Positions 1-38,868 of a DNA stretch of 38,868 nt are shown in pieces (within the stretch, counting starts at the first letter, position 1; every line of letters starts with the position of its first letter). The notes under the pieces were generated by a model, which did not search any database, was not told the origin of the DNA, and saw nothing but the letters and a program-made list of their open reading frames with translations. The translations under genes were made by a program, and so were the position numbers. This DNA comes from a virus: IMG/VR virus record IMGVR_UViG_3300045994_000163, positions 1 through 38,868 of that record; one strand, 5' to 3'.

Positions 1-126
1 TTAAAAGTATTGTCTGATACTTATTATATTGAGATTAGTTCTAAAGGTCTTTCTACTTGGACTTCGACAACTCAAGAAATTAAATATTGGATTACTACAG
101 AATTCAGTTCTACTTTTGGAGGTTAA
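1..126 (+). CDS. 45: Sliding clamp C-terminus (gp45-like), partial
   Basis: The window opens inside this gene, so only the last 41 codons and the TAA are visible. The reading LKVLSDTYYIEISSKG, then YWITTEFSSTFGG, matches by eye the end of T4 gp45 (YKLLLWAKGKQG ... NYVVALEADSTHDF) in spacing and in the final E..ST pattern. gp45 is the ring-shaped DNA polymerase processivity factor and in T4 also activates late transcription. In T4 the order is 45-44-62-regA-43, and 44, 62 and regA follow here, which supports the call. The fragment is short, so the assignment leans on synteny. Confidence 0.7.
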   Translation, partial: LKVLSDTYYIEISSKGLSTWTSTTQEIKYWITTEFSSTFGG

Positions 127-127
127 T

Positions 128-319
128 ATGAAATTTACACTTAAAACTTTGTTAGTTTTCTTTTTTATTATTAGTGTTGCTATTGTTGGATATGGTAGAA
201 ATATCTATAAATTAGCACATTGTGATTTTGCTTCTCCTTATAAATGTGAAGTTGTACATGCTGTAGGTATCATTCCTATTGTTGGGGCTTTTACTGGCTA
301 TATGGATTTCGGTCAATAA
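128..319 (+). CDS. Small conserved phage membrane protein
   Basis: This 63-residue protein has one hydrophobic N-terminal segment (about residues 7-22, rich in L, V, F and I), which could be a membrane anchor or a signal sequence. A short Cys-containing part follows (KLAHCDFASPYKCEVVHAVG). The C-DF-PYK-EV-H-VG pattern is familiar from small uncharacterised T4-like phage proteins. I chose ATG 128 because a strong GGAGG lies at 118-122; a longer reading from 29 would run inside the clamp gene. It begins one base after the clamp stop codon. Function unknown. Confidence 0.75.
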   Translation: MKFTLKTLLVFFFIISVAIVGYGRNIYKLAHCDFASPYKCEVVHAVGIIPIVGAFTGYMDFGQ

Positions 320-326
320 AGATTAT

Positions 327-848
327 ATGAATATGGCTGAAGAGTGGAAAAATGTTGTTGGTTATGAAACTCTATTTAGAATTAGTTCTCACGGTAATTT
401 ATTTTCGTGTAGAACTAATAAAATACTAAAAACTCATATAAATAAAGAAGGTTATGTTGTTTGTTGTGTATCTTTAGGTAGTAGGTCTAATAAAAAGTTA
501 CTTAGAATGCATGTATTGGTTGCTAAATGTTTTATTGGTAATCCAGAAAATAAACCTCAAGTTAATCATATAGATGGTATAAAACTAAATAATCACTATT
601 CTAATTTAGAGTGGGTTACTAGTAAAGAAAATATTAAACATGCTTATGATACTGGACTTATGTGTGCTAGAGTTGGACTAGATAATAAATTATCAAAATT
701 AACTTTAGAAGAGTTGGAATATATTGATGTTAATTATATTCCAAAAGATAGAATATTTGGATCTAGAGCATTAGGTAGATCTTTTAATATAACACATGGT
801 AATCTTTTACGTGCATTAAATAATTATAGAGTTATGAAATCTCTATAA
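327..848 (+). CDS. HNH homing endonuclease with NUMOD4 motif
   Basis: The protein is 173 residues. The N-terminal NUMOD4-type motif (residues 5-30, EEWKNVVGYETLFRISSHG) is a DNA-recognition module typical of homing endonucleases. An HNH nuclease domain follows at about residues 60-106, with RMHVLVAKCFIGN, VNHIDGIKLNN and NLEWVTSKENIKHA; H81, D83 and N89 fit the metal-binding core. Such genes cut an allele lacking them and spread by repair. It sits between the small membrane protein and a tRNA and appears free-standing. The start is uncertain (ATG 327 or 333) because neither has a clear ribosome binding site. Confidence 0.9.
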   Translation: MNMAEEWKNVVGYETLFRISSHGNLFSCRTNKILKTHINKEGYVVCCVSLGSRSNKKLLRMHVLVAKCFIGNPENKPQVNHIDGIKLNNHYSNLEWVTSKENIKHAYDTGLMCARVGLDNKLSKLTLEELEYIDVNYIPKDRIFGSRALGRSFNITHGNLLRALNNYRVMKSL

Positions 849-972
849 TGGCTCCAGTTTTGAAGTATCTGTAGCTTTGTGTTATCTGTATACGTACAAA
901 GCAGTTATTATATAAAGTAATAAGTAAGATATAGTTATGTGAAATACATAAACAGGAACTTCAATTTTTTAT

Positions 973-1047
973 GCGGGATTGGTATATTGATTGTGCCTTA
1001 GCCTTCCAAGCTAATGAAAGGGGTTTGATTCTACCTATCCCGCTCCA
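973..1047 (+). tRNA. tRNA-Gly (anticodon TCC), irregular T-arm
   Basis: The acceptor GCGGGAT pairs perfectly with ATCCCGC, followed by discriminator T and an encoded CCA, as in bacterial tRNA-Gly. The anticodon arm is TTAGC-CTTCCAA-GCTAA, a perfect 5-bp stem with anticodon TCC, reading GGA. The D-stem GTAT/GTGC needs two G-T wobbles, and the D-loop lacks the usual GG. The T-arm AGGGG/CTACCT forms five pairs only if one A is bulged. It lies downstream of the HNH gene and upstream of dsbA. It may be functional but could score poorly with standard models. Confidence 0.75.
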
Positions 1048-1082
1048 ATTTTTTATAATGAAACACAAGTGAGGATTTAAAG

Positions 1083-1370
1083 ATGTCAAAAGTAGTAAGT
1101 ATTGAAACAGTTTTTGGTACATTGGATGCAGATCATCTTGATACTTTGAGAAATGGTATTAAAGAAATGTCTGTAGTATTATCTAAGATGGATGGATTAA
1201 AAGCAGAATTAAAAGATGTTGTTGATAATATTGTGGATGAAACTAAAATCCCTAAGAAAATTGTAAATCGTATTGGTAAAGTATATCATAAGAATACTTA
1301 TGCTACTGTTGTGGTTGAAGATTCAGAATTTCAAACATTATATTCAACTGTATTAGAAGTGGCTGAATAA
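1083..1370 (+). CDS. dsbA: DsbA-like dsDNA-binding protein
   Basis: This small charged protein has 95 residues. Its C-terminal half (ETKIPKKIVNRIGKVYHKNT ... EFQTLYSTVLEVAE) fits the pattern of T4 DsbA, a dsDNA-binding protein that modulates late promoters: D-x-IPxKxxNRxxKxYHK followed by an acidic E-x-LY-x-VL ending. It starts at ATG 1083 behind GAGGA (1072-1076). The N-terminal part is poorly conserved, so this assignment is by family pattern. It is set among clamp and clamp-loader genes. Confidence 0.65.
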   Translation: MSKVVSIETVFGTLDADHLDTLRNGIKEMSVVLSKMDGLKAELKDVVDNIVDETKIPKKIVNRIGKVYHKNTYATVVVEDSEFQTLYSTVLEVAE

Positions 1371-1443
1371 TTATGATAGTATATTAGAACTAGTATTAAA
1401 TATTTCTCACCAACTTTTCAATGAAATAAATAAGGAATTAAAT

Positions 1444-1752
1444 ATGAATGATGAAGAATTAGAACAACAAATCCAAGATAAAGATTTAAATGCTCCTAGA
1501 GTTACTTTAGATATTATTAATAATCTTATTGTTGGTGCAACTTATACAAAACTTCCTAGTGGTAGAACTCTTATTTGTGAACTAACTTTAGTTAACGGAT
1601 ATACAGTTCGTGGTGAATCATCTTGTGTTAGTATTGAAAACTTTGATCAAGAAATTGGTGAACGTATTTCATTTGATGATGCTAGAGATAAAATCTGGCA
1701 ACTAGAAGGTTATCTGTTAAAAGAAACTTTATACAGAGAGTCTTTGAGATAA
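1444..1752 (+). CDS. Gp49/Gp66-family phage protein
   Basis: The protein is 102 residues. The core LPSGRTLICELTLVNGYTVRGESSCV, read as two adjacent blocks (LPSGRTLICELTL and NGYTVRGESSCV), then ENFDQEIGERISFDDARDKI and WQLEGYLLKE, matches the small N4 gp49/Sf6 gp66 family found in many phages. The family has no established function. The start ATG 1444 follows AAGGAA. The next feature downstream is a long perfect inverted repeat ahead of gene 44. Confidence 0.8.
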   Translation: MNDEELEQQIQDKDLNAPRVTLDIINNLIVGATYTKLPSGRTLICELTLVNGYTVRGESSCVSIENFDQEIGERISFDDARDKIWQLEGYLLKETLYRESLR

Positions 1753-1759
1753 AAGGTTT

Positions 1760-1840
1760 TGTTAGTATAACACTAGTCGGACTTAGAACCGTGTAATGAG
1801 ATATCTATTGCTTTAAAATGCCTCCTATGTTATACTAACA
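1760..1840 (+). repeat. 13-bp perfect inverted repeat in the gene 44 leader
   Basis: TGTTAGTATAACA (1760-1772) is exactly the reverse complement of TGTTATACTAACA (1828-1840). The arms enclose 55 nt holding a small CGG/CCG stem (around 1778-1791) and the palindrome AGATATCT. The element starts 8 nt after the preceding stop codon and ends 29 nt before gene 44. There is no U-run, so it is not a canonical terminator. It could be a structured leader, a processing site or a protein-binding site. Confidence 0.7.
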
Positions 1841-1869
1841 TTCTATTTACCATTGAGATTTAATATATT

Positions 1870-2808
1870 ATGAAAAAAGAGCATTTCCTATTTACTGAAA
1901 AATATAGACCCTCAACTGTACAAGATTGCATTGTATCGCCACATATTAAAGAAGCTTTCCAAGAATATGTTAATAGAAAAGAAATTCCAAATTTATTATT
2001 AGCTGGAAATCCTGGGTGTGGAAAAACAGGTATTGCTGTTGCTGCATGTAAAGAAATTGGATTAGATTATCTATTTATTAATTCATCAACAGATAATGGT
2101 ATTGATATATTAAGAAACCAAATAACAAACTATGCAACATCTGTTTCGTTATCGGGTGGTAGAAAAGTTATTATTATGGATGAATTTGATGGTTCTAGTC
2201 CTAATATGCAAGCAGGATTGAAAAGTTGTATAGAATCATTTTCTAACAATTGTACGTTTATTTTTACGTGTAATCATAAAAATAAAATCATTGAACCAAT
2301 TCATTCTAGATGTGCTATTTTTGATTTTTCTGTTTCTAATAAGAAGGAAAAACAAAAATTAATGGGACTTTTCTTCAAACGAGTATGTTGGATTCTAGAA
2401 CAAGAAAATGTTGAATATAATAAAGAGGTAGTATCGCAAGTAGTTATTAAATATTTCCCAGACAATAGAAGGGTATTAAATGAATTGCAAAGATATGCCA
2501 CATCAGGTAAAATTGATGCTGGTTTGTTATCAGAATCTTCATCTGGAAATCTTGATGATTTAGTTGGATTTATTAAAGAAAAAAGTATTAAAGATATTAG
2601 GATTTGGTTAACATCTGAAAATATTGATCCATCTACATTCTATAGAGCAATTTACAATAAAATGTATGATCTATTGAATCCTAATTATGTTCCTGAGTTT
2701 ATAGTTATTATTGGTCGATATCAATATCAAAACGCTTTTGTGGCTGATTCTGAGTTAAATACATTAGCATTTCTTACTGAAGTATTGTGTAATGCGGAGT
2801 TCAAATAA
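1870..2808 (+). CDS. 44: Clamp loader large (ATPase) subunit, gp44-like
   Basis: This 312-residue AAA+ protein is close in length to T4 gp44 (319). It opens with FTEKYRPSTVQDCI, the usual clamp-loader start. Walker A is GNPGCGKT (46-53), Walker B is VIIMDEFD (100-107), sensor 1 is TCN (about 133-135) and the SRC arginine-finger motif is at 146-148. With gp62 it opens the gp45 ring and places it on primer-template DNA. The start ATG 1870 has only a weak upstream purine stretch, which fits a RegA-controlled early gene. Its stop shares one base with the next start. Confidence 0.95.
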   Translation: MKKEHFLFTEKYRPSTVQDCIVSPHIKEAFQEYVNRKEIPNLLLAGNPGCGKTGIAVAACKEIGLDYLFINSSTDNGIDILRNQITNYATSVSLSGGRKVIIMDEFDGSSPNMQAGLKSCIESFSNNCTFIFTCNHKNKIIEPIHSRCAIFDFSVSNKKEKQKLMGLFFKRVCWILEQENVEYNKEVVSQVVIKYFPDNRRVLNELQRYATSGKIDAGLLSESSSGNLDDLVGFIKEKSIKDIRIWLTSENIDPSTFYRAIYNKMYDLLNPNYVPEFIVIIGRYQYQNAFVADSELNTLAFLTEVLCNAEFK

Positions 2809-2969
2809 TGTTTGCACTAGCAGGATTGTGGTTTGCTTTTATCTCTACTTTTGGTATAGCTATTAAAACTAAATGCGAAGGTGTTGATAGATTATCGTTA
2901 GGTATTAATTTTGTAGTATTTTCTATTAATAGTTTATTTTTATATAGTGATTTATATGGAATTATTTAA
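2808..2969 (+). CDS. Small two-helix membrane protein between 44 and 62
   Basis: A 53-codon frame starts at the ATG overlapping the gp44 stop (TAATG, 2806-2810) and ends inside the start of gp62. The peptide has two hydrophobic stretches, about residues 3-19 and 32-49, separated by a short charged loop (KTKCEGVDR). It fills an otherwise empty 140-bp gap and is translationally coupled on both sides. That argues it is real, although I recognise no family. Confidence 0.55.
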   Translation: MFALAGLWFAFISTFGIAIKTKCEGVDRLSLGINFVVFSINSLFLYSDLYGII

Positions 2970-3339
2970 GGAACTACTACCATCCTTATTACAGACTAAA
3001 AATTATCTGATAGATGATGATAATGAAAAGGAATATACACCTTATGTTGTTAACAGATCATTATCGAACCACGTAGATTGTTTAATGTATGCTAATGAAA
3101 TGAATAACTATCCACATTTGGATAAGAAATTGCAATATGATTATTATTATCATTCATTGCCAGCTAAAAAAAGACCATATCAAAAATGGTTAAAATATAC
3201 CGAGGCTTCTGATTTATCAGTTATTAAAGAATATTTTGGATTCTCTTTAGATAAAGCAAAAGAAGCTTTAAAAATTCTAACTCAAGATCAAGTATTAGAA
3301 ATTAAAGAATTATGTAATAAAGGCGGACAAGGTAAGTAA
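2956..3339 (+). CDS. 62: Clamp loader small subunit, gp62-like
   Basis: The protein is 127 residues, shorter than T4 gp62 (187). The pattern VVNRSLSNHVDCLMYANEM, then YPHLDKKLQYDYYYHSLPAK, WLKYTEASDLSVIKEYFGFS, KAKEAL and an ending in KELCNKGGQG is the signature of the phage clamp loader A subunit in non-enteric T4-like phages. It completes the gp44/62 loader. I chose ATG 2956 over 2947 because family members start close to this residue. It overlaps the preceding membrane-protein frame by 14 bp. Confidence 0.85.
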   Translation: MELFKELLPSLLQTKNYLIDDDNEKEYTPYVVNRSLSNHVDCLMYANEMNNYPHLDKKLQYDYYYHSLPAKKRPYQKWLKYTEASDLSVIKEYFGFSLDKAKEALKILTQDQVLEIKELCNKGGQGK

Positions 3340-3348
3340 TTATTACTA

Positions 3349-3356
3349 TATAAATA
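3349..3356 (+). promoter_or_regulatory. Candidate T4-type late promoter upstream of regA
   Basis: TATAAATA matches the T4 late -10 consensus exactly and lies in the 54-bp gap between gp62 and RegA. Late transcription from here would read through regA into the Ala-rich gene at 3812. In an AT-rich genome a chance match is possible. Confidence 0.5.
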
Positions 3357-3393
3357 TATTAAAGTAGTTTTTAATATAATATATGGATGATTT

Positions 3394-3798
3394 ATGAATG
3401 ATGATATTTTTAATGGGTATGGTGTAGAAATTAATATTGAGGAAAATAATTTCTTAAAAATTAAAGAAACTTTAACTAGAATTGGTGTGTTATCTAAAAA
3501 AGATAAAACTTTATATCAGAGTGTACATTTGCTACATAAGCAAGGTAGGTATGTTATTATACACTTTAAAGAATTGTTTGCTTTAGATAATAAAGATAGT
3601 GATATATCAGAGAATGATATAGGACGAAGAAATACAATTGCTAAATTATTAGAGGATTGGGGTTTATTGCAGATAATGTATATAGAAGAATGTGAAAATC
3701 TATTTGTTCCAATTTCAGATTTAAAGATTATCCCGTATAAAGAAAAATCTCAATATAAGCTAGTTTCTAAATACAATATAGGTAAATTTAAATTATAA
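3394..3798 (+). CDS. regA: RegA translational repressor
   Basis: This 134-residue protein is clearly collinear with T4 RegA (122 residues). It has FLKIKETLTRIGVLSKKDK, LYQSVHLLHKQGRYVIIHFK, RNTIAKLLEDWGL and the ending YKLVSKYNIG. RegA binds AU-rich sites around the start codons of early phage mRNAs and blocks ribosomes; in T4 its targets include genes 44, 45 and regA itself. The N-terminus is about 12 residues longer than in T4. The gene follows gp62, as in T4. Confidence 0.95.
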   Translation: MNDDIFNGYGVEINIEENNFLKIKETLTRIGVLSKKDKTLYQSVHLLHKQGRYVIIHFKELFALDNKDSDISENDIGRRNTIAKLLEDWGLLQIMYIEECENLFVPISDLKIIPYKEKSQYKLVSKYNIGKFKL

Positions 3799-3811
3799 AA
3801 TGAGGTAATAT

Positions 3812-4600
3812 ATGTGTGATTTTGAATTAAACAATCAGATCAAGGGGTTGCAGTCTAGATTGACACAAGCAGAGACAGACATCAATGCGACATATGCTGG
3901 AATTTCTCAATTGGTCTTGGCATTAGCAGCAAATCCATTAACTGCTGCTTCTGTAGCACCATCAGCTGTTTTGTACAACCTTCAACCTTTTGGAATGCAG
4001 TTAGTTAGGCAGCTATTGCAGAGTTTGATACCTACAGAATTGCAAAATACAATGAAGATGCTTACAATGATATCTGCTGCCAGTATTGATGCTGCTGCTG
4101 CTGATATAGTAGATACAGCAGCAGCAATGGCTGTTGGTGCTGTTAATAATGGTATTGATGCAGTTAATGCTGCTGCAATGGATACAATTTTTGCAACAAC
4201 ATCTGCTATTGCGTCATTGGATACTACATTTGCAGCAAATATACATGCATTAACTACACCAGTAACACAATTAAATTATAGAAGTGTAGCACAAACTTCT
4301 TTTGATAATGCGTATACTGCTTGGTATAATGCAACACAAGCTTTAGTTGGAACTTATACTCAACCACAATTGGATGCATTAAATCTTGCCAGATTAAAAG
4401 CTCAACGTGCTTTAGCTATGATTGATGCTGGTATAGGTGCTGCATTTTTAGGTGCAGATGGATCATTATCTGGTGTTTATGGTACAGTAGATCAAATTAA
4501 TAGTGCTTTACATGAAGTCAATGGTGTTTTGGGGTTTTTAACTACTCAAAACGATATTACTAGTTGTAAATCCTTATCAGTGCAAATTGGTGCTAGATAA
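3812..4600 (+). CDS. Alanine-rich protein of unknown function, possible virion protein
   Basis: A 262-residue protein starting at ATG 3812 behind GAGGT. It is unusually rich in Ala, Thr, Leu and Asn, with long runs of small residues (for example AASIDAAAADIVDTAAAMAV) and almost no aromatic or charged core, suggesting long helices or a repetitive fibrous fold. Only the first 30 residues look like a short charged coiled coil. Its G+C is higher than its neighbours: 29 of 60 bases in 3841-3900. I do not recognise a family. The late promoter at 3349 and a terminator directly after it suggest a late structural protein, which is inference. Confidence 0.8.
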   Translation: MCDFELNNQIKGLQSRLTQAETDINATYAGISQLVLALAANPLTAASVAPSAVLYNLQPFGMQLVRQLLQSLIPTELQNTMKMLTMISAASIDAAAADIVDTAAAMAVGAVNNGIDAVNAAAMDTIFATTSAIASLDTTFAANIHALTTPVTQLNYRSVAQTSFDNAYTAWYNATQALVGTYTQPQLDALNLARLKAQRALAMIDAGIGAAFLGADGSLSGVYGTVDQINSALHEVNGVLGFLTTQNDITSCKSLSVQIGAR

Positions 4601-4628
4601 ATATATTTATAGGAAATATTCTATAAAC

Positions 4629-4659
4629 CTAAATCTGCTTCGGGGATTTAGTAATTTTT
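4629..4659 (+). terminator. Rho-independent terminator after the Ala-rich gene
   Basis: CTAAATC (4629-4635) pairs with GATTTAG (4645-4651) around an inner C(TTCG)G tetraloop, a loop common in T4 terminators. A short U-rich tail (AATTTTTA) follows. It separates the regA/Ala-rich unit from hsp20. Confidence 0.7.
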
Positions 4660-4689
4660 AAATTTCGCTTAACTAAAAGGAAATATCAA

Positions 4690-5133
4690 ATGACTACAGA
4701 TGAATATAATATTCAACAAGAAAAAACATATTGGAAACATTATAATCAAGGATCTAGAATTATAGGTTTTGATGAATTATTTAAAACTCTTTCTGAGTTA
4801 GAAAAGCCTACTACTGGCTTTCCAGCATATAACATAATAAAACTTTCTGATACTAAATTTAAAATAGTATTAGCTGTTGCTGGATTCTCAAAAAATGATA
4901 TTAGAGTAACCTTACATAATGGTAGTTTAAGTGTAGAGGGTAGTATTGATCAAAACAAACCTGTATTGAATTTTATTTATAAAGGTATAGCAGAAAGGAA
5001 TTTTAAACGAGATTTTACGGTTGCTGATACTGTTGAAGTTTCTAAAGTTTTCTTAGAAGATGGTCTTTTGACTGTTATTCTAGATAATATTATTCCAGAA
5101 TCTACAAAGATTAAAACGTTTGAAATAGAATAA
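4690..5133 (+). CDS. Small heat shock protein (Hsp20/IbpA family)
   Basis: The protein is 147 residues. An alpha-crystallin domain spans about residues 44-143: FPAYNIIKLSDTKFKIVLAV, AGFSKNDIRVTLHNGSLSVEG (given here as its AGFSKNDI and GSLSVEG parts), KGIAERNFKRDFTVAD, VSKVFLEDGLLTVIL and an IPE ending. The GLLTV signature matches the conserved G-x-L motif. Hsp20 proteins are ATP-independent holdases; phage versions are thought to protect host or virion proteins during infection. The start ATG 4690 follows AAAAGGAAA. It is flanked by terminators and may be its own unit. Confidence 0.93.
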   Translation: MTTDEYNIQQEKTYWKHYNQGSRIIGFDELFKTLSELEKPTTGFPAYNIIKLSDTKFKIVLAVAGFSKNDIRVTLHNGSLSVEGSIDQNKPVLNFIYKGIAERNFKRDFTVADTVEVSKVFLEDGLLTVILDNIIPESTKIKTFEIE

Positions 5134-5135
5134 AA

Positions 5136-5162
5136 TATAAAACTACGTCTTTTAGTTTTATA
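5136..5162 (+). repeat. Hairpin directly after hsp20
   Basis: TATAAAACTA (5136-5145) and TAGTTTTATA (5153-5162) form a perfect 10-bp stem with loop CGTCTTT, starting 2 nt after the hsp20 stop. There is no U-run beyond it. It may protect the 3' end or act with the stronger terminator 35 nt downstream. Confidence 0.6.
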
Positions 5163-5196
5163 TAATAAGGAATTCATATATTCCACTACACACACT

Positions 5197-5224
5197 AAAT
5201 ACCTCTTAATTGAGGTATTTTTTT
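5197..5224 (+). terminator. Strong rho-independent terminator
   Basis: AAATACCTC (5197-5205) and GAGGTATTT (5212-5220) form a 9-bp stem with loop TTAATT, ending in seven T (5218-5224). It closes the hsp20 unit immediately before the promoter at 5227. Confidence 0.88.
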
Positions 5225-5226
5225 GC

Positions 5227-5254
5227 TTGACATATAATAAATACATGTTATAAT
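5227..5254 (+). promoter_or_regulatory. Sigma-70-type promoter
   Basis: TTGACA (5227-5232), a 16-bp spacer and TATAAT (5249-5254) match the bacterial housekeeping consensus at both hexamers. It follows a terminator and reads into the gene at 5285 and dCMP deaminase, so it is likely an early phage promoter used by host RNA polymerase. Confidence 0.85.
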
Positions 5255-5284
5255 ATATTTTTATTACTTTATTAAGGTATTGTT

Positions 5285-5554
5285 ATGTCATATTCTAGAT
5301 GGTCAAATTCCTCTTGGTATAGCTTTTGGAATTCTTCTTCAGATGAAGAAGATATTGATGGACAAATTCTCAGTTTATGGTTAGGTGGAGATCAAAATTT
5401 AGATTTTTCTTATTCTGAACTTTTAGATTTTACTGAGGATACTATGAAATTTCATTATCCTGGGATTTCTGATGCTGATATTATAGAGGGGTTAGGGTTG
5501 ATTCGGACTTTTATTGAAGATGTTAATGAAGATTTTTATAGAGACAAAAAATGA
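5285..5554 (+). CDS. Conserved phage hypothetical protein
   Basis: An acidic 89-residue protein. It opens with an unusual aromatic and serine-rich stretch (YSRWSNSSWYSFWNSSS), then acidic residues, then a helical C-terminus. I recall the opening SRWSNSxWYxFW from small uncharacterised phage proteins, but no function is known to me. It is the first gene after the promoter at 5227, behind AAGG, and overlaps the dCMP deaminase start by 4 bp (ATGA), so the two are probably co-translated. Confidence 0.7.
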   Translation: MSYSRWSNSSWYSFWNSSSDEEDIDGQILSLWLGGDQNLDFSYSELLDFTEDTMKFHYPGISDADIIEGLGLIRTFIEDVNEDFYRDKK

Positions 5555-6048
5555 AAGAAAAATATATAAAATATTTTATGGATGTGGCTGAGTTAACTGC
5601 AAATCTATCTAATGCAGTTAAATTAAAAGTGGGAACTGTGATTGTAAAAGATGATCGTATTATTAGTTGTGGATACAATTCTACTCCAGCTGGATGGGAT
5701 AATTCTTGTGAAGAAGAAGTTGATATCACTAATACTGAGTTTAGAACTTTGTCTGGTATAGAACAATCGGAATATCGTTTTGTATCTAATATGATAGAAG
5801 AATGTTGGCAAAAACTAAAAACTCATGATCATGTAATACATTCAGAAGCAAATGCCTTGTCTAGATTAGCAAAATCAACTGAAAGTGGTGTCGATTCGAT
5901 ATTATTCTCTACAGTACTTCCTTGTATTAATTGTGCAAAAAGTATTTATAGTTCTGGAATAGTTTTGGTTTATTATAAATATGAATATAAAAATACTGAT
6001 GGTATGGAATTTTTACTTAAATGTGGAATACCTTGTATTAAGATTTAA
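5551..6048 (+). CDS. cd: dCMP deaminase
   Basis: The protein is 165 residues, slightly shorter than T4 Cd (193). It is a zinc-dependent deaminase converting dCMP to dUMP, the precursor for thymidylate synthesis. Zinc and catalytic motifs are visible: HSEANAL (H97 and catalytic E99) and PCINCAK (C125, C128). The early VGTVIVKDDRIISCGYNSTP is also typical of the family. Its product dUMP would feed ThyX, encoded at 33262. It is translationally coupled to the preceding gene. Confidence 0.95.
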   Translation: MKEKYIKYFMDVAELTANLSNAVKLKVGTVIVKDDRIISCGYNSTPAGWDNSCEEEVDITNTEFRTLSGIEQSEYRFVSNMIEECWQKLKTHDHVIHSEANALSRLAKSTESGVDSILFSTVLPCINCAKSIYSSGIVLVYYKYEYKNTDGMEFLLKCGIPCIKI

Positions 6049-6171
6049 GTATATATGTATGAAATAGATTTTCTATATCCAATAAAGTTGATGCTATTAT
6101 TTCAGTATTAGATTTTTTATCATATAATTTTTAAGTAAATAGTATCTATATAATATTATATATAAAACATA

Positions 6172-6200
6172 TTGACATTATTTTATATTTGTGGTATATT
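6172..6200 (+). promoter_or_regulatory. Sigma-70-type promoter
   Basis: TTGACA (6172-6177), a 17-bp spacer and TATATT (6195-6200) lie in the 190-bp gap after dCMP deaminase. It would drive the gene at 6239 and the DNA methyltransferase. Apart from this promoter the gap (6049-6238) holds only AT-rich sequence without clear hairpins. Confidence 0.8.
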
Positions 6201-6238
6201 GATTTTTTAATTAAATGTGGAATAGAGGTAATAAAAGT

Positions 6239-6679
6239 ATGAAGAAATATATTAGTAATAGAATTCAAGATTTAAAGTTTTTTTGGCAATATTTAACCTT
6301 TGAATATACTAAAGTAAGTTATGAAAATAGTAGTCAATTAGAAAAGTTATTATATCTAAATTTCTCTAAGTTTGAATATCTGGTTGATACCTATTACCCA
6401 TTAACAAATGTACTTGAAACAGAAAATTTATATTCTTGGTGGAAAGCTAGAGATTCTAGAGAAGAACCTTTTGAAAAATATAATGATTTTATTGCAACAT
6501 TGAGTAGTGATACATCATCTAAATTTTATTTTTCAGAAATCTGGAAACTTGAAAATACTAATATTTATGATGAAGTTAAATTACAATTAAAGAGAGCTAG
6601 AGAATTAGAATCTAAGTATTTCTTTGAAGATAAAGAAATGTTACATCGGGTTATTGATTTAATGATTAGTTATGATTAA
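6239..6679 (+). CDS. Hypothetical protein upstream of the DNA methyltransferase
   Basis: A 146-residue protein, helical, rich in aromatic and charged residues, with no membrane segment. I recognise no family. I chose ATG 6239 because GAGG lies 10 nt upstream (6225-6228), and a start at 6215 would fall too close to the promoter's expected transcript start. It overlaps the start of the methyltransferase by 8 bp, so the two are probably co-expressed. It could be an accessory factor, but nothing in the sequence shows that. Confidence 0.7.
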   Translation: MKKYISNRIQDLKFFWQYLTFEYTKVSYENSSQLEKLLYLNFSKFEYLVDTYYPLTNVLETENLYSWWKARDSREEPFEKYNDFIATLSSDTSSKFYFSEIWKLENTNIYDEVKLQLKRARELESKYFFEDKEMLHRVIDLMISYD

Positions 6680-7820
6680 GTATTTAAGTTTATTTTCTGG
6701 TATAGAAGCTGCTACTGTTGCATGGGAACCTCTTGGTTGGGAATGTAAAGCAGTAGCAGAAATCTTACCATACCAATCTTCTGTAATTAAAAAACATTAT
6801 CCTAATCTTAAAAATTTAGGTGATGTTACAAAAATTAATGATAATGATATAAAAGCATTAGGTGAATTGGATGTAGTAATATTCGGAAGTCCTTGTCAAG
6901 ATTTATCAGTAGCTGGAAAACAACAAGGATTAAATACAATTAAAGATGATACTAATCATTCTTCTATTTTATTTTTTGAAGGTATGAGAGTATTTAGATT
7001 AGCACAAAAATATTGTGGTGCTAGATATCTAGTATGGGAAAACGTTCCTGGTGCGTTAAGTAGTAATAATGGAGAAGATTTTGGAAAAATTCTTAATACA
7101 ATGGTTGGGGTCGAATTCAATTCAAATCGACTTGTTTGGAGAAATGAGGGTGTCTGTTTCGGACGAGATTCAATGCTTGAATGGTCGGTGTTGGACGCTC
7201 AATGGTTCGGAATGGCGCAACGGCGCAGACGTTTGTTTGTTATCCTCGATACTAGAGACTGGACGAATAGAAAGCCGATATTACTTGAGTCCAAAAGCTT
7301 GCGTGGGGATTTTGCTCCGAGCAGAGAAACGCAAAAGATCATTACCCAAGAAATTGATGGCAGCATTGATAGCACAATCGACAGCGATTTAACTACATTT
7401 TGTTATGATATGCAAGCTATGGGTATATATGGAGATAAGAATGTTGCATCTACTTTAAAAGGTAGGGATTATAAAGATGCAACTGATCTTATAGTTGAGA
7501 AATCTTATACTTGTGCTATAGCATCTAATATTATTGGTAGGAATCCAGAAACTAGATCTGGAGGAAATAGTACTGGATATAATGAAGACGTTATGTATAC
7601 TTTAACTGGTGCAGATCATCATGCTGTTGTACATTCTGATCTAAAACATCATGTTAGAAGACTTACCCCAATAGAATGTGAAAGGTTACAGGGATTTCCT
7701 GATAATTGGACTTTAATTGATGATAAAACTACTTTTAGTAAGCGTATTAACGCATTAGGTAGGTCTATGGCTGTTCCTGTTATAAAATGGATAGGTATGC
7801 AAATTGAAAAAAATATCTGA
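6672..7820 (+). CDS. C5-cytosine DNA methyltransferase (Dcm type)
   Basis: The protein is 382 residues. It transfers a methyl group from SAM to C5 of cytosine in a specific DNA sequence. Motifs appear in canonical order: I (LFSGIEAA, 7-14), IV (GSPCQDLSVAGK, catalytic C75), VI (VWENVPGAL, 121-129), VIII (AQRRRRLFV, 182-190), a target-recognition region (about 191-320), IX (RRLTPIECERLQGFP) and X (LGRSMAVPVI). It resembles phage orphan methyltransferases that protect against host restriction. No partner restriction gene is visible. Residues about 145-240 come from a GC-richer patch with a different codon style (7105-7390), suggesting recombination. It overlaps both neighbours. Confidence 0.95.
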   Translation: MIKYLSLFSGIEAATVAWEPLGWECKAVAEILPYQSSVIKKHYPNLKNLGDVTKINDNDIKALGELDVVIFGSPCQDLSVAGKQQGLNTIKDDTNHSSILFFEGMRVFRLAQKYCGARYLVWENVPGALSSNNGEDFGKILNTMVGVEFNSNRLVWRNEGVCFGRDSMLEWSVLDAQWFGMAQRRRRLFVILDTRDWTNRKPILLESKSLRGDFAPSRETQKIITQEIDGSIDSTIDSDLTTFCYDMQAMGIYGDKNVASTLKGRDYKDATDLIVEKSYTCAIASNIIGRNPETRSGGNSTGYNEDVMYTLTGADHHAVVHSDLKHHVRRLTPIECERLQGFPDNWTLIDDKTTFSKRINALGRSMAVPVIKWIGMQIEKNI

Positions 7821-8427
7821 TTGGAAATTTGAAAATATTGCTACTGAATTTGATTCTCATGTAAGAGAACAACTTCCTTGGTATGATTTGGTGATAGATT
7901 CTATTGCATTTATAGTTAAAAATTATATACCAAAAAACGGTAAAATATATGATATTGGAGGTTCCACTGGAAATGTAAAAAAATTATTAATTGAAACAAT
8001 TTCTGATAGAAATTTGGATTATTATATTTTAGATAATGTTTCTGAAATGAATCCCGATATTTTGGGTGATGCTGTAGAATACGATTATCAACCATTTGAT
8101 TGTGCAATTTTAAATCTAACCTTAATGTTTATTCCCGTAAAACATAGAAGAGAATTATTATTATCATTGTATGATAAACTTAATGTTGGTGGTTGTATAA
8201 TAATTGTTGATAAATTTATACAAAACGAATCATACATATCAACGATCTTTAGACGTATGACTATTAACTGGAAATTTAATAATGGTGTGAGTTGTGATTC
8301 AATAGTAGAAAAAGAGTTATCTTTATCTGGGATTCAAATACCATTATATCATACAGATATAGAATATTATAGGGCGCAAAAGTTTTTTCAATTTGGAGAA
8401 TTTTCTGGTTATGTCATATCAAAATAA
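7804..8427 (+). CDS. Class I SAM-dependent methyltransferase (CmoA-like)
   Basis: A 207-residue protein starting at TTG 7804, inside the end of the DNA methyltransferase gene. No ATG fits, because the conserved WKFENIATEFDSHVREQLPW begins six residues later. Motif I is YDIGGSTGNV, with a later acidic YILDN, then FDCAILNLTLMFIP and LNVGGCIIIVDKF. The opening FDxHVREQLPWYD resembles CmoA-like enzymes found in T4-like phages. CmoA makes carboxy-SAM for tRNA wobble modification, but the phage protein's substrate is unknown. It could also be a generic small-molecule or tRNA methyltransferase. Confidence 0.85.
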   Translation: MKKISDWKFENIATEFDSHVREQLPWYDLVIDSIAFIVKNYIPKNGKIYDIGGSTGNVKKLLIETISDRNLDYYILDNVSEMNPDILGDAVEYDYQPFDCAILNLTLMFIPVKHRRELLLSLYDKLNVGGCIIIVDKFIQNESYISTIFRRMTINWKFNNGVSCDSIVEKELSLSGIQIPLYHTDIEYYRAQKFFQFGEFSGYVISK

Positions 8428-8608
8428 AATTATATATGAATATGGTGGAGAAATAAAATATTATCTTGATGGAGATAATTCTAGAACTTATATGTTAAGA
8501 GATCTAGAATTACTTCAAATCAAAATGCAGAATCAGTATAGAGTTGACAAAGATGATTTAATGTGGTATAATGAATTTCAACAAAAATGTGAGGTAATAA
8601 ATGGCTAA
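8411..8608 (+). CDS. Small hypothetical protein
   Basis: A 65-residue hydrophilic protein with a helical, charged middle (LRDLELLQIKMQNQYRVDKD). I recognise no family. I chose ATG 8411, which has GGAG at 8395-8398; a TTG at 8393 is possible. It overlaps the methyltransferase by 17 bp and the next gene by 8 bp. A perfect consensus promoter (8544-8572) lies within it. Confidence 0.6.
   Translation: MSYQNKIIYEYGGEIKYYLDGDNSRTYMLRDLELLQIKMQNQYRVDKDDLMWYNEFQQKCEVING
8544..8572 (+). promoter_or_regulatory. Perfect consensus sigma-70 promoter inside a gene
   Basis: TTGACA (8544-8549), a 17-bp spacer and TATAAT (8567-8572) are a full consensus match. Transcription would start around 8579, just before the gene at 8601 and then DNA polymerase 43A. 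It lies inside the coding region 8411-8608. Confidence 0.75.
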
Positions 8609-8960
8609 TATTAAAATGTTAAGACTCTCCACTGGAGAGAATGTATTGTGTGAAATTGTATCAGAACATCATGATGATGGAGTATTCTCTAATTCTTCTG
8701 ATTGTGTTTATTCTGATCATATTAAAGTTTCAAATGCGGTTGAATTAAGTATTGTCCCAAATCCACAAGATAGACAACAAATGTCTTATGGGTTTCTTCC
8801 ATTCCCACAATATGCAGCACCTAAATCTAAAGATTTGGTTACTATTCTAGTACGACATATTGTATTCTGTTTAGAACCAGATGTCCAATTTCTAGAACAA
8901 TATAATGCAATTTTCAATAAGATTCTTGTTCCAGAATCTAGAATTATTCTAGGAAAATGA
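8601..8960 (+). CDS. Conserved phage protein, possibly Sm-like fold
   Basis: A 119-residue protein. The start IKMLRLSTGENVLCEIVSE, the middle FLPFPQYAAPKSKDLVTILV and the end LEQYNAIFNKILVPESRIIL follow a pattern common in small T4-like phage proteins: KxxRLxTGExxxxE, a Pro-rich strand, then an EQYNxxF...P ending. An Sm-like beta fold has been suggested for such proteins, but no function is established that I know of. ATG 8601 has GAGG at 8591-8594. It is the first gene downstream of the promoter at 8544 and overlaps DNA polymerase by 4 bp (ATGA). Confidence 0.75.
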   Translation: MANIKMLRLSTGENVLCEIVSEHHDDGVFSNSSDCVYSDHIKVSNAVELSIVPNPQDRQQMSYGFLPFPQYAAPKSKDLVTILVRHIVFCLEPDVQFLEQYNAIFNKILVPESRIILGK

Positions 8961-10426
8961 GTAGCTTCTACACAAATGTCAGAACAATAGGAAATTTTAT
9001 ATGTTATCGTGGTGTTGAAAACGGATTACCAGTAAAATTTAAATGTGAATATAGTCCTAAAGTTTATATAAAATCTAATAAAAATTCTTTATTGAAAACT
9101 TTAGAAGGAGATAATGTAGTAGAGTTAAAATCTGGTGCTAGTATAAATGAAACCAAAGACCTTATTAAACAATATTCTGAAGTAGATAATTTTGAGATAT
9201 TAGGTGATATTGGGTTTGATACTCAATATATATCAGATAAATTCAAAGGTGTGGTAGATTTTGATGTAGATAAAATATCTATTCATATTGTTGATATTGA
9301 AACTTCGACAGAACTTGGTGGCTTCCCAAATGCTTTATTAGCAGAAGAAGAAATTCTGTTGATTTCTATGTTAGACCTAAAAACTCAATTAGTTACAGTA
9401 TTTACTGCTAGACCTTATGCAGGAGAACCTTTAGACAATGTTACTATTGTCTTATGTGAAAATGAGGTATCATTATTAAGACATTTTATCGATTATTGGA
9501 ATAGAGTCGCTGTAGATATTGTTTCTGGATGGAATACTAATACATTCGATATACCATTTATTATTAATAGAATTTCTAGAATAATGGGAGATAGTTGTGC
9601 TAAAGAATTGTCTCCCTGGGGTATGATAAAAAGTAGAACTTCTAAAGGAAATTATGGTAAAGAAGAAACTATTTATGAAATTTCTGGTGTATCTTGTATT
9701 GATATGTTAGATTTATATAAAAAATATACATATACTACTAGAGAGAGTTATACTTTAGATTTTATATCTCAAGAAGAACTTGGGGTTGGTAAATTGGATC
9801 ATTCAGAGTTTGCTAACTTTAAAGATTTTTACACGAATGGATTTTCTAAGTACCTAGAATATAATACAATCGATGTAAAGCGGGTTGCTCAATTAGAATC
9901 TAAGATGAAATTAATTGAATTATGTTTAACTATGGCGTATCTGGCTAAAATCAACTATAGTGAAGTATATTCTCAAATGAAGATGTGGGATGCTATTATT
10001 TATAATCACTTAAAGGATAATAATATAGTTATTCCAAAGAAATCTAATAGTTCTAAATCTGAACAATTTGAGGGGGCTTATGTAAAAGAACCTATTCCTG
10101 GGTTATATAAATGGGGTATTAGTGTTGATGCAAAATCTTTATATCCTAGTATTCTTCAGGGATGGAATATTTCTCCAGAAACTTTTATGGGAATGTCAAA
10201 TACTCCATTAACAGTTGACAAATTAATAAATCAAGAGTATAATAATTTATCTGATATATATTGTACTGCTGCTAGTGGTGCTATGTATTCTAAAGATAAA
10301 CAAGGATTATTACCCGATTTAGTAGATTTATATATGTCTAAACGAGTTATAGCAAAAAATCTAATGAAAGATAATGAGAGAGAATTAGAAGTTTTAAAGA
10401 AAGAATTAAAATGTAGAGGATTATGA
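8957..10426 (+). CDS. 43A: DNA polymerase N-terminal half (gp43A): exonuclease and motif A
   Basis: This 489-residue protein corresponds to the first part of family B DNA polymerase gp43. The 3'-5' exonuclease motifs are complete: Exo I VDIETST (D113, E115), Exo II NTNTFDIPF (D198), Exo III YNTIDVKRV (Y302, D306). Polymerase motif A is VDAKSLYPSI (D391). The frame then ends at TGA 10424-10426 after LKKELKCRGL, before motifs B and C, which are in the next gene in another frame. The split lies in the region linking palm and fingers. T4-like Aeromonas phages are known to have a polymerase split into 43A and 43B. The junction is a stop/start overlap, with no slippery heptamer that I can see. Confidence 0.93.
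   Translation: MSSFYTNVRTIGNFICYRGVENGLPVKFKCEYSPKVYIKSNKNSLLKTLEGDNVVELKSGASINETKDLIKQYSEVDNFEILGDIGFDTQYISDKFKGVVDFDVDKISIHIVDIETSTELGGFPNALLAEEEILLISMLDLKTQLVTVFTARPYAGEPLDNVTIVLCENEVSLLRHFIDYWNRVAVDIVSGWNTNTFDIPFIINRISRIMGDSCAKELSPWGMIKSRTSKGNYGKEETIYEISGVSCIDMLDLYKKYTYTTRESYTLDFISQEELGVGKLDHSEFANFKDFYTNGFSKYLEYNTIDVKRVAQLESKMKLIELCLTMAYLAKINYSEVYSQMKMWDAIIYNHLKDNNIVIPKKSNSSKSEQFEGAYVKEPIPGLYKWGISVDAKSLYPSILQGWNISPETFMGMSNTPLTVDKLINQEYNNLSDIYCTAASGAMYSKDKQGLLPDLVDLYMSKRVIAKNLMKDNERELEVLKKELKCRGL
10215..10243 (+). promoter_or_regulatory. Perfect consensus sigma-70 promoter inside gp43A
   Basis: TTGACA (10215-10220), a 17-bp spacer and TATAAT (10238-10243) sit within the gp43A coding region, about 180 bp upstream of the gp43B start. 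Both hexamers are full matches. It could give gp43B its own transcript, separate from gp43A. Confidence 0.65.
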
Positions 10427-10538
10427 TGTATAAAAATTATTCTGATAAAGAATTACTGGAATTAAAATATAAATTAGAGGGGAATATATCTAAATATAAT
10501 AATGCTCAAATGGCGGCAAAAATTGCTATGAATTCGCT
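10426..10538 (+). CDS. 43B: DNA polymerase C-terminal half (gp43B), exon 1
   Basis: This is the first exon of the second polymerase polypeptide; joined to 10798-11788 it gives 367 residues. ATG 10426 overlaps the gp43A stop (TTATGATG) and has a strong AGAGGA (10415-10420) at good spacing; ATG 10423 in the same frame is too close to it. The peptide reads MYKNYSDKELLELK, then NNAQMAAKIAMNSL, the helix leading into motif B. The frame is -1 relative to gp43A. It ends in CT, the first two bases of the Leu codon that the intron interrupts; reading on into the intron gives GAC TAA, a stop. gp43A plus gp43B is 856 residues, near T4 gp43 (898). Confidence 0.85.
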
Positions 10539-10797
10539 AGACTAATATGGTGCTTTTATTGGTAACAATAATCGAATAACTCTGTGAATTTGGTGGAACT
10601 CCAGACCGGACAATACCAAGCCAAGCCTAATATGGGAAGGTTTAACGACTATTCGTGGAAACGAAGTACACTCAAGTGAGTGGAAGCTCAGAGGTTCCTA
10701 TAATTTAGGAATATGATATAGTCTGATCTTTATGGGAACATAAAGCTGTCTATCTATAGACGGGATAGAATTCACGAATCTATCTGAACATAATATG
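10539..10797 (+). ncRNA. Group I intron in DNA polymerase motif B (no ORF)
   Basis: A 259-nt self-splicing-type intron. Removing it joins ...AAT TCG CT with A TAT GGA GCA, restoring NSLYGALGN. The 5' exon ends in T and the intron ends in G, as expected. The guide ATATGGTG (10545-10552) pairs GGTG with exon CGCT (P1, including the U-G at the site) and ATAT with the 3' exon ATAT (P10). P7 is GACTAT (10647-10652)/ATAGTC (10718-10723), P8 is TTCGT-GGAA-ACGAA (10652-10665), P9 is CTTTATG-GGAA-CATAAAG, followed by a GTCTA/TAGAC hairpin. It carries no endonuclease gene. Confidence 0.9.
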
Positions 10798-11788
10798 ATA
10801 TGGAGCACTCGGAAATGCACATTTTAGATATTTTAAATTAGAAAATGCTAGAGCAATTACCTTAACTGGTCAGTATATTATTAAATCTATGGATTATTGG
10901 ATTAATTTTGAATTAAATAATATGTTTAATAAAAATAAAGTTGAACAAAATCAATGGGTTACGTATCAAGATACTGACTCCTGCTATATTACATTAAATC
11001 CTGTAGTAGAGAGATTTTATAAAGAAAAAACTGATGATGAAATTGTAAATTTATTAGATACAATATGTAAAGAGAAATTAATGCCAATCATTAATAAACA
11101 TTGTGTAGCATTAGAAGATTATACTAATAATTTTAGAAAGACTATTATATTTGAACGAGAATCTATTTTTTCTTCAGGAATATTTTTAGCGAAGAAGCGT
11201 TATTTTATGAATGTTCTTGATAATGAGGGGGTTAGATATGCTACACCTAAACTAAAAGTTATGGGTTTAGAAGTTGTTAAATCATCTACTCCTGGAGTTA
11301 TTAGGAAAACTTTAAAGGCTGCATTGAGTATTATCTTAGATGAAGGTGAGGAGAAGATTCATGAATATATTGCAAAATGTCAATCTGAGTTTTCTAAATT
11401 TTCAATAGAAGAAATTTCATTTCCTAGAGGTGTTAATGGCTTAAGTAAATATAATGATTCGGTTACTATATATTCTAAAGGAACTCCAATCCATACTAAA
11501 GGTTCTTTATTATATAATAATAAACTGCGAGAACTTGGATTAGAAAACAAATATCCATTAATAGGTGAAGGAGACAAAATAAAATATACATATCTGAGAG
11601 AACCAAATCCAATAAAAAATACGGTAATATCATATCCTACAGAATTACCAGTAGAATTCGGTTTACATAAATACGTAGATTTTAATATGCAATTTGAAAA
11701 ATCGTTTTTAGCACCACTTAGAAATATTCTGGATGCTATAGGATGGAAAACCGAAAAATCAACATCAATCGAAGACTTTTTTAACTAA
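10798..11788 (+). CDS. 43B: DNA polymerase C-terminal half (gp43B), exon 2
   Basis: The second exon starts with the last base of the split Leu codon. It reads YGALGNAHFRYFKLENARAI (motif B continued) and YQDTDSCYI (motif C; both catalytic Asp, residues 96 and 98 of gp43B). The thumb region and a C-terminal KFGL-like tail follow, ending in SIEDFFN, which resembles the clamp-binding tail of T4 gp43. With motif A supplied by gp43A, the two chains must associate to form an active site. ATG 10889 could start translation internally, but that would lose motif B. The stop shares one base with the next gene's ATG. Confidence 0.9.
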
Positions 11789-12150
11789 TGGAAAATATAA
11801 TGACAAGCGAAACTGAATGTGTAAATGATTGTGACAAAATTGAAAATTTCTCTGTATTTAATAGCCCAACAGTAGCTATTACTTTGTTGAAACATGAATG
11901 TGTAGATAATGGTGTAATGTATAATGTTTGTCTTGATTATATTTTATCAGATGATCCATTACAAGTGATTTCTACTACTACAGATTTATATTCTAATTAC
12001 CCATTAGAACTTATCGTAGAAGCATCTGCACTTGGATCTATATATAATAATTTGTTGGATATTGTTAGAGTTATTGATCTAGAAACTGGCAAAGAAGTAT
12101 CTGATGAAGTCTATTCTCTTGATGAAGTTCTTGAAGATTGGGAACTTTAA
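11788..12150 (+). CDS. Hypothetical acidic phage protein
   Basis: A 120-residue acidic protein starting at the ATG that shares one base with the polymerase stop (TAATG). The sequence NSPTVAITLLKHECVDNGVM and a C-terminus rich in Asp and Glu suggest a small beta/alpha protein. I recognise no family. An alternative start lies at residue 5. Tight coupling to gp43B suggests it belongs to the replication unit. A hairpin follows the stop. Confidence 0.65.
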   Translation: MENIMTSETECVNDCDKIENFSVFNSPTVAITLLKHECVDNGVMYNVCLDYILSDDPLQVISTTTDLYSNYPLELIVEASALGSIYNNLLDIVRVIDLETGKEVSDEVYSLDEVLEDWEL

Positions 12151-12165
12151 TCTATATTTAATTAT

Positions 12166-12197
12166 GTCTAAGCTATATTATTTTGTATAGCTTAGAC
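12166..12197 (+). repeat. 12-bp stem-loop after the polymerase unit
   Basis: GTCTAAGCTATA (12166-12177) and TATAGCTTAGAC (12186-12197) form a perfect stem with an 8-nt loop. No U-run follows, so it is more likely a 3'-end stabiliser or processing site than a strong intrinsic terminator. Confidence 0.65.
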
Positions 12198-12208
12198 CAT
12201 ATAGTTTA

Positions 12209-12216
12209 TATAAATA
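12209..12216 (+). promoter_or_regulatory. T4-type late promoter ahead of the homing endonuclease
   Basis: TATAAATA is an exact late -10 match, 65 bp upstream of the endonuclease start. Transcription would begin near 12222, right at the hairpin 12221-12240. Confidence 0.65.
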
Positions 12217-12220
12217 TCTT

Positions 12221-12240
12221 AGTCAGAGTGGGATCTGACT
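12221..12240 (+). promoter_or_regulatory. 5'-terminal mRNA hairpin of the endonuclease transcript
   Basis: AGTCAGA (12221-12227) and TCTGACT (12234-12240) form a 7-bp stem with loop GTGGGA. Given the late promoter at 12209, this hairpin would lie at the extreme 5' end of the late transcript. It may stabilise the mRNA. Confidence 0.5.
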
Positions 12241-12281
12241 CTTAAATATGATAAACCTAAAAGAAATTAAAGGAGAACTAT

Positions 12282-13286
12282 ATGGTAACTACTCAACAGA
12301 TAGAAAATTTATTTTATTCTGAGACAGATAATAAATATAAATTAATGTTAAAAACTCATTGGGAAACTGGTATACATTATCTATGTATAACTAAACGAAA
12401 AAATTTTAGAAAATATACTGGATCTGGTGTTAGATGGAAGATTTTATTAAAATCCCATCCATCACCTGTATTCACTTGTTTGTTATTTTCATCTGATGAT
12501 ATAGATGAATTTAATGCTATATGTATAGAACATAATAATTTATTTAATATACCAAATAACCAAAATTTTGCTAATTTAGTCCCTGAATATGGGTATACTG
12601 GAAATCAAGGAAATCTTCCTATGTGGTGGGAGACTGCATCTGATATAGATAAAGATATAACTAGAAAAAAGATAACGACATCTAGAAAAGTAACTTGTTT
12701 AGAAAAGTATGGTAAATCTCATGTTATGGATATAGCTAGACTTGGATTACTCGATTATTATATAAAACATAATGTGAAATCTGCTATGCATATACCGGAA
12801 GTAGCAGAGAAATGTAAGCTTTCTAGAGAATCTACGATGATGGAAAAGTATGGGGTTATTAATAATATGCAAGTACCAGAGATATCAAATAGATGTAGAA
12901 TTTCTAGGGAAGCAACTATGATGGAAAAGTATGGGGTTGTACATTCTTTACAAATTCCTGGATTGGGTAAAAAAGTAAAAATTTCTAGAGAAGCTACGAT
13001 GATGGAAAAATATGGGGTTCCAAATGCATCATTAGTACCTGAAATTGCCGCTAAACGAGGTCTTAAAATATCAGAAACATTTAAGAATAAATCAAACGTA
13101 AAATGTGAATTTTGTGATCATGAATCGAAAAGTGTATTAAATCATCAAAATTATTGTAAATATAATCCAAATAAACTTATTAGACAAAAATATGAATGTC
13201 CAAATTGCGGAGGATTTTTTGATAAATTAAATCTAAACAGGTGGCATCTAGATAACTGTAAATCATTAACTAAAGGTATATTATGA
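12282..13286 (+). CDS. SegE-like GIY-YIG homing endonuclease with repeats and zinc fingers
   Basis: The protein is 334 residues. The N-terminal part (THWETGIHYLCITKRKNFRK, YTGSGVRWKILLKSH, then NQNFANLVPEYGYTGN) matches the SegE-type GIY-YIG nuclease pattern. The middle has four copies of a DNA-binding repeat: CLEKYGKSHVMDIARLG, then three with TMMEKYGV (at 210-217, 236-243 and 262-269 approximately), each followed by P-E or P-G and S-R-E. The C-terminus has two Cys/His clusters, CEFC...H..YC and CPNCGGFF...HLDNC, likely zinc fingers. Such proteins cut DNA at alleles lacking the gene. It starts behind AAGGAG under a late promoter and overlaps uvsX by 4 bp. Confidence 0.85.
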   Translation: MVTTQQIENLFYSETDNKYKLMLKTHWETGIHYLCITKRKNFRKYTGSGVRWKILLKSHPSPVFTCLLFSSDDIDEFNAICIEHNNLFNIPNNQNFANLVPEYGYTGNQGNLPMWWETASDIDKDITRKKITTSRKVTCLEKYGKSHVMDIARLGLLDYYIKHNVKSAMHIPEVAEKCKLSRESTMMEKYGVINNMQVPEISNRCRISREATMMEKYGVVHSLQIPGLGKKVKISREATMMEKYGVPNASLVPEIAAKRGLKISETFKNKSNVKCEFCDHESKSVLNHQNYCKYNPNKLIRQKYECPNCGGFFDKLNLNRWHLDNCKSLTKGIL

Positions 13287-14356
13287 AAAATCCACTATTA
13301 GATAGAATATTAAAAAATAGTCCAACAAAACATACATCAATTTTATCTAAATCTGTTATGTTTAAAGATAAAGATGTTATTCCTACAGATATACCTATTA
13401 TAAATATAGCATTTTCTGGAGATATTGATGGTGGTATTAGTTCTGGTTTAACTTTGTTAGCTGGTAGCAGCAAGACATTTAAATCGATGGCTTCTTTAAT
13501 TTGTGTTAGAGCATATTTAAACAAATATCCAGAAGCAGTTTGTATTTTATATGATTCTGAGGGTGGAATCACTCCAGAATATTTGACCGCATTAGGGGTA
13601 GATCCAGATAGAGTAGTTCATATACCAATTGAACATATTGAAATGTTAAAATTTGATTTAGTAAAACAATTGAATGAGATTACTAGAGAAGATAAAGTTA
13701 TTATTGTTATTGATTCAATCGGAAATACCGCGAGTCTTAAAGAATTAGAAGATGCTATAAATGAAAAATCTGTAGCAGAAATGCAAAGAGCAAAATCTAT
13801 TAAAAGTTTGTTTAGGATGGTTACACCTTCTTTTGTTGCTAAAGATGTTCCGTGTCTAGCAATATGTCATACATATTCTGAAATGTCATTGCATCCTCGT
13901 CAAATCATAAGCGGTGGAACTGGATTAATTTATTCAGCAAATCAAGCATTTATAATTAGTAAAGCACAAGAAAAAGATGGTACTGAATTAGTTGGTTATA
14001 ATTTTACAATTAATATCGAAAAATCTAGGTTTGTTCGGGAAAAATCTAAATTAACATTTACTGTCACGTATGAGAATGGTATTCAAAAATATTCTGGTTT
14101 AATGGATATTGCCTTGGGATTGGGGTTTTGTGCTAAACCAAAAAATGGTTGGTATGCTAAAGTAAATTCTGACACTGGTGAAATTATAGAAAAGAATTAT
14201 AGATTTAAAGATACTTTAAATGATGATTTTTGGGGTAGTATATTATCTGATGAAAAATTTAAATTAGCGGTTAAATCAAAATTTCAACTAGGTATGAATT
14301 CTATGATTTCTGATGAAGAAATAGAATCTCCGTTTCCTGAAGAAGACGAAGATTAA
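13283..14356 (+). CDS. uvsX: UvsX, RecA-like recombinase
   Basis: The protein is 357 residues (T4 UvsX is 391). It forms presynaptic filaments on ssDNA and drives strand exchange for recombination-dependent replication. The Walker A-like loop is GSSKTFKS (61-68), close to the GPSKSFKS of T4, and Walker B is VIIVIDSIGN (139-148). The stretch following it (KELEDAINEKSVAEMQRAKS) and ISGGTGLIYSANQAFII also match UvsX. The acidic tail (PFPEEDED) is typical. It starts inside the end of the endonuclease gene (ATGA) and is closed by a strong terminator. Confidence 0.95.
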   Translation: MKNPLLDRILKNSPTKHTSILSKSVMFKDKDVIPTDIPIINIAFSGDIDGGISSGLTLLAGSSKTFKSMASLICVRAYLNKYPEAVCILYDSEGGITPEYLTALGVDPDRVVHIPIEHIEMLKFDLVKQLNEITREDKVIIVIDSIGNTASLKELEDAINEKSVAEMQRAKSIKSLFRMVTPSFVAKDVPCLAICHTYSEMSLHPRQIISGGTGLIYSANQAFIISKAQEKDGTELVGYNFTINIEKSRFVREKSKLTFTVTYENGIQKYSGLMDIALGLGFCAKPKNGWYAKVNSDTGEIIEKNYRFKDTLNDDFWGSILSDEKFKLAVKSKFQLGMNSMISDEEIESPFPEEDED

Positions 14357-14362
14357 TCAAAC

Positions 14363-14400
14363 AAAAGTAAAGAAGTCATAAAAACTTCTTTACTTTTTCC
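14363..14400 (+). terminator. Strong rho-independent terminator after uvsX
   Basis: AAAAGTAAAGAAGT (14363-14376) pairs with ACTTCTTTACTTTT (14384-14397) as a 14-bp stem with loop CATAAAA. The T run is built into the end of the 3' arm (14394-14398). It begins 6 bp after the uvsX stop. Confidence 0.85.
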
Positions 14401-14417
14401 TAAAGTTATAGTATACT
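14389..14417 (+). promoter_or_regulatory. Sigma-70-like promoter overlapping the terminator
   Basis: TTTACT (14389-14394), a 17-bp spacer and TATACT (14412-14417). The -35 lies inside the terminator's 3' arm. It would drive the gene at 14479 and the gp41 helicase, then possibly the glycan genes. Confidence 0.6.
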
Positions 14418-14478
14418 AGAGTTTCGCATGAATTTATTACGAAAATTAAAACAACTATTTAAAAGACGAGGTAAGAAT

Positions 14479-14820
14479 ATGGATGAATTAAAAGAGGGTA
14501 TTGATTTCAGATTTCAGATGGTTAATGAGATTAGTGCTGTAGCGATTATTTCGGGTAAATATGATGGTGTTGTTGTAGCATTTAATGATGTTTCTATCTC
14601 AGAACCAGAAAATATTAATGGAGTTGATACTCCACCATATTTATCTTTTCATTATGATATTATTTCTGGTGTTGATTTTTCTGATGAAGAATTATTAGAT
14701 GATGAAGAATTTAAAAATCATATTGGTAATATTTTAATGAATGTTATTGTTAATAGTAATACTACTACATCATCTTTTACAGATGCTTTGGATGAAACTA
14801 TAGAATATACTGAGATTTAA
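14479..14820 (+). CDS. Conserved phage protein between uvsX and gp41
   Basis: A 113-residue acidic protein (MDELKEGIDFRFQMVNEISA, then AVAIISGKYDGVVVAFNDVS). I chose ATG 14479 because GAGG (14469-14472) fits it well. A longer reading from ATG 14428 would add 17 basic residues (LLRKLKQLFKRRGKN) and starts only about 10 bp after the promoter. The GKYDGVVVAFNDVSI strand pattern looks familiar from phage replication regions, but no function is known to me. It overlaps the helicase start by one base. Confidence 0.7.
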   Translation: MDELKEGIDFRFQMVNEISAVAIISGKYDGVVVAFNDVSISEPENINGVDTPPYLSFHYDIISGVDFSDEELLDDEEFKNHIGNILMNVIVNSNTTTSSFTDALDETIEYTEI

Positions 14821-16226
14821 TGGATATTAATACTTTAATATTAAAGAACCTCCATTACAATGAAGAATTTTGTAGAAAAGTTCTTCCATTTTTAAAACCT
14901 GAATATTTCACACAACGAAATGAAAAAATAATATTCGAAGAAATTTTAGATTTCATAACAGAATATAGAAATATTCCTACATACGAATCTTTGATTATTC
15001 AAATGAATGAAAAATCATTATCTGAAAATGATTATAAGACTAGTATTGAATTATTAGATATTTTGCATGAATCTAAAGCAGAAACTGTGGAGTTAGATTG
15101 GTTAGTAAATAAAACTGAACAATTCTGTCAAGAGAGAGCTATCTACAATGCTGTTGTAGAGTCTATATCTATCCTTGACAACACGAATACTACATTAAGT
15201 AAGGGTAGTATTCCCGGATTGCTTTCTGATGCTCTAGCAGTGTCTTTTGATGCCTCTATCGGACATGATTATGCTGATGATTCAGATTCTAGATATGATT
15301 ATTATCATAGGACTGAAGATAGAATTCCTTTTGATTTAGAGTACTTTAATCTTATCACAAATGGGGGTTTACCGAAGAAAACTCTAAATGTAATTCTCGC
15401 ACCACCTCATTGTGGTAAATCTTTAGTTATGTGTCATTTTGCAGCATCTTTCTTGAGAGCTGGAAAGAATGTTTTATATATTACATGTGAAATGGCAGAA
15501 GAAGAACTGGCAAAGCGTATTGATGCAAACTTGATGAATGTATCAATGAACGAAGTTACAACAATGCCTAAAGATGTTTTTCAGCAAAAGGTTAATAAAA
15601 TTACATCTAAATTAGTTGGTAAACTGAAATTTAAAGAATATCCAACAGCATGTGCTTCGGTATCTCATTTTAGAGTTTTGTTGAATGAATTAAAACTAAA
15701 GAGTAATTTTGTTCCTGATGTTATATTTGTAGATTATCTTAATATTTGTGCATCGTCTAGGGTTAAGATGTCTGGTTCGGTGAATTCGTATACATATATT
15801 AAAGCTATTGGTGAAGAATTAAGAGGTTTAGCTCAAGAGTATAATCTTCCAGTAATTACAGCTACTCAGACTACTAGAGGTGCGAGTACATCTTCAGATC
15901 CTGAAATGGGTGATGTATCAGAATCGTTCGGAATTCCAGCCATTTCGGACATGCTATTTGCTTTAGTTAATTCAGATGAGTTGAAAGCATTAGATCAATT
16001 GATGATTAAACAGATTAAGAATAGATATTCTGATGTAAATAATAATACTAGATTTGTTGTTGGGATTTCAAGACCTATGATGAAATTGTATGATGCTGAA
16101 GACTCAGCTCAAGTTGGTATTACTGGAGCTAATCAAACACCAGCAGTACAAGTACCAACAGCAGCGTTTGGTACTAATGGTAGAGAAGCATTTAAGAAAA
16201 AAAATATTAGTGGGATAAAAGTATGA
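14820..16226 (+). CDS. 41: Replicative DNA helicase, gp41-like
   Basis: A 468-residue DnaB-type (RecA-fold) hexameric helicase that unwinds the lagging-strand template and partners gp61 primase. An N-terminal helical domain (1-150) precedes the ATPase. Walker A is APPHCGKS (194-201), Walker B is VIFVDYLNI (301-309), and the sensor-like VITATQTTRG is about residues 345-354. The length matches T4 gp41 (475). ATG 14820 overlaps the preceding stop by one base. The end overlaps the first glycosyltransferase by 4 bp, so the sugar cluster may share its transcript. Confidence 0.95.
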   Translation: MDINTLILKNLHYNEEFCRKVLPFLKPEYFTQRNEKIIFEEILDFITEYRNIPTYESLIIQMNEKSLSENDYKTSIELLDILHESKAETVELDWLVNKTEQFCQERAIYNAVVESISILDNTNTTLSKGSIPGLLSDALAVSFDASIGHDYADDSDSRYDYYHRTEDRIPFDLEYFNLITNGGLPKKTLNVILAPPHCGKSLVMCHFAASFLRAGKNVLYITCEMAEEELAKRIDANLMNVSMNEVTTMPKDVFQQKVNKITSKLVGKLKFKEYPTACASVSHFRVLLNELKLKSNFVPDVIFVDYLNICASSRVKMSGSVNSYTYIKAIGEELRGLAQEYNLPVITATQTTRGASTSSDPEMGDVSESFGIPAISDMLFALVNSDELKALDQLMIKQIKNRYSDVNNNTRFVVGISRPMMKLYDAEDSAQVGITGANQTPAVQVPTAAFGTNGREAFKKKNISGIKV

Positions 16227-16903
16227 AAATAAATTCTAGTGATTTTTTGTTAACCGTAATAACTCCAACTATAGGTAGAAAAAATTTAGATAATTTAATA
16301 AAAAGTATAGAAAATCAAACTATTTCTGATAAAATATTTCATATATTAATGTGGGATGAATTTAGAGAACTAGATTCAAAATTACCGGAAACTTATAATT
16401 CAACTAATAGATGGAGTATTAATCTTCCTTGGGGATTAGGTAAAAATGGAAATGCTCCAGGAAGCTCTCTAAGAGCTGTAGCTTTAAATGCAGCAGATAC
16501 TCCATATGTAACATTTGCTGATGATGATGTAGTTTGGAAGCCTAATCATGCAGAAACATTATTAGAATCTATTAAAAATTTAAATTGGTCTAGTTGTTTA
16601 CGTAATATATATGCTGAATCCGGTGAATATTATGGTATAGATAATTTTGAAAGTGTTGGTGATTCGGTATCTAGAAGAGTTCCTTATGAAATGTTGGATG
16701 GGAACTGTATGATTTTTAAGCGTGAATATGGAATAGTCGCTTCACAATTATATCGCACAACACAAGATCGAAATGATGATAGGTTATTATATAACTTTTT
16801 AAAAGAACATGCTGGACAATTAGGTAGAACCAATCAAGCTACAATAAATCATACATGTCCAGATTTTTTAAATGAGTTTTTTAAGGAGAATTGTACATTA
16901 TGA
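16223..16903 (+). CDS. Family 2 glycosyltransferase (GT-A fold)
   Basis: A 226-residue protein. FLLTVITPTIGRKNLDNLIK is the standard GT2 opening, and TPYVTFADDDVVW carries the metal-binding DxD motif. After that, DGNCMIFKREY resembles the acceptor-side loop of GT2 enzymes. It would transfer a sugar from a nucleotide donor to a glycan; donor and acceptor cannot be read. It is the first gene of the 9.5-kb glycan block and starts inside the gp41 stop (ATGA). Confidence 0.85.
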   Translation: MKINSSDFLLTVITPTIGRKNLDNLIKSIENQTISDKIFHILMWDEFRELDSKLPETYNSTNRWSINLPWGLGKNGNAPGSSLRAVALNAADTPYVTFADDDVVWKPNHAETLLESIKNLNWSSCLRNIYAESGEYYGIDNFESVGDSVSRRVPYEMLDGNCMIFKREYGIVASQLYRTTQDRNDDRLLYNFLKEHAGQLGRTNQATINHTCPDFLNEFFKENCTL

Positions 16904-17562
16904 AATTTGTGACGTTTTTAAATTCTGGTTGTTTAGAAATTTGTAAAAATATGTTAAAATCTGCAGAATTAGTTGGAATTAATTTAGATGATTTTTATAT
17001 TGCATGTTTAGATAACAATTCTTTAGAGGCATTTAAAGAATATAAAAATGCATACCTATATATTAATCAAGAATTAACTGAATACCAAGATTGGAGTTTT
17101 GATGAAAGTTCAAATTTTAGATCTATTGTCCAATATAAATGGAAAATTATTGAAGAGCAATATTTAAAACATAAAGATTTAGTTTGGGTTGATACTGATA
17201 TTGTTTTTAAAGAAAACCCAACAGAATATTTGAATAGTTTTGATAAGATATGTTTCCAAAGTGATCTTCCTGGAAGTCTTGTTTGTACTGGATTTATGAA
17301 ATTTGTTGATAGTGATTTGTGTCGCACATTAATTTCTTTGTGTGCAAGTTATGAAGGTCAAGATGATCAATTAATTTTTAATCATATTATTAAAGATTAT
17401 ATTATTGAGTGTGAATTATTGAATGAAGATTTATTTCCAAATGGAAATTCCTATTATAAATTAGGTAAAAAATCTAAAGCTATTATTGTCCATAATAATT
17501 GGATGGTTGGGATTGATACAAAGATACAAAGATTTAAAGATGAAAATTTGTGGTTTATATAA
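16900..17562 (+). CDS. Putative nucleotide-diphospho-sugar transferase
   Basis: A 220-residue protein beginning MKFVTFLNSGCLEICKNMLK. HKDLVWVDTDIVF carries a DxD motif, and the later SLVCTGFMKF and GQDDQLIFN follow the nucleotide-diphospho-sugar transferase pattern (GT-A fold, group of PF03407). The final VHNNWMVG resembles the conserved H-N-W near the active site. I chose ATG 16900, with AAGGAG at 16883-16888. It overlaps the previous stop as ATGA. Sugar specificity unknown. Confidence 0.8.
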   Translation: MKFVTFLNSGCLEICKNMLKSAELVGINLDDFYIACLDNNSLEAFKEYKNAYLYINQELTEYQDWSFDESSNFRSIVQYKWKIIEEQYLKHKDLVWVDTDIVFKENPTEYLNSFDKICFQSDLPGSLVCTGFMKFVDSDLCRTLISLCASYEGQDDQLIFNHIIKDYIIECELLNEDLFPNGNSYYKLGKKSKAIIVHNNWMVGIDTKIQRFKDENLWFI

Positions 17563-17579
17563 TAAAAAGGAAATTGGAA

Positions 17580-18416
17580 ATGAAAAATGAATTAAGACCT
17601 ACCGCAGATTATCCAATATACCCACCATATCATACTGGATTGTACCTTGAAGAATATTTTTATGACAAATATAAAGATTCTAATAGAGAATATATTGATA
17701 TTTTTTGGACCAATCTTTATTGCAATAAGGATTATTTGAATTCCGACATAATTGATATTCAAAAAGCATTATCTGAATTAGATCCAAATAAAAAGTATTT
17801 TACCGTATGTCAACATGATGATGGACCAAAAGAAAATCTCCCAGAAGACACGTTAATTTTTTCTGCTGGAGGTAGGAGAACTCATGGAAATATTATCCCA
17901 ATACCATTAATTTGTTCTCCAATACCAAAAGAATTAATTGGGTCTTATATTAAAAAAGATTTGTTTGCATCCTTTGTTGGGTCTCTTACACACAACATAA
18001 GAGAAAAGCTTTATTATGAATTAAAAGATAAAGAAGGTTATTCTTATAACATGTGTAATTGGTCTAATACAGTTCCACAAGAAAATTTAAAATATTTTAT
18101 TGATATTAGTTTAAGAAGTAAATTTGTTTTATGTCCTAGAGGATATGGTCCAACTTCATTTAGATTATATGAAGCTTTTCAGTTAAATTCTGTACCAGTT
18201 TATATTTCTGATATACATTATCTTCCTTGGGTAGATGAATTAAATTGGGCTGAATTTTGCGTTATAATTAATGAAGAAGATATTTCCAATATAGATACTA
18301 TTTTAAAGTCTATATCAGATGAAGACTATAATAAGATGTTAATTAAAGGTGCTACAATATATAATGAATATTTTAGTTTATCTGGTGTATATAGCAACAT
18401 AATGAAACGACTATGA
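17580..18416 (+). CDS. Exostosin-like glycosyltransferase (GT47 type)
   Basis: A 278-residue protein. The C-terminal signature SKFVLCPRGYGPTSFRLYEA, then NSVPVYISDIHYLPW, is the conserved donor-binding region of exostosin-type enzymes. TVCQHDDGP upstream also fits. These are GT-B enzymes that extend glycan chains. I chose ATG 17580, preceded by GGAAATTGGAAA; an earlier start at 17550 would overlap the previous gene. The C-terminus overlaps the next start by 4 bp. Confidence 0.85.
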   Translation: MKNELRPTADYPIYPPYHTGLYLEEYFYDKYKDSNREYIDIFWTNLYCNKDYLNSDIIDIQKALSELDPNKKYFTVCQHDDGPKENLPEDTLIFSAGGRRTHGNIIPIPLICSPIPKELIGSYIKKDLFASFVGSLTHNIREKLYYELKDKEGYSYNMCNWSNTVPQENLKYFIDISLRSKFVLCPRGYGPTSFRLYEAFQLNSVPVYISDIHYLPWVDELNWAEFCVIINEEDISNIDTILKSISDEDYNKMLIKGATIYNEYFSLSGVYSNIMKRL

Positions 18417-19123
18417 TGATTTTTAGTGAAAAAGATATAAATGATACATATTTGGAATTTGTAGTAAAACCAGCTGAATATTTTAATAAATCCAATATAG
18501 AATATGATAAATTATCATCTAATGAAAAAGTTAAATGGTTTAATAGAGATTTTCCTAGATTAGCTTCTTTATTTGACTTTAAAGATTGGATTGTAAAATA
18601 CAATATTTCTACGGGAGATAAATTATTATCCACCTTTATAGATGATTGCGAATTGGAATATATTAACTATAACAAACTTTATGTTGCAGATTATTCTAAA
18701 GACTCTAGGTTTGATATACATACTATGGTATTATCTGAAACTAACTTTGATTTTATAATTTTCAATCAAACGCTAGAACATTTGTATAACCCTTTTATGG
18801 CTATGGAAAATTTATACAAACATTTAAACCCTGGAGGGTATTTGTATACTACAGTACCAACCATAAATATACCACATATGCAACCATTTCATTTTTGGGG
18901 AATTACGCCAATTGGTTTGTGTATGTTGTGTAAAAGTGTAGGTTTTAATATATTAGAATGTGGGTATTGGGGAAATTTGGAGTATATTAAATACATATTC
19001 TCTAATAACAATTGGCCTACTACTGATGATGTATTGAATGATAATAAAATGATAGATAATAACATGGTATGTCAAGCACAAACTTGGGTATTAATACAGA
19101 AGCCAAAAAATGAGGTTAACTAG
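18413..19123 (+). CDS. SAM-dependent methyltransferase, class I-like
   Basis: A 236-residue protein. The central FDFIIFNQTLEHLYNPFMAM and LYKHLNPGGYLYTTVPT are motifs II-III of Methyltransf_11/23-type enzymes, with HFWGITPIGLCMLCKSVGF after them as in sugar or lipid methyltransferases. A glycine-rich motif I is not obvious, so the cofactor site is weakly defined. It starts with two Met codons inside the previous stop. Within the glycan block it probably methylates a sugar; that is inference from context. Confidence 0.8.
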   Translation: MMIFSEKDINDTYLEFVVKPAEYFNKSNIEYDKLSSNEKVKWFNRDFPRLASLFDFKDWIVKYNISTGDKLLSTFIDDCELEYINYNKLYVADYSKDSRFDIHTMVLSETNFDFIIFNQTLEHLYNPFMAMENLYKHLNPGGYLYTTVPTINIPHMQPFHFWGITPIGLCMLCKSVGFNILECGYWGNLEYIKYIFSNNNWPTTDDVLNDNKMIDNNMVCQAQTWVLIQKPKNEVN

Positions 19124-19875
19124 TGAAAAAATATTTAATGGTTATAGCAAATTATTCGGACTATAGACAAGAATTCTTTAACGAATATATGTCAAAAAGA
19201 AATAGAGAATATTGCACACTTCATGATATAATATATTTAGAATATACGGCACCTATTGAAAAATATAGAGATAATTATACATGGTTAAAGTTTACTATTG
19301 TGCGAGATTTGATTAATTCGGGATTTTTAGAAGATGGAGATATTCTGACCCATATTGATGCTGATATGTGTATTGTAAATCCAAATATAGAATATCCAAC
19401 TATAAAATCTTTTAATTATAGTATAGATTCCGGTAATACGCATTGTATGGGATCTTATTCTATAATAGTAAATAGTTGGTCTAAGAATATGATAGATTTG
19501 ATATTAGATCAAAGTAGGTTTGATATATTTAAACGCGAATATGTATATCATGAACGTTTAAAGTTTAATTTTAATTTTTGGGATCTGTTCAGAGAACAAG
19601 CATCTTGGTATTCTTTAGCTGGTATAATGCCACATTCCGATAAATCTTTTTGGGAGATAGATAATTATGGGTGGCATTCTAAAAAAACAGAACATACTAT
19701 TTATTCTTTACAAGAATTAGAAGATAATGTTTATATATTACCCACAGAATGGAATGTTACCGAATTAGTTAATGAATCATCGTGTGAATTTAATATTAAT
19801 ATATGTGATAAAGATTCGGTGATTATACGACATTTTGCTGGAGGTCAACCTTGGAGAAAAGAGTGGTTTATTTAA
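19123..19875 (+). CDS. Glycosyltransferase with DxD motif (GMA12/MNN10-like)
   Basis: A 250-residue protein starting at GTG 19123, which shares a base with the previous TAG; GAGG lies at 19112-19115. It has KKYLMVIANYSDYRQEFF at the start, YTWLKFTIVRDLI, then DILTHIDADMCIV with the DxD motif, and WHSKKTEHTIYSLQ and IIRHFAGGQPW at the end. The arrangement (W-x-K-...-D-x-D, late H-F-x-G) resembles galactosyl or mannosyltransferases of the GT34 group. Donor unknown. Confidence 0.75.
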   Translation: MKKYLMVIANYSDYRQEFFNEYMSKRNREYCTLHDIIYLEYTAPIEKYRDNYTWLKFTIVRDLINSGFLEDGDILTHIDADMCIVNPNIEYPTIKSFNYSIDSGNTHCMGSYSIIVNSWSKNMIDLILDQSRFDIFKREYVYHERLKFNFNFWDLFREQASWYSLAGIMPHSDKSFWEIDNYGWHSKKTEHTIYSLQELEDNVYILPTEWNVTELVNESSCEFNINICDKDSVIIRHFAGGQPWRKEWFI

Positions 19876-19876
19876 T

Positions 19877-20599
19877 ATGAAAATTACAGAATTTACAATA
19901 TGTTTACATTGTGGGTGTGATTATAATATAGTAAAATCACAAATGGATTCTTTATCCATATTAAATTCAAAGTATAATGTATTTTGGAATAATAGAATAG
20001 ATCGATATCCATATGCGTATCCAAGCTATTCAGAATTAATAAATCATTCAATTATTACATCAAATACTGAAATAATTATTTTTATTAACGATAGAACTTT
20101 TCCTACCCCAAGCGAAGTTGAATCTATACTAGAACATTTAGAAAATGGGTATGCATGTTCTTTTATGTATAATGCTGGATTTATGGGGTTTAGTAAAAGT
20201 TTAATCGGAAAAATCGGTTGGTGGGATGAACGGTTTTTAGGTGGTGGTTGGGAAGATGTGGATTGGGTTTTTAGACTAAAATTAAATAATTTAGCCTTAT
20301 ATGAAAGTTGTGATTCAACCTATAGTTATTCTTGGAAAAGCCCATTACAAGATAATGATAAATGTATGAAATCAGAACCAGAATTTTTTTCAAAATATAC
20401 TTTTTTAAATGATAAAATTATAAAAAATTTTGGTGAGCTATATAATAATTCATATACTGATATACTTATAAATGATAATTTTGCGTGGAAATCTTGGGAT
20501 AATTCAACTTTAGGTAAAAATTATATTGGTCCAAATAAAGGCAATCCTGCATCATATCATTTAATTGACAAACTAATCATTGAGAATAATAATGTATAA
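19877..20599 (+). CDS. Glycosyltransferase with galactosyltransferase-like C-terminal motif
   Basis: A 240-residue protein. NTEIIIFINDRTFPTPSEV sits where GT2 enzymes carry DxD, and GWWDERFLGGGWEDVDWVFR is the W-D-E-x-F-x-G-G-x-E-D-x-D signature of the Glyco_transf_7 C-terminal / GT2 galactosyltransferase region. I chose ATG 19877, right after the previous stop; upstream in-frame sequence lies inside the previous gene. It overlaps the next methyltransferase by 8 bp. Confidence 0.82.
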   Translation: MKITEFTICLHCGCDYNIVKSQMDSLSILNSKYNVFWNNRIDRYPYAYPSYSELINHSIITSNTEIIIFINDRTFPTPSEVESILEHLENGYACSFMYNAGFMGFSKSLIGKIGWWDERFLGGGWEDVDWVFRLKLNNLALYESCDSTYSYSWKSPLQDNDKCMKSEPEFFSKYTFLNDKIIKNFGELYNNSYTDILINDNFAWKSWDNSTLGKNYIGPNKGNPASYHLIDKLIIENNNV

Positions 20600-21224
20600 T
20601 ATAAATTTAAGAAAAATAACTGAGCATTTAACTATGGTAGAAGAAAATCATGTTGGGGGATTTCTTATAGAAAAAGACCCTGCTACTTATATGCCAAAAT
20701 TGTGGGAATATATTATAAAAACTTATAATGTAAATTCAATTTTAGATATTGGTTGTGGTATGGGTCATGCAATAGGAGAATTTTCTTCTCATATCCCATT
20801 AAATAATATTACTGGTGTAGATGGGTCAACTTTTGTAAAAGAAAATAGCACCTATTCAGATAATATTATTTTTCATGACTTTACTTCTGGAGAATTAATT
20901 TTAGAACAGGAATTTGATTTTGGTTGGTGTTGTGAGTTTGTAGAACATATTGAAGAAAAATATAAAGCAAATTTCTTATCATTATTTTCAAAGTGTAAGA
21001 TTTTAGCGATAACATATGCAGAACCTGGACAAGAAGGGCATAATCATGTAAATTGTCAACCAAAAGAATATTGGATTAATGAATTAGCATTATATGGGTT
21101 TAAATATGATGAACAATTAACCGAAAATTTAAAAGTAGTAACTTTTGCTGATGCAATATCTATTAACCCAGAATATAAAGATAATCATTTTTATAATAGA
21201 GGGTTATTTTTTATAAAAAAATAA
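20592..21224 (+). CDS. SAM-dependent methyltransferase
   Basis: A 210-residue class I methyltransferase. Motif I is SILDIGCGMGHAIGEF, followed by ITGVDGS (acidic end of beta 2) and EFDFGWCCEFVEHI (motif II-III). Later, ILAITYAEPGQEGHNHVNCQ resembles small-molecule or glycan methyltransferases in phage sugar clusters. I chose ATG 20592; a TTG at 20580 is possible. Substrate unknown, presumably a sugar from the context. Confidence 0.85.
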   Translation: MYNINLRKITEHLTMVEENHVGGFLIEKDPATYMPKLWEYIIKTYNVNSILDIGCGMGHAIGEFSSHIPLNNITGVDGSTFVKENSTYSDNIIFHDFTSGELILEQEFDFGWCCEFVEHIEEKYKANFLSLFSKCKILAITYAEPGQEGHNHVNCQPKEYWINELALYGFKYDEQLTENLKVVTFADAISINPEYKDNHFYNRGLFFIKK

Positions 21225-21233
21225 AATATTATT

Positions 21234-22469
21234 ATGAATACTATATATAAAATACGTTGTAAATGTTCAAGTTGTGATTCGTCTAATTTATCAACAATTA
21301 TTAGTTTAGGGGAAATTCCATTAGCTGGACATTTCCCAACTTCACCTGAATTCTCGACTAAATTTAATTTGAACTTATTATTATGTGAAGATTGTAAATT
21401 GGTTCAGACTGATTCAATAATAAATGCTGATTATTTATTTAAAGATTATAGATATTCCTCTTCTGTTGGATTAAGTGCTCATTTTAAACAATATGCTATA
21501 GACTTAAATAATTTATATGATATTTCTAATAAAAATATTTTAGAATTTGGTAGTAATGATGGAACTTTATTATATTATTTAAAAGAATTTGGAGCTAATG
21601 TTTTAGGGGTTGATCCAGCCGAAAATATCATTAAGCTTGCTGATGATAAAGGGTTAACTACATTTTCTGGTTATTTTAATACTGCTAATTTTTGTATAGA
21701 CACATATAAAAATAAATTTGATGTGATTATTGGAAATAATGTATTTGCTCATATTGATGATATAAATGATGTAGTAAGAGCTATAGATTATTGCTTATCT
21801 AACTCTGGAAAGTTTATCTTTGAAGTTCATTATCTTAAAAATTTGATTTTAGAAAATCAATGGGATAATATTTATCATGAACATATATATTATTATTCAA
21901 TTACTTCCTTAAATAATTTATTTAATAAATATAATTTATATATTTCTAATGTAGATGAAGTTTCAAGCCATAGTGGATCAATTAGAGTCACTGTTGATAA
22001 ACATAATTCAAATTCTAAACTTGTTGATGATATGATAGAAGCTGAAATTTTATTATATTCTAATGAGATCCCTAAATTTAAAACTAATTATATTCAAAAT
22101 ATTAAACATATTAAAAACTATATATTAGAGTTGAAGTCTAAAGGTTTTACTTTAGGTGGGTATGGGGCATCGGGTAGAGCTAATATGTTTTGTAATATTA
22201 TTGGGTTAAATGATTCTATCATTGATTTTATAGTTGATGAATCATTAGAACGACAAAATAGATATATTGCTGATTGTAAAATTCCAATTATTACATATGA
22301 AGAATTTCAAAAAAAATCTATAGATTATTTAATAATTTTTGCTTGGAATTATGTAAAATTAATTGTGAATAAAACTTCAGATCAAGATTATAATTATATT
22401 ATATTTTTTCCAGAAATTAAATCATTTACAAAATCTGAACTTCAAACTCTTACTTTTAATTCATTATGA
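21234..22469 (+). CDS. Sugar C-methyltransferase (NovU/TylC3-like)
   Basis: The protein is 411 residues, the usual family length. Three domains are seen: a zinc-binding N-terminus (CKCSSCDSSN with CEDCKLVQTD, about 9-62), a SAM-binding middle with ILEFGSNDGTLLYYLKEFG, and the diagnostic WDNIYHEHIYYYSITSLNN loop, then a C-terminal domain with TLGGYGASGRANMF. Such enzymes add a methyl to carbon 3 (or 5) of a dTDP-4-keto-deoxysugar to make branched sugars. Its substrate would come from the dehydratase next to it. Confidence 0.9.
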   Translation: MNTIYKIRCKCSSCDSSNLSTIISLGEIPLAGHFPTSPEFSTKFNLNLLLCEDCKLVQTDSIINADYLFKDYRYSSSVGLSAHFKQYAIDLNNLYDISNKNILEFGSNDGTLLYYLKEFGANVLGVDPAENIIKLADDKGLTTFSGYFNTANFCIDTYKNKFDVIIGNNVFAHIDDINDVVRAIDYCLSNSGKFIFEVHYLKNLILENQWDNIYHEHIYYYSITSLNNLFNKYNLYISNVDEVSSHSGSIRVTVDKHNSNSKLVDDMIEAEILLYSNEIPKFKTNYIQNIKHIKNYILELKSKGFTLGGYGASGRANMFCNIIGLNDSIIDFIVDESLERQNRYIADCKIPIITYEEFQKKSIDYLIIFAWNYVKLIVNKTSDQDYNYIIFFPEIKSFTKSELQTLTFNSL

Positions 22470-23401
22470 TTGAAAATAGTAGAATATTTATAACAGGTGG
22501 TGCTGGATATTTAGGTAAACATATAATTAAACAATATTATGATAATAATGATATAACAATTTATTCAAGAGATGAGTCTAAGCATTATTTTTTAAAAAAA
22601 ACTTACCCAAATATTAAGTGTGTAGTTGGTGATATTAGAGATTATGATTTACTTAAACGTAAATCTAAAAATCATGATATTGGAATTTTTGCTGCAAGTT
22701 TAAAACAAATCGAAGCTTGTGATGAAAACCCAGAAGAAGCAGTAAAAATTATTATTGATGGCGCATTAAATTCTAGAAGAGTCTCTATAGAAAATGAATT
22801 TAAATGTGCTAGTTTTATTAGTACTGATAAATCTAGGTCTGCTACTACAATTTATGGTGCCATGAAATATGTAGCAGGAGAAAGTTTTATATTAAATAAT
22901 GATAGCGATACTAAACTATCTACTGTTATTTATGGTAATGTATTAAATTCTACTGGTAGTATAATTCCATTAATTTGGTCTGCTATAAAAAATAATATAG
23001 AAATACCTTTATATTCAAATTCAATGACTAGATTTGCAATTTGTGTTGACGATGCTATAAATTTAATTGAAAGATCATTAAATTTTGATGGAGTAAATAT
23101 TATACCTAATATTAAAAGTATTAATATATTAGATTTATTTGAAATTTATTCTGAAAAATTTAAATTAAAATATTCAATAAAATCCCCAAGGATTGGAGAA
23201 AAAATTCATGAAATAATGGCTTCATCTGAAGAGATTCCGAGGTTAAAATTTCATTCAGATTTTAATTTATACTCGTTACACCCGAAAATTCATTTTAATG
23301 AACTTACTTTTAAAGATAATGAATATTCCTCAAAAAATTTTGTATTAGCAAAATCTGAATTGATTGATTTATTAGAATCGTATGATTACTTTAGACAATG
23401 A
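22466..23401 (+). CDS. NDP-sugar 4,6-dehydratase-like enzyme (PseB/CapD group)
   Basis: A 311-residue extended SDR. The Rossmann start is IFITGGAGYLGKHIIKQY, then CVVGDIRD, FAASLKQIEACDENPEEAVK and ISTDKSRSATTIYGAMK, with the catalytic Y-x-x-x-K. The A-x-LKQ-x-x-x-CDxNPxEAVK pattern is typical of UDP-GlcNAc 4,6-dehydratases of the PseB/CapD group, which make 4-keto-6-deoxy intermediates. It lies between the C-methyltransferase and an RmlD-like reductase, so the three could form one deoxysugar pathway. The exact substrate is not certain. Confidence 0.85.
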   Translation: MIENSRIFITGGAGYLGKHIIKQYYDNNDITIYSRDESKHYFLKKTYPNIKCVVGDIRDYDLLKRKSKNHDIGIFAASLKQIEACDENPEEAVKIIIDGALNSRRVSIENEFKCASFISTDKSRSATTIYGAMKYVAGESFILNNDSDTKLSTVIYGNVLNSTGSIIPLIWSAIKNNIEIPLYSNSMTRFAICVDDAINLIERSLNFDGVNIIPNIKSINILDLFEIYSEKFKLKYSIKSPRIGEKIHEIMASSEEIPRLKFHSDFNLYSLHPKIHFNELTFKDNEYSSKNFVLAKSELIDLLESYDYFRQ

Positions 23402-24167
23402 TATTTTAGTTTTAGGTCATACTGGATTATTAGGCGATTGTGTTGTAAAATATTTCAATAGTAATGGAATTAGTGTTCAAGTTATAAATTTTAGATACCC
23501 ATCAATTGAATTTTTTAACTCTATAAAATCTTTTTCTGGTATAGTTATAAATTGTATAGCAGAATTACATGATGAAAGTAAATTTAATATTAATTATGAT
23601 TTACCTACATTTTTACATAATAATTTTAAATTAATACATCCATGTTCAGATGCAGTATATTCTGGTAATATATTGCCAGAATATACATATAATAAATTTT
23701 CAATAATAAACCCATCAAATTATTATGGAGAAAGTAAAGCTAAGTTTTTTTCGAATATTAATAATCCTTCTAATGTTAGAGTGATTAGAAGTTCTATTAT
23801 AGGATTCGATAAACATAATACTTCACTTTTATCTTGGTTTTTATCGTCAAAAAACGAATGTGCTGGATATTCAAATTATTTTTGGAATGGTATAACTGCT
23901 CTTGAATGGGCAAAGTGTAGTTTTAATTTATGTTTAAATTTTAATACTACCCCATTATTAACTATGCTTTCTTCAGACTTAATAATTTCAAAATATGATT
24001 TACTTAATATTTTTAAATTAGTCTATAAAAAGCCTATAAATATTATACAATCTACTATTAAAGATACAAAAAATTATTCCATTGAATCTGATATAAAATT
24101 AGATTCGATATATAACCAATTACTTTCTTATAATTTACTATACACTAACCCACAATTAATATTATGA
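23382..24167 (+). CDS. RmlD-like NAD(P)-dependent sugar reductase/epimerase
   Basis: A 261-residue SDR. ILVLGHTGLLGDCVVKYF is a G-x-x-G-x-x-G Rossmann motif of the RmlD type, VINCIAELHDES gives the second sheet, and SNYYGESKA holds the catalytic Y-x-x-x-K. It likely reduces the 4-keto group of a nucleotide sugar, completing the pathway started by the dehydratase upstream. It starts 20 bp inside the end of that gene. The C-terminal substrate-binding part is divergent. Confidence 0.8.
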   Translation: MITLDNDILVLGHTGLLGDCVVKYFNSNGISVQVINFRYPSIEFFNSIKSFSGIVINCIAELHDESKFNINYDLPTFLHNNFKLIHPCSDAVYSGNILPEYTYNKFSIINPSNYYGESKAKFFSNINNPSNVRVIRSSIIGFDKHNTSLLSWFLSSKNECAGYSNYFWNGITALEWAKCSFNLCLNFNTTPLLTMLSSDLIISKYDLLNIFKLVYKKPINIIQSTIKDTKNYSIESDIKLDSIYNQLLSYNLLYTNPQLIL

Positions 24168-24799
24168 TCAGTTATTCTCAAAATTCGTTAGATATAAAAT
24201 TACTAGAATATGTTAACTATAAAAATGGAGTTTTTGTAGAATGTGGGGCTAATGATGGTATTACTGCTTCCAATTCATATTTATTTGAAACCACTCTGAA
24301 CTGGTCTGGGTTATTAGTTGAACCTACTTTTGAAAATTATATTAAATGTAAAGAATTAAGATCGAATTCTATAGTTGAAAATTATGCTTTAGTTAGTTTT
24401 GATTATGAAAAACACAATTCTACTATATCTGGGGATTTTATTTATTCTGAAGATAATGTTAATGGGCTAATGTCTGGAATATCTGGAGTCGAGAAGTATT
24501 ATCAACCAACTATAGAATCTAAAAATATAAAAGTTCCTTGCATATCATTACATAATTTAATACTTAAACACAATATCAAATCTATAGATTTGTTTAGTCT
24601 TGATGTCGAAGGTTATGAACTTGAAGTATTAAATGGAGTTGATTTTTCTTATATCAGACCAAAATATATTTTAATAGAAACTGCAAATATATTAAAATAT
24701 CAAGAACTTATTAGAACTTTTATGGAAACTAAAAATTATGTATTCTTAACACAGCTTTCTGGTAATGATGATTTATTTGTAGATTCATTTTTAATTTAA
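24164..24799 (+). CDS. FkbM-family methyltransferase
   Basis: A 211-residue protein. GVFVECGANDGITASNSYLF is the FkbM-type SAM motif, LNWSGLLVEPTFENY follows, and KSIDLFSLDVEGYELEVLNG is the family's signature. FkbM enzymes are usually O-methyltransferases acting on sugars or polyketides; in phages they are common in glycan clusters. It overlaps the previous stop by 4 bp (ATGA). Confidence 0.92.
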   Translation: MISYSQNSLDIKLLEYVNYKNGVFVECGANDGITASNSYLFETTLNWSGLLVEPTFENYIKCKELRSNSIVENYALVSFDYEKHNSTISGDFIYSEDNVNGLMSGISGVEKYYQPTIESKNIKVPCISLHNLILKHNIKSIDLFSLDVEGYELEVLNGVDFSYIRPKYILIETANILKYQELIRTFMETKNYVFLTQLSGNDDLFVDSFLI

Positions 24800-24811
24800 A
24801 GGTATAATATA

Positions 24812-25735
24812 ATGAAAATATTAGTAACAGGTGGTTCTGGTTTTATTGGTTCACATTTATGTGCAAAATTGCTTGATCAAGGGCATTTTGTAATTTGTGT
24901 TGATAATTGTTTTAGTAGTGATAAATCAAATATTAATAATTTACTTGATAATAAAAATTTTGAATTTATTCGCCATGATGTAACTTTTCCATTATATCTT
25001 GAAGTAGATCAAATTTATAATTTGGCGTGTCCTGCTTCCCCAATACATTATCAAAAAGATCCAATACAAACAACTAAAACGTCTGTTCTTGGGGCGATTA
25101 ATATGTTAGGATTAGCTAAGAGGTTGGGTGTTCGAATACTACAAACGTCTACCTCTGAGGTGTATGGAGATCCTTTAATACACCCTCAAATTGAATCGTA
25201 TTGGGGTAATGTTAACCCTATTGGTATTAGGAGTTGTTATGATGAAGGAAAGAGAGTTGCAGAAACCCTATTTTTTGATTATCATAGACAACATAATGTT
25301 GATATTAGAATAGCTAGAATTTTTAATACATATGGTCCTAATATGCACCCCAATGATGGTAGGGTGGTTTCTAATTTTATTATGCAAGCATTACAGGATA
25401 GAGATATAACTATATATGGCGATGGAAACCAAACTAGAAGTTTTCAATATATAGATGATTTAATATCTGGATTAATATCCTTAATGAATTCGGATGAAGT
25501 TGGGCCAATAAATCTAGGAAATCCTAATGAATTTACTATATCTGAATTGGCAAATAAAGTAATACAATTAGTTGGTAGTAAGTCAATTATAATATATAAA
25601 GACCTCCCCTTAGATGACCCAAAACAGCGTAAACCAGATATATCATTAGCTAAAACTAAACTAGGTTGGTATCCGCATATTCAATTAGATTCTGGGTTAA
25701 AATCTACAATTGAATATTTTAAAACCCAATTGTAA
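24812..25735 (+). CDS. UDP-glucuronate decarboxylase-like (UDP-xylose synthase)
   Basis: A 307-residue extended SDR. The start [20 protein letters not shown] is followed by the diagnostic [56 protein letters not shown] (Y143-x-x-x-K147) and [20 protein letters not shown]. This is the pattern of UDP-glucuronic acid decarboxylase, which makes UDP-xylose. The enzyme would feed a pentose donor to the glycosyltransferases of the cluster. A late promoter follows it, so it marks the end of the glycan block. Confidence 0.92.
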
Positions 25736-25740
25736 TTTTA

Positions 25741-25748
25741 TATAAATA
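25741..25748 (+). promoter_or_regulatory. T4-type late promoter
   Basis: TATAAATA, an exact late -10 match, lies 34 bp upstream of the small gene at 25782 and just after the glycan cluster. It marks the switch from metabolic to virion-type genes. Confidence 0.75.
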
Positions 25749-25781
25749 CTTAATATAACTCTTTCATATTAGGTATTTACT

Positions 25782-26003
25782 ATGTTTTCTAACAATAAAG
25801 TTTCTCCATCTATTTTAGCTGCGATTAATACTATCTTTAATGAGGATATGGAATATGTAGCTGTTCATAAACCATCCGGTAAGGTTTCGTTTGTTGGTAA
25901 AACTAAACAAGACAGGGATGGTTATATCACAAAACATGGTTCAAGTCATGAACCAAAGAAAACTACTCCTAATAGTAAGAAAGTTGGAGATACTTGGATT
26001 TAA
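25782..26003 (+). CDS. Small conserved late phage protein
   Basis: A 73-residue basic protein. MFSNNKVSPSILAAINTIFN resembles the start of small virion-region proteins in T4-like phages (KVSPxVxxAVxxI). The second half, VAVHKPSGKVSFVGKTKQDR, is strand-like and rich in Lys. It lies behind a late promoter. Function unknown; a structural or assembly role is inferred from position only. Confidence 0.65.
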   Translation: MFSNNKVSPSILAAINTIFNEDMEYVAVHKPSGKVSFVGKTKQDRDGYITKHGSSHEPKKTTPNSKKVGDTWI

Positions 26004-26004
26004 T

Positions 26005-26760
26005 ATGCAAAATAATCAAGCTTTATTTATATTAGGATCTCCTGGTTCTGGTAAAGATGTAGTAATTAGAGATATAACATCAAACTATAATATAGTTGAA
26101 TTTACTTCTGTGCAGATAGATGAAATGTTATCTAATAATGATTCTTTTGTTAGAGCCAAATCAGATAAACGTAATGCTCTATTAAATACTGAATCTATAA
26201 TAGTTACTGCCAATACATTTGATTTAAATTTCATAGTAACTAAACATGTATTAGAATCTATTGGTTATACCTCACATTTAATTATTGTAGAAGCAGATTT
26301 ATCTACCTCATACGATAGATTACAAAATAGGAATAATTTAAGAGAATCCTTAAATAGAATATCTATAGGTAATTCAAATAAAAATTCTATCATTTCAGAA
26401 TTTAATTCTTATGTTATAGTTAATAATTCAAAATATTTAGATTTAACAGAATCTAGGAATTATATTTCAGATATTTTATCTGATTTAAAGTTTAATAGTA
26501 CATTATCATTAGAAGATATTGTAAAACCAAAATTAAAATCAAGATTTCGGTATAAATCAAAAACTGTTCCAGATCAATCTGAAAATGGTATAGTTGGTAC
26601 TATAATGTTTACTGGTGTTGAATCTATTGATGAACCATCATTTGAAACTAATTTGTTTGGTTCTTCACCACAACAAAATGATAAGATAGATAGACAAAAC
26701 GTTTTAAGTAAAACTAAAAAGATATTATTTAAGAAAAGGATAATTCCAAATGGCATCTAA
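26005..26760 (+). CDS. P-loop kinase/NTPase in the late region
   Basis: A 251-residue protein. QALFILGSPGSGKDVVIRDI contains Walker A (GSPGSGKD, 11-18) as in small kinases and zeta-toxin-like proteins. LIIVEADLSTSYDRLQNRNN then fits the LID/base-binding part with Arg residues. The C-terminal third is low-complexity and basic. It might phosphorylate a small substrate or a protein; no substrate can be inferred. I chose ATG 26005, two bases after the previous stop. Confidence 0.75.
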   Translation: MQNNQALFILGSPGSGKDVVIRDITSNYNIVEFTSVQIDEMLSNNDSFVRAKSDKRNALLNTESIIVTANTFDLNFIVTKHVLESIGYTSHLIIVEADLSTSYDRLQNRNNLRESLNRISIGNSNKNSIISEFNSYVIVNNSKYLDLTESRNYISDILSDLKFNSTLSLEDIVKPKLKSRFRYKSKTVPDQSENGIVGTIMFTGVESIDEPSFETNLFGSSPQQNDKIDRQNVLSKTKKILFKKRIIPNGI

Positions 26761-27133
26761 TATAACCGATCCAATAACAGCAAGTTTTAAATTTTCGCAT
26801 GGTTTGGGAAGATATAGTAAGGAGATGAACCCTAATACTAAAAGAGAAATAGAGAAAGCACAACGAAAGAAAGCAGAACTAACGGGAACTGATTCTGACG
26901 CTGATGTTGGTAGTTCTGAAATTAGTGCTTTAAATGCTAAAAAGTTTACTGATAATATAGTTAAAGTTAAACAATCAGTACTCAATAAACCATTTAAACC
27001 AAAACCATATAAACCAGCTATTGTTCCTCCACCAGTTGTTCCTATAATTAATACTCAACATCCAACAAATCCACAACAGAATAGTAATTTTTTTCAAACA
27101 CATGCAAATAAATTTAAACGTCCAAAATTCTAA
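26750..27133 (+). CDS. Hypothetical proline-rich late protein
   Basis: A 127-residue basic protein starting 11 bp inside the previous gene. The N-terminal half is charged and helical (PNTKREIEKAQRKKAELTG). The C-terminal half is Pro, Lys and Asn-rich (KPFKPKPYKPAIVPPPVVP) and likely disordered. I recognise no family. It sits between the kinase-like gene and the HicA-domain gene, in the same transcription unit. Confidence 0.6.
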   Translation: MASNITDPITASFKFSHGLGRYSKEMNPNTKREIEKAQRKKAELTGTDSDADVGSSEISALNAKKFTDNIVKVKQSVLNKPFKPKPYKPAIVPPPVVPIINTQHPTNPQQNSNFFQTHANKFKRPKF

Positions 27134-27145
27134 AGGAATATTATT

Positions 27146-27916
27146 ATGGATTTATTAGGTATAAAAAAGTTATATAATGAACGAACATTAACTAAACAGG
27201 AATTGAAAAAGCGAGAAGAAATTGCTAAAGCTATAGAAAAAGAACATCCAGATATGGATATGGGCAAAAAACTGGCTATTGCTACTTCTAGTGCAGAAAA
27301 CTGTTGTAAAGAAGATATTCTTGATGAAGTTTCTAACTATGATGCTGTAGTTACCTATTACAGAGATCAATTGCATTTAGATCCATATAAGTTACGTGGT
27401 GAAGTTGGTAAACAATTACGTGATAAGATTAAAAATTCACCAGCTTTTCATGCTTGGATGAAAATTAATAAATATGAATCTACTGATATAATCTCTGATG
27501 ATCAATTAGATGAAGTTGTTGGTGCTGGTTGGAATACCAAAACTATGCACAAACATTTAATCTCAAATGGTTGGAAATCTACTGGACCATCTGGTAGCCA
27601 TAATAATTATTCACACCCAGAATCATCTAGTATCATATCTGTCCCAAGACATGCTAAAGATATAAATAGAATAACTGCTATGAAAATGTTAAAGCAAGTT
27701 GTGGATCTTGACAAAAAGGGTGTAGTTAATAAATCTTGTGATGCAGCTAATGAAAATGTTTCTGTACTTACTATGAATATTTTAGAAAAAATAAAAGAAG
27801 TTAAACAGAAATCAACTAAACCATCAGAAGAAGTAATATTCTTTGGGACAGGTCAGGATAAAAAATCTGGAAAATCGTCAGCTACTCCAGATTATGATAA
27901 TAATACCAGTTGTTAA
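27146..27916 (+). CDS. Late protein with embedded HicA-like domain
   Basis: A 256-residue protein. The N-terminus (TKQELKKREEIAKAIEKEHP, then DMGKKLAIATSSA) matches a motif common in phage virion proteins: K-REEI-x-A-x(5)-P-x-M-x(3)-A-x-AIAT. Residues about 128-188 match HicA: WNTKTMHKHLISNGWK, GPSGSHNNYSHPES, SIISVPRHAKDINRI and MLKQV, with the G-S-H containing the catalytic-type His (H152). HicA toxins cleave mRNA and are paired with HicB; no HicB is seen here. Residues about 190-256 are Lys, Ser and Gln-rich. The domain could bind RNA or DNA rather than act as a toxin. Confidence 0.75.
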   Translation: MDLLGIKKLYNERTLTKQELKKREEIAKAIEKEHPDMDMGKKLAIATSSAENCCKEDILDEVSNYDAVVTYYRDQLHLDPYKLRGEVGKQLRDKIKNSPAFHAWMKINKYESTDIISDDQLDEVVGAGWNTKTMHKHLISNGWKSTGPSGSHNNYSHPESSSIISVPRHAKDINRITAMKMLKQVVDLDKKGVVNKSCDAANENVSVLTMNILEKIKEVKQKSTKPSEEVIFFGTGQDKKSGKSSATPDYDNNTSC

Positions 27917-27934
27917 TCAATATAATATATTTTA

Positions 27935-27942
27935 TATAAATA
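27935..27942 (+). promoter_or_regulatory. T4-type late promoter
   Basis: TATAAATA, an exact late -10 match, in the 62-bp gap before the virion-type gene at 27979. Confidence 0.75.
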
Positions 27943-27978
27943 CTAATATATAATAAATTTAATTAAAGGAATAATAAA

Positions 27979-28311
27979 ATGTCAGAATGGAAAGCTACAG
28001 ATACAAATGGATATGCAAACACTAAACCTAAGTGGATTCAAGTTGGTAATGGTCAAGGTGGTATAGAATCTGCTAGAGCAAATGCACAATTAGCTAATAC
28101 TGTTTTAGTTACATCTTCTAGAAAAGCTAATGCTAATACGTCTGCTATTACGTCTGCGTATGGTCAAAGAGGAATTTCTCATACTGGTTGGGTAACATTT
28201 AAAACTGGTACTGGTGGTAGAGCTGGTAGAGTTACATCTGAAGTTTTAGTTGCACTATCTTCTCCAGTTGGTACTGGTAATAATGCTAATCCATTTTTTA
28301 CTGGAGTATAA
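27979..28311 (+). CDS. Probable virion structural protein
   Basis: A 110-residue protein starting behind AAAGGAAT. ISHTGWVTFKTGTGGRAGRV and TSEVLVAL resemble the conserved H-x-GWV-x(2)-T-GTGGRAGRV-x(2)-E-x-LVA pattern I recall from T4-like and related phage structural proteins. The remainder is small, polar and beta-prone. It is the first gene behind a late promoter, which fits a high-level virion protein. The exact structure it belongs to cannot be read. Confidence 0.7.
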   Translation: MSEWKATDTNGYANTKPKWIQVGNGQGGIESARANAQLANTVLVTSSRKANANTSAITSAYGQRGISHTGWVTFKTGTGGRAGRVTSEVLVALSSPVGTGNNANPFFTGV

Positions 28312-28314
28312 ATT

Positions 28315-28689
28315 TTGTTAAAAAGTTTTAAAACTTTTATAGCAGAACAAGTGCCTGTAGTCACAATAGATACTACAGGTACTGATGTTACTATACCAGA
28401 AATTAAAAATGAATTAAATAAAAATATAGATTTAATTCTAAGACAACAATATCAAAGTGTTGAAGAAGCTGCAAATAAAGTTAGAAAAATTCTCTCTATG
28501 TATAATTTAGATTTACCACAAATTGATTGTGATGATACTAAACAGGGTTCTTTAAAAATGACTGTTGGTTATCAACATAAAGTTTATGATGAAATTAAAG
28601 GCGAATTGCAACCAGTAGTACCATTAATATTTGCTTTTAATTATCAATTAATAAATGGTTTATATAAAGTTTCTGGTGAACTATTATAA
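28315..28689 (+). CDS. Hypothetical late protein with TTG start
   Basis: A 124-residue protein starting at TTG 28315, since no in-frame ATG fits. The opening LKSFKTFIAEQ is typical of small late proteins in these phages (K-x-F-x-x-F-x-x-E). The rest has a helical segment (NLILRQQYQS-like) and strand-rich C-terminus (VVPLIFAFNYQLINGLYKVS). I recognise no family. It ends in TAATG, sharing a base with the next start. Confidence 0.6.
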   Translation: MLKSFKTFIAEQVPVVTIDTTGTDVTIPEIKNELNKNIDLILRQQYQSVEEAANKVRKILSMYNLDLPQIDCDDTKQGSLKMTVGYQHKVYDEIKGELQPVVPLIFAFNYQLINGLYKVSGELL

Positions 28690-29075
28690 TGGATAATTTA
28701 ACCAATGAAAATTATTTGTTGGTTGCAGCAAAGCAATATTGGTCTATACACTATACCGATTTAGAATTTTATAGTGATTTAAAACGAGTATTCTCAATAA
28801 AAAAATTAATTAATAAATATATTAATTCTGAAGTTTTATCTGATAGATTAATTTTAAATCATATTATTTTATTATTTAATGCTTTTGAATCTAATATTTT
28901 TGTAGTAAAAATGTTATTTTTAAAATTAGATATTCAGCATTACAGCGCAATAAAAACTTTTTTGGTGTATTTAGATAATATGCCAGATATCATAAAAATA
29001 AATGATGTGAAAATAATAATATCTTCGGATATATTAATTGATATGACTATAGCAAATAGATTGAGGGTATTATGA
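28689..29075 (+). CDS. Conserved phage hypothetical protein (DUF7207-like)
   Basis: A 128-residue helical protein. YLLVAAKQYWSIHYTDLEFY, SDLKRVFSIKKLINKYI, SDRLILNHIILLFNAF and FLVYLDNMPDII match a pattern common in T4-like phages: AAKxY, x-DLKRxxxIKRL, LxxRLILNHIIxLxNxF and FLxYL. The family name is from memory. No function is known. Gene order near virion genes is typical for it. It overlaps the next gene by 4 bp. Confidence 0.75.
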   Translation: MDNLTNENYLLVAAKQYWSIHYTDLEFYSDLKRVFSIKKLINKYINSEVLSDRLILNHIILLFNAFESNIFVVKMLFLKLDIQHYSAIKTFLVYLDNMPDIIKINDVKIIISSDILIDMTIANRLRVL

Positions 29076-29710
29076 TTAAGGAAGATGGTGTACCTACTAA
29101 TGTCACTGGAGCAGCAATAGCTGGTACTACGGCACAAAGTTTACCTGGAGTTTCCGTTAAAGACATGAAGTCTAGAAAAACTCCAAAATTATTAACAAGA
29201 AACTTATCTGCGTGTATGCAGCCAAAAAATTTATTTACTAAGGAGTCTAATAATATGGCAACAAAAACATATTCTTCGTTTATTATTGGATTAGATGAAG
29301 CAGCAAAACCAAAAGTTGCACCAGCAGCTACAAATAACAAAGATGATATTTCTAATTCGGTTGCTTCAGAATTATTTGCTAGATGTAGAGCAGCTGCAAC
29401 AACTACACATTTCGCACATTTGAGTACGGATTCATATTCTGAACATAAAGCTTTAGATACTTTTTATACAGATATTATAGATGAAATTGATGCCTTTTGT
29501 GAAGCCTATATTGGTCTATATGGTAAATTTATTACTTTACCACCAATTGTACCACAAATGCAAGAAGGTGAACCAGCTATAGAAGAATTGCGTGATTGGG
29601 TATTACAAAATAGATCTTTGATTACCGATGATACATCATTACAAAATGCTATAGATGATATTGTTACTTTATGTAATAGTACCATATATAAATTACAAAA
29701 ATTGAAATAA
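29072..29710 (+). CDS. DUF5856-like phage protein with possible dual start
   Basis: A 212-residue frame in two parts. Residues 1-61 (GVPTNVTGAAIAGTTAQSLP ...) resemble a separate small late protein. From residue 62 (ATG 29255) a strong AAGGAG (29240-29245) precedes MATKTYSSFIIG, and the second part has LFARCRAAATTTHFAHLSTD, SYSEHKALDTFYTDI and CEAYIGLYGKF, a ferritin-like or DUF5856-type pattern. Both starts may be used, giving 212- and 151-residue products. Alternatively two genes were fused by loss of a stop. It starts in the previous gene's stop region. Confidence 0.75.
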   Translation: MIKEDGVPTNVTGAAIAGTTAQSLPGVSVKDMKSRKTPKLLTRNLSACMQPKNLFTKESNNMATKTYSSFIIGLDEAAKPKVAPAATNNKDDISNSVASELFARCRAAATTTHFAHLSTDSYSEHKALDTFYTDIIDEIDAFCEAYIGLYGKFITLPPIVPQMQEGEPAIEELRDWVLQNRSLITDDTSLQNAIDDIVTLCNSTIYKLQKLK

Positions 29711-29714
29711 TATC

Positions 29715-30161
29715 ATGAAAATTTCAGATAATGGAGTATCTTTAATTGCATTAGCAGAAGGTATTAAGCTTTCTGCATATAAATGCCAAGCAGGAGTTGT
29801 TACCATTGGAATTGGTACTACTAAAATAGATGGTAAATCTATAAAAATGGGAACAACTTGTACACAAGAACAGGCATATAGTTATCTAAATGATTTCATA
29901 GAAAATGAAATCTACCCAACATTAGATGAATATGTTAAATCAGACTTAACACAAAATCAATTTGATGCTCTCTGTTCATTTATTTATAATATTGGAACTC
30001 CGCAATTTATAACATCTACATTATTAAAAATGCTTAATATTAGTAATTTTAAAGGGGCATCTGACCAATTCATGAGGTGGGATAAAGTTAATGGTAAACC
30101 AAACAAAGGATTATTAAATAGAAGGAAATTAGAAAAGCAATTATTTGATAAGGAAGTTTAA
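29715..30161 (+). CDS. Phage lysozyme (GH24 endolysin)
   Basis: A 148-residue muramidase that would cleave the peptidoglycan glycan strands at lysis. LAEGIKLSAYKC has the catalytic Glu (E15), and GVVTIGIGTT holds the conserved Thr (T30). The third triad position, usually D or C, is C24 here, as in several P21-like enzymes. LTQNQFDALCSFIYNIGTP and a KGLLNRRKLEKQLF-like ending are typical. No signal peptide or SAR helix is visible, so it would need a holin. Confidence 0.92.
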   Translation: MKISDNGVSLIALAEGIKLSAYKCQAGVVTIGIGTTKIDGKSIKMGTTCTQEQAYSYLNDFIENEIYPTLDEYVKSDLTQNQFDALCSFIYNIGTPQFITSTLLKMLNISNFKGASDQFMRWDKVNGKPNKGLLNRRKLEKQLFDKEV

Positions 30162-30162
30162 T

Positions 30163-30435
30163 ATGAAAACATTTACTACAAGACAATCAGATGATATAAA
30201 CTCTATGGAGTATTTAAATAGAGCATTATTTAATGTTAGAACCGATCCAGAATTTAGAAAAAATAGCTCTAAATATAATTCTAAATTAAAATCATTAAAA
30301 GAAAATAATAGTGGATGTATTGATAAATTGAAGTGCTTAAATATATTAACTAAATTAGAAAATTATTCGACAGAATTAGATACTCATTTAAATTTATTTT
30401 CACAATTAGATAATATCAAGGAACGATATGACTGA
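30163..30435 (+). CDS. Small hypothetical protein after the lysozyme
   Basis: A 90-residue, highly charged helical protein (KNSSKYNSKLKSLKENNSGC, then a Leu-rich C-terminal helix). It has AAGGAA upstream of ATG 30163 and starts one base after the lysozyme stop. It overlaps the next gene by 8 bp. I recognise no family. Position next to lysozyme hints at a lysis-related role, with no motif to support it. Confidence 0.6.
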   Translation: MKTFTTRQSDDINSMEYLNRALFNVRTDPEFRKNSSKYNSKLKSLKENNSGCIDKLKCLNILTKLENYSTELDTHLNLFSQLDNIKERYD

Positions 30436-30868
30436 ATATTCAAGATCAGAAGATTTTATTAGTATGAAATTAGAGATTGAATTAATAAAAAAAGATATAT
30501 ATTTCATTAATACATTAATCGAACGCTTGGATCTTTTTATGACTAAGATTCAAGACCAACAAGATATAATATTAGAAAAAACTAACATTATAATTGAATC
30601 TAAAGCAAAATTAACTGCTGATGATTTATCAGATTTAAGTCTTGCTTTAGATAAAACTAAAACCATACTTAATGATAAAATATTTATTTTAGAGAAATCT
30701 ATATTAGAAGAAGTTTCTGATGTAAAAAGTGATTTAATGTCTCATGTTGCAAATGATAATTCTTTAGTACGTAAATATAATAGAATTATTTACGTTTCTG
30801 GAGCTATTTTAGCTATTGTTGTATGGGGGTTTAATAATTTAGATTTTGTTAAATTCTTAATAAAATAA
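30428..30868 (+). CDS. Coiled-coil protein with C-terminal membrane helix
   Basis: A 146-residue protein. The first 110 residues are a long charged helix or coiled coil (LEKTNIIIESKAKLTADDLS, then LDKTKTILNDKIFILEKSIL). Residues about 120-137 (IIYVSGAILAIVVWGF) are a single membrane helix, with NNLDFVKFLIK at the end. This layout fits tail-anchored phage proteins next to lysozyme, such as a holin-like or DUF7201-type protein; the role is inferred only. It is the last gene before the gp61 promoter. Confidence 0.65.
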   Translation: MTEYSRSEDFISMKLEIELIKKDIYFINTLIERLDLFMTKIQDQQDIILEKTNIIIESKAKLTADDLSDLSLALDKTKTILNDKIFILEKSILEEVSDVKSDLMSHVANDNSLVRKYNRIIYVSGAILAIVVWGFNNLDFVKFLIK

Positions 30869-30871
30869 TGC

Positions 30872-30900
30872 TTTACTTTTATGGATTTTTATGATATAAT
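30872..30900 (+). promoter_or_regulatory. Sigma-70-like promoter for gp61
   Basis: TTTACT (30872-30877), a 17-bp spacer and TATAAT (30895-30900). It lies 35 bp upstream of the primase gene and directly precedes an 11-bp inverted repeat overlapping the expected start site (about 30907). Confidence 0.7.
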
Positions 30901-30930
30901 AGGAGTTTGATTAAACTTTATCAGGCTCCT
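30901..30930 (+). repeat. 11-bp inverted repeat at the gp61 transcription start
   Basis: AGGAGTTTGAT (30901-30911) pairs with ATCAGGCTCCT (30920-30930), with two G-T pairs and an 8-nt loop. It starts immediately after the -10 box and ends 4 nt before the primase ATG. It could be a repressor operator or an RNA hairpin blocking ribosome binding. Confidence 0.6.
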
Positions 30931-30934
30931 AATT

Positions 30935-31954
30935 ATGTCAATTTGGATAGACAGAAAATTCCTCTTATTACTTTCACCAAAACTAGAACAATTCAAACGA
31001 AAATCTGATAATTTATATAACTTCAGATGTCCTTATTGTAATGATTCTCAAAAAATTAAAACCAAAACTCGCGGTTACGTTTATTCTAGTAAAAACAATT
31101 ATTTCTTTACTTGCCACAATTGCTCTAAGAATACAACCCTTAGATCTTTAATAGATCTATTAGACCCATTCCTAGCTAAAGAATATTCCCTAGAAAATTT
31201 TCAAGAGAATTCTTCGCATATACCTATAAAATCTACAGAATCTTTATATAAAGATCTGCAGAAAATTAACTCTAATACTATTGTTAAAAAATGTGTATTA
31301 GATCTACCAACAATCAAATCTTTATCAAAAACTCATATAGCTAAAGAATATCTTTTAAATAGAAAAATACCAGAATCTAAATTTGATGATTTATATTATG
31401 CTGAAGATTTTAGAGCTTTTGTATCAACAGTATCCGATAAAATATTACCATCTACATCAGCTAGAATAGTAATCCCGTTTATATCTAAAAATGGTACTCT
31501 AAAAGCTATACAAGGTAGAGCTATAGATAAAAATGATCCTATGCGATACATTACTATTACAATAGATAAAACTACTGATAAACTATTTGGTGTAGATAAA
31601 ATTGATATATCAAAACCAATAAAAGTGGTTGAAGGGCCATTTTGTGCATTAAGTCTGACTAATGCAATTGCAACAGCAGATTCTAATTTATTAGCAGCAG
31701 AACGAAGTTTTTCATCTTCATCAAATTTAATATATATTTATGATAATGAACCCAGAAATATTCAAATTGTTAAATTGTTAAAAGCTGCTATTGATAAAGA
31801 TAAGGTTGTTGTTATTTGGCCCGAAACTTTTAAATTTAAAGACATAAATGAAGCTTTAATTAATGGGTTAGATATAGAATCTATTATATTTAGTTATACC
31901 TATTCTGGATTAAGAGCAAAATTAGAATTTATTAGATGGGCTAAAGTTAAATAA
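30935..31954 (+). CDS. 61: DNA primase, gp61-like
   Basis: The protein is 339 residues, matching T4 gp61 (342). It makes short RNA primers for the lagging strand together with gp41. The zinc-binding N-terminus has CPYCNDSQ and CHNCSKNT (about 32-67). The TOPRIM-like catalytic core has KVVEGPFCAL (the conserved E-G) and LIYIYDNEPR, with the D-x-E. RIVIPFISKNGTLKAIQGR is also family-typical. There is no clear ribosome binding site before ATG 30935, since the leader is the inverted repeat. Confidence 0.93.
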   Translation: MSIWIDRKFLLLLSPKLEQFKRKSDNLYNFRCPYCNDSQKIKTKTRGYVYSSKNNYFFTCHNCSKNTTLRSLIDLLDPFLAKEYSLENFQENSSHIPIKSTESLYKDLQKINSNTIVKKCVLDLPTIKSLSKTHIAKEYLLNRKIPESKFDDLYYAEDFRAFVSTVSDKILPSTSARIVIPFISKNGTLKAIQGRAIDKNDPMRYITITIDKTTDKLFGVDKIDISKPIKVVEGPFCALSLTNAIATADSNLLAAERSFSSSSNLIYIYDNEPRNIQIVKLLKAAIDKDKVVVIWPETFKFKDINEALINGLDIESIIFSYTYSGLRAKLEFIRWAKVK

Positions 31955-31999
31955 TAATATTTCATCGTTTTTTCTACAAAACTAAACAATTAAATTTAC

Positions 32000-32027
32000 T
32001 TGACTTATAGATTATCTATGGTATACT
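32000..32027 (+). promoter_or_regulatory. Candidate sigma-70-like promoter
   Basis: TTGACT (32000-32005), a 16-bp spacer and TATACT (32022-32027), in the 5' end of the tnpB remnant. It could drive the remnant and the small genes and thyX downstream. Confidence 0.45.
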
Positions 32028-32747
32028 ACTATTAGTAAAAATCCTAATGGTAAATATTTTGTTTCTTTTAGTTGTGAAGTTGATATAAAACCACTAGAAA
32101 AGACAGGAAAATCAATAGGTATTGATATTGGCATTAAAGATGTATTAGTGTCCAGTGATGTATATTATAGTGGAGCACCAAAATTTACTTATGTAAATGC
32201 TAGAAAACTTAAGAAAGAACAAAGAAAATTGAGCCGAAAAACCAAAGGTTCAAATAGTTACGAAAAACAGAGGATCAAAGTTGCAAAGGTTCATGCCCAT
32301 ATCGCGAATTGTAGAAAGGATTTTCTTCACAAAGAGACAACAAAAATAATAAAATCATATGATTTTATCTATATTGAAGATCTTAATGTAAAAGGAATGC
32401 TAAGGAATCGCAAGTTGAGCAAGGCTGTTGCTGATGTTGGTATCTTTGAATTAACTAGACAGCTAGAATATAAAGCTAATTGGTATCAAAAGAAAGTTGT
32501 TAAAATTTCAAGATGGTATCCAAGTACGCAATTATGTTCTAATTGTAATACTAGACACAAGATGTCTTTAGGTATCAGGGTGATGAAATGTGATTACTGT
32601 GGATTAAATCTCGATAGAGATTTGAATGCAGCGATCAACATAAAAGCTGCTGGGGAAGTAGTGTTAGCTGGTGGAGTCCCAAACCAACTTGTTAAAGCAG
32701 AGCTAAAGCTCTGTGGTGAACGAGGGGATGCTGAACCCAGAATGTGA
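32004..32747 (+). pseudogene. tnpB: 5'-truncated IS605-family tnpB remnant
   Basis: The frame is open from 32004 to the TGA at 32745-32747. It starts mid-protein at SKNPNGKYFVSFSCEVD, without ATG; a GTG at 32148 is the only later candidate. Preserved: RuvC-I SIGIDIGIKDVLVSSD, RuvC-II IYIEDLNVKGM, zinc ribbon CSNCNTRH...CDYCG and RuvC-III DRDLNAAINI, so D-E-D catalytic residues are all present. Missing is the N-terminal half, which binds the guide RNA and target. TnpB is an RNA-guided nuclease of IS200/IS605 transposons. G+C is above that of its neighbours, suggesting recent entry. Activity is unlikely without the N-terminus. Confidence 0.88.
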
Positions 32748-32749
32748 AA

Positions 32750-32778
32750 GAATTTAACTAGCTATATTAGTTAAATTC
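32750..32778 (+). mobile_element. IS605-type right-end hairpin
   Basis: GAATTTAACTA (32750-32760) and TAGTTAAATTC (32768-32778) form an 11-bp perfect stem with loop GCTATAT, 3 bp after the tnpB stop. Terminal hairpins of this kind are the TnpA recognition sites of IS200/IS605 elements. No matching left-end hairpin is visible upstream of 32004. Confidence 0.65.
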
Positions 32779-32846
32779 TAAGAGCTGATTCCAAATTATA
32801 TCAGTTAATTGAGAGCAAAATTTGAATTTTTACAGTGGAGAAAGAT

Positions 32847-33014
32847 ATGAAGAAAACTGAAAGTGTTAAATATGTAGTTATACCGAAACCCGAATATGAT
32901 GAACTTGTAGAAAGGTCTGATTGGTTAGCGTATTTAGAGGCTGCTGGTGTTGATAATTGGAGTGGGTATAGTAATGCTATGGATATGAAGGAATCAGACA
33001 GCCATGAGTCTTAA
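32847..33014 (+). CDS. Small hypothetical protein
   Basis: A 55-residue protein starting at ATG 32847 behind GGAGAAAG, an excellent ribosome binding site (32837-32841). It reads MKKTESVKYVVIPKPEYDEL, then a WLAYLEAAGVDNWSGYSNAM helix. No family recognised. It overlaps the next small frame by 11 bp. The good ribosome site and conserved-looking helix pattern argue that it is real. Confidence 0.65.
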   Translation: MKKTESVKYVVIPKPEYDELVERSDWLAYLEAAGVDNWSGYSNAMDMKESDSHES

Positions 33015-33150
33015 ATTCGAGTATATGGGTATTGAATGCTTAAGAGTTGATGGTATTTGGTTTGAATATATAAATTATGAATATATATTATCAGATCAAT
33101 CAATTAAATTAGAACAACTATATAAAGGTAAAGATGTAACTTTTAGATGA
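33004..33150 (+). CDS. Small hypothetical protein
   Basis: A 48-residue frame from ATG 33004 to TGA 33150, overlapping the previous gene by 11 bp. Sequence: MSLKFEYMGIECLRVDGIWF, then a strand-rich tail ending GKDVTFR. No family recognised, and no clear Shine-Dalgarno of its own; translation would depend on the upstream gene. The 111 bp after it (33151-33261) have no gene that I can support. Confidence 0.45.
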   Translation: MSLKFEYMGIECLRVDGIWFEYINYEYILSDQSIKLEQLYKGKDVTFR

Positions 33151-33261
33151 TGAATAATATTACTACTTATAGAAGATAAACATATCAAAATAAATTACCA
33201 TTATTTATATTTACTAGATTATGAAATAATTTATACACCTAAAAAGTATTAAAGGAAAAAT

Positions 33262-34107
33262 ATGAAAATTAATGCAAAAATGATTGAAGATTCTATTTCG
33301 AATCGTAGTCGAATTTCTACTTTAGAAATATCTTTTCCAAAGGTATTATTGGCAGAATTTAATACACACCGAATGTTTACTAGGAGTTTTTCATCTTCTA
33401 GAGCAATTCCTGTTGATAAATTAGTACAACAGGATACCTTTCATCCTTTATTTTGGGGAATTAATAAACCAGGAATGAGTGCATCTTTAGAAGAATTGAA
33501 TATAGATGATAAAAACGAGGCTATTGAAATATGGGAAAATACTATAAATTTCTGTAGAAATTCTTCATTAAGATTAGCTGAATTGGGTTTACATAAACAA
33601 TGGGCAAATAGATGTAATGATTGGTATACTATGGTTACTGGTATCGTTACAGCAACAGATTTTGATAATTTCTTTAATTTAAGAATTCATCCTGATGCCC
33701 AACCTGAGATATGTGAATTAGCAACTAAGATGAAAGAGGCTATGGATAAATCATATCCTACTGTTATTTGGAATATAGATATTAAGTCTGATAGTCAAAA
33801 TTATTGGCATTTACCATATGTTACTAAAGCGGAAAGATTAAATTATCCAGTAGAAACTTTATTAAAGATTTCAACAGCAAGATGTGCGCGAGTCTCTTAT
33901 AATAACCATGATGGTACTAATCCTTCAGTAGAAAATGATATTAAATTACATGATAGATTAGTTGGTTCTATTCCTATCCATGCATCGCCTAGCGAACATC
34001 AAGCTACACCTGGATTTGATTCAACTTTGTATTATAGAAATTTTAAAGGTTGGGTTCAATATAGAGATATCGTAGAACAAAAACTTTCAACATTAACAAC
34101 TAGGTAA
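33262..34107 (+). CDS. thyX: Flavin-dependent thymidylate synthase ThyX
   Basis: A 281-residue ThyX, converting dUMP to dTMP using FAD and methylene-tetrahydrofolate. The ThyX signature region appears as NTHRMFTRSFSSSRAIP (H36, R37 and the S-x-x-x-S-R). GIVTATDFDNFFNLRIHPDA and QPEICELATKMKEAM form the second active-site helix pair, and KISTARCARVSYNNHDG is a third conserved block. It uses the dUMP made by dCMP deaminase (5551). ATG 33262 follows AAAGGAA. Confidence 0.93.
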   Translation: MKINAKMIEDSISNRSRISTLEISFPKVLLAEFNTHRMFTRSFSSSRAIPVDKLVQQDTFHPLFWGINKPGMSASLEELNIDDKNEAIEIWENTINFCRNSSLRLAELGLHKQWANRCNDWYTMVTGIVTATDFDNFFNLRIHPDAQPEICELATKMKEAMDKSYPTVIWNIDIKSDSQNYWHLPYVTKAERLNYPVETLLKISTARCARVSYNNHDGTNPSVENDIKLHDRLVGSIPIHASPSEHQATPGFDSTLYYRNFKGWVQYRDIVEQKLSTLTTR

Positions 34108-34113
34108 AATAAT

Positions 34114-34518
34114 ATGACATTAAATACACAATATCAAACTTTTGTAGAATCCACTGTATCAAATCCATCTAGCAATTATGATGCTATGATTGCTAGATTG
34201 GGAGAATTAGAAAATAATACATTTGGAGTTAAAATTCCAGAACTATTAACTGCTAGTTTTGGATTATCTGCCGAGCAGGGGGAATTCGGAGAAATTTGTA
34301 AGAAAATTTTGTGGCAAGGTAAGCCATTGAATGCAGACAACATTTACCATATGAAAAGGGAATTGGGAGATGTGTTTTGGTATTTATCTCTTGCTTGTAC
34401 TGCACTAAATACTACACTAGATGAAATCTTAAAGATGAATATTGAAAAATTATCTGCTAGATATCCTGATGGATTTGAAATCCTAAAATCGGAAGAACGT
34501 AAAATTGGTGATATTTAA
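34114..34518 (+). CDS. MazG-like nucleotide pyrophosphohydrolase
   Basis: A 134-residue all-alpha NTP pyrophosphatase. The E-x-x-E ... E-x-x-D metal motifs are visible: LSAEQGEFGEICKK and HMKRELGDVFWYLSLAC. Phage MazG proteins hydrolyse dNTPs or ppGpp-like nucleotides, keeping the nucleotide pool suitable for phage DNA. It lies between ThyX and NrdB in a nucleotide-metabolism unit, 6 bp after thyX. Confidence 0.88.
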   Translation: MTLNTQYQTFVESTVSNPSSNYDAMIARLGELENNTFGVKIPELLTASFGLSAEQGEFGEICKKILWQGKPLNADNIYHMKRELGDVFWYLSLACTALNTTLDEILKMNIEKLSARYPDGFEILKSEERKIGDI

Positions 34519-34530
34519 TAAGGACAAACG

Positions 34531-35523
34531 ATGGCAATTAGGATATTAACACCTAAATCTGAATATACAGTAGATTACCCACAAGCAATAGAATTTGCTA
34601 AAAGTCAAGCAGAAATCTTTTGGCTACCAGATGAAATTGAAGTTGAAAAAGATTTACATGATTTAAAGACAAATTTTACTGAAGCAGAATATCATGGAGT
34701 AATATCCACCTTAAAATTATTTACTATCTATGAAACTAATGTAGGAAATGATTATTGGCAGAATTATGTCTCTAAGGTGTTTCCTAGACCTGATATTCAA
34801 AGAATGGCAGCTACATTTGCATTTTTTGAATTAGGGGTACATGCACCATTCTACGCTAAAATTAATGAGGTTTTAGGACTAGATACTGATGAATTTTTCA
34901 ATTCATATAAAGAAGATCAGATCCTACAAAATCGAATGAATTGGATTACTAAACGCATAGATAAAAGAGATACTGTTTATGATATTCTAAAGTCTGTTGG
35001 TATTTTTAGTATGATTGAGGGTGCAATTCTATATTCTAGTTTTGCATTTTTTAAACATTTTAATAGTGTAGGTAAAAACAAATTAATAAATTTAAATGCT
35101 GGTATCAATTTCTCTATTAATGATGAAACTAAACATTCTGAAGCTGGTGCTTGGTTATTTAGAACTTTGTTGAATGAAGCTATTAATGATGGTCAATTTT
35201 CAGAAGAAGATATTATTCGATTAAATTTAGATTTAATTGATACTGCTAAATTAATATTAGAACATGAAACTATTATTATTGGTAAGATTTTTGAAAAAGG
35301 TTCTATACCAGGAATTTCTGCTAAACAATTAGAACATTTTATTGAATCTAGATTAGATATTTGTTTGGAAAATTTATCATTTAAGGCAATATTTAAACCT
35401 ACATATAACCCAATTGCAAAATGGATATATAAAGATATTGAATCATCAGTATTACATGACTTCTTCTCCTCACAGGGGAATGATTATACTAGAGACTGGA
35501 AAGAGGCTAAATTTACATGGTAG
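34531..35523 (+). CDS. nrdB: Ribonucleotide reductase small subunit NrdB
   Basis: A 330-residue class I RNR beta chain, making the radical for ribonucleotide reduction. Metal-ligand positions are seen in TIYETNVGNDYW (E), FELGVHAPFY (E..H) and INDETKHSEAGAW (E...H). SMIEGAILYSSFAFF is a core helix. It is shorter than E. coli NrdB (376) but typical of phage proteins. The C-terminus ends in DWKEAKFTW, resembling the tail that docks NrdA. It overlaps the following small gene by 7 bp. Confidence 0.95.
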   Translation: MAIRILTPKSEYTVDYPQAIEFAKSQAEIFWLPDEIEVEKDLHDLKTNFTEAEYHGVISTLKLFTIYETNVGNDYWQNYVSKVFPRPDIQRMAATFAFFELGVHAPFYAKINEVLGLDTDEFFNSYKEDQILQNRMNWITKRIDKRDTVYDILKSVGIFSMIEGAILYSSFAFFKHFNSVGKNKLINLNAGINFSINDETKHSEAGAWLFRTLLNEAINDGQFSEEDIIRLNLDLIDTAKLILEHETIIIGKIFEKGSIPGISAKQLEHFIESRLDICLENLSFKAIFKPTYNPIAKWIYKDIESSVLHDFFSSQGNDYTRDWKEAKFTW

Positions 35524-35735
35524 ATATTAATTGTGATACAAATATATTTGATCTTGCAGTATTATTAGATATACAAAAAGAAGAACTTAGGTTATTGAGA
35601 TCTGCAATTGCTTCTAGGGATATTCAATTGAATATAATAGAAAGATTAATTGATGATCCAGAATATGAACTATCTGGTGTAGATTATGATTATGAAACAA
35701 AGCTGATTAATAAAATACAAAAGTTAAGGAAATAA
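35517..35735 (+). CDS. Small helical protein between nrdB and nrdA (paralogue of 37436)
   Basis: A 72-residue protein. The part KEELRLLRSAIASRDIQLNI, then IERLIDDPEYELSGVDYDYE, shares 42 of 50 positions with the protein encoded at 37436-37690, on the other side of nrdA. So the gene was duplicated around nrdA. It is helical and charged; I know of no family function. It overlaps nrdB by 7 bp and ends one base before nrdA, so all three are probably co-translated. Confidence 0.8.
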   Translation: MVDINCDTNIFDLAVLLDIQKEELRLLRSAIASRDIQLNIIERLIDDPEYELSGVDYDYETKLINKIQKLRK

Positions 35736-35736
35736 T

Positions 35737-37443
35737 ATGGCACCAGAGTTATCAATTTATGATCAATTAGGAGAAGAAAGAAAATCTCTCCAAGAACAAG
35801 GGCTATTGCCTGATTGGATTACAACAATTGCTTGGCAAATGTTAAAAGAAAATTATTTATCAGATCAATATCCAGACCTAAAATCTGTATATAATAGAAT
35901 TGCTAAACATGCATCAAAGTATACTACAAATCCTACAGAATGGGAACCAAAATTTTTTAATTTATTATGGAAAGGTTGGTTAGCAGCATCTACACCTGTA
36001 TTATCTAATATGGGTACAGGTGTTGGTTGTCCGGTAAGTTGTTCAGGAAATTCTGTACCAGATTCTGTTTATGGCTTCTATGAGTCACAAAAAGAGGTTG
36101 CTATACTGTCTAAAAATGGTTTTGGTACATCTAGTTATCTAGGTAATATTAGACCTCGTGGATCGAAAATTACTGGCTTAAAAGGTAGTTCTTCTGGTGT
36201 ACTTCCAGTATATAAAGATTTTGTTCAAGTATCAAGAGATATTTCACAAGGTTCTAGTCGTAGAGGTGCTTGGGCTGGATATATAGAAATAGACCACAAT
36301 GATTTTTTTGAGATATTAAATTTTATTAGTAAAAATCCAGATGATGCTAATGTTGGTTGGATTGTAACTGATAAATTTATTGAACGTTTAGATGCACAAG
36401 ATCCAGATGCGATTGAACGTTATCAGAAAGCAATGAAATTGAAGATGATCACAGGTAAAGGGTATTGGTTCTTTGTTGATAAAACTAATAGACAGAATCC
36501 TCAAATGTATAAAGATAAAGGTTTATTAGTAAAAGCAAGCCAGCTTTGTACTGAGATCACTTTGTATTCTGATGAAGAAATTACATATTCTTGTGTATTA
36601 TCATCAATGAATGCTGGAAAATTTGATGAATGGAAGGATACTGATGCTGTATTTGATGCTACTGTATTTTTAGATTGTGTAAACCAAGATTTGATAGAAA
36701 TCGGTAAACATATTCCTGGTATGGAAAAGGTTGTAAAATTTGCAGAAAAAAGCAGAGCACTTGGATTAGGACTTTTAGGATTCCACACATATCTACAGAA
36801 TAATAGTATTGCCTTTGATTCCTTTGAAGCAAATTTAAAAAATACTGAAATTTTTAAGCATTTGTATACTGAATCTAAAAGAGCATCAGAATGGATGGCT
36901 AAAGAATTTGGTGAACCAGAATGGTGTGTTGGTTATGGTGTAAGGAATACTCATAGATTATCTATTGCTCCAAATTTGTCATCTGCTGCAATTTGTGAAT
37001 CTGGTTCTCAAGGTATAGAACCAATATATAAAAATGCTTATGTGCAAAATACAGCCGCAGGTAAAGTTGATAGAATAAATCCTACATTGTTAAGAATAAT
37101 GAAAGCACGAAATGTTTATAATGAAGAAGTAGTTAAATCTATTATTAAGAATTCTGGTTCTGTGAGTCATGTAGATTGGTTAGATGATCATGAAAAAAAG
37201 GTATTCGAAACTGCATTCGAAATTAATCAAATGCAAATTATTAGATTAGCTTCTGCTAGACAAAGATGGATTGATCAAGCTCAATCTATTAATTTATTCT
37301 TTAGTGCTAATGAATCGGAAGAATATATTTCGGAGGTACATAAAATGGCTTTTAAAGATCCTTGGATTAAAAGTTTATATTATATTAGATCAGAAACTGG
37401 TATCCAAGCTAATAAATCAGAATGTGTTTCGTGTCATGGTTAA
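35737..37443 (+). CDS. nrdA: Ribonucleotide reductase large subunit NrdA
   Basis: A 568-residue class I RNR alpha chain. It lacks the N-terminal ATP cone, so dATP feedback control is probably reduced. STPVLSNMGTGVGCPVSCSG contains the first redox Cys, the glycine-rich LKGSSSGVLPVYKDFVQVSR is typical, and YSCVLSSMNAGKFDEW carries the second active-site Cys region. The C-terminal SECVSCHG is the C-x-x-C used in re-reduction. It pairs with NrdB just upstream. Confidence 0.95.
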   Translation: MAPELSIYDQLGEERKSLQEQGLLPDWITTIAWQMLKENYLSDQYPDLKSVYNRIAKHASKYTTNPTEWEPKFFNLLWKGWLAASTPVLSNMGTGVGCPVSCSGNSVPDSVYGFYESQKEVAILSKNGFGTSSYLGNIRPRGSKITGLKGSSSGVLPVYKDFVQVSRDISQGSSRRGAWAGYIEIDHNDFFEILNFISKNPDDANVGWIVTDKFIERLDAQDPDAIERYQKAMKLKMITGKGYWFFVDKTNRQNPQMYKDKGLLVKASQLCTEITLYSDEEITYSCVLSSMNAGKFDEWKDTDAVFDATVFLDCVNQDLIEIGKHIPGMEKVVKFAEKSRALGLGLLGFHTYLQNNSIAFDSFEANLKNTEIFKHLYTESKRASEWMAKEFGEPEWCVGYGVRNTHRLSIAPNLSSAAICESGSQGIEPIYKNAYVQNTAAGKVDRINPTLLRIMKARNVYNEEVVKSIIKNSGSVSHVDWLDDHEKKVFETAFEINQMQIIRLASARQRWIDQAQSINLFFSANESEEYISEVHKMAFKDPWIKSLYYIRSETGIQANKSECVSCHG

Positions 37444-37690
37444 GAGTGCTTTAGAAAAATTAAATATAGAAATGCAGTATTTATTAGATACTTTTGATAC
37501 TGCAATTCTTATAAAAAAACAAAAAGAAGAACTTAGACTTTTAAGATCTGCTATTGCATGTAGAGATATTCAACTAGGTATTATTGAAAGATTAATAGAT
37601 GATCCTAATTATGAAATGGCTGGTGCTGAGTATGATTATGAAACTAATCTTATTAATAAAATTCAGAAATTAAATGAACATTTTAAATAA
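37436..37690 (+). CDS. Small helical protein after nrdA (paralogue of 35517)
   Basis: An 84-residue protein. I chose ATG 37436, which overlaps the nrdA end by 8 bp; an earlier ATG at 37271 would lie far inside nrdA. The core KEELRLLRSAIACRDIQLGI, IERLIDDPNYEMAGAEYDYE is the second copy of the protein at 35517. The extra N-terminal part (VKSALEKLNIEMQYLLDTFD) is different. It overlaps the next small frame by 17 bp. Confidence 0.8.
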   Translation: MVKSALEKLNIEMQYLLDTFDTAILIKKQKEELRLLRSAIACRDIQLGIIERLIDDPNYEMAGAEYDYETNLINKIQKLNEHFK

Positions 37691-37817
37691 TATTTTATTT
37701 ATTTGCTTTTTACCGCTACTAGGATTCTGTTTCCTAGTAGCTTTTTTAGCTCTAGCTTTAGCATTTAAAGTTGGAACTATTATTCAGGAGATATATTTTG
37801 CCTATAAGAGATTATAA
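37674..37817 (+). CDS. Possible small membrane protein overlapping a terminator
   Basis: A 47-residue frame from ATG 37674 to TAA 37817. It is strongly hydrophobic at residues 5-31 (LFICFLPLLGFCFLVAFLAL) with a basic tail (AYKRL), a credible one-helix or hairpin membrane peptide. Part of it coincides with the strong terminator at 37715-37747, and it overlaps both neighbours. There is no clear Shine-Dalgarno. It may be real or a by-product of the terminator's sequence. Confidence 0.4.
   Translation: MNILNNILFICFLPLLGFCFLVAFLALALAFKVGTIIQEIYFAYKRL
37715..37747 (+). terminator. Strong rho-independent terminator after the nrd unit
   Basis: GCTACTAGG (37715-37723) pairs with CCTAGTAGC (37733-37741), loop ATTCTGTTT, followed by six T (37742-37747). 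It ends the thyX-nrd transcript, yet lies inside a possible 47-codon frame. Confidence 0.85.
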
Positions 37818-37983
37818 ATGTGAGTCTTGTGGTGAAGTTTGGGAAACTATTAGAAAAGACCAAACTGATCCAGAAAAATGTATAAAATGTGATGATATAA
37901 ATATTAAAAGATTGCTATCAACTAATACTGGTTTTCAATTAAAAGGTAAAGGTTGGTACGCTACGGATTTTAAAAATAAATAA
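37798..37983 (+). CDS. FmdB-type zinc-ribbon protein
   Basis: A 61-residue protein with TTG start at 37798, supported by GGAG at 37787-37790 and by the fixed family opening M-P-I-x-x-Y-x-C. Zinc ligands are CESCG (residues 8-11) and CIKCD (about 29-32). The downstream LLSTNTGFQLKGKGWYATDF is the family's conserved tail, with the GFxLKGxGWY pattern. It is annotated as a putative regulator in bacteria; in phages the role is unknown. Confidence 0.88.
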   Translation: MPIRDYKCESCGEVWETIRKDQTDPEKCIKCDDINIKRLLSTNTGFQLKGKGWYATDFKNK

Positions 37984-38002
37984 CTAATAAGGAAATTCAA
38001 GG

Positions 38003-38158
38003 ATGAAATTATCAATCCAATGTGAAGAATGTGACTCAGAATATACTATAGAATATGAAGAAGGTTTGATTGCTGATGAACCGAAATATTGCCTGATTTG
38101 TGGATCAATCATAGAACCAGAATTTTTTGATGAAGCTGATACAGAAGAAGATGATTAA
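38003..38158 (+). CDS. Small acidic zinc-ribbon protein
   Basis: A 51-residue protein behind AAGGAAATTCAAGG, starting at ATG 38003. Two C-x-x-C pairs are present, CEEC (7-10) and CLIC (30-33), a rubredoxin-like zinc ribbon. The C-terminus is strongly acidic (FFDEADTEEDD). It follows the FmdB-type gene closely, so two zinc-ribbon genes sit side by side. No specific function recognised. Confidence 0.8.
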   Translation: MKLSIQCEECDSEYTIEYEEGLIADEPKYCLICGSIIEPEFFDEADTEEDD

Positions 38159-38160
38159 TA

Positions 38161-38586
38161 ATGTCATCTTGGATATTTGAAGGGAATCAAATAGAAGAAC
38201 TTCCTGATTGTGTCGGATACATTTATTGTATAACAAATTTAACTAACAATAGAAAATATTTGGGCAAGAAGCTTTCTCATTTTACCAAAACTTCTCTAAA
38301 AACTATTACATTAAAATCTGGCGTAAAAAAGAAAAAGAAAGTTAAATCCTATCCAGAATCTGACTGGAAAACCTATTATGGTTCTTGTTTAGAACTTCAG
38401 AATGATGTTAAATCTCTTGGTGAAGAAAATTTCTATAGAGAAATACTTTGTTTTTGTTATTCGAAAGGTCAACTTTCGTACAAAGAAGCAGAATTACAAT
38501 TTAAATATCAAGTATTATTATCTGATGAATATTATAACCGTATCATTTCATGTAGAATAAATGCTGCTCATTTAAAAATTATATAA
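38161..38586 (+). CDS. SegE-like GIY-YIG domain protein
   Basis: A 141-residue protein. GYIYCITNLTNNRKYLGKKL is the GIY-YIG start, SDWKTYYGSCLELQNDV and LGEENFYREILCFCYSKGQL give the catalytic Arg and helix, then YKEAELQFKYQVL includes the conserved Glu. This small family is very common in T4-like phages and is annotated as endonuclease-like. Some members may have housekeeping rather than homing roles, since they lack extra DNA-binding modules, as here. It starts two bases after the previous stop. Confidence 0.88.
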   Translation: MSSWIFEGNQIEELPDCVGYIYCITNLTNNRKYLGKKLSHFTKTSLKTITLKSGVKKKKKVKSYPESDWKTYYGSCLELQNDVKSLGEENFYREILCFCYSKGQLSYKEAELQFKYQVLLSDEYYNRIISCRINAAHLKII

Positions 38587-38589
38587 ATA
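38582..38589 (+). promoter_or_regulatory. T4-type late promoter
   Basis: TATAAATA, an exact late -10 match that overlaps the end of the preceding gene, 33 bp before the late-type gene at 38623. Confidence 0.7.
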
Positions 38590-38622
38590 GTTTATATATT
38601 AAAGAAAAATGGTGTTGATTAA

Positions 38623-38868
38623 ATGAAAACTTATAAAGAATTAACTGAAGAATTATATACTATTGAATTGAATTCTCTATTAGAGCATGAGATTGTTAGG
38701 ATTCCAGATGGATCTTATAGAGATGATGAAGGTAATGTTACATATGCTAAAACATCAAAACCTAAATCATATTATCAAAAAGGTAATTACAAGAAACCAG
38801 CTGTTAATGAAGTACCTCATGCAGTTTTTATTGATGGTCATGAATGGAAAACTTTTCCATCAGAATCA
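38623..38868 (+). CDS. Partial late phage protein, cut by window end
   Basis: The visible 82 codons begin MKTYKELTEELYTIELNSLL at ATG 38623 and run off the window with no stop. The K-T-Y-x-E-x-x-x-E opening is like other small late proteins of this phage (compare LKSFKTFIAEQ at 28315). The later YAKTSKPKSYYQKGNYKKPA and EVPHAVFIDGHEWKTF are not recognised. The ribosome site is unclear. Expressed from the late promoter at 38582. Confidence 0.65.
   Translation, partial: MKTYKELTEELYTIELNSLLEHEIVRIPDGSYRDDEGNVTYAKTSKPKSYYQKGNYKKPAVNEVPHAVFIDGHEWKTFPSES

What the first reader, a model, noticed from the sequence alone, without database searches (positions are those of the whole stretch)
32004..32778. 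TnpB remnant that kept the RuvC triad but lost its N-terminal half
RuvC-I (GIDIGIKD), RuvC-II (IYIEDLN), the zinc ribbon and RuvC-III (DRDLNAA) are intact and in frame, and the 3' terminal hairpin survives, but the guide- and target-binding half and the start codon are gone. Recent decay normally brings stops or frameshifts; here 744 bp remain open. Either the truncation is very recent, or the fragment has a retained use. Known repressor-type TnpB relatives lose RuvC residues and keep the N-terminus, so this is the reverse.
Basis: partly seen in the sequence, partly recalled or inferred. Interest (0 to 1): 0.6.

Follow-up and report, generated by a model that had tools for sequence, protein, structure and literature searches.

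The report
TnpB fragment stranded at recombination hotspot
A phage carries the back half of an RNA-guided DNA-cutting gene (tnpB), most likely dead debris left where mobile elements and DNA exchange keep rewriting the end of the phage's primase gene; it is well explained and mostly ordinary.

Summary
In detail: window 32004-32747 is one open frame encoding the last ~240 residues of a TnpB, with RuvC D/E/D, zinc ribbon and 3' right end, and nothing N-terminal of the last WED strands. A retained nuclease is unlikely: the first canonical start (GTG, 32148) lies downstream of the RuvC-I Asp (32124), so no ordinary start gives the full triad.

The surroundings explain the truncation. The fragment sits between a complete primase gene (30935-31954) and a second, leftover copy of the primase 3' end (LRAKFEFLQWRKI*, 32809-32850), still joined to the downstream genes as in an uninterrupted relative (L024). 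The primase is mosaic: residues 1-200 match L024 at 98%, the last third at about 50%. A near-identical phage (L023, 99.8%) diverges at the same stop codon and carries a NUMOD3 homing-endonuclease-like gene there; 13 of its 17 differences from the window over 8.5 kb lie in the last ~350 bp before the junction (p=2e-15).

This is best read as a gene-conversion hotspot at the primase 3' end, with tnpB as truncated cargo. The open frame needs no selection at the divergences seen. No intron and no lost N-terminus were found; full-length relatives exist at 62-64% identity.

The parts
30935..31954 (+). Complete DNA primase gene (339 aa), mosaic: first ~208 codons as in L024, the rest from a divergent source
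   Evidence: PHROG_47 DNA primase 2.4e-66, PHROG_451 matched to its last position; protein identity to L024 196/200 over residues 1-200, falling to 13/40 near the C-terminus
31601..31955 (+). Tract with 13 of the 17 differences from the near-identical phage L023: footprint of gene conversion next to the cargo
   Evidence: 13/355 vs 4/8138 mismatches, Fisher p=2e-15
31955..32027 (.). ~70-bp stretch of unknown origin between the primase stop and the start of TnpB homology
   Evidence: No convincing match in window or relatives; no exact match to a 27-mer of it in IMG/VR
32004..32747 (+). 5'-truncated tnpB: end of WED, RuvC plus TNB zinc ribbon, C-terminal tail; start codon, REC and most of WED missing
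32148..32747 (+). Longest ORF with a canonical start inside the fragment (GTG, 199 aa); lacks the RuvC-I Asp
32750..32779 (+). Right-end hairpin (GAATTTAACTA...TAGTTAAATTC), part of the former omega-RNA
   Evidence: sequence; fold, and same position as in L003/L004
32780..32794 (+). Right-end terminus ...GATTCCAA; conservation among related elements in different flanks stops right after it, so a guide would start at 32795
32809..32850 (+). Second, leftover copy of the primase 3' end (LRAKFEFLQWRKI*), contiguous with downstream genes as in the empty-site relative; preceded by an in-frame TAA (32806-32808)
32826..33014 (+). Stop-to-stop frame of the T7 gp5.9-like RecBCD-inhibitor gene that follows the primase directly in L024
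   Evidence: PF25708 3.7e-19

Best explanation
A dead, 5'-truncated copy of a solo-tnpB element (IS200/IS605-type, no tnpA). It lies in a recombination and homing hotspot at the 3' end of the phage primase gene. Inferred history: a tnpB element sat at or just before the last ~13 codons of a primase gene. Recombination with another phage then brought in a complete, divergent primase C-terminal third, and its break fell inside tnpB. That removed the tnpB 5' half, any left end and the interrupted primase part, and left [complete primase] - [tnpB 3' half + right end] - [old primase tail] - [downstream genes]. Shown by sequence: the truncation, the right-end boundary, the duplicated tail, the mosaic primase, the clustered differences, the alternative cargo in a sister phage and the empty site in a relative. 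Inferred: the order of events, homing endonucleases (or formerly TnpB itself) as driver, and lack of function.
For: Duplicated primase tail flanking the fragment, and empty-site synteny in L024. Mosaic primase. L023/G001 is 99.8% identical over 23463-31955 and 99.98% over 7421-12463, then carries an antisense NUMOD3 ORF at the same point. 13 of 17 differences lie in the last ~350 bp, p=2e-15. Right end aligned to related elements in seven different flanks. No canonical start with the full triad. The genome carries other homing-type features: NUMOD4-HNH, SegE and a group I intron. HEGs next to essential phage genes and at boundaries of genetic exchange are described in PMC10448857.
Against: No phage with an intact tnpB at this primase site was found. 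The ~70 bp at 31955-32027 is unexplained. The old tail has an in-frame TAA just before it, so a clean insertion into a working primase is not directly shown. The target motif could not be read, because the left end is gone and related copies give different motifs. No reads were available to rule out a misassembly.
Confidence: 0.68

Rival explanations
1. Simple internal deletion: an intact tnpB lay between the complete primase and the old tail, and one deletion removed its 5' half, possibly together with a neighbouring homing gene as in L023, without recombination breaking it. The fragment is still dead debris.
For: Gives the same final map; L023 shows cargo directly at the primase stop.
Against: Does not by itself explain the 13 differences packed into the adjacent ~350 bp or the mosaic primase.
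Confidence: 0.15
2. Assembly chimera: the primase of one strain was joined to the tnpB 3' half and tail of another strain.
For: A strain-variable site: L023 diverges exactly here, and contigs G003 and G004 change or end near 33970 within the same block.
Against: No exact repeat of 16 bp or more near the junction apart from the primase-tail motif shared with L024; the junction sequence is unique.
Confidence: 0.1
3. Retained use: the RuvC-TNB half is expressed (non-canonical start, or GTG 32148) as a nuclease, RNA-binding or dominant-negative protein.
For: 247 codons open; catalytic and zinc residues intact in the DNA.
Against: The first canonical start loses the RuvC-I Asp. REC and most of WED, which read the TAM and hold omega-RNA and target in ISDra2 TnpB (PMC10097598), are missing. 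The chance of no stop is 0.46 at 1.85% divergence and 0.92 at 0.2%. The close relatives found are full-length, not this truncated form.
Confidence: 0.05
4. Intron- or IStron-like element: the primase is spliced onto the downstream tail and tnpB is the intron ORF.
For: The primase tail lies on both sides of tnpB.
Against: No group I intron is detected at 31900-32860, although the same search finds one in the DNA polymerase gene. The upstream primase is already complete, and the downstream tail has an in-frame TAA in front.
Confidence: 0.02

Closest known systems
TnpB of solo-tnpB, IS200/IS605-type elements (phage contigs L003 and L004, 64% and 62%; IMGVR 3300031834_000970, 3300045993_000458)
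   Same: RuvC triad, zinc ribbon, hairpin and GATTCCAA right end, no tnpA within the related elements whose ends could be read
   Different: Relatives are full length with an ATG and intact WED/REC; here the 5' half is missing
TldR nuclease-dead TnpB repressors (Wiegand et al. 2024, cited in PMC13418256)
   Same: TnpB-derived, phage-borne
   Different: TldRs keep guide- and DNA-binding and lose the nuclease; this is a C-terminal fragment without a proper start or guide-binding half
HEG-associated gene conversion next to essential phage genes (PMC10448857; PMC2988022)
   Same: Cargo at the end of an essential replication gene, divergent flanking tract, alternative cargo in a sister phage
   Different: Here the surviving cargo is a broken RNA-guided nuclease gene rather than a GIY-YIG/HNH HEG
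TnpB as gene drive of insertion sequences (PMC11870625)
   Same: A guide read from the insertion flank could have targeted element-free phages
   Different: Shown for plasmids with intact TnpB; not shown here

Membership tests
TnpB (IS200/IS605 RNA-guided nuclease) | RuvC D/E/D and TNB zinc ribbon | tested here: met
TnpB (IS200/IS605 RNA-guided nuclease) | N-terminal WED/REC half (TAM, omega-RNA and target binding) | tested here: not met
   Homology starts at residue 8-9; no N-terminal half found in the record
TnpB (IS200/IS605 RNA-guided nuclease) | Canonical start giving the whole protein | tested here: not met
   First start GTG 32148, past the RuvC-I Asp
TnpB (IS200/IS605 RNA-guided nuclease) | Right end / omega-RNA 3' end | tested here: met
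   Hairpin + GATTCCAA at 32750-32794
TnpB (IS200/IS605 RNA-guided nuclease) | Left end and target motif | tested here: inconclusive
   Left end absent; related copies give different motifs
TldR repressor | RuvC inactivated, N-terminal half kept | tested here: not met
   The reverse
IStron | Group I intron around tnpB | tested here: not met
   No match at 31900-32860
HEG-type gene-conversion locus | Divergent flanking tract and empty or alternative alleles at one site | tested here: met
HEG-type gene-conversion locus | Site-specific cleavage by the cargo nuclease | not testable with these tools
   Needs biochemistry

The most novel reading that the evidence does not exclude
The locus is the corpse of an RNA-guided homing element: an intact tnpB whose guide came from the old primase tail cut element-free phages at the primase 3' end and was copied in together with a recoded primase C-terminus that restored the gene, as HEGs do but with RNA-guided targeting.
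Probability: 0.1. Interest if true: 0.65.

Novelty: new member of a known kind. Interest (0 to 1): 0.27.

Why it matters
It shows how a catalytically intact-looking fragment can arise without selection: recombination at a homing hotspot restores the host gene and cuts the cargo gene in half. The pair of near-identical phages with different cargo (HEG-like gene against tnpB) at one primase site is a usable natural comparison for testing whether TnpB can home between co-infecting phages.

Tried and rejected
Search for the lost N-terminus in the window and related contigs: nothing. Group I intron or IStron: none at the locus. Other copies of the HEG-like gene of L023: only weak partial relatives, so the other end of that allele could not be read. 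Target motif from related elements: inconsistent among copies. dN/dS on the fragment: not attempted, since the nearest relatives (62-64% aa) split off too far back to speak about the time after truncation. Structure prediction was not run because it would not separate the rivals. A literature search for N-terminally truncated TnpB remnants found nothing.

Full report
Observation. Window 32004-32747 (+) is open for 247 codons while the other frames over the same stretch carry 9-32 stops. It encodes the C-terminal part of a TnpB: Pfam OrfB_IS605 and Cas12f1-like_TNB and PHROG_506 from profile position 156. The RuvC residues are at 32124 (D), 32376 (E) and 32613 (D), with two CxxC pairs at 32535 and 32589. 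The close relatives retrieved are nearly all full-length TnpBs of about 370-410 aa, best L003 and L004 at 64% and 62%; homology to the window begins at residue 8-9. In ISDra2 TnpB the WED domain is residues 1-12 and 117-176 with REC between them, and these hold the TAM and parts of the omega-RNA and target (PMC10097598). The window therefore lacks REC and most of WED.

Not a translatable triad. The first ATG/GTG/TTG in frame is GTG 32148, 24 bp downstream of the RuvC-I Asp codon; the next in-frame ATG is at 32397. Unless a rare start such as ATA 32007 or ATT 32031 is used, no product carries the full triad.

Right end. Related elements found by their right-end sequence lie in seven different flanks; they share everything up to ...GATTCCAA and nothing after it. 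In the window this places the right end at 32794, after the hairpin 32750-32779. A guide would have started at 32795, and from about nt 14 on it would have run into the primase-tail copy.

Surroundings. The upstream primase is complete and ends GLRAKLEFIRWAKVK*. Just past the tnpB right end, 32809-32850 reads LRAKFEFLQWRKI*. In relative L024 the primase ends GLRAKLEFLHWRKL* and is followed directly by the gp5.9-like gene and the 53-aa ORF. The window's downstream copy aligns with this L024 sequence from 32808 to 33132 at 83%. So the downstream tail is the old 3' end in its place, and the upstream complete primase C-terminus is the replacement. The primase is mosaic: 196 of the first 200 residues match L024, then the 40-residue blocks fall to 27, 22 and 13, and the last 22 columns hold 11 matches.

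Sister phage. L023 (contig of 25,042 bp) is 99.8% identical to the window over 23463-31955 with 17 differences, and 99.98% over 7421-12463. At 31955 it diverges into an antisense ORF with a NUMOD3 motif, a motif typical of homing endonucleases; the contig ends inside it. Thirteen of the 17 differences lie between 31612 and 31952: 13/355 against 4/8138, p=2e-15. Twelve of them fall in shared codons and nine of these are silent; the thirteenth changes the stop codon TAA to CAA. The two phages thus carry separately exchanged primase 3' tracts with different cargo. The record also holds NUMOD4-HNH and SegE genes and a group I intron, and HEGs are known to sit next to essential genes and to bound regions of exchange in phages (PMC10448857).

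Mechanism. Most likely a tnpB element sat at the primase 3' end in an ancestor or donor, and recombination that delivered a complete divergent primase C-terminus broke inside tnpB. Shown: truncation, boundaries, duplication, mosaicism, tract, alternative cargo, empty site. Inferred: order of events, driver nuclease, loss of function. A single later deletion is the main alternative within the same picture.

Open frame. At 0.2% divergence 0.08 stops are expected in 741 bp; at 1.85% (half of the tract divergence) 0.78, so a stop-free frame has probability 0.92 and 0.46; allowing frameshifts at an assumed tenth of the substitution rate gives 0.79 and 0.12. The frame is therefore no good evidence of selection. 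Among about 95 evaluable tnpB relatives, 4 had a short upstream frame and 5 a late-starting match, some of these at contig ends, so 5'-damaged tnpB genes are not rare.

Limits. The unexplained 70 bp, the in-frame TAA before the old tail, the lack of an intact donor, and the absence of reads remain open.

Verdict. Real, and well explained as debris at a recombination hotspot; interest low to moderate, mainly for the two-allele comparison and the untested idea of RNA-guided homing.

Noticed in passing
window 10534-10745: Group I intron (Rfam RF00028, 73.4 bits) in the family-B DNA polymerase gene at the KIAMNSL|YGAL motif; missed by the fast whole-window scan.
   Followed up: partly
window 8957-10426 and 10424-11788: DNA polymerase reading frame is split: the first ORF ends at a TGA overlapping an ATG that opens the next frame. 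The near-identical L023 contig has no difference there, so it is not a private error of this assembly.
   Followed up: partly
window 279-848; 12282-13286; 38161-38586: Homing-type genes: NUMOD4+HNH_3, a DUF7487 protein with repeated 'SREATMMEKYGV' units, and a SegE-like GIY-YIG ORF.
   Followed up: partly
L024 6302-8002: thyX of the relative carries a ~300-aa intein-like insert with a sub-threshold LAGLIDADG_3 match; the window's thyX has none and is a divergent allele.
   Followed up: no
window 33970: Two contigs of related phages (G003, G004) end or change at the same point within thyX, suggesting a second strain-variable boundary.
   Followed up: no
window 35573-35727 and 37519-37673: Two ~80% identical copies of a small ORF segment (EELRLLRSAIA.RDIQL.IIERLIDDP.YE) flank the nrdA gene; no Pfam match.
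   Followed up: no
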